Assembly: GCA_000381585.1 (NCBI GenBank) | Contig: KB906733.1 | Coordinates: 372,001-436,000 of the forward strand | Direction: 5' to 3' | From: Acidobacteriaceae bacterium KBS 83 | GTDB taxonomy: Bacteria; Acidobacteriota; Terriglobia; Terriglobales; Acidobacteriaceae | DNA length: 64,000 nt | Part shown: positions 1 through 64,000 of the stretch, piece after piece | Layout: the number at the start of each line of letters is the position of its first letter | How positions within the stretch are numbered: the stretch's first letter is position 1 | Position numbers and translations under genes: made by a program | Notes under the pieces: model-generated | What the model was told of the DNA's origin: nothing | Database searches by the model: none | The model's input: the letters and a program-made list of their open reading frames with translations, nothing else

Positions 1-639
1 GAAGGTGCGACTCCATTCGTTCCAGAGGACCTAACGCTGCCTGTTCTTCGAGAAGCCGTCCAGAACTGTCGCGGCTGCGATCTATATCAAAATGCTACTC
101 AGGCGGTTTTTGGAGAACTGGAAACAGGAGCCAGCTTGAAAAGGCCTAAAGTCGCCATCATGATGATTGGCGAGCAACCGGGAAACCAGGAAGACAAAGA
201 AGGACGTCCTTTTGTTGGCCCGGCAGGAAAGCTGCTGGATAAGTGCCTTCAAGAAGCCGAGATTGATCGGCGCAAGGTCTACGTTACAAATACGGTCAAA
301 CACTTCAAATGGGAACCGCGCGGAAGACTTCGGATCCACAAGAAACCCAGCATGAAGGAAGTCCATGCTTGCCGACCTTGGCTAGAGGCGGAGTTGGAAG
401 TGGTCCGACCTGCATTGGTTGTATGCCTTGGGGCGGTTGCAGCCCAGTCATTGCTCGGCTCTGGATTCAAGATCACGCAGTCCCACGGCAAACTGCAGCA
501 CCGCGAGGGCTTTCCTCCCATCATTGCAACAATCCATCCATCGGCGATTCTGCGTGCTCGCACCTCGGAAGATCGTGATCGGGACACGAATGTTCTTCTG
601 GATGATCTGCGGCACGCCAACACATTCCTGGCACGGTAA
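1..639 (+). CDS. UdgX-type uracil-DNA glycosylase (5' end outside window)
   Basis: The frame is open from the first base, so the start lies upstream. A CxxC pair (Cys codons 67-69 and 76-78) stands before the ATGs and belongs to the family's 4Fe-4S site, so the internal TTG at 136 is not the start. Visible motifs are GEQPG (169-183), GRPFVGPAGKLLDKCL, an RLRIHKKP loop (His codon 337-339), two further Cys (HACRPW, VVCLG) and the C-terminal IHPSAILRA. Family 4/UdgX enzymes remove uracil from DNA. UdgX is distinguished by an extra KRRIH-type loop whose His bonds covalently to the abasic sugar. Here the loop reads RLRIH, keeping the His. UdgX identity is from the loop; biochemical behaviour is inferred. 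Confidence 0.88.
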   Translation, partial: EGATPFVPEDLTLPVLREAVQNCRGCDLYQNATQAVFGELETGASLKRPKVAIMMIGEQPGNQEDKEGRPFVGPAGKLLDKCLQEAEIDRRKVYVTNTVKHFKWEPRGRLRIHKKPSMKEVHACRPWLEAELEVVRPALVVCLGAVAAQSLLGSGFKITQSHGKLQHREGFPPIIATIHPSAILRARTSEDRDRDTNVLLDDLRHANTFLAR

Positions 640-646
640 CCCAGCG

Positions 647-674
647 CTGATGAAGCATAGCCGTGCACTATAAT
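647..674 (+). promoter_or_regulatory. candidate sigma70-type promoter
   Basis: A perfect TATAAT lies at 669-674, with a weak -35-like CTGATG at 647-652 and a 16-nt spacer. It falls in the short gap after the UdgX gene, on the strand of the TPR/FG-GAP gene. The -35 match is poor, so this rests mainly on the -10 box. Confidence 0.4.
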
Positions 675-771
675 CGGGGCGGCTGCGTGCGCCTCTCGAA
701 TGTGCTCTTGTCGGTCGAGCGGTCGGCATTCCTCCATCGCAAAACGTACTTCACCACAGGAAGCAACCATC

Positions 772-3700
772 TTGAATTGCTCGTTCAGCGCGCGGACGAC
801 GTTTTTATTATTACCTGCTTTGCTCTTGCTGAGTTCCGCTTGGGGTGCTGATGCCCAGAAAGCAGATAGCGATGCAGCTCGCCTGAACAGTGTCGGCGTC
901 GCCCTCATGAATCAGCAGATCCCAGGCAAAGCCCTTGCGAAATTCGAGGATGCTCATCGTGTGGACCCATCTTCCGCGATCCCCTTGCTCAATAAGGGAA
1001 TTGCGCTTATCTATTTGCGTCGCTTACCAGAGGCTGAACAAGCGTTAACGGCCGCGTCCGTTAAGGCACCCGCTGACCCCCGGGTCTGGTACAGCCTTGG
1101 TCTCGCACTTTTCGATTCCGGCGATCAGGTATCTGCTCTCAAGGCGTTTCAGCATGCGGCTGAAGTCGATCCTCAAGACGCAGACACGCATTACTACATC
1201 GGCATCATTCATCTTGGACAGAAAGACTACGACCAGGCAATCGCAGAGTTCGAAAGAGCTTTGCAGATCAGTCCATTGCATGCTTCCGCACAATACGGAT
1301 TGGCGCGTGCCCTTCAGCGTTCAGGAAAGACCGATGAGGCTCGGAGCCATGTTCGGCGCTTCCAGGAGGTTACCCAGAGCAAGATAGGCACGGTTTTTAG
1401 CGACAACTACGGAGAGCAGGGACGCTATGCGCTGGCAGAGGATATGCCGGGGGTGCCCCCTGTTGTATCTGCAATGATTCCGGTTGCGTTCGCCCCTCGG
1501 TCATCTGCGGCGGTCTCGCAGGCTGGTCAGCACAATCCTGCTGATGGTGCGGGGGCCTGCACCCTGGACCTCGAAGGCAACGGACATAAGGACATCGTCT
1601 CGATGCAGTCTGGCGCGAACGCGATTCAAGCTTATCGGATCGCGCCGGATGGTACACAGGTCGAGATCGATGCAAAAACCTCAGGTCTGTTACTGCCGGG
1701 TAAGGGTATTGCATGCGCCGTGGGCGATTACGACAATGACGGTTTGCCCGATCTCGCCTTCGCCCTGGCCGATCGCATAGCGATCTTTCATAACCTGGGA
1801 CATGGCAAATTCACTGATGTGACTTCAGCTGCCGGTATTCGGCCACTGAATCATCCCGCTGGTCTGACCTTTGTAGATTTCGATCACGATAGCGACCTCG
1901 ACCTTTTCGTGAGTGGTGCAAAATCTGGCCTCGGGATAGGTCCGAATATCCTGTGGCGGAATAATGGTAACTCTACATTCACCGAATGGACCGGCCCTAC
2001 GGGTCTTGGCGGTTCCGAGGAGACCACTGGTGCGATGCTATCCGACATCAACAACGACCGGGCTGTTGATCTGGTGGTGACTGGTGACGGCGCCTCACCC
2101 ACGATCTTTGCGAACCAGCGGGAAGGAGCCTTCAAAAGGGTTGCGCTCTATGACCAGAGTCTGCCCGCGACCCGTGGAATATCGATCCTTGATTTTAATA
2201 AGGATGGTTGGATGGATGTCGCTGTCACCCATGCCGACCCTCCTGGATTGACCTTATGGAGAAATGCCGAGGGGAAGCACTTCGACCGTGTTCCGCTTCC
2301 GTTAGGGGAGGTAAGCGGAGCCTGGGGGCTCACGGCAATCGATTTCGATAACGACGGATGGATTGATCTTGCGGTGCTTGTGGAAACAGCTCGCGGCACT
2401 CGGCTGCGGGTTTTGCGTAATTGCGGTGCGAAGGGCTTCGAGGATGTGACCAAAGCGCTCAAACTCGCGGACCTCGACCTATCGGGAGCAAAATCGCTTA
2501 TAGGTGCAGACGTTGATGGTGATGGAGCACCGGACCTGGTTGTAGCTCGCGGTAGCATGGCGCCGTTGGTACTGCATAACATAGGTGGCAACAAGAACTA
2601 CTCATTGCGGATTGCCCTCACCGGCCTGGCTGATAACAAGTCGGCGCTTGGAACTAAGGTAGAGGTTCTCTCCAATGGCTCGAAGCAGAAGTTTGAGATT
2701 GCAGGAAGCTCGGGATACTTGAGTCAAGGTCCAACGGATATTCTCGTTGGCTTGGGAAAAAGTGATCGTGTAGATGTCGTGCGCATGGTATGGCCTACGG
2801 GGGTGCCACAGGACGAAATCGACGTTTCTGCCACCAAGCCTCTTGTGCTCCAGGAATTGGATCGCCGAGGAAGCTCATGTCCTGTGCTCTTTGCGTGGGA
2901 CGGAAAGAAATATCAGTTTGTCTCAGACGTCATAGGGGCGGCAGTCGTCGGGCACTGGATATCGCCATCCGCTCGAAATGCAAATGATCCAGACGAGTGG
3001 ATCAAAGTAGAGGGATCCCTATTGAAGTCATCCAATGGCAGACTGAGTCTCCGATTCGGCGAGCCTATGGAGGAGGCCAACTTTGTCGACCAGTTGCGCC
3101 TGGTTGCAATCGATCATCCGGAAGGCACAGAGGTATATCCGGATGAGCGCTTTCTGAGCGAAAAGCCTTTCGCGAGCGGGCTGCCCGTGATTGCGTCTCC
3201 TGACACACATCTCCCAGTACGCGCCTGGGGTGACAAAGGCCAGGACGTGCTTGGGCTTCTTACAAAGACGGATCACGAGTATGTTCGCGATTTCACCAAT
3301 CTGGCTTATGGAGGTTTTGCGAACAGGCACGCTCTGACATTGGACCTGGGCCCGTGGTCCGCTCAGCATCCACTGCGTCTCTTCCTCCGTGGCTTCATCG
3401 AATACTTCAGTGCCACTTCCATGTATGCCGCCTGGCAGGCCGGTTTGCAACCGGAAGCTCCCTCGATCGAGGCACAGCTTGCGGACGGGTCGTGGAAGAC
3501 GATCATTGAAGATATGGGATTTCCGGCGGGTCTTCCGCGGACGATTGTTGTCGACCTGACCGGGAAGTTGCCGCCGAACGTCCAGCGGATTCGCATTCGA
3601 ACCAACCTGCAGATCTATTGGGACCAGATCCTCGTCGATAATGGTGCAGACGTGTCATCGTCGATGCATGAGCTCGAGCTTCCGCTCGCGTCGGCCAGTC

Positions 3701-4200
3701 TTGCTTTTCGTGGGTATCCGAAACAGATCGACGGCAAAACTCCAGGCGACCTCACATATGACTATCAGCAGATCAGCCTGACCGGTCCTTTCCAATGGCC
3801 GCGTGGCAGCTACACGCATTACGGTTCTGTGACGTCTCTGCTAGGCAAGCTCGATGACGAGTACGTCATCTTCGGAACCGGCGATGAGATCGATGCGGAA
3901 TTCAGCGACGCGGCCCTCCCTGCATTGCCGCCTCATTGGAAGCGGGATTACTTCTTCTATGCCAATGGCTACGTGAAGGACATGGACTTTTACGAAGCGC
4001 TGCCGTTTACCGTTGCACAGCTCCCATTCCGATCCATGACCAGCTATCCCTATCCGCGGAGCGAGCATTTTCCGGAAGATGCAGAGCGCCTCGACTATGG
4101 TCTTGATTGGAATGACCGTTTTGAGTCCGGCGACCGCACACAGTTGTTCCAGTTCCACTACATGCCGGTGAAATCAGAGCCGACGGTAATTCAGCCTTAG
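772..4200 (+). CDS. secreted TPR + FG-GAP (VCBS) + ASPIC/UnbV protein
   Basis: About 1,142 residues. I place the start at the TTG at 772: it follows AGGAAG by 8 nt and gives a compact signal peptide (FLLLPALLLLSSAWG before ADA). An ATG at 700 in the same frame would add 24 residues and has no visible ribosome site. After the signal come four to five TPR-like helical repeats (to about residue 190), then FG-GAP/VCBS repeats with calcium-loop-like segments (DYDNDGLPD, DFNKDGWMD, DFDNDGWID, DVDGDGAPD), then an ASPIC/UnbV-like region, then about 450 residues with no domain I can name (starts near SSCPVLFAWDGKKYQF). The family is extracytoplasmic and common in Acidobacteriota; its function is not established. 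Probably monocistronic. Confidence 0.85.
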   Translation: MNCSFSARTTFLLLPALLLLSSAWGADAQKADSDAARLNSVGVALMNQQIPGKALAKFEDAHRVDPSSAIPLLNKGIALIYLRRLPEAEQALTAASVKAPADPRVWYSLGLALFDSGDQVSALKAFQHAAEVDPQDADTHYYIGIIHLGQKDYDQAIAEFERALQISPLHASAQYGLARALQRSGKTDEARSHVRRFQEVTQSKIGTVFSDNYGEQGRYALAEDMPGVPPVVSAMIPVAFAPRSSAAVSQAGQHNPADGAGACTLDLEGNGHKDIVSMQSGANAIQAYRIAPDGTQVEIDAKTSGLLLPGKGIACAVGDYDNDGLPDLAFALADRIAIFHNLGHGKFTDVTSAAGIRPLNHPAGLTFVDFDHDSDLDLFVSGAKSGLGIGPNILWRNNGNSTFTEWTGPTGLGGSEETTGAMLSDINNDRAVDLVVTGDGASPTIFANQREGAFKRVALYDQSLPATRGISILDFNKDGWMDVAVTHADPPGLTLWRNAEGKHFDRVPLPLGEVSGAWGLTAIDFDNDGWIDLAVLVETARGTRLRVLRNCGAKGFEDVTKALKLADLDLSGAKSLIGADVDGDGAPDLVVARGSMAPLVLHNIGGNKNYSLRIALTGLADNKSALGTKVEVLSNGSKQKFEIAGSSGYLSQGPTDILVGLGKSDRVDVVRMVWPTGVPQDEIDVSATKPLVLQELDRRGSSCPVLFAWDGKKYQFVSDVIGAAVVGHWISPSARNANDPDEWIKVEGSLLKSSNGRLSLRFGEPMEEANFVDQLRLVAIDHPEGTEVYPDERFLSEKPFASGLPVIASPDTHLPVRAWGDKGQDVLGLLTKTDHEYVRDFTNLAYGGFANRHALTLDLGPWSAQHPLRLFLRGFIEYFSATSMYAAWQAGLQPEAPSIEAQLADGSWKTIIEDMGFPAGLPRTIVVDLTGKLPPNVQRIRIRTNLQIYWDQILVDNGADVSSSMHELELPLASASLAFRGYPKQIDGKTPGDLTYDYQQISLTGPFQWPRGSYTHYGSVTSLLGKLDDEYVIFGTGDEIDAEFSDAALPALPPHWKRDYFFYANGYVKDMDFYEALPFTVAQLPFRSMTSYPYPRSEHFPEDAERLDYGLDWNDRFESGDRTQLFQFHYMPVKSEPTVIQP

Positions 4201-4427
4201 CGGTCGAGAACAGATTCCGTTTGACGCTACTGTCGTTTGATCGACTATCGAGGGAAGGGTTCCTCATCACGGGTGCGGACTCATGGGTCAACGCCGGCTC
4301 CATAACTCGCCATTCCTTCCAGCAGGGTGGCCTAGTACCGTTACCAACCCCCCACCCCCCCTCCGGTGCCGGGAGAGGGATAGGTAAGTCATTTTGTTAC
4401 AAATATATAAGTGTCCTTCCGATTCGC

Positions 4428-4480
4428 AAAAATGTCATTCCATTGGACTTACGCGTAAAAATGTCCAAACAAAGGACTTA
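4428..4480. repeat. two-copy 24-nt tandem repeat, 29-nt period
   Basis: Copies at 4428-4451 and 4457-4480 share the ends AAAAATGTC and GGACTTA around a variable middle; a further GTGTCC lies just upstream (4411-4416). Repeated TGTCC/GGAC blocks near an end are typical of transposase binding sites in some IS families (IS21-like), but no transposase is present. The repeat is observed; the IS relic is inference. Confidence 0.6.
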
Positions 4481-4513
4481 GCGCTTCAGCGAGGAGCGCA
4501 TATGCGGACCTGA

Positions 4514-4535
4514 AAAGCCGCGTTATTGCGGCTTT
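4514..4535 (+). terminator. short hairpin, possible terminator relic
   Basis: Arms AAAGCCGC and GCGGCTTT pair perfectly (8 bp) around a 6-nt loop. The 3' arm ends in TTT but no longer U-tract follows. It could end transcription of the upstream FG-GAP gene, although it lies over 300 nt past that stop. Confidence 0.35.
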
Positions 4536-4887
4536 ATCTGTCCCCTATTTCAAGGCTAGCAAATCGGATAGATAAATTTGGCAGGTTTCCGGGAATCAGG
4601 TTCATTTCGGGAGCGAGCATTGGCGCGGCGGGAGAGATTATGGGCGCAGCCGATGCCTGGCGCGCGCGAATCTATCAGGATCAGATTCGGAATGTGGATG
4701 CGTTGATTGTGTGCTCGTTGAATCGTCATTCGTGTGAACTCACGGGCATCGCTAATCACAAACGAGTTGCGATTACCTGTCCGGCAACAACGACTGAGTG
4801 CGTTGCGCTGAACTCACCAACCGAGATGCCGATGCACCTATCCTTGAGCAGCTAACGAGCATAACTGGTTTGCCTGGGGTGGCAGCA

Positions 4888-5469
4888 TTAATGCCGCCGA
4901 AGCAACTCGCAAACCTCCGTTTTGTGGAGCGCCAGGAGCTTAGCTGCTTCAGGGTTCTGGCACTGCGTCTCCAGCAGTATGCCGACCGCTCCCTCACAAC
5001 CAACCTTCCTTGCGGCAATCGCCGCCTGGGCAGCGATCTGATCACGCGGCAAAAGGCCGCCCTGGGAACAAGTAGAGCAACAAGCCGGCCTGTCTTTCGG
5101 ATTGCAGTCCGCGCAGGGGGCTCCCTTGTTGTTGAAAGCCCAGTCAAGGTGGACGCGAAGCTTATCGACCTCTGATTGAGACGTTGTGGGACCTACTGGT
5201 GTGGAATGCTTATCGTTGCCCCGCGTGTAGATTATTTTTTGCGTGCCTCCGTTACATGTACCGACAGTTTTACCGTTCGACTCTGCACCGCTCGGTACAA
5301 TCGTTAATCGAAACGATTGAACACCCTTGGCTTGTAACTCACCCTCGATTCTGCTCCTCAATCCCTCACAACCTAGGTTTGCGCCGGACCCGTGTACCGG
5401 TGCAAATATGAGCAATAGTATGCAAGCAGAGATAGCGTGGAATCGTGAGATAGGAGGCTGCCGTAACAT
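4888..5469 (-). CDS. secreted DUF1161-like protein with Cys-rich C-terminus
   Basis: 193 residues. The N-terminus has a signal peptide (AISACILLLIFAPVHG). Residues about 34-85 match the DUF1161 pattern: GCEGLRSRIEGELQAKGV, then TIVPSG, then GKTVGTCNGGTQKIIY. The C-terminal half adds a Cys-rich segment (CADCN, CCSTC) and further single Cys, which could form disulfides or bind metal; I do not know this tail from other DUF1161 proteins. The function of DUF1161 is unknown. It stands alone, convergent with the TPR/FG-GAP gene. Confidence 0.75.
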   Translation of the reverse strand: MLRQPPISRFHAISACILLLIFAPVHGSGANLGCEGLRSRIEGELQAKGVQSFRLTIVPSGAESNGKTVGTCNGGTQKIIYTRGNDKHSTPVGPTTSQSEVDKLRVHLDWAFNNKGAPCADCNPKDRPACCSTCSQGGLLPRDQIAAQAAIAARKVGCEGAVGILLETQCQNPEAAKLLALHKTEVCELLRRH

Positions 5470-5673
5470 CGCTCTCCTCCGGCGGATTACTGGGCTTAGG
5501 TAAGGCGCCGGCTCTTTACAGGGTGCAGTGAATCCGACGGCTGGTGGCTGCCCGGCTCAGATTCTAGTCCTCCCAATACCCGGCGGATGGATGCATCCAC
5601 GACGCGCATGGATCGTTCTTCTTAAAGCCCTAAGCCCGCCACGCCAGCATATCGCTTTTGTTGTCGAGACGAG

Positions 5674-5700
5674 AGGCGCAGAGTCATGATCTCTGCGCCT
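5674..5700 (-). terminator. hairpin downstream of yceI-like gene
   Basis: Perfect 10-bp arms AGGCGCAGAG / CTCTGCGCCT around a 7-nt loop, 31 nt past the stop of the YceI gene on its strand. No U-tract follows, so intrinsic termination is plausible rather than certain. Confidence 0.45.
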
Positions 5701-5730
5701 TCGCCACAGATCAGTTGCGAGACGCTGCAA

Positions 5731-6288
5731 TTAGGACTTGATGAATTGCACATCGAGCACGATCTGCACGTCTTCACCGACCAGTATTCCGCCGGTTTCG
5801 AGAGCAGCATTCCAGGTCAGACCAAAATCCTTGCGATTGATCTTCGTCGTCGCGGATAGCCCAATGCGTGTGTTGCCCCACGGGTCCTTACCTGGCGCGC
5901 TTGGCCCTTCCACCGCGAAGGTCACCGGCTTGGTGACTCCGTGAAGGGTCAGGTCGCCGGTGACGGCATACTCTTCGTCGCCTTTCTTCTCAATCTTGGT
6001 GGACTTGAACGTCATCACCGGATGCTGCTCGTGATGAAAGAAGTCCGCGCTCTTCAGATGCGTATCACGCTGTTCATCGCCGGTAGTGATGGTGCTGATT
6101 TCGATCGTGGCTTCCACCCGACTGCGGGTCGGATCGGCGGTGTCCTCGATGAGCGTTCCGGCGACGCCATTGAAGCTGCCCTTAACATTCGAGATCATCA
6201 TGTGCTTCACCTTGAACTCCGCACGGGAGTGTGCAGGATCGATCTTCCAGGTGACCGTGGACGGCGAGGCGGATGTGCCTGTAGACAT
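5731..6288 (-). CDS. YceI family protein (lipocalin-like, isoprenoid-binding fold)
   Basis: 185 residues. The start at 6288 is preceded by AAAGGA with 8-nt spacing; the frame runs further upstream but only over the neighbouring gene. Characteristic YceI sequence is present: WKIDPAHSRAEFKVKHMMIS, a Ser/Thr-rich strand with DTADP, HLKSADFF, the GDLTLHGVTKPVTF strand and a NRKDFGLTW end. YceI proteins form a lipocalin-like barrel that binds long isoprenoid lipids such as polyprenyl-quinone precursors. There is no signal peptide, so this copy is probably cytoplasmic. It lies 80 nt downstream of the carboxylesterase gene and may share its transcript. Confidence 0.9.
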   Translation of the reverse strand: MSTGTSASPSTVTWKIDPAHSRAEFKVKHMMISNVKGSFNGVAGTLIEDTADPTRSRVEATIEISTITTGDEQRDTHLKSADFFHHEQHPVMTFKSTKIEKKGDEEYAVTGDLTLHGVTKPVTFAVEGPSAPGKDPWGNTRIGLSATTKINRKDFGLTWNAALETGGILVGEDVQIVLDVQFIKS

Positions 6289-6330
6289 CTGAGTAGTCCT
6301 TTCGATAGGTCGTTCGTTGCTATGTGGGGA

Positions 6331-6349
6331 ACTGATCGTCGGGATCAGT
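6331..6349. promoter_or_regulatory. short inverted repeat upstream of yceI-like gene
   Basis: ACTGATC and GATCAGT pair around a 5-nt loop in the 80-nt gap between the carboxylesterase and YceI genes. It could be an operator, an attenuator or a processing hairpin; no U-tract follows on either strand. Confidence 0.3.
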
Positions 6350-6368
6350 CCAACGTTGATCGTTCGAT

Positions 6369-7019
6369 CTAGTGCCTGTTGCCGAGTTGCAAGAGCAAGT
6401 TGCGGGCAAGTTCCAACTCTTCCTGCGTGACCGTGTGGGGCCGACCGGGGTAGCGTTTTGTTGTGACCGCTGCACCCATGGCGCTCAATATCGCCGCTGA
6501 TTCTTCCACCCGTGCCCAGGGAACATGCGGATCGGGGTCCCCGCTGCTCAGCAGTGCAGGTGTGCCTTTGAGTTCTCCGGGCGGCGAAGATTGAAGCGAG
6601 CCAGGCGGTCCTATCAATCCGCCCGTGAAGGCGATCAACGCTCCGTAACGTGCAGGGTGGCTGGCGACAAACTCTGTTGCCAGGCATGCGCCCTGGGAAA
6701 ACCCCGCGACCACAATCCGTTCGCGGCCAAGCCCAGATTGCTCAAGATTATCGACAACGGATTCTATCTTGACCAAAGCAGAGCTGAGAAAGGGCTCGTT
6801 CGCGTTTCGCGGCGCTAAGAACGAGAGCGGATACCACGTGTGACCCGCAGCCTGTGGGGCAAAGTACGCGGCATTTGGCAGATGAAGCGCGGAGCCCAGC
6901 TCGAGGATGTCTTCGGCTGAGCCGCCGCGCCCATGCAGCAGGACCATGGCGAGATCGGCCGTCTCAAGCGGAGCTCCGGTCTGAAGCACAACGCCCGCGG
7001 CATGTGGGTCGTTCGTCAT
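6369..7019 (-). CDS. phospholipase/carboxylesterase family alpha/beta hydrolase (MhqD-like)
   Basis: 216 residues. The fold is marked by LLHGRGG (oxyanion region, near residue 27), the nucleophile elbow GFSQG, the acid SGDPDPHVP and the catalytic His in GRPHTV. These are the hallmarks of the small carboxylesterase family (YpfH/MhqD type). No signal peptide. Its ATG overlaps the stop of the dioxygenase gene by 4 nt, so the two are translationally coupled. In Bacillus subtilis, dioxygenase plus MhqD-type esterase pairs are induced by quinones under a MarR repressor, and the same gene set occurs here. The substrate is unknown. Confidence 0.88.
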   Translation of the reverse strand: MTNDPHAAGVVLQTGAPLETADLAMVLLHGRGGSAEDILELGSALHLPNAAYFAPQAAGHTWYPLSFLAPRNANEPFLSSALVKIESVVDNLEQSGLGRERIVVAGFSQGACLATEFVASHPARYGALIAFTGGLIGPPGSLQSSPPGELKGTPALLSSGDPDPHVPWARVEESAAILSAMGAAVTTKRYPGRPHTVTQEELELARNLLLQLGNRH

Positions 7020-7978
7020 GCGCGAACCTCCTCACCGGCCTTGTGCAGCGTAACGACAGGCAAGTGCCGCGTCAGTTGGGCCAGATTCGCGCCCAGCCAT
7101 TGGGGCACGCGGAGCTCCTCACCCAAGGACTCCAGCGGCTCGTCGATAGCAAAGCCCGGAATGTCCGTTGCAAGTTCGAAGAGCACACCGCCGGGCTCAC
7201 GAAAGTAGATCGACCGGAAATAGTCGCGTTCCATCACTGGCGAAACGCGCAGATGCTTACTGATCAGCGCGTGCCATTGCTTCTGGTCCTCGTAATCCTC
7301 CGAACGGAACGCAATGTGGTGCACGGTGCCAGCGCCAGGACGGCCCTGACTGGCCTGGGGATCGACTACGATGTCGAGATGATTGCCAAGGGCATCGCCG
7401 GCAGCTGAAAACCGCAACCGGTTTCCCTCTTCCGCCATCTTGCGGAAGCCAAGCAGTGCAAGTGCCGCTTCGGTCTGGCGTGCGTCGCGCTCGAGCATCG
7501 TTACTCCGAAGAAGCCCTGAATCGCATGCTCCACCGGAACATCGGCAAAGCGTGGCGCCTTTAACTCGGCCGACTCGGCATGCCCTACAAGCTCAATCTT
7601 CATGCCGTCCGGATCGCTGAATGTCAGGACGGTCTCTCCCATGCGTTCTCCTTTGCCTTGCAAAGAGGCATTCTTCGAGGCAAGCCGCTGCTCCCAGTAC
7701 GGGATCGAATTCGGCGAGACGCTGAATGCGGTATGGGTGACTTCGCCAGCCCCGACCGTTCCGCGGGTGGCATGGGGCCAAGGGAAGAAGGTGAGGATGG
7801 TACCGGGGGTTCCGGCGTCATCTCCAAAGTAGAAGTGGTAAGTCCCAGGATCGTCGAAGTTTACGGTCTTTTTGACGAAACGGAGACCGAGTACATCGGT
7901 ATAGAAATCGAGATTGCGCTGTGGGTCGCCTGCTATGGCGGTCACATGATGCAGGCCTACGATAGGTTTAGTGGGCAT
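7016..7978 (-). CDS. mhqO: ring-cleaving dioxygenase of the glyoxalase/VOC family (MhqO-like)
   Basis: 320 residues. The start at 7978 has an ideal AAGGAGG site 9 nt upstream; the frame continues 46 codons further but only across the promoter region. Two VOC modules are visible: GLHHVTAIAGDPQRNLDFYT near the N-terminus and VHHIAFRSEDYEDQ in the second half, with EPGGVLFELATD supplying the final metal Glu. Metal ligands are the His of HHVT and HHIAF and that Glu. MhqO/LinE-like enzymes open hydroquinone or catechol rings. It is first in the operon dioxygenase-esterase-YceI, divergent from a MarR gene, with palindromic sites between them. Confidence 0.88.
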   Translation of the reverse strand: MPTKPIVGLHHVTAIAGDPQRNLDFYTDVLGLRFVKKTVNFDDPGTYHFYFGDDAGTPGTILTFFPWPHATRGTVGAGEVTHTAFSVSPNSIPYWEQRLASKNASLQGKGERMGETVLTFSDPDGMKIELVGHAESAELKAPRFADVPVEHAIQGFFGVTMLERDARQTEAALALLGFRKMAEEGNRLRFSAAGDALGNHLDIVVDPQASQGRPGAGTVHHIAFRSEDYEDQKQWHALISKHLRVSPVMERDYFRSIYFREPGGVLFELATDIPGFAIDEPLESLGEELRVPQWLGANLAQLTRHLPVVTLHKAGEEVRA

Positions 7979-8006
7979 CGAGATCGCCTCCTTCGTTGTA
8001 ATAAGA

Positions 8007-8018
8007 TTCGATATCGAA
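8007..8018. promoter_or_regulatory. palindromic candidate operator 1 (MarR)
   Basis: TTCGATATCGAA is a perfect 12-bp palindrome, 29 nt upstream of the dioxygenase start. It shares TTCGA(N2)TCGAA with a second palindrome centred 61 bp away, near the MarR gene. Placement in the divergent promoter region suggests autoregulation and repression of the dioxygenase operon. Confidence 0.6.
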
Positions 8019-8066
8019 GTAAAAGATTCAGGATTCCCGTATTTTTTGGAGGATCCGTGCACCTTC

Positions 8067-8080
8067 CTTCGACGTCGAAG
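8067..8080. promoter_or_regulatory. palindromic candidate operator 2 (MarR)
   Basis: CTTCGACGTCGAAG is a perfect 14-bp palindrome 23 nt upstream of the MarR start. It differs from site 1 only in the central bases and in flank length. The 61-bp centre-to-centre spacing is close to six helical turns, which would put both sites on one face of the DNA. Confidence 0.6.
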
Positions 8081-8102
8081 CATCTTGTGGAGTGACGTGA
8101 CC

Positions 8103-8624
8103 ATGCCAAAACTCACCCAATCCGAAGTCTCGACGACTGGCCCTAAGCTCTGGGTAGTTCTGGCTCGGGCCCACGGAGCTTTGGCCGCCTATGTCGAAAA
8201 CTGCATAGCGGCCGAAGGGCTCTGCCTGAGCGATTTTATGGTGCTGGAAGTTCTGCTGCATAAAGGTCCAATGACGATCTCCGGCATCGGCGAGAAAGTG
8301 CTACTCGCGAACGCTTCCATGACGGCTGCCGCAGATCGGCTCGAAGAGAAAGGCTGGGTGGTCCGGCAGAGCTCAGAGAACGACCGGCGCAGCAAAATAG
8401 TGGCGCTCACGCGTGAAGGCCGAGCCTTCATATCCGAGTTGTATGCGCGGCACGCGCGCGATATCGAAGCGGTGACTTCCGTGCTCACGCAGCGAGAACA
8501 GGATCAGCTGCGCTCGCTGCTCAAGAAGCTGGGGTTTTCGGCCAAAGCAGCCACTTGGCACCGCGCACGGGAGCCTCGTCCGCCTTCTCCTAAGCAGTCC
8601 TCGAGGGAGAGACAACGTGGATAA
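8103..8624 (+). CDS. MarR family transcriptional regulator (MhqR-like)
   Basis: 173 residues from the ATG at 8103, which follows GGAG by about 10 nt; reading further upstream would cross the palindromes. The winged-helix core is clear: LCLSDFMVLEVLLHKGPMTI, SIG-type recognition helix ANASMTAAADRLEEKGWV, and the wing SENDRRSKIVALTREGRAF. The C-terminus is long, basic and Pro/Ser/Arg-rich. Divergent transcription from the dioxygenase-esterase operon and the shared palindromes make it the likely local repressor, relieved by quinones, electrophiles or aromatic compounds (by analogy to MhqR). Confidence 0.88.
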   Translation: MPKLTQSEVSTTGPKLWVVLARAHGALAAYVENCIAAEGLCLSDFMVLEVLLHKGPMTISGIGEKVLLANASMTAAADRLEEKGWVVRQSSENDRRSKIVALTREGRAFISELYARHARDIEAVTSVLTQREQDQLRSLLKKLGFSAKAATWHRAREPRPPSPKQSSRERQRG

Positions 8625-8706
8625 CTACGAGTCAATCCCGAGATTCGAGACGGCGCTGAGAACGAGGAAACAGAATGCTCGCGCGGACCGCACGTAGAAA
8701 TCGATT

Positions 8707-8743
8707 CCCATTCATGACGCGACGAAGCCACGTCATGAATGGG
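8707..8743. terminator. 13-bp hairpin between convergent genes
   Basis: CCCATTCATGACG and CGTCATGAATGGG pair perfectly around an 11-nt loop. It sits in the 138-nt gap between the ends of the MarR gene (+) and the SDR gene (-), as expected for a bidirectional terminator. Neither side has a strong U-tract. Confidence 0.55.
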
Positions 8744-8762
8744 TACTCGGCGACTTACTTTT

Positions 8763-9509
8763 CTAAGCAGATTTGGCGAGCCACTCGTCGAACCGAATCG
8801 TTCCGAGGCTGGCGCTCTTTTCGGGAACGAGTTCGCGTTCGGTCAGCTTGATGCCGTAGTACCGCGCCTGCGGGTCAGAGACAACTTTTCGTGGATCCTT
8901 GCGTGAGGCCAAACCATGCCGTATGAGCTCATCAAGGCGGAACTGTTCCGGTCCTCCTACTTCTACGATGCCATTTACTGGTGGGCCCACTGCGATGCGG
9001 CCTACCGCACTGGCGACATCGTCAGCGGCCATCGGTTGGATCAGCGCAGGTGGCAGGTGAATCTCATTGTCTTTCGTGGAGAGGTCGGCGATGCCCTTAA
9101 CGAACTCATAGAACTGCGTTGCGCGGACGATGGAATAGGGGATGGAAGAAGCCTTGATCAAGTTTTCCTGAGCGATCTTGGCGCGGAAGTAGCCGCTTTC
9201 GAGCAGACGTTCCGTTCCTACGACCGACAACGCAACGTGATGTCCTACGCCCGCGGCCGCCTCCGCGGCGAGGAGATTCCGGGTGGATGTCTCAAAGAAG
9301 TTCATCACAGCCGCGTCTTCCCACGAGGGGGAGTTCGATACGTCGACGACGACCGATGCGCCCTTGAGCGCTTCGGCCAATCCTTCGCCGGTGAGCGTGT
9401 TTACGCCAGAGTTTGGTGATGCTGCCACCGCTTCGTGTCCGTCCTCACGAAGTTTGTTGACGAGCTTTGATCCGATGAGTCCACTGCCGCCGATGACTAC
9501 GATTTTCAT
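8763..9509 (-). CDS. NmrA-like atypical SDR / NAD(P)-binding protein
   Basis: 248 residues. The N-terminus carries the Rossmann motif VIGGSGLIGSKLVNKL. A VVDVSNSPSWED segment and SYFRAK-like positioning (ESGYFRAKIAQENLI, the Tyr-x3-Lys region) follow, then YSIVRATQFYEF, typical of the NmrA/YtfG group that sense NAD(P) or reduce quinones. Exact substrate unknown. The gene follows no obvious operon partner; the cupin gene lies about 100 nt upstream on the same strand and could be cotranscribed. Confidence 0.85.
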   Translation of the reverse strand: MKIVVIGGSGLIGSKLVNKLREDGHEAVAASPNSGVNTLTGEGLAEALKGASVVVDVSNSPSWEDAAVMNFFETSTRNLLAAEAAAGVGHHVALSVVGTERLLESGYFRAKIAQENLIKASSIPYSIVRATQFYEFVKGIADLSTKDNEIHLPPALIQPMAADDVASAVGRIAVGPPVNGIVEVGGPEQFRLDELIRHGLASRKDPRKVVSDPQARYYGIKLTERELVPEKSASLGTIRFDEWLAKSA

Positions 9510-9607
9510 GACTAAATCCTTTCGTCATGCTCTGAGACGAGCACGTTGTAAATCCGATCCTTCGGAGGGAAGCGATGGAATTCTCAATACCGGGTCAGCC
9601 GTAGAGG

Positions 9608-10000
9608 CTACTTCACCGGAATCAGAACAGGCGCATTCTTGTCTTTGACCAGGAACACGATAAATTTGGCCGGTTTGGTATTGCTGGCGTTGTGGCCGAC
9701 GATGTGAACATCGTCGGGCCCTTCGTAGAAGGTTTGTCCGGGTGTAAGTGTGACCTGCTTCCCACCCTTGACCTGCATCACGACGGAGCCTTCGAGTACG
9801 TAGAGAAACGCGTGAGCATTGTGCCGATGAATGGGGTCCGCGCTGCCCGGCGGATATTCCACCATGATCATCAAGCCTTCTTTGCTAGGGAATTCCGCTA
9901 AATCTTTCGACATAAGCGGAGTGACCTTTGCCTCCTGGGCCATGAGGGGGCCCGTCATAAAGCACAGAAGCGTCAGGGTTATTTTCAAGATGGTTTTCAA
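9608..10000 (-). CDS. secreted single-domain cupin
   Basis: 130 residues with a signal peptide (MKTILKITLTLLCFMTGPLMA). The cupin motifs are HRHNAHAFLYVLEG (metal-binding HxHx3H and the strand after it) and, in motif 2, PGQTFYEGPDDVHIVGHN. Periplasmic location follows from the signal. Such small cupins may bind metal and act on or sense small molecules; the substrate cannot be told. It is upstream of the SDR gene on the same strand. Confidence 0.85.
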   Translation of the reverse strand: MKTILKITLTLLCFMTGPLMAQEAKVTPLMSKDLAEFPSKEGLMIMVEYPPGSADPIHRHNAHAFLYVLEGSVVMQVKGGKQVTLTPGQTFYEGPDDVHIVGHNASNTKPAKFIVFLVKDKNAPVLIPVK

Positions 10001-10541
10001 GCTACGACTCCTTTCTCCATAGGCCGAAGCACCTGCGAATTATAGTTCGGGCGTATGAATCAGCGACGACATGGCAGAGGAATGTTTTTGTGACAGGAAT
10101 TTTCTGACCTTGTCCTGACCATCGAGACGATGTTCTCTCAGTTCGTCGTGACGATTCACCGCCAAAGCTACACTGCTGACGGGGGTGCCTGCCAATGCCG
10201 AGATCGAAGAGCTTGTCCATGGCGGCATCCCCAAACTTCTATGAGATTAAAGACAAGGGCCGCAGAGCGCGCACGATAGGTGACGAGATCTCAGCGCCTG
10301 TCGACTGAAGCCGACTCATGGCTCTTCATCTTGATTCTTGTGATTGGTCACCGCGTGGTGGGACAATACCGCAGCGGCAGACGGCTTCGCATCGTCCAGT
10401 AGCAGAGGGAGGGGAAGGCGTCAGTTCGCGCACTCAAGCGTTTTGATTTTGCGTGGATGCATGTGAGACCGCCCTGCGCATGCAATCGCGACATGTTCCA
10501 CCGGTCTCTGCGGAACTACCCGTCGCTCGAGAGGGTACTCC
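10001..10541. other. 540-nt gap between divergent genes, nothing convincing
   Basis: This stretch separates the cupin gene (-) from a TonB-dependent receptor gene (+) and must hold both promoters. The small reading frames inside it lack ribosome sites and family resemblance. I see no tRNA or strong hairpin. Confidence 0.5.
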
Positions 10542-13058
10542 ATGTACCTGCGAACTCAGCGTAAATGCCTAAGGCTGACGGCGGATGCCATTCGGGTTCT
10601 CGTCGCAATTCTGGTTGCATTGCTATGTGGCCCTGATCTTGAGGCGAAGACTGCCACGGTAGGTGGCCTCATATTTACGCTGGCCTCGGATCGAGTACAA
10701 ACTGTCTGGCCCAACGCGCGTGTCACTCTAAAAGGCCTCGACACAAACAACGAAGTTGCCACCATTTCCAATGATCTCGGGACATATGCGTTCACCGGTG
10801 TTTTGAGCGGGCACTACGAAATCACTGTCACACTCGCTGGATTTGAGCCGATCAGCAGAAGTGTGGTGATAGGACCGGACAACAACACGAAGGTCGATTT
10901 CCAGCTGGTCCCTCAAGGGCGAACGGAAACGATCACAGTGAAGGCTGAGGACTCGGGCGTCGATCTGAGCTCGAGCTACGGCGGCGCTCCCGCATTGAAC
11001 GCGAACGATCTTAAGTCTCTCGTTCGGCTTAACCAGGACTTTCAGGATGCCTTGCCGATGTTGCCCGGTGTCGTGCGCGGGATCGACGGGCTCATTCGCA
11101 TCAAAGGTGGGCGGACGAACCAGGCGAACACCCTGGTGAATTCAGCCAGTGTGACAGATCCCTTTACCGGCCAGGCTGCGCTGAGCCTTCCGGCGGTGGC
11201 GATTCGATCCGTGCAGGTGCTTTCCAATCCCTTCTCATCCGAGTATGGGCAGTTTTCCAGTGGTGTGGTCGACGTGGACACGCGTGGCGGGACCGACGAG
11301 TGGAAGTGGCTGTTCGAAGATCCGGTACCGCGTTTCCGCTGGATCGATGGCAGCACGCACGGAGTGGAGAGCGCGACACCACATCTGACCTTTGCCGGCC
11401 CACTCAAAAAGGGCAGGGTCCACATCTTTCAGGCGACGGGCTATGGCTATGACACAGTCCGGGTGCCGTCTCTGCCCAATCCCAACAACGTTCGCATCGT
11501 GGAAAAGATCAACACGTACACGCAGCTTGATTGGGACCCTTCGGCCAGCCATCGGTTGACTGCGGTGCTGGCGCTGGATCCCCAGAACATGGAGTACGCG
11601 AATATCAATACATTCAATCCTCAGCCGGTGACTGCCAACGATCGCGAGCGTGACTACTTCCTCTCAGCCACGCACCGCTGGATCCTGGCGAATGGCGGTT
11701 TCGTCAGAACGTTGTTTTCGGCCAAGCGTCTAGACTCGCGCGTCTATCCGGCAACGCCCGCGGGAGAGATGGTTCTCTTCCCCGAGCAGAACTCAGGCAG
11801 CTATTTCGAACAGCAGCAACGGAACACCCAGCTTTACCAGTGGTCGCAAGCCCTTCACCTGAGGCCGATCGAGCATGTCGGGAGAAGGCATATGTTCACC
11901 GTCGGTTACTCCTATGCTCACTCTTCCTACCAGGGAGAAGTGAGTAACTTCCCTCTGCAAGTCCTGCGTCAAGACGGCACACGGAGCAGCAGCATAAGCT
12001 ACGGGGCGGCGCTGGATTCGAATGCCGCGGTAAGCAATTTCGCTTTCTTCGTGCAAGACAACTGGCAGGTGCATCCACGCCTGACCATCGATCTTGGTCT
12101 GCGCATCGACCACGATAGCCTTTCCGCGGATGCCGCGAACATTGCTCCGCGCATTGGCTTTGTCTTCGCTCCCACGCGCGACAATCGCACTGCCATTCGA
12201 GGCGGCTTTGGGGTCTTCTATGACAAGATTCCGATCAACGTCGCCATCTTCAACAGATTCCCGGCGCAGACCATCACCAACTATGCTGCCGATGGCAGGA
12301 CCATCGTGGATGGTCCGTCAACTTATACCCACACCGCTTCCAGTTCGCTGCACGTCCCTTATAGCCTTGGCTGGACATTGCAGTTCGATCGCGAACTGCG
12401 CCGGAATCTGTTGCTTCGCTTCGGATATGAAGATCGCCGTGTCTCGCGGGAATTTTATGTGAACCCGTCGCAGTCGACGGATGTCAGCCAACTATTCCTT
12501 CTGAACTCGGGCCAGCAATCATATCGCGAGTTTCTGACCATGATGCGCTGGCGGGTCAACGAACGCTCCACTGTCTTTGCCAGCTACGTTCACTCGAAGG
12601 CCTATGGCGAACTAAACGATTACAATCGATTCTTCGGCAACCTTCCCTATCCGTTGATTCGCCCGAACCAGTACGGCCCACTCTCATCGGATGCGCCGAA
12701 CCGCGGTCTGATCTGGAGCGTGATCGGATTGCCGCACAAGCTCGACTTCGTTCCCATCCTGGATGTGCACACAGGGTTTCCTTTTTCGCGGCTGGATCAA
12801 AATTGGAATTTCATCGGCCAGGAAAACGGAGCGGGACGTTTCCCAGTCTTCCTGGGCCTGGACACGAAATTCCAGTACCCGGTCGACTTCACATTTCGCG
12901 GTCACCACATCCAGTTTCGGGCTGGGCTGAGCGTCTACGACGTGATTAACCACTTTAATCCGCGCGATGTTCAGGAGCACGTCTCTTCCCCGTACTACGG
13001 CACCTTCTATAACTCTGTTGGGCGGCTATTTCGACTCGACGGCGACTTTGATTTCTAA
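10542..13058 (+). CDS. TonB-dependent outer-membrane receptor with N-terminal regulatory-like domain
   Basis: 838 residues from the ATG at 10542 (GAGAGGG 6 nt upstream). An N-terminal signal (VLVAILVALLCG) leads into a carboxypeptidase-regulatory-like beta-sandwich (residues about 40-120: NARVTLKGLDTNNEVATISN, DLGTYAFTGVLSGHYEI). A plug region follows (LPGVVRGIDGLIRIKGGRTN, NPFSSEYGQFSSGVVDV). The rest is a beta-barrel ending in Phe (LDGDFDF). This Oar-like architecture is expanded in Acidobacteriota and imports large ligands such as oligosaccharides; no TonB box is obvious. It is convergent with another receptor gene 46 nt away. Confidence 0.88.
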   Translation: MYLRTQRKCLRLTADAIRVLVAILVALLCGPDLEAKTATVGGLIFTLASDRVQTVWPNARVTLKGLDTNNEVATISNDLGTYAFTGVLSGHYEITVTLAGFEPISRSVVIGPDNNTKVDFQLVPQGRTETITVKAEDSGVDLSSSYGGAPALNANDLKSLVRLNQDFQDALPMLPGVVRGIDGLIRIKGGRTNQANTLVNSASVTDPFTGQAALSLPAVAIRSVQVLSNPFSSEYGQFSSGVVDVDTRGGTDEWKWLFEDPVPRFRWIDGSTHGVESATPHLTFAGPLKKGRVHIFQATGYGYDTVRVPSLPNPNNVRIVEKINTYTQLDWDPSASHRLTAVLALDPQNMEYANINTFNPQPVTANDRERDYFLSATHRWILANGGFVRTLFSAKRLDSRVYPATPAGEMVLFPEQNSGSYFEQQQRNTQLYQWSQALHLRPIEHVGRRHMFTVGYSYAHSSYQGEVSNFPLQVLRQDGTRSSSISYGAALDSNAAVSNFAFFVQDNWQVHPRLTIDLGLRIDHDSLSADAANIAPRIGFVFAPTRDNRTAIRGGFGVFYDKIPINVAIFNRFPAQTITNYAADGRTIVDGPSTYTHTASSSLHVPYSLGWTLQFDRELRRNLLLRFGYEDRRVSREFYVNPSQSTDVSQLFLLNSGQQSYREFLTMMRWRVNERSTVFASYVHSKAYGELNDYNRFFGNLPYPLIRPNQYGPLSSDAPNRGLIWSVIGLPHKLDFVPILDVHTGFPFSRLDQNWNFIGQENGAGRFPVFLGLDTKFQYPVDFTFRGHHIQFRAGLSVYDVINHFNPRDVQEHVSSPYYGTFYNSVGRLFRLDGDFDF

Positions 13059-13104
13059 TTCTTCGTGATTGCTCCTGGATTTTCTGTGCGATATGGCAGC
13101 AGCC

Positions 13105-15321
13105 CTAGCGACCAAAGAAATAGTTCACTGAGACTGCCGCGTAGGAGCGAAGAGGGACGCCGACGATGCGTTCAAAGGCGACCGGCTCAGAACCGACGGC
13201 GAGTGTTTCGAGCGACTGGCCGGAGTAGCCGTTGTTCAGCTGACCGTTGACTGCGACGAGCCAGCGGCCATCGCCGAAGCCACGGTTGAGCTCCAGCCGG
13301 ATCTCGCGCACAGGCACGCCGGTGAAGCCGTCGCCGAGCGGCTTGGCCTTGACGTATCCGAACTCGCCTTTTGCATTGAGGCCAAAGGGTAAACGGTTCC
13401 AGCCGCCGGTGGCGTCGACGATGGTTCGCGGTGCCTCCGGGATCGGCTGGCCGGCGATGCGGTCCCGAGCATCGGCCTGCGACCATGACATCTGAAGCCA
13501 GCCGGAAGAGATGCGTCTTCTTGCGGAGATGGTGAGAAAGCGATTGATCGAAGGCCCGACGTTCTCCTGGAGGCCAGTGTCGGCGTCAATCTTGGCTAGC
13601 TCGGCGGAGTTGGTGACCTTGCTGAGGATGAGTCGGAACTCTGTACCCGCAATCGTCTTGGTGGCGACCGCCTGATACTCACGCGCCTGGATGATGAGGT
13701 CGCTGCGCCCGGAGCCGGTGCCGATACGCGGATCGTTGGCGTGAAAGGCCTTGCCGAAGCTGAAGGAGAGTTGGGGGAGACGCGAGTCCTGCTTACCGAA
13801 GGTGATGCTGGCCTTTGGACTGGTCACACCGGGCCAGCGGTTGTAGGAGTTCGCGGGGGTGAGCAGGTCACGGTTGTCGAACTTGAGCTGATCGCGGCGG
13901 AGTCCGAGATAGCCCCGCACATAACGGATGGGTGTGCCGCTGACAGCGAAGAAGGGCGCGGCTGTGGTGATGGTGAGATCGTTGGAGGTGACGAGCTGAA
14001 AGGCCCCGGATGCGTCCGCATGCGCGAGATCCAGCCCTCGTGGGGCGTCGCGCCGTAGCTCGGCACCGGCGAGGATCTGCCACTTTGGAGAAAGGGTTTG
14101 CGAGTAGGTCGTGTTTCCGCCGATGACAGCGCGGAATTCGCTCTGGCGGATCAACCCATCGCCGAAGTTCGAACGCAGGGCGAGACTATAGGTGCGGAAG
14201 TATGCGCCGGAGACCAGCGTCTTTCGCTGGGCCAGTTGCCAATTGTCGGTGAGCAGCGCGAGAGTGGAGTGTGTGAGATCGGCCTGGCGCGGATCGATGG
14301 TGTCGTCGACGACGGGCGCATCCAGTGGGATGAGCCCCGGAATGCGGGAGAAGCCGTAGTATGCAATGCCATACGCGGTAAGTTGGTGACGGCCGACCTG
14401 CCAGGCACGCAGCGCGTTCAATTTATATTGCTGCCGCTCTTCCGGCCGTTTCAGGAAGCCGTTGCCGAAGAGGGCCTCGCCGGCAACCCATAGTTTTTTC
14501 CGATCGTCAGCAGGACTCCAGCCGGCCGAGACGGCACCATCGCGACCATCGCTGCTGAGCGCGAGAAAGCGGGGAAGGCGATCGCGAACCGCATAGGTGA
14601 CGGCGAGATCGATCGAGTGGTCACCATAGCGGGTGTTGTATCCGGCGCTGTCCACGAGAACGTCACCAATGGTCGGCGTAATGAGGAAGTTGGGGTCGGC
14701 GTATCCGTTGCCGTGCGCGTTTGCCGTGAGATTGTTTTGGAAGAGGAAGGAATCGACTTGCAGGAACTGTGCGATGGGCTCGCCGTGATCACCGGCGACT
14801 CCGGGCGCAAAGTACTGGGGCGCCTTGATGCCGCCGGAGGCGGTCTCCACGGCATAGCCAGGCACCGAGAGAGGGACGCCGGGCCGGCCAGGGTTGGCGG
14901 AAAGCAACTCGTCGCGTGTGTATCCATGGGTGGAAGGATCGGGCATGAGAGCATCCTGCTCGGCCTGGACGGTGACAGTGCTGCCGATCTTCAGGCGGAT
15001 GTTGAGTTCGCGATCCTGTTCCAGGTCGACCACCAAGCGAAACGAAGTATTTTGCCCAACGTCAACCTCCAGGCTGGTGAGCCCCGGAGAGGCGCTTAGA
15101 AGATTTAGAAGATAGTGTCCGGAGCTGTCCGAGATGGTCTTCGCCCCATGAGCGCTGACGGAGGCGCCGACGACCGGCACACCATTTAGGTCCTGAATAT
15201 ATCCGGAGACCTGGATATATTCGGAAACCTGAACGGTGCGCGGGTTCTGAGCCTGAGCAAAACAGAGGGCACATGACAGGGCCATGCAGATGGCAGCCGC
15301 GATCTCGCAAGTGTGTTTCAA
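13105..15321 (-). CDS. TonB-dependent receptor / outer-membrane beta-barrel protein
   Basis: 738 residues from a TTG start at 15321. A signal peptide (ICMALSCALCFAQA) is followed by a regulatory-like domain (VSGYIQDLNGVPVVGASVSAHG, SDSSGHYLLNL), then a plug-like region with little sequence conservation (RYGDHSIDLAVTYAVRD) and a barrel ending AVSVNYFFGR. Shorter and more divergent than the neighbouring receptor. A near-perfect 18-nt tandem duplication just after the signal (15193-15228) doubles the local SEYIQV/SGYIQD segment. It is divergent from the aldehyde oxidoreductase operon; a link in transport of its substrate is possible but not shown. Confidence 0.8.
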   Translation of the reverse strand: MKHTCEIAAAICMALSCALCFAQAQNPRTVQVSEYIQVSGYIQDLNGVPVVGASVSAHGAKTISDSSGHYLLNLLSASPGLTSLEVDVGQNTSFRLVVDLEQDRELNIRLKIGSTVTVQAEQDALMPDPSTHGYTRDELLSANPGRPGVPLSVPGYAVETASGGIKAPQYFAPGVAGDHGEPIAQFLQVDSFLFQNNLTANAHGNGYADPNFLITPTIGDVLVDSAGYNTRYGDHSIDLAVTYAVRDRLPRFLALSSDGRDGAVSAGWSPADDRKKLWVAGEALFGNGFLKRPEERQQYKLNALRAWQVGRHQLTAYGIAYYGFSRIPGLIPLDAPVVDDTIDPRQADLTHSTLALLTDNWQLAQRKTLVSGAYFRTYSLALRSNFGDGLIRQSEFRAVIGGNTTYSQTLSPKWQILAGAELRRDAPRGLDLAHADASGAFQLVTSNDLTITTAAPFFAVSGTPIRYVRGYLGLRRDQLKFDNRDLLTPANSYNRWPGVTSPKASITFGKQDSRLPQLSFSFGKAFHANDPRIGTGSGRSDLIIQAREYQAVATKTIAGTEFRLILSKVTNSAELAKIDADTGLQENVGPSINRFLTISARRRISSGWLQMSWSQADARDRIAGQPIPEAPRTIVDATGGWNRLPFGLNAKGEFGYVKAKPLGDGFTGVPVREIRLELNRGFGDGRWLVAVNGQLNNGYSGQSLETLAVGSEPVAFERIVGVPLRSYAAVSVNYFFGR
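15193..15228 (-). repeat. 18-nt tandem duplication inside receptor gene
   Basis: Two consecutive 18-nt units (15193-15210, 15211-15228) differ at three positions and encode EYIQVS/GYIQDL-like repeats in frame at the N-terminus of the mature receptor. Confidence 0.7.
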
Positions 15322-15579
15322 GCGCCGACCAGACTCGTTTGCTCGATGCTTTTTTCAGCAAGGGCTTTCGATAATACGAATTTCTTCTTCGAACAGATTG
15401 GTACCGTTGAGGGGGCGTGGGGGCCCATCGCTCCATGACGTTTGTGGGGGACACCGATCCCTTAGTCGCCTTCAATTCATGGGTGTTCCGTGACGACGGG
15501 AGGCTCTGTTTTGTCTGGAATTCCGGGCTGGTCGGGTTAAAGCGGATCCATTTCGTCGGTGATGTTGAGTTCACAAGCG

Positions 15580-15612
15580 TTGACAATTGAGCTGTCGGAA
15601 CCGGCGTAGAAT
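15580..15612 (+). promoter_or_regulatory. weak candidate promoter of the aldehyde oxidoreductase operon
   Basis: A perfect TTGACA (15580-15585) and a TAGAAT (15607-15612) stand upstream of the first gene, but the 21-nt spacer is longer than the usual 16-18. The rest of the 328-nt gap (15322-15649) shows nothing else I can support. Confidence 0.3.
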
Positions 15613-15649
15613 GACCGCGTGGATCGAATCCGATCTTCGAGGCTCTTCT

Positions 15650-16303
15650 ATGTCTGACTCGAAAAAGATGCAATTTTCGCGGCGCGGTTTTCTGAAAGGT
15701 GCCGGGCTGACCGCTGCCGGGACCCTGCTGGAACAAGCGCAGGCGCTGACGGCGGAGGTCAAGAGCGCGACGCCGAGCGCGCTGGGACCCGGGGCGGTGG
15801 CTGTGCGAATGCACGTGAACGGGCAGGTGCATGCTACGACGGCGGAGCCGCGTGACACGCTTGCCACTACGCTGCGGGACAAGCTGGGACTGACCGGAAC
15901 CAAGGTGGTCTGCGATCGTGGCGCTTGTTCGGCGTGTACCGTCTGGGTGGATGACAAGCCGCAGCTTGCCTGCATGACATTGACCCTTGACGTCGGCGAC
16001 AAAAAGGTCACGACGATCGAAGGGTTGTCGGAGGGCGCATCCCTGCACCCGGTACAGGCGGCCTTTGTGAAGCACGATGCGATGCAGTGCGGATTCTGCA
16101 CGCCGGGCATGGTGATGTCATGCGCTGCGCTGATGAAACGCAATGCGCATCCGACACGGCCCGAGGTAGCGCACGCGATCAGCGGCAATCTGTGCCGGTG
16201 TGGAACCTATCCGCGGATCTTTGATGCGATGGACGATCTGGCGAAGAACGGATCCGTCAAGAGCGCCGGCTTGGTGATGCCTCGCGCGATGCAGGAGGTC
16301 TAG
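15650..16303 (+). CDS. paoA: PaoA-like 2x[2Fe-2S] subunit of aldehyde oxidoreductase, Tat signal
   Basis: 217 residues. The ATG at 15650 is preceded by GAGG with 7-nt spacing and gives a twin-arginine signal (SRRGFLKGAGLTAAGTLL). The plant-type ferredoxin cluster is CDRGACSACTVWVDDKPQLAC; the second [2Fe-2S] domain has QCGFCTPGMVMSC and NLCRCG. The export signal on the small subunit is typical of the periplasmic PaoABC enzyme of E. coli, which detoxifies aldehydes, rather than of cytoplasmic xanthine dehydrogenase. First of three structural genes in order Fe-S, Mo, FAD; the next gene starts directly after its stop codon. Confidence 0.9.
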   Translation: MSDSKKMQFSRRGFLKGAGLTAAGTLLEQAQALTAEVKSATPSALGPGAVAVRMHVNGQVHATTAEPRDTLATTLRDKLGLTGTKVVCDRGACSACTVWVDDKPQLACMTLTLDVGDKKVTTIEGLSEGASLHPVQAAFVKHDAMQCGFCTPGMVMSCAALMKRNAHPTRPEVAHAISGNLCRCGTYPRIFDAMDDLAKNGSVKSAGLVMPRAMQEV

Positions 16304-18700
16304 ATGGCAGACGACATGATGGTTCTGGATCCCGAGGCACAGCAGGAGAAGCAACCCAAAGTGGGTGAGACAAAGACCGCGAGCGTGCTGTTCGGGATTC
16401 CGCAGCTTGGTTTGACGCATGTGGACCGGCAGGTGCCGGTGGATGAGCCACCGCCGCTGCCTGAGAACTCCGCGCTGAAATATGTGGGCCATCCGACGGT
16501 GCGCTACGACGGCGTGCAGAAGGTGAGCGGGCGCGGCAAGTACACGGCGGATGTGCACCTGCCGGGCATGCTGTATGCCTACATGCTGGGCGCCGACGTG
16601 CCGCATGGCCGCATCCTCTCGGTGGATACTTCGGCGGCCGAGCGCTATCCGGGGGTAAAGGCCGTGTATGTGATCGAACACGATTACGGAGGCATCGCGG
16701 AGCTGCGCGATCCGAAGGCGGAGACGCCCTCGCGATATCCGGTCGTGCGGTATGCAGGCCAGCCGATTGCAGCGGTGGCGGCGACCTCGCAGGCAGTTGC
16801 GGAAGACGCCGCGAAGCTGATCCAGGTGAAGTATGATCCGATGCCGTTCGTGGTGGAACGCGGCGATGCCCGGCAGGCTGATGCGCCGCTCGTCTTTCCG
16901 GGTCCGGCGGATGCGGCGGGGAGCGCCGGCGGCGGGGGTGGCCCGAAGGACGTGCCGCAGACGGGCAACGTGCATGGCCCGGAGAAGAAGACAAAGGGCG
17001 ATCCCGAGGCCGGCTTCAAGGAAGCGGACGTCATCGTCGAGGGTGAGTACTTCACCCAGGTTCAGACGCACTCGGCTCTGGAGACGCATGGCGTGGTCGC
17101 GGACTGGAAGCCGGATGAGCTTACGATCTATGCCTCCACACAGGGCACGGCGAGCGTGCGCGACGAGTTCGCCGAGGTGTTCAAGCTGCCGAAGAGCAAG
17201 GTGCGGGTGATTACGGAGTTTATGGGCGGCGGCTTCGGCGCGAAGTTTGGCGCCGGCAATGAGGGCGTGGTGGCTGCGAACCTGTCGCGCAAAGCGGGCG
17301 CGCCGGTGCGGCTGATGCTCGACCGGCGCCAGGAGCATATCGTTTCCAACCGGCCCGACTCTCACCAGAAGCTGCGGATCGGAGCCAAACGCGACGGAAC
17401 GCTGACGGCAATTGAGCTGATTAGCTATGGCACTGCGGGAGTTGGTACGGGAGCGGGGACGGCGGGACCTGCGACGAATCTCTACAAGTGCGCCAACATA
17501 CGCACGGAAGAGAATGACGTCTTCGTCAATGCAGGACCGGGCGCGGCGTTCCGTGCGCCTGGACACCCACAAGGGTGTTTCGCATTTGAGCAGACGATTG
17601 ATGATCTTGCCGTGAAGCTGAATATGGATCCGCTCGATCTACGGGAGAAGATCGACGAGAGCCCGGCGCGCAAAGTGGAGCGACAGATCATCCGGGAGAA
17701 GACGAATTGGCGTGACCGCAAGGCTGCCGGTGCAGATACCGGCCCGGTGAAGCGCGGAATGGGCATAGCGCAGTCGGTGTGGTATCGCTTCGTCGATATG
17801 GACTCATCCTGCGAAGTGCGCGTCGCGAAGGATGGGTCCGTCGAGGTGCTTTCCGCAGTGCAAGACATCGGTGGTGGGACTAAGACGATTCTTGCGCAGG
17901 TTGTGGCGGAGGAGTTCGGCATCCCACCGCACAATGTCCAGGTGCGGGTGGGAGATACGCGCTATCCGATAGGGCCGAACTCCGGCGGCAGCGTGACTGC
18001 GGGATCGATCACGCCGGCGATCCGAAACACTGCGTGGCAGGCGAAGCAGAAATTCCTGCAGGCCGTAGCGGCACCACTCGGCACAACTGCTGACAATCTC
18101 GAACTACGCGACGGCAATGTGGCGTGGAAAGACGGTTCGCGATCCGTATCGCTGCGCAGCGCCGCAGCGAAGATGCCGACGAGCGAGATTTCGGCGCGCA
18201 CCACTCGCGTTCCCGACTACGAGAAGGCGAAGCTGACATACGGCGGCGTCGATTACGTGGAGCTGGCGGTTGATACAGAGACCGGCCGCGTGCACCTTGA
18301 AAAGGTGTTCGGCGTGCATGACTGCGGGCGGCCTATCAATCCGACCGGGGTTATCAGCCAAGTTCACGGTGGCATTCTGCAGGGCATTTCTTATGCTCTG
18401 TTCGAGCAGAGAGTGATGGACCGGCAGAAGGGTTACATGCTGAACGCGAACCTGGAGAGCTACAAGATCGTTGGCGCGCGCGAGGTGCCTGAGATAGAGG
18501 TTGAACTGATCGAGAACTATATCGGCCAGAGCTCGACCGACGCTGCCGGGATTGGAGAGTCGGCTGGCATTATCACGCTAGCCGCGGCTATAGGCAATGC
18601 GTTTTATAACGCGACGGGCGTGCGGATGCGCTCGATCCCGATGACTCCTTCCAACGTGCTGGCGGCGCTGGGCAAGACGTCAGGAGAGATGACTGTATGA
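16304..18700 (+). CDS. paoC: PaoC-like molybdopterin catalytic subunit of aldehyde oxidoreductase
   Basis: 798 residues, with an acidic N-terminal extension of about 60 residues before the usual KYVGHPTVRYDGVQKVSGRGKYTAD start. Cofactor motifs include GGGFGAKFGAG, FRAPGHPQGCFAFEQ and the catalytic Glu in DAAGIGESAG. The family oxidises aldehydes or N-heterocycles using molybdopterin (in PaoC, the cytosine dinucleotide form). It begins one base after the small-subunit stop and overlaps the FAD gene by 4 nt. It has no signal of its own; it is presumably exported with the Tat-bearing subunit after folding. No PaoD-like chaperone gene is visible here. Confidence 0.92.
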   Translation: MADDMMVLDPEAQQEKQPKVGETKTASVLFGIPQLGLTHVDRQVPVDEPPPLPENSALKYVGHPTVRYDGVQKVSGRGKYTADVHLPGMLYAYMLGADVPHGRILSVDTSAAERYPGVKAVYVIEHDYGGIAELRDPKAETPSRYPVVRYAGQPIAAVAATSQAVAEDAAKLIQVKYDPMPFVVERGDARQADAPLVFPGPADAAGSAGGGGGPKDVPQTGNVHGPEKKTKGDPEAGFKEADVIVEGEYFTQVQTHSALETHGVVADWKPDELTIYASTQGTASVRDEFAEVFKLPKSKVRVITEFMGGGFGAKFGAGNEGVVAANLSRKAGAPVRLMLDRRQEHIVSNRPDSHQKLRIGAKRDGTLTAIELISYGTAGVGTGAGTAGPATNLYKCANIRTEENDVFVNAGPGAAFRAPGHPQGCFAFEQTIDDLAVKLNMDPLDLREKIDESPARKVERQIIREKTNWRDRKAAGADTGPVKRGMGIAQSVWYRFVDMDSSCEVRVAKDGSVEVLSAVQDIGGGTKTILAQVVAEEFGIPPHNVQVRVGDTRYPIGPNSGGSVTAGSITPAIRNTAWQAKQKFLQAVAAPLGTTADNLELRDGNVAWKDGSRSVSLRSAAAKMPTSEISARTTRVPDYEKAKLTYGGVDYVELAVDTETGRVHLEKVFGVHDCGRPINPTGVISQVHGGILQGISYALFEQRVMDRQKGYMLNANLESYKIVGAREVPEIEVELIENYIGQSSTDAAGIGESAGIITLAAAIGNAFYNATGVRMRSIPMTPSNVLAALGKTSGEMTV

Positions 18701-19698
18701 ACCGCTTTACTTTCGTCGACTGCGCAACTGTGGATGAAGCCCTCTCGCAGATGAAGGGCGATGCTGTGGTAAAGGCGGGCGGGATTGACCTGCTGGACCT
18801 GATGAAGGACGGGATTGTCTCCCCGCCGAAGCTCGTCAGCATTCTGAACGTGCGGTCACTGCACAGCATTGGATTGACCGATCGCGGCCTGGAGCTTGGG
18901 CCGCTGACGACGCTCAGTGAAATAGCGGAGCATCCGGAGATACAGCAGCGCTATGCGGGGCTGTCGGATGCGGCAGGGCATGCGGCTACGCCTCAGGTGC
19001 GCAACATGGCGACCCTTGGCGGCAACCTGATGCAGCGGCCACGGTGCTGGTATTTTCGATCGACCGATTTCGATTGCCGGAAGAAGGGCAGCTCGGACGA
19101 GTGCCATGCGCTGCAAGGCGAGAATCAGTATCACGCGATCGTGAACAACAAATCCTGCGCGATGGTGCATCCTTCCTCCACCGCGGTGCCATTGCTTGCA
19201 ATGGATGCGGAGGTGGAGCTGACATCGAAGGCCGGCAAGCGCACGGTGGCGATGCGCGATTTTTATGTCGCGCCGGAAGTGGACCTGCAGCGGGAGACCG
19301 CGGTGAAGCCGGGTGAGTTGATCACGGCGATACGCGTGCCTTCGCCTGCAGCAGGGACGCGGTCGGCGTATCAGAAGTATGGCGAGAAAGAGAGCTTCGA
19401 CTGGCCCATTGCGGATGCGGGCGTGGTCCTTGAGATGGACGGCAGAACATGCCGGAAGGCGGCCATCGTACTTGGAGTGGCGGCCCCGACGCCGATCCAT
19501 GCAACGGATGCAGAAGCAGCATTGCGCGGCAAGGTGATCGATGAGCGGACAGCGCGCGAAGCTGGAAAGCTTGCGGTGGCCAACGCGACTCCGCTCTCAC
19601 AGAACGGATACAAAGTGCAGCTCTTCCAGACCGCGGTCTACCGCACGATTCTGCTGGCTGCAGGCCAGATGGGTCGCGACCCCAGCGCTGTCGGATAG
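18697..19698 (+). CDS. paoB: PaoB-like FAD subunit of aldehyde oxidoreductase
   Basis: 333 residues. ATG overlaps the previous stop (ATGA). FAD-binding motifs TVDEALSQ, VKAGGIDLLDLMKDG and TPQVRNMATLGGNLMQ are present. Downstream of the last motif are several Cys (RPRCWYFRSTDFDCRKKG, DECHALQG, NKSCAM), the insertion that holds an extra [4Fe-4S] cluster in PaoB and 4-hydroxybenzoyl-CoA reductase-like subunits. This supports a PaoABC-type heterotrimer. The electron acceptor is unknown. Confidence 0.9.
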   Translation: MNRFTFVDCATVDEALSQMKGDAVVKAGGIDLLDLMKDGIVSPPKLVSILNVRSLHSIGLTDRGLELGPLTTLSEIAEHPEIQQRYAGLSDAAGHAATPQVRNMATLGGNLMQRPRCWYFRSTDFDCRKKGSSDECHALQGENQYHAIVNNKSCAMVHPSSTAVPLLAMDAEVELTSKAGKRTVAMRDFYVAPEVDLQRETAVKPGELITAIRVPSPAAGTRSAYQKYGEKESFDWPIADAGVVLEMDGRTCRKAAIVLGVAAPTPIHATDAEAALRGKVIDERTAREAGKLAVANATPLSQNGYKVQLFQTAVYRTILLAAGQMGRDPSAVG

Positions 19699-19721
19699 GA
19701 GAGGACGGGATAGGAGAAATT

Positions 19722-19940
19722 ATGGCGGAATTGATAGAGCAGACGAAGTGCAGATGCCTCCGCAGCAAGTCCTCGTACGCGGCGTTCGGCGCGTACAGCA
19801 AGGATCATGAGGCGCTGATGGGCACGACCAGCACCTTTTGGTGTTTGAAGACGATGAGCAAGGCGGGCCCGGACGATCATTATGTTCACGCGTCTGTATG
19901 CAACCAGAGCAGGCGCTGCTGGGAAGCGGCAGACGAGTAA
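19722..19940 (+). CDS. small Cys-rich protein after aldehyde oxidoreductase genes
   Basis: 72 residues. A good ribosome site (AGGAG, 5 nt before ATG) and 23-nt spacing from the FAD gene suggest it is the fourth operon member. It has five Cys (CRC near residue 10, FWCLK, SVCNQ, RRCWE) and no signal peptide or membrane segment. I do not recognise the family. It may bind metal or serve assembly of the molybdoenzyme; that is only inferred from position. Confidence 0.6.
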   Translation: MAELIEQTKCRCLRSKSSYAAFGAYSKDHEALMGTTSTFWCLKTMSKAGPDDHYVHASVCNQSRRCWEAADE

Positions 19941-20360
19941 GACTCCCGGCCGGCTCTGACGTGTGCGCGAAGCTGGTCGGTCGAGGACGACATACCGGTG
20001 CGCTTGTATTTACGGCTCAGCAAAGGAATCACGACGCATCGCCAAGCGTTTTCGGGTTTTGACCGCTTTCTTCGGAGACACAAGCCTTACGTGCCTCCTT
20101 TCAGCCTGGACGATCCGGTGAGTGGCGGCCCTAGAGGATGTCCCGGCTTTCATCGTTTGTAGTTATCCATTCTTTATACAGACCGATTCTGAGTCGGGGC
20201 ACCGGAAAAACCTTGCAAGGCCCGAGAATGATCGCTTACGATCCTGGCCTTCCCAATAACTCCCCGTTATTGGATGACTCCCTTGGCCGTTCCTATCTTG
20301 TGGGCAAGCATGTTCAGTGAGTGAACTGGGCCACGCATCTAGAGATATCTGGAGGTGGAT
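19941..20360. other. 420-nt gap with one small hairpin
   Basis: Between the small Cys-rich gene and a metallopeptidase gene. A perfect 8-bp hairpin (CCAATAAC / GTTATTGG, 20253-20273) with a 5-nt loop is the only structure I can point to. No convincing gene. Confidence 0.45.
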
Positions 20361-21215
20361 ATGGAACAGCCCCATATCTGTTTTGATCGAATCATTCCCG
20401 CAAAATATCAGGCCGGGAAAACGTCAGCCCATCGAAATGCGCTTTCGGCATTTGAAACAGCCGTGCGCGAGCGGTCGGCCAGCCTCCCTAACCCACCGGC
20501 AAAAGATGCACCCTTTCATGAGCATCTTCACGCCGTTGAAAGCCAACATGAGTTGAGTGCCACCGACCCGATTGAAATCGCAAGGATGGCAGTGATTAAT
20601 GCGAAGAAGTGGGATAACGGCAAGCATCTTCGCTGCAAGTTTCTCGATGGCGACGATTTCCAGCGGAAGACGGTGCAAGAGAAAGCAACAGAGTGGCTGA
20701 AGTATGCCAATGTCAGTTTCGAATTCGTCAAAGATGGCGATGCCGAAATACGCATTTCATTCCAGGCCGATCCGGGATCATGGTCGGCTGTGGGTCAGGA
20801 CTGCCTGAATGCCGATTATTTCAAGAAGGACGAGCCTACGATGAATTTCGGCTGGCTCCGCGATGATACCGACGATGAAGAGTACACGAGAGTCGTGGTA
20901 CATGAATTTGGCCATGCCCTGGGTTGCATTCACGAGCATCAAAGCCCGAAAGAGCATCTGAAGTGGAATAAAGCTGCGGTTTATGCAGCCTTCTCCGGGC
21001 CGCCGAACAATTGGTCGAAAGACGATATCGATCACAATATCCTAGAGAAGTATTCTCCGCACGGCATCAGCACAACACTGTTTGACCGGAAGTCGATCAT
21101 GCTGTACCAGTTCGATGCGTCATTGTTCACAGATCATAAAGGGACGCCGTTGAATACGGATCTGTCAACGAAGGACAAGCACATGATCAAGAGGATGTAT
21201 CCGAAAAGCGCTTAA
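20361..21215 (+). CDS. astacin/M12-like zinc metallopeptidase, no signal peptide
   Basis: 284 residues. The ATG at 20361 follows GGAGG by 5 nt; a GTG two codons earlier is less well placed. The zinc site HEFGHALGCIHEHQSP fits HExxHxxGxxHE, the astacin/metzincin pattern, and SIMLYQFD provides the Met-turn (SxMxY). Residues before the zinc site (CKFLDGDDFQRKTVQEKATEW) resemble the metzincin N-terminal subdomain. The first 100 residues are unrelated to known pro-domains, and there is no signal peptide, odd for a family that is usually secreted. Substrate unknown. Confidence 0.82.
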   Translation: MEQPHICFDRIIPAKYQAGKTSAHRNALSAFETAVRERSASLPNPPAKDAPFHEHLHAVESQHELSATDPIEIARMAVINAKKWDNGKHLRCKFLDGDDFQRKTVQEKATEWLKYANVSFEFVKDGDAEIRISFQADPGSWSAVGQDCLNADYFKKDEPTMNFGWLRDDTDDEEYTRVVVHEFGHALGCIHEHQSPKEHLKWNKAAVYAAFSGPPNNWSKDDIDHNILEKYSPHGISTTLFDRKSIMLYQFDASLFTDHKGTPLNTDLSTKDKHMIKRMYPKSA

Positions 21216-21286
21216 TGTTTAGATATTTATTTCGGATTCGAGACACTAGAACGTTTTCACTGTTGCTTTCCTACAGCTAATTATCC

Positions 21287-21325
21287 CGAAGCGTGGCTCT
21301 TCCATGGCGAGGAAGCCACGCTTCG
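21287..21325. terminator. 12-bp hairpin between convergent genes
   Basis: CGAAGCGTGGCT and AGCCACGCTTCG pair perfectly around a 15-nt loop, 70 nt after the metallopeptidase stop; AATTT follows on that strand. Likely its terminator, possibly bidirectional. Confidence 0.5.
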
Positions 21326-21383
21326 AATTTGCACTCTTGTTAGTGAAAAAGACTCTAAGAAAGCCACGTTGTAGGGTGGCGCT

Positions 21384-23564
21384 TCATACTCTGCCGCGCA
21401 GGACGACTACCGAGGCGGCGGGTAAGTCGAATTCTTTGTCAGCAGGAATTTGCTTCCGCACAATGGGGCCGTCCGGATCGGCGCTTCCTCCGTGATAGAT
21501 CTTCTCTGTTTTGTCGCTAGCTTGAGGAAGGTGTGCGTTGAAATCGCGCTGCGGCGGGTTCCAGTGATATTGAGCTCGCCCAAAGACGGATTCTTCCAGA
21601 GGGCCGCCGAACTGAGCGGATGAACCTGTGCCCGTGAACTCAATGTGAATGCGGTGGCTATTCTCCTGGTCCTTATTGATGAGCATGACGGCCCACTGCC
21701 CATCTGGTCGTTTGACTGCATAGGCAGTGACGAGCGTATGTCCGGCGCCGTCGGTTATATCGGAGGCGGCAGGGAATAGCTGATTGACGCCGTCGGCCTG
21801 CAGCCATTCGTGATTGATTAATTGGCTGACGAAGAACTGCGCCAGCGGCTGTTTGACGGAGTAATCGGGATTGACGGAGAACATGCCGAAGGTGCCGGCG
21901 GAGTCGTTGCAACCGTGTTCCCATTGCAACGGCAGGTAGTGGAAGTAGTAGACGCCGCTTCCACCGCTGCTGAGGAAAGATCCGATGTAATCCGCGAGCC
22001 AGAGTCCGCCGAAGATGTCCTCATAGGTTTCGCTGGTTGAGGAAGAGAGATTGGATTCGGTGATGAAGAAGGGTATGGAGGCCGGGAGGCCGTCGGCGTG
22101 CCATACGTCGATGATGTGGTGGATGAGTTCAGCCTCGTCATAGAGGCTGGCCCAGGTGATGCGACAGGGCTCGTAGGGGTAATGCTCGAAGGAGAAGAAC
22201 TGCAGGTCCTGCATGCGGGAGTGCTGACGCAGATAGACAAGAAAGCGCGCAAGCCACGAGGTGCGGCCCTGCGCGTCGGGCCAGACGTCGATGTCTTCAT
22301 TGACGCCTTCAAACGACGGGCCACCGAGCTTGAGGTTTGGATCGACGCGGCGTAACGCTGTCGCGAACTGCAGATACAGCGCGCCATAATCCTCGGGCTG
22401 CATGTACTGGCCGTCAGCTTCTTCACCTATCTCGATGTAAGAGATGGGGTACTTGTGATTTTCGAGGTAACGAATTTCGGCCGCGGCATTGTCCGGCGTT
22501 TCATAGAGCAGAGCGACGGGCATCATGGCGGGCAGACCACGCGTGACTCCACTTTGGAAGAAGAGGTCGAAGCCAACCTGCGCTTCCTGCGCGTTTACTG
22601 AGCTATCGGGAGTATGCCAGGGATCAATGGATGAGCAGAAGGTTGCGGTCTGCTCCTGGTCCGCCGTGTGGCGCAAGAGATCGTGGAAGACGCCATCTTT
22701 TGAAGTGACGCCGAGATAGAGCTCCTTGATGGCGTAGCCAACGCAATTTCGAGGATCGGCGGAGCCGTGGGTATCGCAGGTATTCGAAGACTTGGTCATC
22801 CAGATGCGGAGAAAGCGGAGCCGCACCGGAAGATCAGAGAGCGTATGAACCGCTACGCCGCCGTGTCCTCCAGCGATGACGCCTTGCGGCAGTGTGACCC
22901 ATGTGCCACGAGTGGGGAGGTGCACAGGATCGAGGCCGGTCCAGTACTGGAGGACGTAGTCGGAGGCGAAGGGTTCGGCCCAGGAGATCTTGAGGGTGTC
23001 GACGAGCTCATCGCGTGAGAGATCGAGGATGACCCATTGCGGATGGAGCGCATCGTTGTCACCGGTGTAGCGGCTGGCGAGATAGGGATTGCTCTTCCAG
23101 TAGGTGCTCTCGTCTCCGTCAGTGATGCGGGAGAAGCCAATGTTGCCGGTGCCGTCATTGCGGGTGACACCGCGATGCGGCAGTGCGTAACCGAAGGAGT
23201 GGCGAATGAAGCCAGTGGACGTGGTTGAGCCGGTGAAGTAGCCCTTGCCGGAGCGGTCGCTCCACGTACCTTCGGGATTCCAGTGCCAGGCTTCCACGGC
23301 GAGATCGGTGTTCTGCCGGTAGGTGACGGGTTGCCATCCGGAGTCAAGGACCGGCTGAAGGGCTTCCTTCGTCAAGTCGTGATCGATGGCTTCCACTTGT
23401 ATGCGGTCGACTCCGGCGCCGACTGAGTCACGCGGATTGATGGCGTTGGCTGGCTTTGTCGTGTCGATACGGACGGTCTGGGCGAGGAGAGGCGATACGC
23501 AGAAGAGGAAAAACCCGAGCGCACAAAAGGCCTTCCGGAATGAAAGACAAAGAATGATAGACAT
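21384..23564 (-). CDS. secreted discoidin-like plus glycoside-hydrolase-like (clan A type) protein
   Basis: 726 residues with a signal peptide (FCALGFFLFCVSPLLAQ). Residues about 130-310 look like an F5/8-type C (discoidin) carbohydrate-binding domain (ITDGDESTYWKSNPYL, WVILDLSRDELVDTLKISW). The region after residue 330 resembles a TIM-barrel glycosidase: IEIGEEADGQY (candidate acid/base Glu near 378), NLKLGGPSFEG, and FFITESNLS (candidate nucleophile Glu near 503). Clan A enzymes usually have Asn before the acid/base Glu; here it is Gly, so activity is not assured. It lies directly downstream of a LacI gene, suggesting sugar-dependent control. Confidence 0.65.
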   Translation of the reverse strand: MSIILCLSFRKAFCALGFFLFCVSPLLAQTVRIDTTKPANAINPRDSVGAGVDRIQVEAIDHDLTKEALQPVLDSGWQPVTYRQNTDLAVEAWHWNPEGTWSDRSGKGYFTGSTTSTGFIRHSFGYALPHRGVTRNDGTGNIGFSRITDGDESTYWKSNPYLASRYTGDNDALHPQWVILDLSRDELVDTLKISWAEPFASDYVLQYWTGLDPVHLPTRGTWVTLPQGVIAGGHGGVAVHTLSDLPVRLRFLRIWMTKSSNTCDTHGSADPRNCVGYAIKELYLGVTSKDGVFHDLLRHTADQEQTATFCSSIDPWHTPDSSVNAQEAQVGFDLFFQSGVTRGLPAMMPVALLYETPDNAAAEIRYLENHKYPISYIEIGEEADGQYMQPEDYGALYLQFATALRRVDPNLKLGGPSFEGVNEDIDVWPDAQGRTSWLARFLVYLRQHSRMQDLQFFSFEHYPYEPCRITWASLYDEAELIHHIIDVWHADGLPASIPFFITESNLSSSTSETYEDIFGGLWLADYIGSFLSSGGSGVYYFHYLPLQWEHGCNDSAGTFGMFSVNPDYSVKQPLAQFFVSQLINHEWLQADGVNQLFPAASDITDGAGHTLVTAYAVKRPDGQWAVMLINKDQENSHRIHIEFTGTGSSAQFGGPLEESVFGRAQYHWNPPQRDFNAHLPQASDKTEKIYHGGSADPDGPIVRKQIPADKEFDLPAASVVVLRGRV

Positions 23565-23666
23565 GAACTGCCACGGCCTCTTAGGACAGATCGAACCAGA
23601 ACGCGCTTATTGAATCGTTTGAATGAAGGAAAGTACGCCGCTGAGAACGGCATTGTCAAGTGGTGC

Positions 23667-24755
23667 TTAACCGGGAAGGGCCTGCGGAAACGCTTTTGTG
23701 GAGCCGCGAAGGACCAGGGATGGAGCCAGCGCGTGCGGACGGGTGGGCGGTTCGACCGGCTGGGGCGCTCCGCCCACTTCACCGAGAATCCAGTCTGCCG
23801 CCAACTGTCCCATGGCCTGCATGGGCTGACGAATGGTGGTCAGGTCGGGAGTGCTGAACCATGCGGGAGGAACGTCATCGAAGCCGATTACCGAGCAGTC
23901 CTCGGGGACACGGAGACCGGCGCGGTCGAGCGCCCGGACAGCCCCGAGCGCAGTGAGATCGTCGAAGGCGACGAGCGCCGTAAACTTCTCCCCGGACCTG
24001 AGCAGATCCTCGGTCTGGAACAGGCCGCCATCGAAGCCAGAGTTTGCGTCGATTGCTTCGGGCAACTGACGCACCAGTTGTGGCTCGATGCGAAGGCCGT
24101 TTTCGGAGGAGAAGCGCTGAATGCCCTTCCAGCGCCGATCACTATCCATGAGTTTTGCCGGGCCGCGGATGACGGCAATGCGGCGGTGACCCAGATCATA
24201 GAGGTGCTTGATCGCGAGATAGCCACCCTCCTCGTTATTCACGATGACCGAGCGGATGGCATCCCCTGAGAGATCGCGACCGACTACGATCGTCGGCAGC
24301 CTGCTGTTACGCAATTGTGCGAGCAGTCCTCCTTCTTCGAAGAGCCAATTCGCCACGACGATGAGCCCTTCGACGCGGCGCTCCATCAGCAGATCCAGGT
24401 ATCCGACGAGTTGCTTCCGGTCGTTATTCGCATCCATCATGATGGGTTGATAGCTGGTGGGGTCGAGAGACTTCTGGATACCGCGCAGAATCAGGGTGCA
24501 AAAGGGATCTGAGAGATCAAAGATCATGACCCCGATGGTGTGGCTGCGTCGGCGACGAAGTGAGCGGGCAAAGGCATCCGGCCGGTAGCCCAGGCTCTGT
24601 GCCGTTTTGCGGATGCGCTCTTTCGTCGTCGCCGCGATATGACGGGAGAGGGGCGCGTTGTTGAGCACAATCGAAACCGTAGACGGAGAGAATCCACTCT
24701 CTCGCGCGACGTCAACGAGGGTGACCGGCCTGGATTTTGTCTTACGCTGGGCCAT
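23667..24755 (-). CDS. LacI family transcriptional regulator
   Basis: 362 residues from ATG 24755; the frame extends 19 codons further, but the DNA-binding domain starts right after this Met (VTLVDVARESGFSPSTVSIVLNNAP). The hinge helix region is KTAQSLGYRPDAFARSLRRRRS and the rest is a periplasmic-binding-like sensor (IGVMIFDLSDPFC, VSVIGFDDVPPAWF). It probably controls the downstream secreted glycosidase-like gene 102 nt away in response to a sugar. Confidence 0.92.
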   Translation of the reverse strand: MAQRKTKSRPVTLVDVARESGFSPSTVSIVLNNAPLSRHIAATTKERIRKTAQSLGYRPDAFARSLRRRRSHTIGVMIFDLSDPFCTLILRGIQKSLDPTSYQPIMMDANNDRKQLVGYLDLLMERRVEGLIVVANWLFEEGGLLAQLRNSRLPTIVVGRDLSGDAIRSVIVNNEEGGYLAIKHLYDLGHRRIAVIRGPAKLMDSDRRWKGIQRFSSENGLRIEPQLVRQLPEAIDANSGFDGGLFQTEDLLRSGEKFTALVAFDDLTALGAVRALDRAGLRVPEDCSVIGFDDVPPAWFSTPDLTTIRQPMQAMGQLAADWILGEVGGAPQPVEPPTRPHALAPSLVLRGSTKAFPQALPG

Positions 24756-24881
24756 TGTGCCTGCTGACACTACGGAGTATGCATCATCGTGCATGTGCCG
24801 TCGCAAGCGCAAGCAGTAGACAGAACGAATCCCCAGGGTTTTCGGTCTGAACGCGATTTCCGGCGCACGGACCGAGGGAAA

Positions 24882-25721
24882 TCAGTGCTTCGCGCTTTCG
24901 GAAAGCGATTCCAGATAGGCGCGAAGAAGGTCGTCGATGGGCCAGCCCGCGTAGCTGTCATTCCATGTATCCATGGTTGCTCTGGCGTGACGGAAGGACT
25001 GGAAATCTGCCGATTGAGAGGGCTTGATCGCGGCGAGGAAGAGATCAATGCGTGGGGTGTTCAGCGGATCGGTGATGGTGATGTCGTAGAGGCCCGGTGC
25101 GGGCAGTGTGAGCTCAATCGATGGGGTTGTCTTCTCGAGCGGGAGGCGAAATTGTGGCGGATAGTCGCGGTTACGTGGACGGAGGTCGTAGGTGTAACGG
25201 CCGTTGGGAAGATCCGCGATAAGGCCAGCAACATGCACGCGAAGAGCACGGTCGAGTGCAGCCACGCTTTCCTGGCGTGCTGTCTGCGATGCATGCTCGG
25301 GGCGATGCTGGTTTGGATTCGTGCCGTGGCTGCGCGAGACGACAGTGCCGATGCGCGCGAGCATCTGCAGCGCGAATGGATCCGGCCGGTGGATGAGTGA
25401 AGGTACGCGGAAGCCGCGTGCGCAATCGACTGCGGTGAAGCACTCGTAGAGAATGCGTTGCCCGTCGGGCAGCAGGATAGTGATGGAGTGATCGCCGGCG
25501 GTCGCATCTGGCTGCAGAAGAGCTGCCGGCTCAATCGCATCGCCTGCGCGAACCGGAGCGCCTTCGCCACTAATCTGCCATTTGCCTTGTACGTGCCATG
25601 CGAGACCCGCGTTCACCGACCTGGCATGCAATACGGTAGCGCCTTGAAAGAGGAGCAAAGCGCAGACAAGAAATTTACAACAGTCGGGTGGCGTGCTAGT
25701 CAGTAGCCAGAAGGAGAACAT
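24882..25721 (-). CDS. secreted protein of unknown function
   Basis: 279 residues with a hydrophobic signal (FLVCALLLFQGATVLHA). The region WHVQGKWQISGEGAPVRAGDAI, then ITILLPDGQRILYECF and FRVPSL, suggests a small beta-rich domain; a second beta-rich segment ends in GLYDITITDP. I do not recognise a named family. It lies upstream of the LacI gene on the same strand with a 126-nt gap. Confidence 0.65.
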   Translation of the reverse strand: MFSFWLLTSTPPDCCKFLVCALLLFQGATVLHARSVNAGLAWHVQGKWQISGEGAPVRAGDAIEPAALLQPDATAGDHSITILLPDGQRILYECFTAVDCARGFRVPSLIHRPDPFALQMLARIGTVVSRSHGTNPNQHRPEHASQTARQESVAALDRALRVHVAGLIADLPNGRYTYDLRPRNRDYPPQFRLPLEKTTPSIELTLPAPGLYDITITDPLNTPRIDLFLAAIKPSQSADFQSFRHARATMDTWNDSYAGWPIDDLLRAYLESLSESAKH

Positions 25722-26085
25722 GACTTAGGTCAACCTGTGCGAATTACGGATAAAAGCGGGAAATAACAGGACATATTGTAACGAGCTGTTGGTGGTGCGC
25801 CAGAGTTGACGTAGCGCAGCGTGTTACCACTTTGCGGTTGCTAAACACCAGTGTGTCTTGAGCCAGCGGACAACCTTCCTCTAGAGTCACTGAGTACAAC
25901 GTCGCGAAAAGCAATAGCAGAAGTGACAATTCCTTGTCACCTGCCAATTGCTATGTGGGCAGTCGAAGTCCACAGCGGCGGACTCTGACTGCGCCGATGT
26001 AGCAGCTTGATGTGATTGTCTGTTCCGCCTCCCTCGATTTTCCGACGCCCGAATATCAATCAGGATTTCTTGACGGTGTTCTCAT
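25722..26085. other. divergent promoter region, no gene seen
   Basis: 364 nt between two divergent secreted-protein genes. A 67-codon frame on the minus strand (25744-25947) has no ribosome site or family match. No strong hairpin found. Confidence 0.45.
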
Positions 26086-29000
26086 ATGTGTGAGTCTTCT
26101 TGCCATAGGCGTTCTGCTGCCAAACGTGTGCTTTTGGCTGCCGTGAGAGGGAGGCTTGCCTTCCTGGTTTCGCTGCTTGCTTTGAGTTTGTTCTGCGGCG
26201 GAACAATGCCGCGCGCGATCGCGCAGACTCCCACTCCAGTGATCGTGCCGACGTGGCGGTACGACCTGACGCATGTCGGAGCGAACACCAACGAGACGGC
26301 GCTGACGCCGGCCAACGTGAACGTCAACACCTTCGGCAAGCTGTTTTCGCTGACGGTCGACGGCTCCGTCTATGCACAGCCGTTGTATGTCAACGGGCTG
26401 ACAATGAGCGACGGCCAGGTGCATAACGTGCTGTTTGTCGCGACCGAGCACGATTCGATCTATGCCTTCGATGCGGATTCGAATGGGGGTGCCAACGCGA
26501 ATCCAATCTGGAAGATTACGATGCTGGATGCGTCACACGGAGCGGGCCCGGGCGCCACCACTATGCCGTACATGGACGAGGGATCACCGGACATTGCGCC
26601 GGAGGTCGGCATTACGGGCACCCCGTTTATCAATACATCGACGAATACGATTTATGTGGTGAGTAAGACGAAGGAGAGTGGAGCCTACTTCGCACGGTTA
26701 CACGCGATTAACATTCGTACCGGTGAGGAACTGCCTGGCAGTCCGGTAGCGATTTCAGCGACGGTAAACGGGACGGGCAACGGGAGCTCCGGCGGAAAGC
26801 TGTCATTCAGTCCGCTGTGGCAGAACAACAGGCCGGCGCTGAACTACTACAACGGATACGTGTATATCGGGTTCGGTTCTCATGGAGACAATGGCCCGTG
26901 GCATGGATGGCTCTTCGCATACGACGCAACGACGCTGAAACAGACGGCCGTGGTGTGCACGTCGCCGAACGGATTCGGCAATGGTGTGTGGGGAGCCGGC
27001 GGTGGTCCGCCGATCGACACTGCCGCCGGACGCATGTTTATCACGACCGGTAATGGCACTTATGCAACCTATCCACCATTCAATGCGAGCAGCGAATTTG
27101 GCGACAGTATCGTTGCCTTCGACCTCTCAAATGGAAAGCTGACGCCGGTAGACGCATTTACCCCGTTCAATCAGGGGCATCTTTCAACCGCGGATCTGGA
27201 CCAAGGCTCCGGAGGCATTTTGATGATGCCGGATCAGCAGGGAGCGAATCCGCACATCCTGATGCAGGTTGGAAAAGAGGGCCGGATCCTCATCTTGAAC
27301 CGCGACAATCTGGGCGGATACGCCACCGGTGTCACCTCGAACACAAATGCGTTGCAGGACATTCTGAACCAGGCAGGCGGCGGGTTATGGAGCACACCGG
27401 CGTATTGGAACGGGAACGTCTATATATGGGCGAAGGCCGACGTGCCAAAGCTGTTCAAGGTGAACAGCGGCATGCTGGACACGACGCCTTCGAGCAAGAG
27501 TAATGTGTCATCTGCATACCCAGGAGCATCGTTCACGGTGTCCTCCGATGGCGCGCAGAACGGCATCGCGTGGGCAGTGCGGACTGATCAATACACCACG
27601 CATGGCGCCCAGGTGCTGTATGCGTGGGATGCGAACGACCTCTCCGACCTGCTATACGAGAGCGATACGAATGCGGCGCGCGATGGGGCCGGGCATGCCA
27701 TGAAGTTTGCCATTCCGGTTGTGACGAATGGCAAGGTATACGTTGCGGCACTGGGGCAGGTGGATGTGTATGGTCTGTTCAATGGAGTGCCCACTGCGGC
27801 TGCGCCGGTGATCAGTCCGGACGGCGGCTCGTTTGGCGGAACGCTGAACGTTACGCTCTCGAGCACGACCGCTTCGGCGAATATTTATTACACCTTGGAC
27901 GGCAGTGTTCCAACACTAGCGTCGACCCTCTACAGCGGTCCAATCGCGATCAGCAACGACACGACGGTCCGCGCCATTGCGAGTGCAAGCGGCTTTATTC
28001 AGAGTGCGGTGAGCAGCGCTAGCTTTACTGACATTGGGCAGACGCCAGCGGTCAGTTTTGTGCCGGGGGCCGGAACCTATACCGCAGCACAGATGGTAAG
28101 CCTCGCGGATACGGACACTGCTGCGAGTATCTATTACACGACGGATGGATCCACGCCGACGGCTTCCTCCAAGCCGTATAGCGGGCCGATCGCAGTCCCA
28201 TCATCGACGACCATCAAGGCGGTTGCCATTGACCCGGTCCTCGCCAGCAGCAACATCGCCAAAGCTGACTACGTGATTCAACCGGGAGGATCGTCAATCG
28301 ACTTCGGCAGTGGCTTCTCGTCGGTGGCGGGATTGACCTTGAATGGCAGCGCCGTGAATACGGACGATAGCCGGCTGCAACTGACGACTGCCGGTCTTAA
28401 CCAGGCAGGAAGTGTCTTCTGGAATCAGCCGATCGGTGTACAGACCTTCACGACAGACTTCCTGTTCCAGCTGTCGAGCGCGCAAGGGGATGGCTTTACC
28501 TTCACGATTCAGAACGTCGGAGCGAATGCCCTGGGCGCATCGGGGTCGGGGCTTGGTTATCAGAAGATCGCGAAGAGTGTTGCCATCAAGTTTGATCTGT
28601 ACAGCAATGCAGGCGAAGGCACCGATTCGACAGGCGTCTACACCAATGGGGCGGTACCCACGGTGCCTGCGGTGGACATGAGTGTCAGCGGCGTTGTGTT
28701 GCGGAGTGGGGACTCGATACAGGCGCACATCACCTATGACGGCTCGACGCTGTCGATGACTCTTCTGGATCTGGTAACGAACAAGAGCTTTGTACTGACG
28801 AAGGCCATCAACATTCCCCAGGTCGTGGGTGGAAACACGGCTTATGTCGGCTTCACAGGGAGCACAGGCGGGCTGACAGCGAGCCAGAAGATACTGTACT
28901 GGACTTATGCGACGCAGGCGCGGAGTTCGGTGACGGCGGCCCCAAGCTTCAGCCCGGCAGCTGGAAACTACTCGACGGCGCCGAGCGTGACGCTGTCCGA

Positions 29001-31680
29001 CAGCACTCCTGGGGCGGTGATCTACTTCACAACGAACGGCACGGCGCCGAACACTTCGTCGTTCGTTTATACGAGCCCAATTGTGCCAGGCATGGGCACG
29101 ACCACCATTGAGGCGATGGCCGTAGCGAGCGGATCGACGCCGAGCGCGGTGGTGGCGGCGACGTACGATGTGGCTCAGGCAGTGACGGCGACGCCCACCT
29201 TCATCCCGGCTGGCGGGACGTATACCGCCTCGCAGAATGTAACGCTTAACGACAGCACTGCAGGCGCGGTGATTTACTACACGACCGATGGAACCACGCC
29301 GACGACTTCATCGACGGTCTATTCGACAGCCATCAACGTCGCGGTGTCGGAGACGATTCAGGCGATCGCGGTTGCGCCAGGTGCGCAACCGAGCTCGGTT
29401 GTGAGTGCCGCTTATGTGATTCAACCGGGAGGGTCGTCCATCATTAACTTCGGCAACGGATTCACAAATGCCGCGGGATTGACCCTGAATGGGAGCGCCG
29501 TGAACACCGCGAAGCTGTTGCAGCTGACGACGTCGAGCGGCACTTACCAGGACGGGAGTGTCTTCTGGAATCAGCCAATAGGGATTCAGACATTCACGAC
29601 AGATTTCTCATTTCAACTATCGAGTGCACAGGGGGATGGCTTTACCTTCGCAATTCAAAACGTGAGTGCGAATGCGTTGGGTGCCTCAGGGTCGGGACTC
29701 GGCTATCAGAAGATCACGAAGAGCGTTGCCGTCAAATTCGACCTGTACAGCAATGCGGGCGAAGGCGCCGATTCGACCGGGGTCTACAGCAATGGCGCGG
29801 CGCCCACTGTGCCTGCTGTTGACATGACGGCGAGCGGCGTGCAGTTAAAAAGTGGAGACGTCATGCTGGCGCACGTCATTTACGACGGCACGACGCTCTC
29901 GATGAATCTCCTGGACCAGGCGACGAACAAAAGCTTCCTATTGACGAAGGCCATCAACATTCCCCAGGTCGTGGGTGGAAACACGGCTTATGTCGGCTTC
30001 ACGGGGAGCACGGGCGGGCTCGGCGCGATCCAGAAAATTCTGACCTGGACATACACTACGCAGGCGTCGACCCCAATCACTTCGGTGCCGGTGTTTTCGC
30101 CACTCGCGGGCAACTACACGACGCCGCAGAATGTGACATTGACGGACAGTACGGCAGGCGCGGTGATCTATTACACGACGGATGGAACGGCACCGACGAT
30201 CTCGTCTTCGGTTTACAACGGAGCCATCCAAGTGGGCACAGGGACGACGACGATCAATGCGATGGCGGTAGCGAGCGGATCGTCGGAGAGCGCGGTGGTG
30301 ACGGCAACATACGCGGTTGGACAGAGTGTGACGGCGACACCGAACTTCAACCCGGCGGCAGGCACTTACACGGCTGCACAAAGTGTAGCGCTCTCCGACG
30401 GCACTGCGGGTGCCGTGATCTATTACACGACGGACGGGAGGACGCCAACAACTTCGTCGGCGGTATATTCGGCGCCGATTCAAGTGACCGCATCGGAGAC
30501 TGTCAAAGCAGTTGCCGTGGCTCCGGGTGCGCAGGCCAGCTCCGTTGCAAGCGCCGCTTATGTGATCCAAACGGGGAGCCCGGCGATCAATTTTCCGAAC
30601 GGGTTCAGCTCGACGGTGGGTCTATCTCTGCAGGGCTCAGCAGTCGTGACGCAAAATCTGCTCCGGTTGACGCTGGCATCAGCCGCGGCAAGTAGAGCGT
30701 CGGTATGGTTTGGCACGCCAGTGAATATCCGCGCGTTTACTACCGACTTCAACTTCCAGTTGCTTAGTGCGAAGGCGGATGGCCTCGCCTTTGTGATACA
30801 GAATGATGGCGTCTCGACGCTTGGACCTGGCGGAAGCGGGCTTGGGTATGGCGCGTCTCTGCCGGGGGGCGCGGGTGGCGTCGGCAAAAGCGCGGCGGTG
30901 AAGTTCGATCTATACAGCAACGATGGCGAGGGCACAGACTCGACAGGTCTTTACACGAACGGCGCCTCGCCGACAACTCCTGCAACGGACATGACGGTCT
31001 CCGGAGTAAAGCTGAACAGCGGACATGTCCTGCACGCGCATATCACGTATGACGGCGCGAATCTGACATTGGTGCTAACCGATATGGCCACCTCGCAATC
31101 GTTCACGAAGACATGGGTGGTCAATATTCCATCGGCTGTCGGATCAGGAAGCGCCTATGTGGGCTTCACCGCCGCGACGGGCGGATTGACGATGACGACC
31201 AACATATTGAACTGGACACTGAGCGCAGGAGGCACGACGGCTGGTACCAAAGCGGCGGACGTCAATGCCGTGACCGCGTCGCGAAGTCGTCTCAATGCGC
31301 CGGCGCCTGAGGTTCGCAGCGGTCCACAGGGGAACACATCGGAGGCCGGCACATCGGAGGCCAGCACGCCGGAGGCCGGCAAGTCCGAGGCCGCCCCGAT
31401 GATTGCGCTGACAGCGACCGAGCAGAGCGTGGCGGGCGAGCCGAAGTTCTTCCCACAGCCCAGCGTATTCGCCGGCGACATGGAGGTCACACTGCGGTGT
31501 GATACCCCGGGCGCGGTTATCCATTACACCTTCGATGGCTCCCAGCCGGTTGCCACGTCGCCCGTTTATGATGCGCCGATCTCGGTGAAAGGGACAGAGC
31601 TTACCATCAAGGCATTTGCGAGCGTCCCCGGAGGGAAAGACAGCGCGGTGGTGACGGGGATTTATCGCATTCGCGAGTGA
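26086..31680 (+). CDS. giant modular secreted protein: PQQ-like propeller, chitobiase-C-like and legume-lectin-like repeats
   Basis: 1,864 residues with a signal peptide (LAFLVSLLALSLFCGG, cut near AIAQ). Residues about 45-570 are a beta-propeller-like region (VYAQPLYVNG, HDSIYAFDAD, GWLFAYDATTLKQ). Then come seven chitobiase/hexosaminidase C-terminal-like modules, each with an IYYTTDGSxPT-type core (near 573, 654, 951, 1034, 1328, 1415, 1785), and three L-type-lectin-like modules with FTTDFxFQL, FAIQN and VKFDLYSNAGEG signatures (near 734, 1114, 1495). The order is C,C,L,C,C,L,C,C,L,linker,C. A Ser/Glu/Ala repeat linker (SEAGTSEASTPEAG) precedes the last module. It is probably an extracellular glycan-binding protein; no catalytic site is evident. 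Confidence 0.85.
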   Translation: MCESSCHRRSAAKRVLLAAVRGRLAFLVSLLALSLFCGGTMPRAIAQTPTPVIVPTWRYDLTHVGANTNETALTPANVNVNTFGKLFSLTVDGSVYAQPLYVNGLTMSDGQVHNVLFVATEHDSIYAFDADSNGGANANPIWKITMLDASHGAGPGATTMPYMDEGSPDIAPEVGITGTPFINTSTNTIYVVSKTKESGAYFARLHAINIRTGEELPGSPVAISATVNGTGNGSSGGKLSFSPLWQNNRPALNYYNGYVYIGFGSHGDNGPWHGWLFAYDATTLKQTAVVCTSPNGFGNGVWGAGGGPPIDTAAGRMFITTGNGTYATYPPFNASSEFGDSIVAFDLSNGKLTPVDAFTPFNQGHLSTADLDQGSGGILMMPDQQGANPHILMQVGKEGRILILNRDNLGGYATGVTSNTNALQDILNQAGGGLWSTPAYWNGNVYIWAKADVPKLFKVNSGMLDTTPSSKSNVSSAYPGASFTVSSDGAQNGIAWAVRTDQYTTHGAQVLYAWDANDLSDLLYESDTNAARDGAGHAMKFAIPVVTNGKVYVAALGQVDVYGLFNGVPTAAAPVISPDGGSFGGTLNVTLSSTTASANIYYTLDGSVPTLASTLYSGPIAISNDTTVRAIASASGFIQSAVSSASFTDIGQTPAVSFVPGAGTYTAAQMVSLADTDTAASIYYTTDGSTPTASSKPYSGPIAVPSSTTIKAVAIDPVLASSNIAKADYVIQPGGSSIDFGSGFSSVAGLTLNGSAVNTDDSRLQLTTAGLNQAGSVFWNQPIGVQTFTTDFLFQLSSAQGDGFTFTIQNVGANALGASGSGLGYQKIAKSVAIKFDLYSNAGEGTDSTGVYTNGAVPTVPAVDMSVSGVVLRSGDSIQAHITYDGSTLSMTLLDLVTNKSFVLTKAINIPQVVGGNTAYVGFTGSTGGLTASQKILYWTYATQARSSVTAAPSFSPAAGNYSTAPSVTLSDSTPGAVIYFTTNGTAPNTSSFVYTSPIVPGMGTTTIEAMAVASGSTPSAVVAATYDVAQAVTATPTFIPAGGTYTASQNVTLNDSTAGAVIYYTTDGTTPTTSSTVYSTAINVAVSETIQAIAVAPGAQPSSVVSAAYVIQPGGSSIINFGNGFTNAAGLTLNGSAVNTAKLLQLTTSSGTYQDGSVFWNQPIGIQTFTTDFSFQLSSAQGDGFTFAIQNVSANALGASGSGLGYQKITKSVAVKFDLYSNAGEGADSTGVYSNGAAPTVPAVDMTASGVQLKSGDVMLAHVIYDGTTLSMNLLDQATNKSFLLTKAINIPQVVGGNTAYVGFTGSTGGLGAIQKILTWTYTTQASTPITSVPVFSPLAGNYTTPQNVTLTDSTAGAVIYYTTDGTAPTISSSVYNGAIQVGTGTTTINAMAVASGSSESAVVTATYAVGQSVTATPNFNPAAGTYTAAQSVALSDGTAGAVIYYTTDGRTPTTSSAVYSAPIQVTASETVKAVAVAPGAQASSVASAAYVIQTGSPAINFPNGFSSTVGLSLQGSAVVTQNLLRLTLASAAASRASVWFGTPVNIRAFTTDFNFQLLSAKADGLAFVIQNDGVSTLGPGGSGLGYGASLPGGAGGVGKSAAVKFDLYSNDGEGTDSTGLYTNGASPTTPATDMTVSGVKLNSGHVLHAHITYDGANLTLVLTDMATSQSFTKTWVVNIPSAVGSGSAYVGFTAATGGLTMTTNILNWTLSAGGTTAGTKAADVNAVTASRSRLNAPAPEVRSGPQGNTSEAGTSEASTPEAGKSEAAPMIALTATEQSVAGEPKFFPQPSVFAGDMEVTLRCDTPGAVIHYTFDGSQPVATSPVYDAPISVKGTELTIKAFASVPGGKDSAVVTGIYRIRE
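28796..28874 (+). repeat. 79-nt near-identical repeat, copy 1
   Basis: Encodes the last strands of the first lectin-like module. It differs from the copy at 29942-30020 at only two positions, both third-codon changes, while the surrounding module DNA has diverged much more. Confidence 0.85.
29942..30020 (+). repeat. 79-nt near-identical repeat, copy 2
   Basis: Second copy (77 of 79 positions equal), in the second lectin-like module, 1,146 nt downstream. The third lectin-like module lacks this near-identity. Confidence 0.85.
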
Positions 31681-31720
31681 GTTATTCGTACAAGGGAGTG
31701 GGATCGCTGCTCTCCGGTGC

Positions 31721-32302
31721 CTACGCCGGGACATCCGCGGATGGCATTCGGGGTTTGGATGAGCTGCGATAGCCGTGGCCAGCAAGGTGCTTTCCCATCT
31801 CGGCGTACATGGATGGATCATGGGGCTGCAATGTCGCCAGGCCATCTACATATCGGTTGTACATACAGAACGCTGCGGCAATGAGAACGGTGTCATGGAT
31901 TTCGAGATCGGTTGCTCCCTCGGCACGAGCCGCCTCGACGATAGCTGATGTGACGGTTTTCGCATCTGCTTGAACACGGCCGGCGATCGCGAGCAGCGCG
32001 CGGAGCTTTGGGGATATATTCGCCGTTCGGGGATCCGCGCAAACGGCGCCCACTAATTCCTCACTGCCCTCCCGGTGGTGGGCTGCCGCAGCTCCGTGGC
32101 TCTGCTGGCAGAAGTGGCAATTATTCAAAGACGAGACATAGGCGGCGATCAGCTCGCGGTCGCGTGAGCTTAGGCTGGTAGTCTGCCCTGACTCAAAGAG
32201 AAGGATATGTGCGAGTTCACGCATGGGCGCGGCGGTTTCAGGCCGGAAGGCGAAGGCCGCACTGATTCCTGGAAGTTCGGGTGACAAGTCGATGTGTGGC
32301 AT
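31721..32302 (-). CDS. AhpD/carboxymuconolactone decarboxylase-family protein
   Basis: 193 residues from ATG 32302 (GAGGA 9 nt upstream). The alkylhydroperoxidase core is DRELIAAYVSSLNNCHFCQQSH (CxxC plus His four residues later) with EIHDTVLIAAAFCMYNRYVDG. AhpD-like proteins reduce peroxides with the CxxC pair; the exact partner here is unknown. It is closely similar to the protein at 35636-36196, which suggests duplication, and it is last in the operon below the MFS gene. Confidence 0.88.
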   Translation of the reverse strand: MPHIDLSPELPGISAAFAFRPETAAPMRELAHILLFESGQTTSLSSRDRELIAAYVSSLNNCHFCQQSHGAAAAHHREGSEELVGAVCADPRTANISPKLRALLAIAGRVQADAKTVTSAIVEAARAEGATDLEIHDTVLIAAAFCMYNRYVDGLATLQPHDPSMYAEMGKHLAGHGYRSSSKPRMPSADVPA

Positions 32303-32325
32303 GCAGGCAAATCCTCTCGTGTTGG

Positions 32326-33648
32326 TCAGTATGCAGAACTGTTTACGGAGTCCGAGCTCAGTTCTGCGAGGGGGGTCAGAGCCGGCGGTCCACTTCGATC
32401 CGGCAAGAGCAGCTGCATGAATGCAGCGACGAAACAGGGAATGGAAAACAACACTACTGATAGCGGGACATAGGTACCTGCACGGTCGAAGCCGTGGCCC
32501 ATGAGAATGGGGCCAAGTGCACCGCCGATGGCGTATGCGGTCCACGAGAGAGGGTATAGCGTTGCGAAGCGCTTGCGTCCGAAGTACTCGGCGATCATGT
32601 AGGGAATCACATCAGCTTCGCTACCGGAACCGGCACCCATGAGAATCGCGCCGAAGATCCCCAGCCATGGCGTGGCGGCAAAGGCGAGAATCGCCGCTCC
32701 GCTTGCGGCGATAAGCAGCACGGCGAGTGCGACGAATGGGGCTGGGAGCCGGTCCAGCAAATGACCAGTGAACAAGCGGGCAATAATCGCCGAAATGCCC
32801 AATGCAGATAAAGCGAGCGCTGCGCTGGAGGCGGCGATGCCTCTGCCAACGAGGATGGCTGCAAGGTGCGCAATGATCGCATTCATGCTGAAGGCGGACA
32901 GCATGACGGCTATGGAGATGATCCAGAAGGCGCGTGTGCGGAGCGCCGGACCGACCGCGACTACTGGCTCGGAGAGGACGGGGGTTGCAGTTCGGACTGG
33001 CCGGTTGCGTACAAAGAGCGCCGTTAAGGGAAATCCAAGCAACGCAACGGCACCCAGTGCGAGATAGGCCGAGCGCCATCCGTGTGCTGAGATGACATGC
33101 TGCGCAATGAGCGGCAGGATGATAGAGCCTGTGCCGCTGCCCGAAAGCACGATCGCGAGAGCCAATCCACGCCGCTTCCGAAACCACGTGAGTACAGCGC
33201 GTGAGTAGGCGAGCTGGGCAGTGCCATTGCCGATGATCCCCAACAGCAGATACGACAAGTAGTACTGGGCGATGTGGCCGCGCAGCAGCGACAGAGAGGC
33301 CATGGCGCCGGCGAAGACCAGGATGCTCGGAAGGATGACGCGCCGAGGTGGAACACGATCGAGCAGGGAACCAAGCGCAGGCGAGACAGCCGCTACGGTG
33401 AGGGCGGCGATCGCAAAGGCGTCAGAGATCGCTTCACGATTCCAGCCGAAAGCGCTCTGTAACGGGACCACAAACAGGCTGAAGGTGAAAGGAACCATCG
33501 GCGCGAAACTAACGCCGACTCCGAGAAAGGCTGCCAAGATGATCCGCCATCCGGCATAGCGGAATGAGTCTTCTTCATGACCGACAGGGACGGTGTCGAG
33601 TGCTGGTGTTGCGGGGCTCAAGGAGATCTGCTCCTCCTCTTGATTCAA
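32326..33648 (-). CDS. MFS transporter
   Basis: 440 residues with about 12 hydrophobic segments. The loop after helix 2 (GSLLDRVPPRRVIL) fits the MFS GxLxDRxGxR motif, and RKRRGLALAIVLSGSGTG lies in helix 5. The start is a TTG at 33648 with a GGGAG site 7 nt upstream; it overlaps the previous stop by 4 nt (TTGA). Closest to the OFA/monocarboxylate group by general pattern; the substrate is not determinable. Part of the AhpD-type gene operon. Confidence 0.88.
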   Translation of the reverse strand: MNQEEEQISLSPATPALDTVPVGHEEDSFRYAGWRIILAAFLGVGVSFAPMVPFTFSLFVVPLQSAFGWNREAISDAFAIAALTVAAVSPALGSLLDRVPPRRVILPSILVFAGAMASLSLLRGHIAQYYLSYLLLGIIGNGTAQLAYSRAVLTWFRKRRGLALAIVLSGSGTGSIILPLIAQHVISAHGWRSAYLALGAVALLGFPLTALFVRNRPVRTATPVLSEPVVAVGPALRTRAFWIISIAVMLSAFSMNAIIAHLAAILVGRGIAASSAALALSALGISAIIARLFTGHLLDRLPAPFVALAVLLIAASGAAILAFAATPWLGIFGAILMGAGSGSEADVIPYMIAEYFGRKRFATLYPLSWTAYAIGGALGPILMGHGFDRAGTYVPLSVVLFSIPCFVAAFMQLLLPDRSGPPALTPLAELSSDSVNSSAY

Positions 33649-34373
33649 TTCTGATCTCCCGAATCCTGGCCTTGCTCCCCAGAGCAGCGAGCCTCCCGAC
33701 TGGCGACCAGGCGAGGTCCGATGGTCGCTTTCGGTGAGTCTTGCGCATCCAGCAAGCTGCGATCAGCGAGGAGTTCTCGAGATGGAAGGCCGAAGGCATT
33801 GACAACGCGATTGAATGTGGCGAACAAGGCGGTCAGGTGAATTGCCTCGGCGATTTGAAGGTCGGTCCAACCGTGATTGCGAAGATTCTGTACCCCTGTG
33901 GGAGTTACGCTCTCACCTCCCCGGTTCACTGCGGCGACAAATTCCAGCAGCGCGTGCTCTGCCTTCGTAAAAATGCCCGATTGCGGGTCACAGGCGAGCA
34001 GAGCAACAAGAGACTTTATGGAGCCGCCGTGCACGCGATAAAAGAACCCATGACTGTCTGAACAGTAGTCACAGTGGTTGGTCGAGGAGACAAACGTTGC
34101 AATCATCTCCTTCTGCCGGCGTGTGAGTGCTCCGTCAGAAAAGAGCAGGGTCTCGGACATTGCCATCATGTGTTCGAGCAAGAGAGGATGCGTCGCGAAG
34201 CACTGGAGAATTCCGGGCACCTACGGCAAGCCGAAGCGTGAACGAAACTCGGCGTAAAGTCTGGAGACTTCGAGAGGAGCGCTGCTCTCCGAAATAAGCG
34301 GCAGATTCCTAGCCTCCACCGGGGCGGAGGCAACAGGCCGTTGTGCGAGCAATTCGTATTCGGGTGTGTCCAT
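33645..34373 (-). pseudogene. AhpD/CMD-family gene interrupted by an in-frame amber codon
   Basis: Downstream of a TAG at 34221-34223, a 191-residue frame encodes an AhpD-like protein (RRQKEMIATFVSSTNHCDYCSDSH, QIAEAIHLTALFATFNRVVNAFG). It would have to start at the GTG right after the TAG, with no ribosome site. Upstream of the TAG the same frame stays open for 50 codons to an ATG at 34373 and reads like the natural N-terminus (LEVSRLYAEFRSRFGLP, TAG, VPGILQCFATHP). One base change from a sense codon explains this. Either it is a recent pseudogene, or the stop is read through, or the base is a sequencing error. It overlaps the MFS gene by 4 nt and lies 4 nt below the decayed receptor gene. 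Confidence 0.8.
34221..34223 (-). other. in-frame TAG interrupting the AhpD-like gene
   Basis: Read on the minus strand: GGC TTG CCG TAG GTG CCC GGA. The frame is continuous and protein-like on both sides (RFGLP before, VPGILQ after). Confidence 0.8.
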
Positions 34374-34377
34374 AGGT

Positions 34378-35395
34378 TTAGAACTCGAATCGTGCAGCGA
34401 ACTGAAATGCCCTGGGACCGCCGGAGCCGAAGAAGCTACCTGCTACTGTCTGCGCCTGATATTGTTCTCGTTGAGGGGATAGTCGACACGATTTGAGAGG
34501 AGGCCCTCTCGCAACGGCGCTGCAGCGGACGAGTTAAGGATTGAATCGGTGGTGAAGTCACGCGTGCCGGTCTGTATTGCGGCGTTTTGATTGCGATACT
34601 CGACGGAGGAGAAGAAAAACGCCTTGTCCTTGACGAAGGGACCACCGAAGGAGCGCCGAACTGATTGCGCCAGACCTGGTCACGATGTTGATGATGCTGT
34701 TCCCGGAGCGTCCAACCTCCGAAGTGAAGCGTGCCGTTGCAAGCTGAAACTCGCCGACTGAATCCTGCGGCAGATTCGAAAGAGTACTCCCGACGACCTC
34801 ATCGTTGTTGTCTCCACCGTCAATCGTGATATTGCCGCCGCGGCCAAAGCCGCCAGCTGAGCTGATTTCGATCGTGTTGGTTTTGGTCGGATCGAAGGTG
34901 GGACCTGGTCGATTCCCGGGAAGCAAGAATGCAAGCTTGAGGAAATTTCGTCCATTCAGCGGGATGTTCTGAATCGTCTGCGAGGTGATCTGGCCTTGCA
35001 GCATTGACTGCGTCAGGTCTATCCCGGAGTTAGCGGCGCTGACATTGACAGTGCCGGTCTGTTTCGCCACCGAGAAGGAAGTGTCGAGAGCGATTGTGCG
35101 GCCGGGTTCCACGGGGAGATTTGGGTACTCGATATCTGCAAAGCCGGGCGCCATTAGAAGCACCTTGTAGGTGCCGGGCAACAGGTCAGAGGACGAATGG
35201 CCCGTCAGAATTGGCCACCGTCTGTCGAGTCGTGCCGCGCGCGAGGTCAGTCGCCTGAACAGAAGCGCCTGATATGGACGCTCCTCCCGGATCGCGAGCA
35301 ATCCCGCTTAGTGTCCCGGTGGGAACCTGTGCATGGAGACAGATCGCAAGCAAAGGGGTGCAGAGCATGGCCCCAAGAAAGGACGAAGAACGCAT
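34378..35395 (-). pseudogene. TonB-dependent receptor remnant: two frameshifts and loss of most of the barrel
   Basis: Three pieces of one receptor lie in order in different frames. The first (from ATG 35395) holds a signal peptide (FLGAMLCTPLLAICLHA) and a regulatory-like domain ([20 protein letters not shown]); the frame breaks near 35188. The second has [15 protein letters not shown], then the plug ([51 protein letters not shown]); it breaks near 34675. The third reads [20 protein letters not shown], stops soon after, and is followed in another frame by GSFFGSGGPRAFQFAARFEF and TAA, the usual receptor C-terminus. About 600 barrel residues expected between them are missing. It heads the operon with the amber-interrupted gene. 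Confidence 0.85.
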
Positions 35396-35635
35396 TGCGG
35401 TGGTCTCCAAAGGTGCCTGACGCGGCTTCTGACTGACGAAGACGACAACGACGAGGCGTAAACAGGTATATGAACTGGCCGCATACTAACTGGCGGAATA
35501 ACCGGAGTCTTCCATCGTTGGATGGACTTCGGATTCCACCCAATCTGTGCAAGAGCCTTGCTCTTTTCAAGGACGGCGCGTCGAAGTCTCCGGTATGCTT
35601 TCGAGCGACACTTCTGGAAGTAATGCGGAGTCATT

Positions 35636-36196
35636 ATGCCCCACATCAAACTACCTGAGGGACTGCAGGGAATACGCGGTCCTATGGCCTTTCGCCCGCA
35701 GACCGCAAAGCCGCTGAATGAGCTCGCGGAAGCCCTGCTCCACGCTCCTAACTCGCTTCCTCAAGCCGATCGAGAACTGATAGCGACATATGTCTCGTCT
35801 TTGAACGATTGTTATTTTTGCCAGACAGTCCATGGGTCGATTGCCGCGGCATGCATGAATGATGACCAAGGCATTGTTCGACAGGTCAAGCTTGATTTCA
35901 CGCGCGCGGATATCTCGAAGAAGCTCAAAGCACTGCTGGTGATTGCTGGCAAGGTCCAGAAGGATGGCAAGCTGGTGACCGCCGAAGACATTGCTGCGGC
36001 CAGAGAGCATGGCGCAACTGATGTTGAGATTCACGATGCGGTTCTCATCGCAGCGGCTTTCTGTATGTTCAACCGCTACGTCGACGGGCTGGACACTTGG
36101 CAGCCGAAGGACGAGGAGTTGTACCGCGAACGCGGCAAGAAAACAGCGCGCGAAGGCTACGTCACGATGAGCAGAGAATATCTGCCGGTCGATTGA
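35636..36196 (+). CDS. AhpD/carboxymuconolactone decarboxylase-family protein (paralogue)
   Basis: 186 residues from ATG 35636 (GGAG 6 nt upstream). Shares with the 31721-32302 protein the MPHI start, DRELIA-YVSSLN-C-FCQ, the His after CxxC, EIHD-VLIAAAFCM-NRYVDGL, and overall length, so the two are paralogues. The intact copy faces the decaying operon divergently, about 240 nt from the receptor remnant. Peroxidase activity is the family expectation, not shown. Confidence 0.88.
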   Translation: MPHIKLPEGLQGIRGPMAFRPQTAKPLNELAEALLHAPNSLPQADRELIATYVSSLNDCYFCQTVHGSIAAACMNDDQGIVRQVKLDFTRADISKKLKALLVIAGKVQKDGKLVTAEDIAAAREHGATDVEIHDAVLIAAAFCMFNRYVDGLDTWQPKDEELYRERGKKTAREGYVTMSREYLPVD

Positions 36197-36313
36197 AGCG
36201 CGGGAGCAACTTGCCCTCAGAAACGTTCGCGAAGAAGGCACGTTCCGGACATCGAGTAGATCTGGACAGTCGTCAGTGTAGACTGCCGCCATCCCTTGTT
36301 GGAGGAATGGCGC

Positions 36314-38437
36314 ATGCGGAAGTTTTGCTTCTGGTTGCTGGTTACGAGCAGCTGTATTGTTGGGTGTGCGCGGGATGGGGCCAATCCCAAGGCGGTGAGG
36401 CTGACGGCAGCCCAACTCGATGGCTATGCCGGTCAGTTCCAGGACAAGAAGAACCCCGATCAGACGCTGAACTTCTATCGAACAGGTGATCACCTGACGG
36501 TTGAAACGGAACGGAGACCGCCAACGGAATTGAAGACGCTATCGGCCACCGAGTTTACAGACGCAGACTCGAGCATTTCTGCCTGGTTCACCCTGGGTGC
36601 CGATGCAAGAGCCACTGCCGTCAGAACCTCTAAGGCGGCGGACGCAGCTGTGTACGCGCGCGTGGGCGAACCGGTGAAGCATGAGTTCAAGCCTTATGTT
36701 CGCTCGGAGGCGATGGTGCCGATGCGCGATGGCGTGAAGCTCCATGTGGTGATCGTACGACCAACATGGATCAGCGCGGCGATTCCCATTCTTCTAGAGC
36801 GAACACCCTATGGAGTTGACAAAGAATCGGCTAGTTCGGTGTATACGCGGCGGCCGGAATTGGCCCATGCGGGATACATTTTCGTCTTTGAGGATATTCG
36901 CGGGCGGTACAAGAGCGAAGGGTCCTTCCAGATGAACCGTCCTTTGGCTGATCACTCCAAACACGGCGCGATAGATGAAAGTACAGATGCGTACGACACC
37001 ATCGACTGGCTAGTGAAGAATGTGCCAAGTAACAACGGACGTGTCGGCGTCCTGGGCACCTCTTATGACGGCTTTACGGCAATGATGGCGGGCATCGATC
37101 CGCATCCAGCAGTGAAAGCAATCTCTCCGCAGGCGCCAATGATTAATACCTGGCTGGGCGATGACTTCTTCCACAACGGCGCATTCCGCGAGACGTACGG
37201 ATATGACTACGGAATGGGACTGGAATCGTCGAAGGAGAACACGCCAATCAAATACGACAAGGACACGTACGACGCTTTTCTTGAGGCGGGCTCGTTCGAT
37301 GCGCTGACAAAAAAGACGTCTCGACCGGATTTGCCGACGTGGGTAGCATTCCGCGAACACCCGACCTACGACGCATATTGGCGCGCGCGAGGCGTCGACA
37401 ACTTCCTCACGAAGCTGACTGTGCCGACGTTGACCGTAGGCGGGTATTACGACCAGGAAGATATGTGGGGGCCACAAACGGAGTACGCAAAGCTGGAGCC
37501 GCTGGACAGGCGCGGCGTGAACTTCCTTGTTTTAGGTCCCTGGTGCCATGGGCAATGGTCTGCCACCACGCGGCATCTGGGGGCGCTCGACTGGACGCAA
37601 CCGATTGGCGATCAGTACCGCGCTCAGATTGAAGCCCCCTTCTTCGCGAAGTATCTCAAGGATGAGCCCGGCTTCGACGTAAAAGACACGGCAAGCTATC
37701 AAACTGGATCGGACACGTGGAAGCGATATACTCAGTGGCCACCCCCTGCGGAGAAGGGCACCAACCTTTACCTGGCCGAGAGCGGTCAGTTGACCTGGGC
37801 GAAACCGGGCCATACAGATGCGATGGCGAAAGTGAGTTACACAGCCGAACCTAAGAACCCAGTCCCGTACAGCCGCCGGCCGTTGACCGCCACGTACGCT
37901 CCGGATTCGCACTGGCGCACCTGGATGGTCGAAGACCAGCGTGCAATGACGGCCCGACCCGATGTCGCGAAGTGGCAGACGGGAGAGTTAAAAGCCCCGC
38001 TGACAATTACCGGGGATGTTACGGCAGATATTTTCGCTTCGACATCCGGCACCGATGCCGATTGGATAGTCAAGGTCATCGATGTGTATCCCGAGGATGA
38101 TCCTGATCCTGCGATGCGTGGCTATCAGCTGATGACGAACGCTGAGATCTTTCGCGGGCGATACCGGAAGAGTTTTGAAAAGCCGGATCCGGTGGGCGCA
38201 GGCGAGCTGGCGGAGTACACCTGGAGCTTGCACGGCGTCGACCATGTCTTTCTGCCGGGACACAGGGTCATGGTCACAATCCAGAGTACCTGGTTCCCGC
38301 TCTACGATCGCAACCCTGGAAAGTATGTAAACAACATTATGCTTGCCAAGCCGGACGACTTTTTGTCTACAACGGAGACGGTTTTCATGTCCGCTGATCA
38401 TCCATCGCATGTCGTGCTACCCGTGATGAACAAGTAG
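36314..38437 (+). CDS. CocE/NonD-type hydrolase, lipoprotein, with N-terminal extra domain
   Basis: 707 residues. ATG 36314 has GGAGGA 7 nt upstream; reading from the TTG at 36296 is less likely. A lipobox (IVGC) gives a lipoprotein signal, so the enzyme is membrane-anchored on the periplasmic side. After about 80 residues that resemble a DUF3471-like beta domain, the X-Pro dipeptidyl-peptidase/CocE core follows: VPMRDGVKLHVVIVRP, DIRGRYKSEG, nucleophile elbow GTSYDGF, then a C-terminal jelly-roll-like domain (ADIFASTSGTDADWIVKVIDVYPED). It cleaves an ester or peptide-like bond; the substrate is unknown. It lies 117 nt downstream of the AhpD paralogue on the same strand. Confidence 0.88.
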   Translation: MRKFCFWLLVTSSCIVGCARDGANPKAVRLTAAQLDGYAGQFQDKKNPDQTLNFYRTGDHLTVETERRPPTELKTLSATEFTDADSSISAWFTLGADARATAVRTSKAADAAVYARVGEPVKHEFKPYVRSEAMVPMRDGVKLHVVIVRPTWISAAIPILLERTPYGVDKESASSVYTRRPELAHAGYIFVFEDIRGRYKSEGSFQMNRPLADHSKHGAIDESTDAYDTIDWLVKNVPSNNGRVGVLGTSYDGFTAMMAGIDPHPAVKAISPQAPMINTWLGDDFFHNGAFRETYGYDYGMGLESSKENTPIKYDKDTYDAFLEAGSFDALTKKTSRPDLPTWVAFREHPTYDAYWRARGVDNFLTKLTVPTLTVGGYYDQEDMWGPQTEYAKLEPLDRRGVNFLVLGPWCHGQWSATTRHLGALDWTQPIGDQYRAQIEAPFFAKYLKDEPGFDVKDTASYQTGSDTWKRYTQWPPPAEKGTNLYLAESGQLTWAKPGHTDAMAKVSYTAEPKNPVPYSRRPLTATYAPDSHWRTWMVEDQRAMTARPDVAKWQTGELKAPLTITGDVTADIFASTSGTDADWIVKVIDVYPEDDPDPAMRGYQLMTNAEIFRGRYRKSFEKPDPVGAGELAEYTWSLHGVDHVFLPGHRVMVTIQSTWFPLYDRNPGKYVNNIMLAKPDDFLSTTETVFMSADHPSHVVLPVMNK

Positions 38438-38450
38438 CGTTCATCACGGG
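38420..38450 (+). terminator. 12-bp hairpin spanning the CocE stop codon
   Basis: CCCGTGATGAAC (38420-38431) and GTTCATCACGGG (38439-38450) pair perfectly around a 7-nt loop that contains the TAG stop. Probable terminator of the hydrolase transcript; no U-tract follows. Confidence 0.5.
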
Positions 38451-38484
38451 CAAAGCACATTGGAACTCCAAGAGAGCGAGGCCC

Positions 38485-39891
38485 CTACGGCGTAGGGCCG
38501 TCTTCCTGCGGGACTTCTTTGCCCTCTCCGGGGAATGGCCACTTGCGCTCGAGGGGTTGAGTTTCCTCGCGAACGTTTTTCGGCACCTTGTTTACTTTGA
38601 GATTTTCGAGAACGTGCGCGCCGAGTTTGCCGGCGCTCGCGATGTCTACGTCTCCATCGTGGTCAAGATCAGCGGCGATGAACTGTGTTCCCGCGCTTGC
38701 TGTCCCGTTCACTGACAATCCGTAGCGAGTAAAGACAGGATCCGCAGTGCTGTCGGCGATCCGCATGGTGTCCATCGTGCCCTTGGTGCCTTCGGCGCCT
38801 GATTTTGCAGCATCGAGCTGGGCTTTGGCGGGCAGCTTGTAGGCATACACAACGACAGGATCATAGGAACCGGGATCAGCGCCGGAGTGGCCGCGATAGC
38901 GCTTGCCGGTGATGAGCTCCGGAGTGCCATCGTCGTCTATATCGGCTAGCAAGAGGGCGTGCGATTGCGAGAAGGACTCGTCGATGGTGTGCCGTGTCCA
39001 GATTGGATGATCGGCGGAGCCGCCCTGTTCCAGCCAGTAAAGGCCATAGCCATGGCCCTGACCGTAGATAAGGTCGAGCTTGCCATCGTGATTCACGTCG
39101 TAACCGAGGATGGGGAAGCCGGTATCGCCGATGTTCCAGTCACCGTGCCACTTCCACTGGTCGTTGTCGGCATCGATCTGCTCGAACCATCCGTGCGTGG
39201 TGAGTACGTCGGCCTTGCCGTCGCCATTGATGTCTGCGACGCCGATGCCGTGGCCATCCTCCGCGCGCCCTCCGAGATGGTGGACGCGGGGCTTGTCCTT
39301 GCTGAAGTCGACCCAGAGAACGCCGGACCGGTTGTAGTGGGCGAGTGCGACATCGGGCTTGCCGTCGCCGTTGATGTCGGCGAAGGCTCCGCCCTCAGTG
39401 TCATAGCTGTCGGTGATCTTCTCGGCCTTCCAGGTCGCGCCGGCAGCGGTGGCCTTGGGACCGGGGTTGCGATACCACCATAGGCCGTTGGAGATCCAGC
39501 CGGTGGTGATGAGGTCGGGGAGACCATCGTGGTCGACGTCGACGATCCACTCGCCGCAATCGGAGACGAACTCATTGTGGATGCCAACGGTGCGGAATTG
39601 ATGGCGCTTCCACTCGCCGCCGTCGGCGCCGGGATTTTCGTACCAGTACGCGCCGCTGAGCAGGTCGGGGAAGCCATCGCCATTCATGTCCAACAGCGAG
39701 ATGCCCTCGGCGTGATCGTTGCCGAGGCGATGAGAGAGGAAAGCAATACGTGGCGCGCCGCCGGGCCCGTTCCCCGGATTCTGCAGGCGAAACTCGGTGG
39801 CGTGTGCGGGGTCCTGAGCATGGCCCAGGGCAGGAGCAAGGAGAGGCAGCGCGAGCAATGGCGCAAATCGTGCGAAGGAAATCGTCATCAT
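38485..39891 (-). CDS. secreted FG-GAP/VCBS repeat protein
   Basis: 468 residues with a signal peptide (FAPLLALPLLAPALGHA). Repeats with DxNxDGxPD cores occur at least six times (DMNGDGFPD, DVDHDGLPD, DINGDGKPD, DINGDGKAD, DVNHDGKLD, DLDHDGDVD), a Ca-binding beta-propeller pattern. No enzyme motif. It lies 15 nt downstream of the Gfo/Idh/MocA gene and is probably cotranscribed with it. Confidence 0.88.
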   Translation of the reverse strand: MMTISFARFAPLLALPLLAPALGHAQDPAHATEFRLQNPGNGPGGAPRIAFLSHRLGNDHAEGISLLDMNGDGFPDLLSGAYWYENPGADGGEWKRHQFRTVGIHNEFVSDCGEWIVDVDHDGLPDLITTGWISNGLWWYRNPGPKATAAGATWKAEKITDSYDTEGGAFADINGDGKPDVALAHYNRSGVLWVDFSKDKPRVHHLGGRAEDGHGIGVADINGDGKADVLTTHGWFEQIDADNDQWKWHGDWNIGDTGFPILGYDVNHDGKLDLIYGQGHGYGLYWLEQGGSADHPIWTRHTIDESFSQSHALLLADIDDDGTPELITGKRYRGHSGADPGSYDPVVVYAYKLPAKAQLDAAKSGAEGTKGTMDTMRIADSTADPVFTRYGLSVNGTASAGTQFIAADLDHDGDVDIASAGKLGAHVLENLKVNKVPKNVREETQPLERKWPFPGEGKEVPQEDGPTP

Positions 39892-39906
39892 GGTCTCCGT
39901 TGGTGT

Positions 39907-41244
39907 TTAGCTACGCTCAAGCTTCATCGTCTCGGGGTTCCAATGGACAACCTCGCCGCGCTCGACGCTGAGATTGCTGAGCAGGGCAGCGCCGGCGGCG
40001 CGGAATCCGAAGGTCGGGTCTTCGACAACGGGCTTTCGGGTGCGGACCGAGTCGAAAAAGTTATGGAAGTGGTCGTAGCTGTCGGAGTAGCCCTCGGGCG
40101 CGGTGAACTTCTGAACGTTTTCAGGAAGCGGGCCGCTGAAGTGCTTGGGTGGATATTTCTTCTCGTACTGCTCGATGTACTCCTTCTGCATGGCCTCCGC
40201 AAAGGTGGAAACGGTGTAGCCGGGCTCGGTTTCTGGTGGGGTGCGAGTGACCGAGACGGTGTTGCCGCCGATGGTCATGAGGCCTTCTGAGCCAGTAAAG
40301 AGGAAGCCTTCACTCTCCTCGCCGCCATCGACGAAGTTCACGTGCAGGCTGAGATTGAAGCCTTCGGGATAGTCGAAGAGCGCAAGCAACACATCGTCAG
40401 CATCGCGCCCGTCTTTCCAATAGCGGATGGCGCCTGTTGCCATGGCGCGCGTAGGGCCATGAGCTCCGGTGATGAAATGTGTGCCGCTGAAAAGGTGGAC
40501 GAAGAGATCTCCGGCCACGCCCGATCCGTAGTCCTTCCACTTGCGCCACTGGAAGAAGCGTTCGGCGTTCCAGGGGATCTTGGGAGCGGACCCAAGGAAG
40601 CGTGGCCAATCGCAGGTTTCGGTCGAGGCGTCGAGAGGCACGGAGTAGTTCCAGGCCCCGAGCGACGAGTTGCGGTCCCAGTAGGCGCTGACCATATTGA
40701 GCTTGCCGATGATGCCTGAGGCGAGCAGTTCTTTGGCCTTCGCGTAGATGACGGAGCTGACCCTCTGGCTGCCCACCTGAAGGATGCGGTTGGTGGAGCG
40801 CGCAGTTTCGATGATTTCCGGTCCATCGGGATAGACGTGGATCATCGGTTTCTCGAGGTAGACGTCCTTACCGGCCTTCATCGCATCGACGGCTGCCGTC
40901 TTGTGCCAATGGTCAGGCGTTGCGATGAGGACAGCATCGACATCCGTGCGCGCCAGGATTTCGCGGTAGTCGCGGGTGGTGAAGACGTCCTGTCCCCACA
41001 GTTCCTTGCAATGGGTCAGACGCCCGTCGTAGCAGTCGGCAGCAGCGACGAGTTTGACCCCTGGGACTTCCAGTGCGATTTCGGTGTCATGCTGGCCTTG
41101 GATACCAGCACCTATGAGAGCGAGGTGGATCATGTCATTCGGAGAACGTGTCTGCGAGGATTGCGCGAGGAGAGGTTTCAGATTTGTAGCGGTAGCGGTG
41201 GCGGCCATGGCAGCAGCCTGGATGAATTTCCTGCGATCGAGCAT
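39907..41244 (-). CDS. Gfo/Idh/MocA-family oxidoreductase with Tat-type leader
   Basis: 445 residues from ATG 41244; the extra upstream residues in frame are unlikely. The N-terminus has a twin-Arg leader (RRKFIQAAAMAATATA). The Rossmann domain shows LALIGAGIQGQ, the NAD-binding AADCYDGRL and the catalytic-side motif YLEKPMIHVY. Family members act on sugars or sugar nucleotides with NAD(P). Periplasmic export with cofactor would be through Tat. Paired with the FG-GAP gene. Confidence 0.88.
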   Translation of the reverse strand: MLDRRKFIQAAAMAATATATNLKPLLAQSSQTRSPNDMIHLALIGAGIQGQHDTEIALEVPGVKLVAAADCYDGRLTHCKELWGQDVFTTRDYREILARTDVDAVLIATPDHWHKTAAVDAMKAGKDVYLEKPMIHVYPDGPEIIETARSTNRILQVGSQRVSSVIYAKAKELLASGIIGKLNMVSAYWDRNSSLGAWNYSVPLDASTETCDWPRFLGSAPKIPWNAERFFQWRKWKDYGSGVAGDLFVHLFSGTHFITGAHGPTRAMATGAIRYWKDGRDADDVLLALFDYPEGFNLSLHVNFVDGGEESEGFLFTGSEGLMTIGGNTVSVTRTPPETEPGYTVSTFAEAMQKEYIEQYEKKYPPKHFSGPLPENVQKFTAPEGYSDSYDHFHNFFDSVRTRKPVVEDPTFGFRAAGAALLSNLSVERGEVVHWNPETMKLERS

Positions 41245-41546
41245 CGTCAAGCGGGTCTCACTTTCCCCATTGAATTCGCGTTTCGACCTGGCGCACGAGG
41301 AGGATCTGCCGAGGCTCCGACCTTCCATTCGTCTGGGACACACAAGCCGAGACAGTTACCAACGATACACCGATGGATTCCGGAGGCCCAATCGCGAATC
41401 GGGGTCGGTCGAACGGAGACTGGCGTGACCTTCATCTTAGGAAAAGCCAAGCCGGACCATGGTACAGATCGCATGACCCGGACTATCGGTTCGCAATTGC
41501 ATCAGGTAGCCACTGAGCCTAGCGGGCAGGGTAAGCTAGGCCTGCG
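41245..41546. other. 302-nt gap between divergent genes
   Basis: Holds the promoters of the Gfo/Idh/MocA operon and tyrA; no gene or strong hairpin is visible. Confidence 0.4.
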
Positions 41547-42413
41547 ATGATTGAGCGCATTTTGATTGTGGGTACAGGGCTGCTCGGGGCCTCGACCGGG
41601 CTGGCTTTGCGGGCGCACGGCTTTGCCGGCGAGGTTATCGGTTGGGACCGAGATGCGGTTGCACTTGAGACGGCGGTTCGCCTGGGTGCACTCACGTCGG
41701 AGACGCAAGAGCCTTTGATCGCGTCAAAAGCGGCGGATCTGATTGTGCTCTCCGGGCCCGTTTTCGCGATCGTGGAATGGATGGGGCGATTGGCTGAGGT
41801 ACTCGGTCCTGACCAACTCGTAACCGATGTAGGCAGCACAAAACAACTGATCACTGAAACCGCGGCGCAACACTACAATCGGCCGGGACGCGCGGCCTTT
41901 CTGCCGGGGCACCCCATGGCAGGCAAGGAGGTAAGTGGCGCGGAGCATGCAGAGCCCGAGCTGTTTCGCGGAGCGGTCTGGTTGTTTACGCCAACTGCGC
42001 CATTCGCGCCAGAAGCGAGGGCGGCGGCAGCGGCAGCTGAGTTTCGCGGGTTTGTAGAAGGCTTTGGCTGTCGCACGCTCGAGATGGATCCGGGCCGCCA
42101 CGACGAACTGCTGGCCTGGGTCAGCCATTTGCCACAGTTCCTTGCGACCGCGCTCAGTGCTCTGCTCGAAGACGAATTTGGCAGCGACTCTGAGTTGCGT
42201 GCCATTGGCGGCCGTGCACTGCGTGAAATGACGCGTCTGGGCTCAAGCCCTTACTCAATGTGGCGTGATGTGGCACTTAGCAACTCGGAGCATGTAGAGG
42301 GCGCATTGCAGGCCCTCGAGCAGCGACTAACTCACCTGCGCGCAAATCTCCGGGGAGCAGGATTGCGCGAGGAGTTCGATAGAGCCAATCGGTTCCGTCT
42401 CGCATCGCTCTAG
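41547..42413 (+). CDS. tyrA: prephenate/arogenate dehydrogenase
   Basis: 288 residues. N-terminal NAD motif ILIVGTGLLGASTGLALR, then TDVGSTKQLI and the substrate-binding HPMAGKEVSGAEHAEPELF; late HLPQFLATALS, the usual TyrA order. It turns prephenate into 4-hydroxyphenylpyruvate (or arogenate to tyrosine) in tyrosine biosynthesis. No chorismate mutase or ACT domain is attached. It stands alone between two minus-strand genes. Confidence 0.93.
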   Translation: MIERILIVGTGLLGASTGLALRAHGFAGEVIGWDRDAVALETAVRLGALTSETQEPLIASKAADLIVLSGPVFAIVEWMGRLAEVLGPDQLVTDVGSTKQLITETAAQHYNRPGRAAFLPGHPMAGKEVSGAEHAEPELFRGAVWLFTPTAPFAPEARAAAAAAEFRGFVEGFGCRTLEMDPGRHDELLAWVSHLPQFLATALSALLEDEFGSDSELRAIGGRALREMTRLGSSPYSMWRDVALSNSEHVEGALQALEQRLTHLRANLRGAGLREEFDRANRFRLASL

Positions 42414-42479
42414 CGCTCCCGATGGCCTGCACGGTCGTGAGTGATCACCGAAGTCCGACCTCGGGTGAGAACTAGGCGG

Positions 42480-45400
42480 CTATTCAGACGCCCTCGTTTT
42501 TTGCGGCGAGAACACCTTCTGAAGAATATCGCGCAGCGGTTCCTCAGCAGCGGGTGGCGGCGATGAGACCGAGAGCGTGGCCGCGGAGGGGCCGCCTGGC
42601 GTCGGCGCATCCGGGTGGATGACCATCGTGACCGGAAGGGGTGTGTCCGCTCTCTGCGGATTGTGAAAAAGACTGTGATATCCGAGGCTGCGATAGCTCT
42701 CAAACTGAGACTCGCTGAACCATTGGTTGAGGGTAGTCTCGTTCGGAAATTCCTCATGCTCTCGGTTATAGTTCAGAACATCTGCCGGTTCATCGCCGGT
42801 GACGCGAGTCTTAATGTAAATGATGGTGCCTTGTTCATCATCTTCGGGATAGGTGATGGTGCCCTGAACGAAGTGCGCGGGGATGCGTGGCCGACCTGGG
42901 ACAGAATCGGAGGTGGCCAGGCCTGGATCCAGTTTGGCGAGATTCAAATCAATCTCCACGCCGAAGTCCACGCGGCACTTGCGAATGGCCGAGCCGATGC
43001 CCTCGAAGGAGTTTGAACAATCCTGCTCGGCATCGCATATGAGAATGCGCCTGCAACGTCGCCGCACCAGCTCATAGAGGCCCATATTGTCGAAGTGGCC
43101 GCCATCGGTCAGGTAGACGTAGTGCGACATATCAGTAGCACGCCCCAGCAACTCACTGAACAGGTTCCATAGGGGAAACAGCGGAGACGGCGAACTGAAG
43201 AGTCGAATGGTGCTTGTTATCCGCGGATTCTTGATCCACCAACCCAGCCGTACATTGAACATGGTTAGCAGAAAAGCCATTGCCGGGTCGGAGTGGTATC
43301 CCATGTCAGGACTGACCGCAGCGCCCGAGATTGCGACAGCCGAATGCATGGGGATGCCGCGCCCTTCATACGCAAACTTGCGAGTAGACACGAAGCCGTT
43401 GTAGCTGTGGTGCCTTTTCTCCTTCGTACCGGAGTCTGAAGTCCAGCCTGGACTGTAGCCGGAGTAGAGCGGTGTGAAAGCGAAGCTCGCCCCTTTGCGC
43501 TCCTGCCATGCCAAATCCTGACCAAAGGTCAGGTTGACGGTGGTGCAAAAGATGGGGAAGGGACCAGGGTAGGGAGAGACATCCGCGATCTGCTCAGCAG
43601 GAATCCCCGCGCTGCGGGCCTGTTGAAATCTGGCTGGCAGCAGATCGGCGACGCGAATTTCGCCATCGCTCTGAGCGAATCCAGTAAAGCGATTGGGGCG
43701 GCGGTGAGGGTAGGAAGCGCCGGAGTAGCAGCGTGCCAGCCGGTCGCGATAGAACGCGTGCATCGAGAAGTCGTTGATGTCCAGACGGAACCCAAACAGG
43801 AGAGTGGATGCAAGGAAAGCGAGGAATGTCCAGATTAACCCCCAGCCCCAATCTCCGCCGAATGCATTCAATATCATCTGCAGCATCTGCGAGAGGAGAA
43901 TGACAATGCCAATGATGAAGATGGGCGGCCCGATCTTCACGAGGATTTTCATGATGAAGCTGCTGCTATCACCTTTCCCGGAGCTCTTTTCGCTGTTGCC
44001 CGCCACCACACCGCCGACTGTTCCGCCGACCCAGGTAAACAGAGCCGTCCATTGTTTCCAATGCCAATACTTGGTGGAAGTACTCCAAAACAAACGGAAG
44101 ATGGAGGATCCAAGGAGGGAGAGGCCACCGATGCCGACCCACATAAGGGAGAGCAGAAAGGCCATTGCCCGTAATCGCGCCATAGCTTCGCGAAGACTGC
44201 CGTCAGTGCGACGTCCGACTATACCTGCTCCAAGCACAAGCGCCAGGAAAAATGCCGACAGCACACATACAGGCAATAAGACCACGGCGATCTGTGGGAG
44301 TTCCTCAGGCCGCCGGAAACAGAGCCAGAAGATCCCCATGCGAGTTACATAGAGTGCCGCCCATGTGCTCGCCGCGCCCACCAGTGATCCCAGGAAGCAC
44401 CAAAAAGCGCCAAATCCTGGCCTGCTTGCAAGCGACGCCAGCCCTGACGATAGGCAGAAGGCGAAGGTGAACAGCAGGAAAACAATCTCCACCAGAAGGG
44501 CGGAATCGTCGATATGCAACCACGTCGGATATGAATACTCACCGAATAAGGACGGACGCTGGGATAATTCTGTCCGCATGTCGCGACTGGGGAAACCGTC
44601 GGCAGTCTCGCTCTCTTGTTTCCCAGACTCGCCCTTCGCGCTGGCTTGTCCGTTGTTAAAGAGTTGAGAGCTATGGGCGCTACGATTTTGCGTCGCGGCT
44701 GATCCCACGAACGACGCTTGATATAAGGCTGGCGAAACGATGCCGGCGATACACGTCAACAGACATAACAGCAACATCCATCGACTGACGCCGCTTCGGT
44801 CGGCAGCGTTCCTGATTTTTGGCGCAGATATTTTCTCCTGACAACCTGGATCGTCGGGATCAAGTCTCCCTTGACGTGCGATGCGCAATTCGGAGATCAC
44901 CAGCCAGCAAGAACAGGCCCCAAGGCCCACGATCGAGAGCGAAGGTAGCAGGTATCCAGAGAACGGAGGCAGGCTCCAGGGCGCCCATTTGTACAAACGG
45001 TGCAAAGTGGCAAAGCCACCTAGTCCTCGAAGCAAATGTGGAATGAGGAGGAAAGTGCATATCAACGACACGAGTGTAAGTTGATTGAGAAAGGTATTTC
45101 GCAGCCAGATCGAGACCATCACCCAGGTGTCGGTTGTGAAGAGTCCTTTGTTTGGGGTTAGGTAATTGCTGAACCGACGCAACCATCGAATCGGCTCCGG
45201 TTGCTGCGTCATGGCGCTGCTACTTGCCACAGCCTCCTGCGGAAGGGGCTTCAGTTGGTGCTGGACCTCTTGCAGGGGCGGTACAGCCGTCGATGCGGCT
45301 GAGGAACTTTGCCCCGGCGCGGACCGCTCTGTCGCTGTTCCGTCGCTGAGCAGGCAATTCCGATTGTAGAGCCATGCCGCAAGAAACTGGTGGATGTATC

Positions 45401-45959
45401 CGCCTCCTGAGACAGTGGATAGGTAGTCGAATTTCTCGAGCAGCTCGAGCTTGGCCAACCCCTGTAATACTCCAAGGTTGAAAGTCGCACTACGTATTCC
45501 ACCCCCTGAGAAACAAAGCCCGCTGCTGTTCGCGGTCCTGGCAAGTCGATAGATGTCTAGAGCTGTTGCGTCACACATTGCTGGTGACTTGTCGTCGAGA
45601 GGGAGATTGCAACCGGCATCACACTTTCCTCGCGCAATCAGCTCCTGCTCAAGAAGCCACACGCTGGGGGTGTAACTAGTGCAGGAAGCGGCAATGGACT
45701 GCAGCCGGGGACTGATCTCCAAGCGTTTGGCGAGCACCTGCCACGTAAGCGGTTCCCTAAGAATTCTGGCGCGTTCCACACACGTCAGCGAATTGCTGAA
45801 CGTGTCTCTGTAGCCCGGCAGCAGTACTATGGCGGCAAGGCGCCGGCAGTAGTGACGTGCGGTCTCGGCCTCATTGACACGTGTGAACAGGTCGCGCACG
45901 GCGGCCATCATTCCTTCGTGCTTTGTCCTCTTTTTAGAGGACGCGTCTCCAGGTGTCAT
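42480..45959 (-). CDS. patatin-like phospholipase with multi-pass membrane insertion
   Basis: 1,159 residues. The patatin core is split. SGGGIRSATFNLGVLQGL (near 151-168, oxyanion loop) and STVSGGGYIH (nucleophile Ser near 184) stand near the N-terminus; the catalytic Asp in YLTDGGHFDNMGLYEL is near 950. The elbow reads T-V-S-G-G, lacking the first Gly of GxSxG, so activity should be tested. Between them lies an insertion with about eight to ten hydrophobic segments (SLICTFLLIPHLL, LPSLSIVGLGACSCWLVI, LIWTFLAFLASTLLFGF). It likely hydrolyses a lipid at the membrane. It starts 98 nt below the heme peroxidase gene on the same strand, probably in one operon. Confidence 0.82.
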   Translation of the reverse strand: MTPGDASSKKRTKHEGMMAAVRDLFTRVNEAETARHYCRRLAAIVLLPGYRDTFSNSLTCVERARILREPLTWQVLAKRLEISPRLQSIAASCTSYTPSVWLLEQELIARGKCDAGCNLPLDDKSPAMCDATALDIYRLARTANSSGLCFSGGGIRSATFNLGVLQGLAKLELLEKFDYLSTVSGGGYIHQFLAAWLYNRNCLLSDGTATERSAPGQSSSAASTAVPPLQEVQHQLKPLPQEAVASSSAMTQQPEPIRWLRRFSNYLTPNKGLFTTDTWVMVSIWLRNTFLNQLTLVSLICTFLLIPHLLRGLGGFATLHRLYKWAPWSLPPFSGYLLPSLSIVGLGACSCWLVISELRIARQGRLDPDDPGCQEKISAPKIRNAADRSGVSRWMLLLCLLTCIAGIVSPALYQASFVGSAATQNRSAHSSQLFNNGQASAKGESGKQESETADGFPSRDMRTELSQRPSLFGEYSYPTWLHIDDSALLVEIVFLLFTFAFCLSSGLASLASRPGFGAFWCFLGSLVGAASTWAALYVTRMGIFWLCFRRPEELPQIAVVLLPVCVLSAFFLALVLGAGIVGRRTDGSLREAMARLRAMAFLLSLMWVGIGGLSLLGSSIFRLFWSTSTKYWHWKQWTALFTWVGGTVGGVVAGNSEKSSGKGDSSSFIMKILVKIGPPIFIIGIVILLSQMLQMILNAFGGDWGWGLIWTFLAFLASTLLFGFRLDINDFSMHAFYRDRLARCYSGASYPHRRPNRFTGFAQSDGEIRVADLLPARFQQARSAGIPAEQIADVSPYPGPFPIFCTTVNLTFGQDLAWQERKGASFAFTPLYSGYSPGWTSDSGTKEKRHHSYNGFVSTRKFAYEGRGIPMHSAVAISGAAVSPDMGYHSDPAMAFLLTMFNVRLGWWIKNPRITSTIRLFSSPSPLFPLWNLFSELLGRATDMSHYVYLTDGGHFDNMGLYELVRRRCRRILICDAEQDCSNSFEGIGSAIRKCRVDFGVEIDLNLAKLDPGLATSDSVPGRPRIPAHFVQGTITYPEDDEQGTIIYIKTRVTGDEPADVLNYNREHEEFPNETTLNQWFSESQFESYRSLGYHSLFHNPQRADTPLPVTMVIHPDAPTPGGPSAATLSVSSPPPAAEEPLRDILQKVFSPQKTRASE

Positions 45960-46057
45960 AAGACCTCGGTGCGCCTATTTGCGGAGCAAGAAACAAATAT
46001 CTTGAATATGTGGCCTTCAACTAGGCGATTTCAGATAGCTCGAGTAAGAGCCAGGCC

Positions 46058-48931
46058 CTAGTCTTTGGATTTGAAAGCATCATCGGATTCAGCTCCGGGC
46101 CGAGGCTTCCACGCAAGGCTGTAATACTGGCCGCGGTCACGAGCCCACGGATCGAACGCGTTGACGACCCCTTGCAATTCCGGAGTTAATTCAGGGATGT
46201 TGCGCTGCAGTACTCGTTTCATGGGAGATACGGGCTGCTTATGGCCATTGGGGCTTCCCGCTTCCATCACTGCCGGGCCTGGACCGTTATGGTTTACCCA
46301 GTCAACACCAAGCGTCGTGTAGAACTCAGGACGAAACGAGGAAGTAAAGAAACGATCGCTGAAGAGTCTCCGCGAGGCATTAAGAATGAAAACGACAAAC
46401 TGAGTCTCTGAAATGGCAAACCCATGTGGACGCCGGTACTCTGCCAAATATCCAGCAGCTGTGTCGACATCTTCAATGTTATCGATCAGGGTTCCATTCG
46501 GATGTCCGAGACAATCATTAATGGGTGTTCCATCACCGTTCACTTGTGCATCAGTGATGACCTTCGATGCGTCGCAGATATGCTGCCCATAAACTTCGCG
46601 GAGTGTTTGAACCGCGTCCTGTTGTTCCAGAGCATCGGCCGAACCGGCGGGAACCCCCGGATCCTTGAAGTCGTCAAAGCTGGTTAGTTGACGCAATCCA
46701 TATTGCCTTCTGAATTCATTAAACCGTGGGACGCCGTGTTCGCGGTCGCGGATGATATCGAGCGCTACTACATCAATCTGCTGCGTCTTACTGTCAAGGC
46801 GGCCCAACTTCAGGTTTTGCAAGAAAAGCGGCGAATTATGCAACGTGAGAAGGCCTAATCTTTGACGACCCAAGGTTAGACCCCAGTTTGCAAGCCCCAT
46901 GGATTCCGTATATGGCGTTGCCTTACCCTGAAATGTTTCGACGACGGAAATACGCTTGGCAATCCTGTTTGGATCAACTTTGAGATCTCGATACTCAAGC
47001 AGGTCGGGAACCAGTGGATGCAATCGATATACGGAAACGAACTCCTCTGGGAAATTGAACGGAGAGCCGAAGTGATTTACACCTCCGTTGATAGATTGTG
47101 GATTGGTGATGTCATATCCGGGAGCAGTGCTACCAAGACCAAAGATTCCCGGCCCAGAAGCGAATACGGAGTACCATTGCGACGATTTGGCGACGTTTTT
47201 TGATTTACCGAAGTTCTGCGTGATGACATCGCGCAACGCCTGTGACAGAAGACCGCCATTTGCACCAAGGAGTCCATTCCAATTTCCGTTCATGCCAAGG
47301 TAGAGCGGATCGTTGTAGAGCAGCTGTGGAGTCCACTCAGTGGTATGGATTTTGGCGATTTCGGCTGCGACGACCAGTCGGGCAATCTCGAAAAGTTGGT
47401 CTGGAGTTACATCCCGATAGCGGATGACAGCTTTTGGCTGCGCCGGATCGCGAAGGCCACAATCAGCGTTAGGAGTACGCGCTGCGACTCGCCGAAACTC
47501 AGCGACAAAAGAGTTGTGTTCGCGCGCGAAAAGATTATGAAGGAAGCTCAAACCGACGGTCCAGTTGTCAGGAAATGCGGCAGCTTCCTGGCCTGCCCAT
47601 TCGGGATTGATTGGATCTTCCGGCCCAAATATAGGTAGAAGTCCTGGCCCCGGTTGCCCGGCTGTTTGAACAAGGAGGAATTTTGCGGGGTCGCCCGGAT
47701 CACGCTTCACACGGCGCCGGGAGATGTCGTCGAAGCCGTAGAGCTGAGAGGTATCCCACCAGGCCGTGTTGTTGTTGCTCATCGTCTTTGGCGAGCGAGC
47801 TAAGTAGGTGCGGCCGCCAGAAGAAAAGGAGCCGGGAGCAGAGTCTTGGGCCACGTATCCCTTGTCTATCTGATCGTCAGGACGACAACCCAACTTCTGA
47901 ATGTCCTCTGATGTTAGCGGTTGCTCGACATTGTTCACGAGCTTAGTCTCGCAGCCAACCTTCATGTACGCGGTCTGGTTATGACCTTCCTGGAGGTGGG
48001 AGAACCAGTCGTGAGTCATGAACTGGATCCAATAGGCGGCAAGCACATTAAAGAAGGGTGCCTTCCTGTAATCGCAGTTGGCGGTCGGCGAGTCGTCGGG
48101 GAGACCATATCCGGAGCGGCACTTATCGGGATCCGATTGAATGCGCGTGAACAAACGACGGCTGATCACCTGCGGGTCGGGCTGCAGCAGCGACAAGCGA
48201 TCGCCATGACGATTGCGGGTAAGGGCGTTCAGCCCTTCATCTGGAAACGACGTCTCGAACTCTACATTGCGCGCGAATAGCATGCCGGCGGACCCCATTG
48301 CCGGATTCAGAACGTCATTGCAGATGCCCGAGACTGTTCGCCAACGGACGAGGTCCCCCTTGCACACCTGAGGTCCATCGCCCCCGACTTCCCGGTAGAA
48401 TGGGCTTTCCGGTTTCAATCTCATCTCGGGCCAGACCTTGATGACAGGTCCGTGCAATCCATTCTGGCCCTGGACATACTGGACATATGTTCCCGAATTG
48501 TCGAAGAGATTGAACCTGACCAATTCAATCCTTTGTAGCTCCAGGTCGAGTAATGCTCCGGCAACGCCGCGTTGCGCCGGGAGTTTCTTTGAGACAAAGC
48601 CAGTTGGGAGAGATGCCAAATCCCCCGTGCCCCAGTAGTTGCTCCAGTCCACCCACGGTGTGCCACGAAACTCAAGCGCCCGTTCGCCGCCGCGACAGAG
48701 TGCGGTTGCTTCGGGAACCTTGCCTTGAAATCGGCGGTCCCGGCCCCCGGGTATGTTCAGCAGATTGCCTTGTTCGACGACCATCCGAGCGCAAGCGAGC
48801 AGAGCGTCAGCTTCTTGCTTGTGGGGGGGCTTAGAAGAGGGCGTCTGGGCGCTGACACACGAGGACCTTGTCACCAGCAGACAGATGGTTGCTACTACTA
48901 CCTGAAGACCAAAATTCCGAGGAAACATCAT
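46058..48931 (-). CDS. secreted alpha-dioxygenase/cyclooxygenase-type heme peroxidase
   Basis: About 957 residues from the ATG at 48931 (a GGGGGGA run stands just upstream; a second ATG follows at once). Signal peptide LQVVVATICLLVTRSSCVSA. The catalytic domain has IQFMTHDWFSHLQEGHN (distal His, near 305), WWDTSQLYGFDD, VYRLHPLVPD (proximal His near 637) and DREHGVPRFNEFRRQYGL. The Tyr at proximal His minus three (Y-R-L-H) is the position of the catalytic Tyr of cyclooxygenase and plant alpha-dioxygenase and is absent in ordinary peroxidases. This points to fatty-acid oxygenation rather than simple peroxidation; biochemistry is inferred. Next to a patatin-type lipase gene, a fitting fatty-acid source. 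Confidence 0.85.
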   Translation of the reverse strand: MMFPRNFGLQVVVATICLLVTRSSCVSAQTPSSKPPHKQEADALLACARMVVEQGNLLNIPGGRDRRFQGKVPEATALCRGGERALEFRGTPWVDWSNYWGTGDLASLPTGFVSKKLPAQRGVAGALLDLELQRIELVRFNLFDNSGTYVQYVQGQNGLHGPVIKVWPEMRLKPESPFYREVGGDGPQVCKGDLVRWRTVSGICNDVLNPAMGSAGMLFARNVEFETSFPDEGLNALTRNRHGDRLSLLQPDPQVISRRLFTRIQSDPDKCRSGYGLPDDSPTANCDYRKAPFFNVLAAYWIQFMTHDWFSHLQEGHNQTAYMKVGCETKLVNNVEQPLTSEDIQKLGCRPDDQIDKGYVAQDSAPGSFSSGGRTYLARSPKTMSNNNTAWWDTSQLYGFDDISRRRVKRDPGDPAKFLLVQTAGQPGPGLLPIFGPEDPINPEWAGQEAAAFPDNWTVGLSFLHNLFAREHNSFVAEFRRVAARTPNADCGLRDPAQPKAVIRYRDVTPDQLFEIARLVVAAEIAKIHTTEWTPQLLYNDPLYLGMNGNWNGLLGANGGLLSQALRDVITQNFGKSKNVAKSSQWYSVFASGPGIFGLGSTAPGYDITNPQSINGGVNHFGSPFNFPEEFVSVYRLHPLVPDLLEYRDLKVDPNRIAKRISVVETFQGKATPYTESMGLANWGLTLGRQRLGLLTLHNSPLFLQNLKLGRLDSKTQQIDVVALDIIRDREHGVPRFNEFRRQYGLRQLTSFDDFKDPGVPAGSADALEQQDAVQTLREVYGQHICDASKVITDAQVNGDGTPINDCLGHPNGTLIDNIEDVDTAAGYLAEYRRPHGFAISETQFVVFILNASRRLFSDRFFTSSFRPEFYTTLGVDWVNHNGPGPAVMEAGSPNGHKQPVSPMKRVLQRNIPELTPELQGVVNAFDPWARDRGQYYSLAWKPRPGAESDDAFKSKD

Positions 48932-49496
48932 TCCCCCCATGCGGTGCGGCGGACTACGGCTCCGCATCGCGCGTGGAATTTCGCGGCGGAACCCGCATCA
49001 AATTCCGTTCAACTGCCGGTAATTCGCGCCAACGGACACTATGAGCCAGAAGGCGTTGTCTGTCGGAACTTCGCGACGGTCAGGAATAATTCATATTTAC
49101 GATGGTGCTCGGTAGCCCAGAAACGTTTCGTAAAGGTGGGGCCGACCTTCTTCCTCAACGCAACCGCACACGAACCCCGGATCTCCTGTAGCCTTTATCA
49201 CCCGGTGCGTCGGGATGCCGACCGGAGAGTAGCACTCTCCGCACCAAGTCGCAACAGTAATTGCGACTGAGAGCGACTCAGTCAGGAGTGCTTGTCTGCA
49301 GGCTATGCCGAGCTAGTCTCAGTTCAGGATTGACTTTCGGGGATACAGCTGACTAATATCTGGCCGCTAGGGCGCAAACGGCAGTTTCGCCGCAGCCTAC
49401 CTTCTTCTCCCCCTCAGGTTTTATGAAACGCAGACTCGGCTCCTTGCACTATAAGGCAGAGCCAGGCTGACGGCGGTCGTTTCGCGGAGTGCATTC
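48932..49496. other. 565-nt gap between divergent genes
   Basis: Between the peroxidase (-) and the flavoprotein oxidase (+). It includes a 7-bp hairpin (GACTGAG / CTCAGTC, 49265-49283). Frames in this area lack start context and family match, and I treat them as spurious. Confidence 0.45.
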
Positions 49497-50849
49497 ATGC
49501 CAACCAACACCGTGACGAACTGGTTTGGAAATGTAGTTTCGCATCCCAGTGTGATTGTCGATGCCCACTCGGTCGAAGACATTGTCGCAATCATGAAAGA
49601 TCGCGCTACTTATCCTTCTCCGGTACGTGCGGTTGGCTCCAATCATTCAACCGCACCGTGTGGCGTTGCTGATGGTGGCACGCTGATCCGGATGAAGATG
49701 AACCAGATTCTTAATATCGGGCCGGACAGCCTGACAGTACAGTCCGATGCTCTGCACATCGACATGGCAAAAGCGCTGGAGGCGAAGGCCCTCCAGTTTT
49801 ATGTGAATACAGAAATCGGCAGTTTATCGGCCGGTAGTGCATCGTGTGCTGGAACAAAGGACGCATCTTTCCCCGGCCAGTATGGGCAAGTAGGCTCCTA
49901 TGTGACCGGCGTGAAAATGGTACTGCCGAGCGGAGAATTGTTGGAAGTCACCGAGGAGACTCAGCCCGAGCTGATGCAAAAGGTGCGATCCAGCTATGGA
50001 CTGTTCGGAATCATCTACGAGGTTACATACAAGATCCGCCCTTTGACGCCGATGCATGTGCATCACAAGACCTTCAGCCTGGAGGAATTCATCGCTAGCT
50101 TGCCAGAATTAATTGCGTTGAACTACTCAATGATGTTCTACATCTTTCCATTCGATAACAAGATCACCATCGAATTCCGCAAAGACAATCCCAGCGCAAC
50201 GGGTGAACCGAACCGCGCGGCGTGGGCATTGAGAAATCATATTTGGGGCACGTCGGGGCCGAAGTTTGGGCATGACATCGAACAGAACATCTCAAATCCG
50301 ACGATTCGCTATGGCATTATCGATGCTTTCAATGCCGCATGGCGCCTTCAACTGGAAACGATTGTATCGAGCGACTATACAATTCCACCGGACCAGATCA
50401 TTCACTATCCGACGGTATCCGATGACAGCCGCTACACGTTTAGCCTCTTCGCATTTCCCGAGGCGAGGTATCCGGAAGTGCTTGCCGAATTCTTCAAATT
50501 TGCCAAGGAATATTACTCCCAGAAGGGGTACCGCTCGAATCTTCTGTATGTCGGGTATCGCATCGCTCAGGACCAGAAGGCGCTGCTGTCGTATTCTTTC
50601 GATGGAACGGTCATGACGATCGATCCAGTGTCCACGGCAAATGCCGGATGGGACGAATTTCTTGGCGCGTACAATCAGTTCTGCAATGAACGTGCCGGCC
50701 TGCCTCTTCTCAACCAGACGCCAGGCCTTATTGCGGCAATTGTCCAAAAAGCGTACGGCGACCGTTGGAAGGCTTTTGCAGCGGCTCGCAAAGAGTTCGA
50801 TCCGAATGATCGGCTGTTGAACAACTATTTCCGCGAGCTGCTTACTTAA
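49497..50849 (+). CDS. FAD-dependent oxidase, aldonolactone-oxidase-like (VAO fold)
   Basis: 450 residues. N-terminal FAD_binding_4 features: PSVIVDAHSVEDIVAIMKD, RAVGSNHSTAP (site that carries covalent flavin in some relatives), then GTLIRMKMNQIL and GSYVTGVKMVLPSGELLEV. The C-terminal part (FCNERAGLPLLNQTP, FDPNDRLLNNYFRELL) resembles aldonolactone/alditol oxidases. No signal peptide. Likely oxidises a sugar or lactone and makes H2O2; the link to the neighbouring peroxidase is only by position and is inference. Divergent from the peroxidase gene. Confidence 0.82.
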   Translation: MPTNTVTNWFGNVVSHPSVIVDAHSVEDIVAIMKDRATYPSPVRAVGSNHSTAPCGVADGGTLIRMKMNQILNIGPDSLTVQSDALHIDMAKALEAKALQFYVNTEIGSLSAGSASCAGTKDASFPGQYGQVGSYVTGVKMVLPSGELLEVTEETQPELMQKVRSSYGLFGIIYEVTYKIRPLTPMHVHHKTFSLEEFIASLPELIALNYSMMFYIFPFDNKITIEFRKDNPSATGEPNRAAWALRNHIWGTSGPKFGHDIEQNISNPTIRYGIIDAFNAAWRLQLETIVSSDYTIPPDQIIHYPTVSDDSRYTFSLFAFPEARYPEVLAEFFKFAKEYYSQKGYRSNLLYVGYRIAQDQKALLSYSFDGTVMTIDPVSTANAGWDEFLGAYNQFCNERAGLPLLNQTPGLIAAIVQKAYGDRWKAFAAARKEFDPNDRLLNNYFRELLT

Positions 50850-51124
50850 GCTCGGCCAGTCAAATCAGCTGGAATGCACCACGATACACTTCGGTCGAAA
50901 CGGATTGGATGATCGGAATCACTTGTGATCGCAGCTGAGGGGTTCTGACCGATAAATTGCTTCTATCCCTGGTCCGGGGCTAAGACCGTCGAGGATTAGG
51001 TGGCATATAAGTTCCCGCACTAAGGATAGATAGCGCTACAAAAGGTGCTAACGTAAAGCAACGCTCTCTGTTCCTGAACTATCCGGTCCGTTTATGAAAA
51101 GAACTCTTTTCAGGGTGGATCTTG

Positions 51125-54100
51125 ATGAACAAAGGACTAGGATTTACCACAGTTGGCACTGTCCTCTTGGCTGGATTGTTTTTTCAAGTCAAGCCCGGCG
51201 AGAGCCACCCATCTCAGCAGAGCAGCCCGCCCACGGTGAAAGCCGTATCCGGCGAGGGTCCGTGGCTCGCGTCGTGCAAGTACTGGTCTGCTGTGCAATC
51301 GGTCCGCCCCCCGGTCAAGGCTCCCGCTCCGGATTTCAACATCTTGCCGCATGAGACCGGTGCCAAGGTGGAATCCGCCATCAAAGCATCGACTTCGGCT
51401 GACTCTGCCTGCCCGGGCAACGATGAATGGGGTATCCCGTGGAACGCTCCACACACTCCCGAGGTCAGCGCCGTCATAGCGACGGTGCCGGATCCTATAC
51501 ATAGCCATCTGGCACTCGACTTTGATCGCGCGATCGATGCTATTGTTCTGGCTGCTGCAGATAATCACTATCTCGGCAGTTATTACTGGCTGCCTTGGCG
51601 CGCGCCAGCGGTCGCCCTTTCCGCCAGCGAGGGATCGCCCGGCCCTCCTTCAAAGGATGATGACGGAGCAGGCGAACGGCAGCCCGGTCTCATCATCCTT
51701 CGGTATGCGCCCCATGGATCTCCGGGGAGCGAATCGCCTGAGGCTGCTTACTATCGGGTGGTCTATGTCTTCCTTGTTGGCGAAACCCCTGCCCTCGGAG
51801 TTAATGGAGCTCAGCTTCAAAACGCCGTTCAATACGAGCAAATGTTGACACGCCACAACCAGTGGTTGGCCCCAAGCTCTCTGCAACCGAGTGGACAGGG
51901 GCAGATCACGAAAACGAAGCTTTCAGTTATAGGCCCTTTCTTCTCCGGCTCCGCTGCCTCCCTGCAGCAGGGAATTGAAGCTGCAGTCGGCATGCTCGGT
52001 GATGGGACTAACGCTTCCATCAACGGCATAACCAGCACAACCGTCGCGGCGAAGGAGCTCGACCGACCAAATAAACACGTTTTCTATCGATCTTTTGGAG
52101 AAAATGCAAATTTTGAACAACAAAGTTTTCTCGCCTCCCTTGAGTGCGCGGACTATGACCTGAACAGAGTCGCCGTGCTCTCCGAGGCGGGAACTGTCTT
52201 TGGCACTGCCACGAGTTACGGATCGACGGCTGCACAGGGGAAGTGTACGGGTTCGGGCGCGTCGCCTCATGTTTCCAGAGGAACGGTGCTCAATCTTCGC
52301 TTCCCGCGCGAACTCTCGCTCCTACGCAATGCCCAGCCTAGCCAGACCAGTCAATCGGAAGCTTCGACCGCGCCTACGCCTTACCTAAACTTCTCGCTCA
52401 AGGATTACAGCACCGGCGACACGGTACCACGCTTCTCCATCACTCAGAGTCCGCTCTCACTTGAGGCGCAACTTATGGGCATCGCCCACCAGCTGCAGCG
52501 GGCGCGCATCCAGTTCATTCTGATTTCGGCATCGAACATCCTTGATGATATTTTTCTAACCCAATTTCTTCACCGTGCCTGCCCGGATTCACGGATAGTT
52601 CTTTTCGGCGGTGAAGACCTTCTTTTTGAACGCGATGGCGAGAATCAGCCTTACATCGGATCTATTTCTATATCGCCTTATCTGCTTAACTCGCTCGACT
52701 CTGGAAGCAAAGTTCAATGGCTACATTCGGATTACCAGGCTGAAGCGTTCTATAACGCAGCGAGCTTCACATTCTGGGACCCATCCGCTGATCCAATTCC
52801 CAATCTCGCCGGGTACCGAAGCTACCCTATACCCCCGGAGGGCCGTTCAACGACTTCAGCTCCGCGGACTCAGTTTATGCAGATTCCCCTCTGGGTCACG
52901 GCAATCGGGAGCGACGGCTATTATCCTCTGGCAATTCTTCGCTGGTGCGGCAGCGATGGAAAGCAAATACTGCCAACGATTTACCCAAGTGCTCCTAAAT
53001 CGGAAATGGAGAAGACGTGTGCAGAAACGAACGCAGCAATTCTGGACGACACTCCTGATCACTCTCAACAGGAGGTCTGGAGATATCTTCCAGAATCCAT
53101 TAACCGTAATTCGGGTATCGCACCTTCACTTGTCTGGACAGTAGTTGCCACCATACTTCTGATTCTCTGCCTGCTCCACATAGTTCTGGTTTGGGCGGCG
53201 CAGTTCTGGTCGCCTCTGACTCGCGACCTTGCAGTCGATCAGAACGATCAACCTCGGCGCCGCTCCGTCTATTTGAATATCGGCACCTCTGTGCTTGCGA
53301 CGATGGCTTTTGTGACCGCCTACCCTCTGATCCGCGTTGGTCACTATTATCACCTCGCGCAGCCAAGTTATTTCATCGCATGGTTCATATTCATTGCAGC
53401 AGCCGCGGCCTGTCTCTCTACCATCATCAAAACGTGGTCCTATCACTATCACAAGTGCTGCCCCGAATATTCATTCTTCAATTCAGTAGCTGGCCTGGCC
53501 CTCCCTCTCACGGTTGCCTTCTGGATAGTTATCTGTCGAAGCGACAATATCGGAGGCCAGCATAGCTACGCTGGGCTGTATTTCAGCTATCGATGCCTCC
53601 AGCCGCTAAGTGGGGTCTGCCCCCTGCTTCCCATACTCTTACTATTATTTGGTTGGTATCTCTGGTCCATATGTCAAACGGCCCGTCTGCGCTTTTCCAA
53701 TGTTCACCGGCCGCGTCTCGCTCGTATCGTGCCCTTGCCAAGCTGCTACTGGCCAGGTTATGCCGCTTCTCCTCTCTATGTCCCTGACAATGCGCTGGAG
53801 AAGTGCGAGCGGCCGAACGATTCTTGTCTCTACAGAAATATCACGTGCTTACTCATTACCGTCGAAGTTGTCCGAAGCTTCTGTAGGAATCTCACGAACG
53901 ATTCGCGGGATGTCGTTCGCTCGATCGCGTCCTGGACTGAGAAGAAGCTCACCATTGTTCTGGCAAGCGTGTACCTGTTGCTGTTCGCCCTCTGCGTCTT
54001 CGCCAGCCAGATTCATAGTCTCGATCGCTTCCTGTTTACACCTGTGCTTGCTTCGATCTCCGCCAGCATCGGCCCACATACAGTTATCTATCGCGGTCCA

Positions 54101-55222
54101 ACGCTCTACGAATTCCTGATTACCTCACTCTTTTTCCCTCTCATCATGATCGCCCTTTCCGGCTGGCTTCGCGCCATTTTGATCTGGGGCTCGCTTCGTA
54201 GGGGGTTGCTGGAGCCCTTGGAACGATTGCCCATCCGGTTTGCATTTACGCGCTTTAAGGGCGGCAGTTGGGTAAGCATGCTGAATCAGAGCGGCTTGCA
54301 TATTCGTTGGCGAGATATGAGCCGTTCTACGGAGTCCATCCGCCAGCTTGTTCACCATCCTTATGTGCAGCAGGCTCCGTGGCTGAAAGCGCAGCTTTCT
54401 AGAGAGTACGAAGAGATCAACATAGCCATCCGTGATCTTTTCGACAGGATACAAAACGCAGGCGGGCAGATTACCGATGCCGTCGCCTCGACAATTCCGC
54501 CGTTATCCAACTCCCCTCATGAACGTGATAACGACCGTGTCGCTTCTTGTCTTGAAGATACCTGGGATCGCCCAAAGCCACCCGGAAACGAGGATCTCAG
54601 CAGCATTTACTCGATCGAAGAGGGATACGCGAGTTTCTGCGGCGTTCTTCTGGACGCCGTCCTCATTCCTTACTGGGACCAAATACGGACTGGCCATGTC
54701 GAGGAACCTGACCCTACGGACGACGAAGATGCGAAGTCCTCGGGGGCCACGAAAGAAGAAAAATGTGCGAAATCCGAAGTGGCAGACGAGGAGATAAGCC
54801 AATGCAGGCAGTCGTTCATACACCTCGCAGAAGAGCTCATTGTCATTCGTTACGTCGCGCTTATACGCGCCGTCCTCGTCAACATTCGTTATCTGATGCT
54901 GTTTGTCTCTGCTGCTTTCGTACTCGCTATCATCGCCTGGAATTCCTACCCTCTGCAGCCACATCGGCTCATCGACTGGTGCTTCACACTCCTGTTTATG
55001 TCTATCGGTGTTGGTTTCGTCACCGTTTTCGCGCAGATGCACCGCAATCCCATACTTAGCCGTATCACCGATACAACGCCCAATAAACTCGGCTCCGCCT
55101 TCTACATCCGTATTGCCGCCTTTGGAGCCGTACCGGTTCTCACATGGCTGGCCTACCAATTCCCGCAGATAGGAGGCAGCCTATTTAGACTCCTTCAACC
55201 CGGTTTACAAGTGATGAAGTGA
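51125..55222 (+). CDS. 1,365-residue membrane protein with periplasmic-binding-like ectodomain
   Basis: The start is ATG 51125 (AGGGTG 8 nt upstream; a TTG one codon earlier is less likely). After an N-terminal hydrophobic segment comes an extracytoplasmic region to about residue 660. Within it SVIGPFFSGSAASLQQGIEAA (near 268), HVFYRSFGENANFEQQSFL and IQFILISASNILDD (near 465) resemble type-1 periplasmic-binding/receptor ligand-binding domains. About ten membrane helices follow (668-690, 714-737, 749-771, 788-806, 831-850, 941-962, 995-1022, 1245-1268, 1281-1303, 1327-1346). A large, partly acidic soluble segment lies between helices 7 and 8. No enzymatic motif is seen. A receptor or transporter role is inference. 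The next gene is coupled. Confidence 0.7.
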   Translation: MNKGLGFTTVGTVLLAGLFFQVKPGESHPSQQSSPPTVKAVSGEGPWLASCKYWSAVQSVRPPVKAPAPDFNILPHETGAKVESAIKASTSADSACPGNDEWGIPWNAPHTPEVSAVIATVPDPIHSHLALDFDRAIDAIVLAAADNHYLGSYYWLPWRAPAVALSASEGSPGPPSKDDDGAGERQPGLIILRYAPHGSPGSESPEAAYYRVVYVFLVGETPALGVNGAQLQNAVQYEQMLTRHNQWLAPSSLQPSGQGQITKTKLSVIGPFFSGSAASLQQGIEAAVGMLGDGTNASINGITSTTVAAKELDRPNKHVFYRSFGENANFEQQSFLASLECADYDLNRVAVLSEAGTVFGTATSYGSTAAQGKCTGSGASPHVSRGTVLNLRFPRELSLLRNAQPSQTSQSEASTAPTPYLNFSLKDYSTGDTVPRFSITQSPLSLEAQLMGIAHQLQRARIQFILISASNILDDIFLTQFLHRACPDSRIVLFGGEDLLFERDGENQPYIGSISISPYLLNSLDSGSKVQWLHSDYQAEAFYNAASFTFWDPSADPIPNLAGYRSYPIPPEGRSTTSAPRTQFMQIPLWVTAIGSDGYYPLAILRWCGSDGKQILPTIYPSAPKSEMEKTCAETNAAILDDTPDHSQQEVWRYLPESINRNSGIAPSLVWTVVATILLILCLLHIVLVWAAQFWSPLTRDLAVDQNDQPRRRSVYLNIGTSVLATMAFVTAYPLIRVGHYYHLAQPSYFIAWFIFIAAAAACLSTIIKTWSYHYHKCCPEYSFFNSVAGLALPLTVAFWIVICRSDNIGGQHSYAGLYFSYRCLQPLSGVCPLLPILLLLFGWYLWSICQTARLRFSNVHRPRLARIVPLPSCYWPGYAASPLYVPDNALEKCERPNDSCLYRNITCLLITVEVVRSFCRNLTNDSRDVVRSIASWTEKKLTIVLASVYLLLFALCVFASQIHSLDRFLFTPVLASISASIGPHTVIYRGPTLYEFLITSLFFPLIMIALSGWLRAILIWGSLRRGLLEPLERLPIRFAFTRFKGGSWVSMLNQSGLHIRWRDMSRSTESIRQLVHHPYVQQAPWLKAQLSREYEEINIAIRDLFDRIQNAGGQITDAVASTIPPLSNSPHERDNDRVASCLEDTWDRPKPPGNEDLSSIYSIEEGYASFCGVLLDAVLIPYWDQIRTGHVEEPDPTDDEDAKSSGATKEEKCAKSEVADEEISQCRQSFIHLAEELIVIRYVALIRAVLVNIRYLMLFVSAAFVLAIIAWNSYPLQPHRLIDWCFTLLFMSIGVGFVTVFAQMHRNPILSRITDTTPNKLGSAFYIRIAAFGAVPVLTWLAYQFPQIGGSLFRLLQPGLQVMK

Positions 55223-56286
55223 TGAATCCTACACCGCAGGATAAGAAAATCGACGAAGCGGCCGGAGAGAATAAAATTCCTCCGATGTCGACAGAATCCA
55301 TCCGACGTTATCAATCTGTAGCTAGAGATTCGCCAGGTCCGCGTATGAGCGCATGGATCGTGCTGGTTATGCTCGGAATGGTCGCGGTTCCGGCAGCCGT
55401 CACCTTACATACTGTGCAGGTTCCCGCGGCCCTTAAGGTTTCCAGTGCGAATCCCACACCGTACGGCTACAGCTGGAGCCTGCTCTTATTTGTGGTTCCC
55501 ATTGTGGTGATTGCAGGCTGGTTTCTGCCTAACGAAAATGTTCGGATATCTCGACGTGCCTTCTGGCGAACAATCGCCATTCTGGTGCCGTTGGGATTTG
55601 GGCTTGATTTCTTCTGTGCACATCGCTTTTTTGTCTTTCCTAATGCCGGTGCGACTCTAGGGATCGGGGCACCGGCGCTAGGCGGCAGTGTTCCTTTGGA
55701 GGAATACGTCTTCTATTTCACCGGATTTCTCGCAGTGTTGCTGATTTATGTCTGGACAGGCGAGTACTGGTTGGCTGCCTACAAGGTGCCGGACTATCCA
55801 GGCGAGGCGCAACAAGTGCAGCGGTTGCTGAGGTTCCATCCTACTTCGCTACTGATCGGAGCTATCCTGATCGTGGCGGCACTTCTCTACAAGAAGTTAC
55901 GGTCGCCTTTTCCCGAGGGGTTTCCCGGTTATTTTGCCGTGCTGGTAATCGGGGGAGTGATCCCTTCGGTCAGCTTCTTTCCGGTCGCACGGCGATTCAT
56001 CCACTGGCGTGCTTTCAGCCTGACCATCTTTATGGTTTTGCTTATCAGCATGTTGTGGGAAGCGACGTTGGCGATACCGTACGGTTGGTGGGGTTACCAG
56101 CAGAGGGAGATGATGGGTCTATCTATTGGTGCATGGACGGGGCTGCCCGTCGAAGCGGTCACGGTGTGGGTCGCTGTGACCTATGGTTCGACGATTGTTT
56201 ACGAGATCGTGAAGGCCTGGCAGGCCTCTGGCAGACCTGCGAGGGCTGCATTCCTGGGAGAGAAAGGCACGAGGGCAGAGCAATAG
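55222..56286 (+). CDS. lycopene-cyclase-domain-like integral membrane protein, two-domain
   Basis: 354 residues. The ATG shares its A with the preceding TGA stop (a GTG one codon earlier is also possible), so translation is coupled. Two homologous-looking halves each carry the cyclase-domain pattern: GLDFFCAHRFFVFPN followed by GGSVPLEEYVFYFTGF, and LWEATLAIPYGWWGYQQR followed by TGLPVEAVTVWVAVTYGS. Known heterodimeric/fused CrtYcd-type lycopene cyclases share a Pro-x-Glu-Glu motif; here the second half has PVEA, missing one Glu. It may be a divergent cyclase or a member with another function; no carotenoid genes are nearby. Confidence 0.6.
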   Translation: MNPTPQDKKIDEAAGENKIPPMSTESIRRYQSVARDSPGPRMSAWIVLVMLGMVAVPAAVTLHTVQVPAALKVSSANPTPYGYSWSLLLFVVPIVVIAGWFLPNENVRISRRAFWRTIAILVPLGFGLDFFCAHRFFVFPNAGATLGIGAPALGGSVPLEEYVFYFTGFLAVLLIYVWTGEYWLAAYKVPDYPGEAQQVQRLLRFHPTSLLIGAILIVAALLYKKLRSPFPEGFPGYFAVLVIGGVIPSVSFFPVARRFIHWRAFSLTIFMVLLISMLWEATLAIPYGWWGYQQREMMGLSIGAWTGLPVEAVTVWVAVTYGSTIVYEIVKAWQASGRPARAAFLGEKGTRAEQ

Positions 56287-56362
56287 GCAAGCACTCGAAT
56301 GGTATTTGGGTAGTTTATTTGGCGGATCCGTTTACGTTGTACCTAATAATGCACATTCCTCT

Positions 56363-59300
56363 TTAGTGAAAATCGTGGGAACGGGTCTCCAGAGTTTGAT
56401 CGGATAGCGGTAATAGGCGCGAGGCTTTGACATGAATCACACCATCCTGATTCTGCAAAGGACCTTCTGCGAGGATGAACTTGCTGCGTGTGACAACAAG
56501 GCGCTGCCGCTCATATAGATCGGGTGTGACGATGACATTGGCGATGCCAGTTTCATCCTCCATCGACAAAAAGATAAATCCCATTGCTGTACCCGGCCGT
56601 TGCCGTGCGATAACGCATCCGGCGGTTCGAACAAATTCACCATCTCTACGACTGCGCAATTCTTCCGCGGAAAGAACGTGTTGCCGGCGTAGCTCAGGGC
56701 GCCTATATGCAATGGGATGTCTGCCAATTGTCAGCCCGGTGCCGGCATAGTCTGCAGCTAGACGTTCTTTGGTGCTCATCTGTTGCAGTGGTGTTGCCTC
56801 GGAGACTTCGCGCAACAGCTCGCTTCTTTGGCTTAAAAGAGGGCCTTCAAGTTTTCCAGCACGTTCGACCTGCCACAGCGCATCGCGGCGATGCTTGATT
56901 CCGTCTAGCTGGTTCAGAGCGCCGATGCGTGCCAGTAGTGTCAGCTCTTTTCGGTTGAGTGACGGGATGTGCAAGGTGAGATCCTCCACAGACAGGAATG
57001 GACCGTGCTGCCGGCGTGAGAACGCAATTGCCTCACCCGATTGTTGCCGAAGCCCTTTTGCATAGCCTAGACCGATTCGAAGGGACAAGCTGCTGTCCGC
57101 CTCCTGCTCAACAGTGCACGCCCAATCTGAGATCTGGATATCAATCGGCTTTACACGCAGGCCATGTCTCTGTGCATCTTTGACCAGTACAGCCGGCATA
57201 TAAAAGCCCATCGGCTGATTGTTCAGAATGGCGCAAGTGAAGGCGGCCAGATATTTCACTTTGAAATATGCTGAAGCGTAGGCAATTAGAGCGAAGCTGG
57301 CGGCGTGCGATTCCGGAAAACCGTAAAGCGCAAACGAGCTGATGTTCTGGATGATCATTTCCTGTGTAGGAGGATCAATTTCGTTTGCTGTCATACCAGC
57401 GCGCAATTTTCCTTCGAGATTTTTCATGCGTTCCCAGGAGCGACGCATTCCCACGGCTCGGCGTAGCTCTTCAGCTTCTGCGCCAGAGAAGTTCGCCACT
57501 GTCATAGCCATGCGAAGCAGTTGCTCCTGAAAGAGCGGTACACCCAATGTCCGCTCCAACACTGGCTGCAACGAAGGATGAGGATAGGTGACCTCCTCCT
57601 TCTTCTGACGGCGCCGCATGTATGGGTGCATCATCTTGCCCACGATTGGCCCTGGCCGAATGATGGCAACTTGGACAACTACGTCATAAAATTCCGTCGG
57701 ATTGTTCCTGGGAAGCGAAGCCATTTGGGCGCGGCTCTCGACCTGAAACATGCCGACAGTATCAGCGCGTTGAAGCGCCCGATAGACGTCATCGTCTTCC
57801 GGCAACTGGGCCAGATCCACTTTGTCCCCGTAGTGCTTCGGAATCAACTCCAGACAATCTTGGAGAACAGCCATCATGCCGAGCCCGAGCAGATCCACCT
57901 TAATGATGCCGAGGTCAGAACAGTCCTCCTTATCCCATTGCACTACGGTCCTTCCCGGCATGGAGGCGCGTTCGAGCGGAACGACACTGTTTAATTGGCC
58001 TTGGCAGATCACCATGCCCCCCGAGTGCTGGCCAAGGTGGCGAGGTAGATCCTGAATGCGCATACAAAGTTCGAGATACTTGGCGATGCGCGGGTGTTTC
58101 AGGTCAAAGCCGGCATGCTGAAAAGAATGAGCCATCGTATCGGTGGCGCCGCGCCATTCGAAGTGGTTCACCAGGCTGGATAACCGCTGCAACGATTCGG
58201 GATCGAAGCCAAGAGCCTTTCCGACTTCGCGCGCCGCGGATTTGCCGCGATAGATGATGACATTGGCTGTCATGGCGGCGCCCAATTCGCCGTAGCGTTG
58301 GTATACGTGTTGAATCGCTTGTTCGCGGTTGTCCTCCGACGGGAGATCGAGATCGATGTCCGGCCACTCTCCGCGACTTTCGCTCAGGAAGCGCTCAAAT
58401 AGAAGGTCCATTCCGACTGGGTCAACCGCGGTAATTTCGAGCGCATAGCAGACTGCCGAGTTTGCGGCGCTGCCTCGGCCCTGGATGAGAATGTTGCGTT
58501 CTTTACAGAACTGTACGATGTCCCAAACGATGAGGAAGTATCCGGCAAATCCGAGCTTGGCGATTAACCGGAGCTCGTACTCGACCTGCTTCTTCGCCCG
58601 ATCAAACAATGCAGCATCACGCTTTAGGCTGTAGCGGCGAACCACGCCTTCTTCGACCCGCTTCCGCAGAAAACTATCCATGGTTTCGCCATGAGGTACC
58701 GGGTATCGAGGGAACTCATAGCCCAGATCTGCCAGCTTGAATTGCAGCCGCGACGAGAGCTCCGCTGTATTCTCGACTGCACCATGAACGTCATGGAACA
58801 ATGCAGTCATCTCGGCTGCTGAGCGAAGATGGCGCTGGTTGTTGAGTGCCAAGAGGCGACCCGCACGATCGAGTCCTGTGTGATTGCGCACAGCCGTGAA
58901 GAGATCCAGGATCTCGCGGTCATATGGAGTCGCATATCGCACACCGTTCGTTGCAAGCACCGGCAGCTTCAACGAACGAGCTATGCGAATAGCAGCTTGA
59001 TTCCGCCATTCCTGCTCACGCTCCTGATGCCGCTGAAGCTCGACGTAGACATTAGTGGAACCAAAGATGCCAAGCAGTCTCTCTATGGCTTCGCGGCCAG
59101 CTTCTTCACCACCGCGCATCAAAGCAGCAGCCAGCGGGCCTTCATCACCTCCTGTCAGACACACCAGACCGGATGCATATTGCTCTAGATCATCGAAGTT
59201 AGCAGCGCCCTCCTGTTTCGTCGTCTCCCGCATTTTGAACTGCGTAATGAGCTGACATAGATTCTGGTAACCTTTGCGGGACTTGCACAGGAGAGGTAGA

Positions 59301-59581
59301 CGAACCGGCTCGGCAACGTACTGATGGGGCAGCCAGGATGGCGGCCTGAGCAGCTGACCAAAGCTCGACACTGAGACTTCTGCACCTACATGCGCACGAA
59401 TGTCATTCAACTTCGCGCTGATATGAAACCGCGCGGAGCCGTAAACTCCATTGCGATCAAGGAGTGCCATCGCCGGCATTTCCAATTCGACCACCCGCTC
59501 AACGAGACTTTCCGGTTGTGAAGCTCCTTCCAAAAAGCTGAAGGCGCTGGCGGCGTGCATCTCAACATATCGATCAGTCAT
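56363..59581 (-). CDS. dnaE2: error-prone DNA polymerase DnaE2
   Basis: 1,072 residues, the usual length. N-terminal PHP domain (YVEMHAASAFSFLEGASQPE, PAMALLDRNGVYG). The polymerase acids are in PDIDLDLPSEDNREQ (near 410) and KVDLLGLGMM (near 560). Helix-hairpin-helix and OB parts follow (SLNRKELTLLARIGALNQL, ATANVI-like VTPDLYERQ). DnaE2 copies past DNA lesions with ImuA and ImuB and causes induced mutation. The 8-nt overlap with imuB indicates coupling. Last gene of the mutasome operon. Confidence 0.95.
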   Translation of the reverse strand: MTDRYVEMHAASAFSFLEGASQPESLVERVVELEMPAMALLDRNGVYGSARFHISAKLNDIRAHVGAEVSVSSFGQLLRPPSWLPHQYVAEPVRLPLLCKSRKGYQNLCQLITQFKMRETTKQEGAANFDDLEQYASGLVCLTGGDEGPLAAALMRGGEEAGREAIERLLGIFGSTNVYVELQRHQEREQEWRNQAAIRIARSLKLPVLATNGVRYATPYDREILDLFTAVRNHTGLDRAGRLLALNNQRHLRSAAEMTALFHDVHGAVENTAELSSRLQFKLADLGYEFPRYPVPHGETMDSFLRKRVEEGVVRRYSLKRDAALFDRAKKQVEYELRLIAKLGFAGYFLIVWDIVQFCKERNILIQGRGSAANSAVCYALEITAVDPVGMDLLFERFLSESRGEWPDIDLDLPSEDNREQAIQHVYQRYGELGAAMTANVIIYRGKSAAREVGKALGFDPESLQRLSSLVNHFEWRGATDTMAHSFQHAGFDLKHPRIAKYLELCMRIQDLPRHLGQHSGGMVICQGQLNSVVPLERASMPGRTVVQWDKEDCSDLGIIKVDLLGLGMMAVLQDCLELIPKHYGDKVDLAQLPEDDDVYRALQRADTVGMFQVESRAQMASLPRNNPTEFYDVVVQVAIIRPGPIVGKMMHPYMRRRQKKEEVTYPHPSLQPVLERTLGVPLFQEQLLRMAMTVANFSGAEAEELRRAVGMRRSWERMKNLEGKLRAGMTANEIDPPTQEMIIQNISSFALYGFPESHAASFALIAYASAYFKVKYLAAFTCAILNNQPMGFYMPAVLVKDAQRHGLRVKPIDIQISDWACTVEQEADSSLSLRIGLGYAKGLRQQSGEAIAFSRRQHGPFLSVEDLTLHIPSLNRKELTLLARIGALNQLDGIKHRRDALWQVERAGKLEGPLLSQRSELLREVSEATPLQQMSTKERLAADYAGTGLTIGRHPIAYRRPELRRQHVLSAEELRSRRDGEFVRTAGCVIARQRPGTAMGFIFLSMEDETGIANVIVTPDLYERQRLVVTRSKFILAEGPLQNQDGVIHVKASRLLPLSDQTLETRSHDFH

Positions 59582-61088
59582 AGAGCGCCGCCATCTGCCA
59601 TTCGTCCCGCATGAGGTCGCGCATGATGCAACAGCAGAGCAGTGAACCGTCCTGTGCTCGCGCTACGATATCCCATTGCTCAAAACCCCAAAGTGTCTGG
59701 TTCCACCAGTCACCCTCAGCAAGCCACGGGCCGTAAGCGTGTTCCACAACATATCTTCTCTCGCGATAAACCAATGCTGTCGGACGTGAGTTTTGCAATC
59801 GGACCGAAACTGTCTCCGGCGGGCGGAGTTTTCGCATAGAAAGCTGCGTTTGCGAAGGAGCAATCGTGGCAGAATCGCGCGCGGGGAGGGCAAAAGGCTC
59901 TATCCGAAAGCCCTCCGGTGCGTGTGTGTCCTCGAGCACCGCACGGCCCAAATTACCTTCACCCACGATGGCGCTAATGCGAGCAAGCGTTACATCCAAG
60001 CGCGTTGGCTCGGGCAACTGAGGTGAGAAGAGACCGGATTGCACCTTACTAGTGCTGCCGGGTTCGGCGTGAAGTGTGACGGCTAGTATGGCAGCATGTG
60101 GTGGATGCGCTTCGAGATCGAGATGCAATAGTTTGATCCAGAGTTGTATGTCTGTGGATGGCAGCGCAGGCCGAACAGTTCGGCTATGCGATCCACCACC
60201 TTCAAGGGATAGCGTGATGGTCGCCGAGGCAAGAGCCAAAATGCGTGCCTTTGCCCGCAAAACTAATTGATCCAGCATGACGTTGATGACAAACAGCAAT
60301 GAATCGAGCAATTCAACTGGAGTATCCAACTCCACTAGCTCTTCAAGAACGAAGTCCAGTTCTACTGGCATGAACAGATGCGCGCAATTGCCATGAGCCA
60401 GTTGCCGAAGGCGTTTGCCCTCCTGGCCCATGCGGGCAATGAGTTCTTCTTCAGGAAGAACTGCGAGCATTCCCAGTGTGTGAATGCCCCAAAACGCAAA
60501 TGTTTCTTTCTGGGGCTCAGTGAGGTCGAGGACTGTCAATGGCAGAGGAGCTAGAACCACTGATTCTTTGCCTGATGCGATTACCTGAATAGGGTTGCGG
60601 GGTGATAGGCCTTTCGCAAGACATACAGCCGCATGGAAATTACTACTGACACTGACTTGTGCCGAGATGCCAAGGGATCTGACACGTTCGAGCAGCGTAT
60701 TCGCCAGGATTTCCGGCGGCCCGAACAAGTTTGTTGTGCCTGAGATATCGATGCAACAGATGCATGCCGTATCTTCGCTCAGATCCTCAGTATGAGGTGA
60801 GAATGCTCCGGCGCACTCCAACAGAATACCTTTCGTTACTGCCTCAGTTTGTATTGAGCGTGAGAGCACCACGGAGTTCGGGAATGTATCGACCTCTATA
60901 CGCGTCATGCAGTGGTCCATGCCGAGAAGTCGCGCTTTGGTATTGAGCGAGCAAATCTGCTGGAACGGCGGCTCACCGTCCATCACTACACAGGGCAAGT
61001 TGTGCAGCTCAGGCCGGAGGCGTAGCAGCGCCTGCGCCGGAAATTCTTTTGCATAAAGGCATGCGTAGAGCTTGGGAGTGTCGCTCAT
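59574..61088 (-). CDS. imuB: ImuB, inactive Y-family polymerase-like mutasome protein
   Basis: 504 residues. N-terminal Y-family-like half (LYACLYAKEFPAQALLRLRP, CIDISGTTNLFGPPE near 115) lacks the acid residues of active polymerases: the first motif has no Asp pair, and the second has Asp but no Glu after it. ImuB in other bacteria serves as a clamp-binding scaffold for DnaE2. The C-terminal domain (RERRYVVEHAYGPWLAEGDWW) has the ImuB-type ending. Overlaps dnaE2 by 8 nt and imuA by 4 nt. Confidence 0.92.
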   Translation of the reverse strand: MSDTPKLYACLYAKEFPAQALLRLRPELHNLPCVVMDGEPPFQQICSLNTKARLLGMDHCMTRIEVDTFPNSVVLSRSIQTEAVTKGILLECAGAFSPHTEDLSEDTACICCIDISGTTNLFGPPEILANTLLERVRSLGISAQVSVSSNFHAAVCLAKGLSPRNPIQVIASGKESVVLAPLPLTVLDLTEPQKETFAFWGIHTLGMLAVLPEEELIARMGQEGKRLRQLAHGNCAHLFMPVELDFVLEELVELDTPVELLDSLLFVINVMLDQLVLRAKARILALASATITLSLEGGGSHSRTVRPALPSTDIQLWIKLLHLDLEAHPPHAAILAVTLHAEPGSTSKVQSGLFSPQLPEPTRLDVTLARISAIVGEGNLGRAVLEDTHAPEGFRIEPFALPARDSATIAPSQTQLSMRKLRPPETVSVRLQNSRPTALVYRERRYVVEHAYGPWLAEGDWWNQTLWGFEQWDIVARAQDGSLLCCCIMRDLMRDEWQMAALYD

Positions 61089-62119
61089 CTTCGTCCTGTC
61101 CAGGAAGTTCGGCTATGCCAAGAGAGAGCATTCACACTTTGTGGCAGCTTGCGCAGGGGAAGAATGTTATCCGCGATCTGGGTGAACCGCTGGCGCGCCA
61201 TCTCAACATGCGACTTGATTCCTGTAAAGACGGTTATTTCATCACACAGTGCTTCCGCAGGAAGAAGTTGAAGCACCAGCTCGGCACTGCTTTTCGCACA
61301 TGGATGCTGTGTCATGAGCAGGATGCTGGACTGTGTTCTTTCTGCAGCGGCACGATATCGAAACCAGGTCGCGAGTGGCACACGTGAGACGAATTCCGGT
61401 GCCATACCGCCCATATCCAAAACCACTGCACTGAAGCCTCCGCACTGTAGAAGCTGGTCCGTAACATGCAATGCCTGCTCCATCCGCGGCCATGGTTTAG
61501 CGGAACGCGAAGGCTGGCGCCGAATTGTCGAAGAAGGCGGGTAGTTCGGCTCAAAGGTCTTCTGGGTCAATCGAGTACGACGCGGCGGTTCGGCACATCG
61601 CGGAGCAGTCGTCTCTTGTTGCAGCAGGCTGGCAACGGCATCCGAAATCCCTTTCACCTCATTGCGAGGATGCGACCCGAAGCCCCCGCCGTGCAGCCCT
61701 CTTTTAACCGGAGGAGGCGCAAAGTATCTGTCAGGTAAAACGAAATCGCGACGTGCACGTGCCGCATCCGGATGCGACACGCCACATCGAACCCAGAGCA
61801 GTCGAGCAAGATTGATACCTGCCGCGGCAGCCGTAGCTGGATCGAATGTATTCGACACATCGACCCAGGCACATACTTTTCCTATCACGGTTATCTGTGC
61901 GAGGAACGATAGGGCAACAGAAGTCCGGCCGGAACACTCCGGGCCGATCAACTCGCTGATGGCTCCGACGGGCAGACCGCCGCGCATGGCGTTATCCAGC
62001 GGCTCAATGCCAGTCGCCGCGATAGGCCGCACCATTTTCGGAGCAGGCGTAAGGGCAGAAGGGATCTTGTGCGCGAGAGCTGACTCGATTTGAAGGCGAA
62101 GGACAGAGGCTGAAGGCAT
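61085..62119 (-). CDS. imuA: ImuA, RecA-like mutasome component
   Basis: 344 residues. RecA-like N-terminus ATGIEPLDNAMRGGLPVGAISELIGPECSGRTSVALSFL, where the Walker A position is GPECSGRTS: Arg replaces the expected Lys, so ATP binding may be weak or lost. Later SAVVLDMGGM (Walker B-like) and an extended middle insert with basic residues. ImuA links RecA-like action to the ImuB/DnaE2 lesion bypass complex. First gene of the operon; the start at 62119 lies under two direct repeats and below a perfect 32-bp inverted repeat. Confidence 0.88.
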   Translation of the reverse strand: MPSASVLRLQIESALAHKIPSALTPAPKMVRPIAATGIEPLDNAMRGGLPVGAISELIGPECSGRTSVALSFLAQITVIGKVCAWVDVSNTFDPATAAAAGINLARLLWVRCGVSHPDAARARRDFVLPDRYFAPPPVKRGLHGGGFGSHPRNEVKGISDAVASLLQQETTAPRCAEPPRRTRLTQKTFEPNYPPSSTIRRQPSRSAKPWPRMEQALHVTDQLLQCGGFSAVVLDMGGMAPEFVSRVPLATWFRYRAAAERTQSSILLMTQHPCAKSSAELVLQLLPAEALCDEITVFTGIKSHVEMARQRFTQIADNILPLRKLPQSVNALSWHSRTSWTGRR

Positions 62120-62120
62120 G

Positions 62121-62140
62121 TATCTTCGCTTTATCTTCGC
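62121..62140 (-). repeat. 9-nt direct repeat at imuA start
   Basis: TATCTTCGC occurs at 62121-62129 and 62132-62140 (minus strand GCGAAGATA twice, 11-nt period), immediately upstream of the imuA ATG over the expected ribosome-site region. Confidence 0.7.
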
Positions 62141-62161
62141 CTATACCGGACGCGTCTGCCA

Positions 62162-62193
62162 GCGCCCTTGCACAATCAATTGTGCAAGGGCGC
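62162..62193. promoter_or_regulatory. perfect 32-bp inverted repeat upstream of imuA
   Basis: Fifteen-base arms GCGCCCTTGCACAAT and ATTGTGCAAGGGCGC pair perfectly with a 2-nt centre (62162-62176 / 62179-62193), ending 43 nt upstream of the imuA start. It could be an operator for the damage-response regulator or a hairpin that ends the transcript of the unknown gene above. No U-tract follows. Confidence 0.65.
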
Positions 62194-62357
62194 CTGTAAG
62201 GCTATGAGAGCCATGAATTAAATAATTTATGAGCGACGCCCGGTGCAGCTTTTTACCGGGATTGCTCTACAGACTGCTAAAGCCAGAACCGAAGTACGAC
62301 TCATCGGGGCGCGTCAGACAACAATGAAATCCGGTCTACTTTTCGAGATCATTCTGC

Positions 62358-63353
62358 TTAACGGCGTTTAAGCTTCGCCTTCTTCGTTTGGCGAGCAGGT
62401 TGCGCCGCGGATGTCTTCATTGCTTCGGTATTCACATCAGTCAGCGTATATAGCGGTTCGAACTGCGGCACTCCGGCATGCTGGCCGGCAATCCAGCGCA
62501 GAACATATACCTCAATGGGATTGGTTAGGCTGTGGGTCAATGCATTTGTCGCAACTTCTAGGATCGCGTGTGCCCCAGGATCGCGGTAGTAATCGATGTC
62601 AGGCTCCAGGGTGACGCAGTCGACGCCATTGATTGTCTTATGGTCCGGCGGATTCTCGTGAAAGGTGAGTTGCACATTTGCTTCACCAAACTGGATTTGT
62701 TTCCAGCTGTTCGTAGATCCGGGATGAAGCACGGCCGAGCCAGGCTCCCGCGAAAATTGCCCTTTACTGGCAGCATCTCTCACTTGCCCTACCAATGCGG
62801 CATCACAATAAGCGAAGAAACGATCCTGTTGCGGAGCGCGGTCCCAGCGGATTTCCTTGATGTAATCGAGCGGTGTTCCTGTCGCAAGGAATATTTGTCC
62901 CATTGCGGCGGCAAGGTTGAGGAAACAAGCAATCACCTTCGGAGTATCTTCCATCAGGTTTTCGTAACGAGCCTGAGCCGTCGCAGAGTCTGTATCGCTA
63001 CCCAGAAACGCAAATTTGCTTGCAACGCTGGGCCATCGCGCATTGACGAAGCTAAAGCCGGGATCATCAGCCACTAGCATGATGTCCAGTGTTGTCGGGA
63101 TCTCGTTCGACAGCTTCACTGGAACAAACCCCGCTTGTCTGTGGCCCTTGCACCACGCCGTCACCGAATAAAGATCGCCGAAGTTGTCGTAGAACGGGCA
63201 ATCGAAATCCAGAATAGCTTCTTTGTGGAAATCACGATGGATCTGCTTCTGGTTGCCATCAAAGATTGTGATCAGGAAATCCGCCGGTGCGGCAAAGGCT
63301 TGCCTGCTTCCGTCAAATATCCTTACTTGCAGCCGGCTTGTTGTTGAATTCAT
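62358..63353 (-). CDS. protein of unknown function
   Basis: 331 residues. No signal peptide or membrane segment. The N-terminal region (VRIFDGSRQAFAAPADFLITIFDGN) looks beta-rich; FENPPD-like HENPPDHKTINGVD and VTLEPDIDYYRDPGAHAILEV follow; the C-terminus is basic (KKAKLKRR). I do not recognise the family. Same strand as the mutasome operon but 239 nt upstream of it, so probably its own unit. Divergent from the glucosidase gene. Confidence 0.7.
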   Translation of the reverse strand: MNSTTSRLQVRIFDGSRQAFAAPADFLITIFDGNQKQIHRDFHKEAILDFDCPFYDNFGDLYSVTAWCKGHRQAGFVPVKLSNEIPTTLDIMLVADDPGFSFVNARWPSVASKFAFLGSDTDSATAQARYENLMEDTPKVIACFLNLAAAMGQIFLATGTPLDYIKEIRWDRAPQQDRFFAYCDAALVGQVRDAASKGQFSREPGSAVLHPGSTNSWKQIQFGEANVQLTFHENPPDHKTINGVDCVTLEPDIDYYRDPGAHAILEVATNALTHSLTNPIEVYVLRWIAGQHAGVPQFEPLYTLTDVNTEAMKTSAAQPARQTKKAKLKRR

Positions 63354-63613
63354 CTGCGCTTAACCTAGTCTTCTGAAACCGCCCTATCCTACTCCCAAAA
63401 TCTTTGATGCCGCTCTATAAAAGAAGCATCAACGAGGATCTTGCCCAACCGGTAGCGGCTGCAATACGGAGTAGGCTTATGCCGCCGCCGTTTGCAACAA
63501 ATTCATAGCACCCTGTCACAAGCGACAGTTCCCTGAGCTTAGTTCTTAATATCAACTGCTGAAGAATCACCGAGAATTTATACGGTCGGCCCCAACCGCA
63601 AAAGAGGTGCCAT

Positions 63614-64000
63614 ATGCCGCAAAGTCAGGAAGCCACCAGACTGAAAGATGCCCGTAATGCCCAGACTCCGTGGAGAAAATGGGGACCCTATCTAAGCGAA
63701 CGGCAGTGGGGTACAGTTCGCGAAGATTACAGCCCGGGCGGAGACGCCTGGGACTACTTCACTCATGACCAGGCTCGATCGCGCGCCTATCACTGGGGCG
63801 AAGATGGCCTTGCCGGCATCAGTGACGATAAGCAATTTCTGTGCTTCAGTGTGGCTCTTTGGAACGGTAAGGATCCAATCCTGAAGGAACGTGCGTTTGG
63901 ACTGACGAATAGCGAGGCTAACCATGGCGAAGACGTTAAAGAGTACTACTTCTACGTGGACAGCACGCCGACACATTCGTACATGCAATATCTCTACAAG
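63614..64000 (+). CDS. GH63-like glucosidase (3' end outside window)
   Basis: 129 residues are visible, open to the window edge. The ATG at 63614 is preceded by GAGG with 6-nt spacing. The sequence [19 protein letters not shown], then [17 protein letters not shown] and [21 protein letters not shown], matches the N-terminal part of MGH1/GH63-type glucosidases (alpha-glucosidases of the (alpha/alpha)6 type). No signal peptide is seen, so it is probably cytoplasmic. Confidence 0.85.

Follow-up and report, generated by a model that had tools for sequence, protein, structure and literature searches.

The explanation that best accounts for this locus as a whole, and one we consider probable, is that a secreted alpha-dioxygenase (alpha-DOX), here called POX, oxygenates fatty acids released by a lipase of the kind encoded beside it, here called PAT. 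The DNA comes from a soil bacterium, Acidobacteriaceae bacterium KBS 83 (Acidobacteriota; Terriglobia; GCA_000381585.1, contig KB906733.1, 372,001-436,000 of the forward strand). The window, meaning the whole stretch analysed, is 64,000 nt long, and positions are counted from its first letter. An initial annotation had described a peroxidase gene followed by a lipase gene in one operon. Both genes were found at the place and on the strand it gave, in the minus-strand order POX, 98 bp, and then PAT downstream; an in-frame ATG at 48931 offers POX an alternative start, which agrees with the start chosen there. No terminator-like site was seen within the 98-bp gap, and the common strand and short, terminator-free spacing are compatible with both genes lying on one transcript. 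The genes and intervals concerned are these:

46058..48967, minus strand: POX, predicted exported long alpha-DOX-type haem protein, 969 aa
48850..48931, minus strand: predicted Sec-type signal peptide region of POX, hydrophobic segment, MMFPRNFGLQVVVATICLLVTRSSCVSAQ
45960..46057, minus strand: POX-PAT gap, 98 bp, with an AGG some 7 nt before the PAT ATG
42480..45959, minus strand: PAT, 1159 aa, predicted lipase of the patatin/cPLA2 fold, with about 8 transmembrane (TM) helices interrupting the catalytic domain
49497..50849, plus strand: FAD-linked oxidase (FADox; FAD_binding_4/ALO), divergent from POX
51122..55222, plus strand: BIG1366, 1366 aa, with a soluble N-terminal part and about 10 TM segments
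55219..56286, plus strand: membrane protein with weak lycopene-cyclase-domain (CarR-like) similarity, 25 bits, below the 39.4 cut-off

The assignment of POX as an alpha-DOX-type fatty-acid oxygenase is strongly supported, as judged from its sequence and its modelled structure. POX contains the Pfam An_peroxidase domain (PF03098, 7e-63). Its best sequence matches among solved structures are plant alpha-DOX (phmmer; 4kvj, 4e-50; 4hhr, 1.5e-48), whereas myeloperoxidase, lactoperoxidase, and peroxinectin match near 1e-5 only. We aligned POX with its relatives and with rice and Arabidopsis alpha-DOX, taking rice positions from the functional residues listed in PMC8720084. The corresponding codons in the window are as follows:

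48011..48013, minus strand: H319 in THDWF, distal haem His, equivalent to rice H157
47345..47347, minus strand: H541, carboxylate binding, equivalent to rice H311
47330-47332, minus strand: T546, alpha-carbon Thr, equivalent to rice T316
47018..47029, minus strand: Y647-R-L-H650, with catalytic Tyr equivalent to rice Y379 and proximal His equivalent to rice H382
46367..46369, minus strand: R867, carboxylate binding, equivalent to rice R559

POX keeps the distal His, the Tyr, the proximal His, the H541/R867 pair, and T546, as well as two channel residues and two Phe that stack on the Tyr. Across the family, about 80 of 80 readable members keep the equivalents of rice H157, Y379, H382, H311, T316, R559, R57, F375, and F552, a degree of conservation far beyond chance. 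By comparison, H311, T316, and R559 are all replaced in both proteins used as controls: a COX-like protein of Nitrosomonas europaea, for which the distal-His column is possibly misaligned and was not used, and a generic peroxidase encoded in the window's own genome. The motifs named in the initial annotation were thereby borne out, including WWDTSQLYG, which begins at residue 403, and the oxygenase class that it proposed is strongly backed by sequence, residues, tree, and fold.

The structural and phylogenetic evidence points the same way. An AlphaFold model of POX (pLDDT 80.6, pTM 0.87) superposes on rice alpha-DOX with Z 30.6 at 2.8 A over 578 of 611 residues, whereas the next family reaches Z 22.9 and COX about 20. 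Foldseek likewise gives 9e-28 for alpha-DOX versus 3e-13 for the next family. In a FastTree phylogeny, POX joins plant, cyanobacterial, actinobacterial, and rhizobial alpha-DOX in one clade (support 0.999), with COX-like proteins outside it; the split of the POX branch from the canonical alpha-DOX group is less firm (0.84), and identity to characterised alpha-DOX is about 28-30%. The fold scores and the position of the COX-like proteins led us to reject POX as a plain cyclooxygenase (PGHS).

POX belongs to a family with features of its own. Its members are usually 930-1000 aa long, and POX itself exceeds plant alpha-DOX by about 350 residues, with many insertions. Of 74 members, 66 scored positive for a hydrophobic N-terminal export signal in a simple hydropathy test, and a lipobox is often present. 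Ten Cys occur without exception in 26 of 26 members, whereas four canonical alpha-DOX, plant and cyanobacterial enzymes included, lack them; since these Cys form five close pairs in an exported protein, they suggest five disulphides. Together, the predicted signal peptides and the ten extra Cys mark the family as a distinct, putatively secreted alpha-DOX branch. At least 206 pattern-matched loci in species-representative genomes encode POX relatives. The best 80 of these (56-80% identity) span at least six phyla, namely Acidobacteriota, Nitrospirota, Pseudomonadota (Nitrosomonas, Methylomonas, Halomonas, Roseateles, and others), Gemmatimonadota, Campylobacterota (Sulfurovum), and Desulfobacterota. 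The distribution is patchy: a match was found in 5 of 150 genomes of the bacterial family, one of the five only to a short alpha-DOX. The window's own genome also holds a second, canonical alpha-DOX on another contig (C7; L002:1444-3369 / L153:8056-9981), which has Arg at the distal haem His position and lies near a RoxA-like di-haem protein of 1135 aa.

PAT is best described as a patatin/cPLA2-like lipase and a predicted hydrolase, on the evidence of its motifs and its model. A membrane-embedded patatin-like lipase was what the initial annotation had placed after the peroxidase, and this description holds: the Pfam Patatin domain is present (8.5e-7), and so are the TM helices and the catalytic residues. 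The GGGIR oxyanion motif occupies residues 152-156, with G152-G154 and R156 invariant in 26 homologues, and the catalytic residues are encoded at two distant sites:

45408..45410, minus strand: nucleophile Ser S184, in TVSGGG, invariant in 26 homologues
43104..43106, minus strand: catalytic Asp D952, in DGGHF, invariant in 26 homologues

By hydropathy, about 8 membrane helices fall between this Ser and this Asp, and the catalytic domain is thus split by a membrane insert. In the model (pLDDT 70, pTM 0.75), the two catalytic halves are still folded together. The closest fold is human cytosolic phospholipase A2 (cPLA2; Z 23.0 over 386 residues), the enzyme that starts prostaglandin synthesis, followed by PlpD (18.6) and then by CapE/CapV and potato patatin (15.5). 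With the bacterial patatins PlpD and CapV/CapE (fold Z 15-19), PAT has in common the GGGxR motif, the nucleophile Ser, and the DGG dyad; it is unlike them in its split catalytic domain and in lacking a phage-defence context. An anti-phage role was considered and rejected, since PADLOC and PHROGs gave no match for POX or PAT.

It is useful to ask how far the POX-PAT arrangement extends to other genomes. TM-patatins of the PAT type adjoin POX in Terracidiphilus (L024), in Terriglobia (L026/L144 and L143), and in Sulfurovum (L079), in differing order and orientation. They are found somewhere in 15 of 50 POX genomes, mostly away from POX, and beside it in only three of those examined. About 19% of genomes of the class carry one, most without a nearby POX, and at one locus (L147) a TM-patatin lies near an FAD oxidase 70% identical to that of the window, with POX absent. 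Strict conservation of the pair is rejected, because an adjacent TM-patatin is missing from most POX relatives; POX-PAT is a recurring association rather than a fixed pair.

Linkage to lipases in the broader sense is clearer. In a motif scan of the 80 loci, seven had a patatin no more than 5 kb from POX (L024, L026, L055, L056, L071, L079, and L088), against 0.5 expected given 652 kb of flank and 0.77 patatins per Mb genome-wide (P ~1e-6). The genomes behind this statistic are not fully independent; the matches span several phyla and different patatin types, and the seven proteins are of several sequence types that can hardly be aligned with one another. The density was estimated from 30 POX genomes; a patatin test on those 30 included loci whose patatin neighbour was known beforehand, and the 80-locus scan is therefore our figure of choice. 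Tle1-like lipases follow the same trend, with two within 5 kb of POX in the 30 genomes against 0.04 expected. One directly precedes POX in each of L019 and L022, and the L019 order of FADox, Tle1-like lipase, POX, and BIG1366 resembles the window with the lipase type swapped. Lipases and POX are thus physically linked above chance. The initial annotation's own ground for refutation, a gene pair not conserved outside this genome, does not apply: patatins recur near POX elsewhere, including several of the same TM type, although not as a fixed pair.

Other neighbours also recur. FADox is the partner best conserved with POX near the window; of two culturable relatives with POX, Terracidiphilus gabretensis and Granulicella aggregans, the former has FADox as well. 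BIG1366, which has no Pfam match, has a homologue (53% identity) immediately following POX in L019, where a gene likened by size alone (353 aa) occupies the place of the window's CarR-like gene. Further along the window, positions 56363-62119 have the layout of an ImuA-ImuB-DnaE2 mutasome, with genes resembling those for DNA polymerase III alpha, a Y-family polymerase, and RecA. Among near neighbours at POX loci, Pfam counts were five each for GMC oxidoreductase and patatin, four each for P450 and catalase-like proteins, three each for RoxA-like cytochrome and FAD_binding_4, and two each for lipoxygenase and Tle1-like lipase. In Methylomonas, POX is followed by a catalase-like protein whose best match is coral allene oxide synthase (AOS; 1u5u, 2e-5), ahead of true catalases. 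At L077:10812-16287, L075, L079, L090, and L069, AOS-like catalase-related proteins come immediately after POX, and tandem DyP-like proteins come next. The 30 POX genomes hold seven lipoxygenase genes, three of them no more than 10 kb from POX. In Nitrosomonas europaea (L074:6521-12769), and also in L056 and L067, POX, a lipoxygenase, and a COX-2 homologue (4e-70) share one neighbourhood, and GMC and di-haem cytochrome genes lie further out; this is a candidate bacterial oxylipin cluster. Canonical alpha-DOX loci repeat this pattern. On a plasmid of Calothrix sp. PCC 6303 (L149:5923-13671), an alpha-DOX, probably CalDOX (MZ522724) or its orthologue, shares its locus with genes for a patatin-like phospholipase and a GMC oxidoreductase. 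The Streptomyces locus has an FAD oxidase, a P450, and an alpha/beta hydrolase, and that of Qingshengfaniella an alpha/beta hydrolase, a RoxA-like cytochrome, and an FAD protein 43% identical to the window's.

The mechanism we propose follows the known chemistry of plant and cyanobacterial alpha-DOX, in which haem oxidation and a Tyr radical lead to alpha-hydrogen abstraction, O2 addition, and a 2-hydroperoxy acid that yields an aldehyde or a 2-hydroxy acid (PMC8720084). POX would be a secreted, probably disulphide-braced alpha-DOX whose haem is oxidised in the periplasm, for example by H2O2 that the conserved FADox may supply. The oxidised haem would then generate a radical at Tyr647; H541 and R867 would hold a free fatty acid, which would lose its alpha-hydrogen and take up O2. 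The resulting 2-hydroperoxy fatty acid would become a one-carbon-shorter aldehyde or be reduced to a 2-hydroxy acid. PAT would release the fatty acids from membrane lipid, a task that may fall to other patatins or Tle1-like lipases in other strains. We infer the substrate, the product, the H2O2 source, co-transcription, the flow from lipase to oxygenase, and the order of the steps. No signal peptide was seen in PAT, and its active site is therefore probably cytosolic. With POX predicted to be periplasmic, the fatty acid would have to cross the membrane, and a direct hand-over would be difficult unless flipping occurs. An oxylipin role is nonetheless well supported by the residues and fold of POX and by the recurring lipase and oxylipin-type neighbours. 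Bacteria of KBS 83's kind have few polyunsaturated acids, which counts against an oxylipin reading; alpha-DOX accepts saturated fatty acids too.

Other readings deserve consideration. No characterised alpha-DOX falls in the POX branch, so O2 may enter at another carbon, and POX might make, for example, 8-, 10-, or 13-hydroperoxides that feed AOS-like, P450, and RoxA-like partners elsewhere. The many insertions of this branch speak for such chemistry, and neighbours in other genomes normally use mid-chain hydroperoxides. However, the carboxylate clamp that places the alpha carbon by the Tyr is fully kept, T316 included, and we regard oxygenation away from the alpha carbon as unlikely. The same clamp and Tyr, being invariant, argue against POX as an exported general peroxidase that uses H2O2 from the FAD oxidase beside an unrelated patatin. 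That idea draws on the recurrence of potential H2O2 makers (FAD oxidases and GMC oxidoreductases) next to POX, but lipases, lipoxygenases, and AOS-like genes are enriched there as well, and H2O2 is equally expected as the activator of an alpha-DOX; it seems to us distinctly improbable. We give very little credence to a cluster that makes or modifies an isoprenoid or carotenoid, with POX co-oxidising and the lycopene-cyclase-like membrane protein as key partner. The CarR-like gene at 55219-56286 and the RoxA-like (rubber oxygenase type) neighbours in other genomes would fit it, but the CarR-like match falls short of its cut-off, and a gene at that place is seen only in L019 among the relatives.

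Comparison with known systems places the preferred reading, a secreted alpha-DOX served by lipases, in context. Plant alpha-DOX (rice 4kvj/4kvl, Arabidopsis 4hhr/4hhs) have in common with POX the fold (Z ~30), both His, the Tyr, and the H311/T316/R559 clamp; unlike them, POX is predicted to be exported, is far longer, has the ten invariant Cys, and forms a separate branch. Cyanobacterial CalDOX and LepDOX (PMC8720084) have the same key residues and belong to the same clade, but they are only ~28% identical to POX, short, and without the ten Cys. The oxylipin diol synthase PA2077/PA2078 of Gram-negative Pseudomonas aeruginosa is exported and oxygenates fatty acids in the periplasm, as predicted for POX. 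Its fold, however, is that of a di-haem cytochrome c peroxidase rather than the COX/alpha-DOX fold; P. aeruginosa is a precedent for periplasmic oxylipin formation in a Gram-negative, with enzymes unrelated to POX (PMC5155153, PMC4496055). RoxA-like di-haem proteins are, at the loci studied, only neighbours of alpha-DOX. The animal cPLA2-COX system likewise joins a lipase to a haem-Tyr-radical oxygenase, with the PAT model nearest human cPLA2 and POX in the COX superfamily; PAT differs in its TM insert and distant homology, and POX is of the alpha-DOX rather than the COX type.

Alpha-DOX sequences from Acidobacteria and other phyla were already known at the family level (PMC8720084), and bacterial COX-like sequences as putative ones (PMC4420034). 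In the open-access literature, we found no paper on the long exported POX branch or its lipase association, although one may exist elsewhere, and nothing on the POX family under NE1240, Nitrosomonas cyclooxygenase, or an alpha-DOX-patatin link. The occurrence of POX relatives beside lipases and fatty-acid-oxidising genes across many phyla points to a widespread, little-studied bacterial oxylipin chemistry. To our knowledge, bacterial oxylipin biology is founded mainly on P. aeruginosa.

Finally, it may be, though we would stop a little short of calling it likely, that many environmental bacteria, among them acidobacteria, nitrifiers, methanotrophs, Halomonas, and Sulfurovum, run periplasmic oxylipin pathways built around a secreted, disulphide-braced alpha-DOX. 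Interchangeable lipases would supply the fatty acid, and lipoxygenase, COX, AOS-like, P450, and RoxA-like partners would diversify the products, in a bacterial parallel to the oxylipin systems of plants and to cPLA2-COX. Concrete genes with which such chemistry can be tested are provided by the window and its relatives. If the proposal is true, it would bear on the origin of eukaryotic lipase-plus-oxygenase pathways and provide new secreted enzymes for fatty aldehyde production. More broadly, fatty-acid oxygenation of the prostaglandin or alpha-oxidation type would then be common as an exported trait among bacteria of ecological importance, nitrifiers and methanotrophs included.
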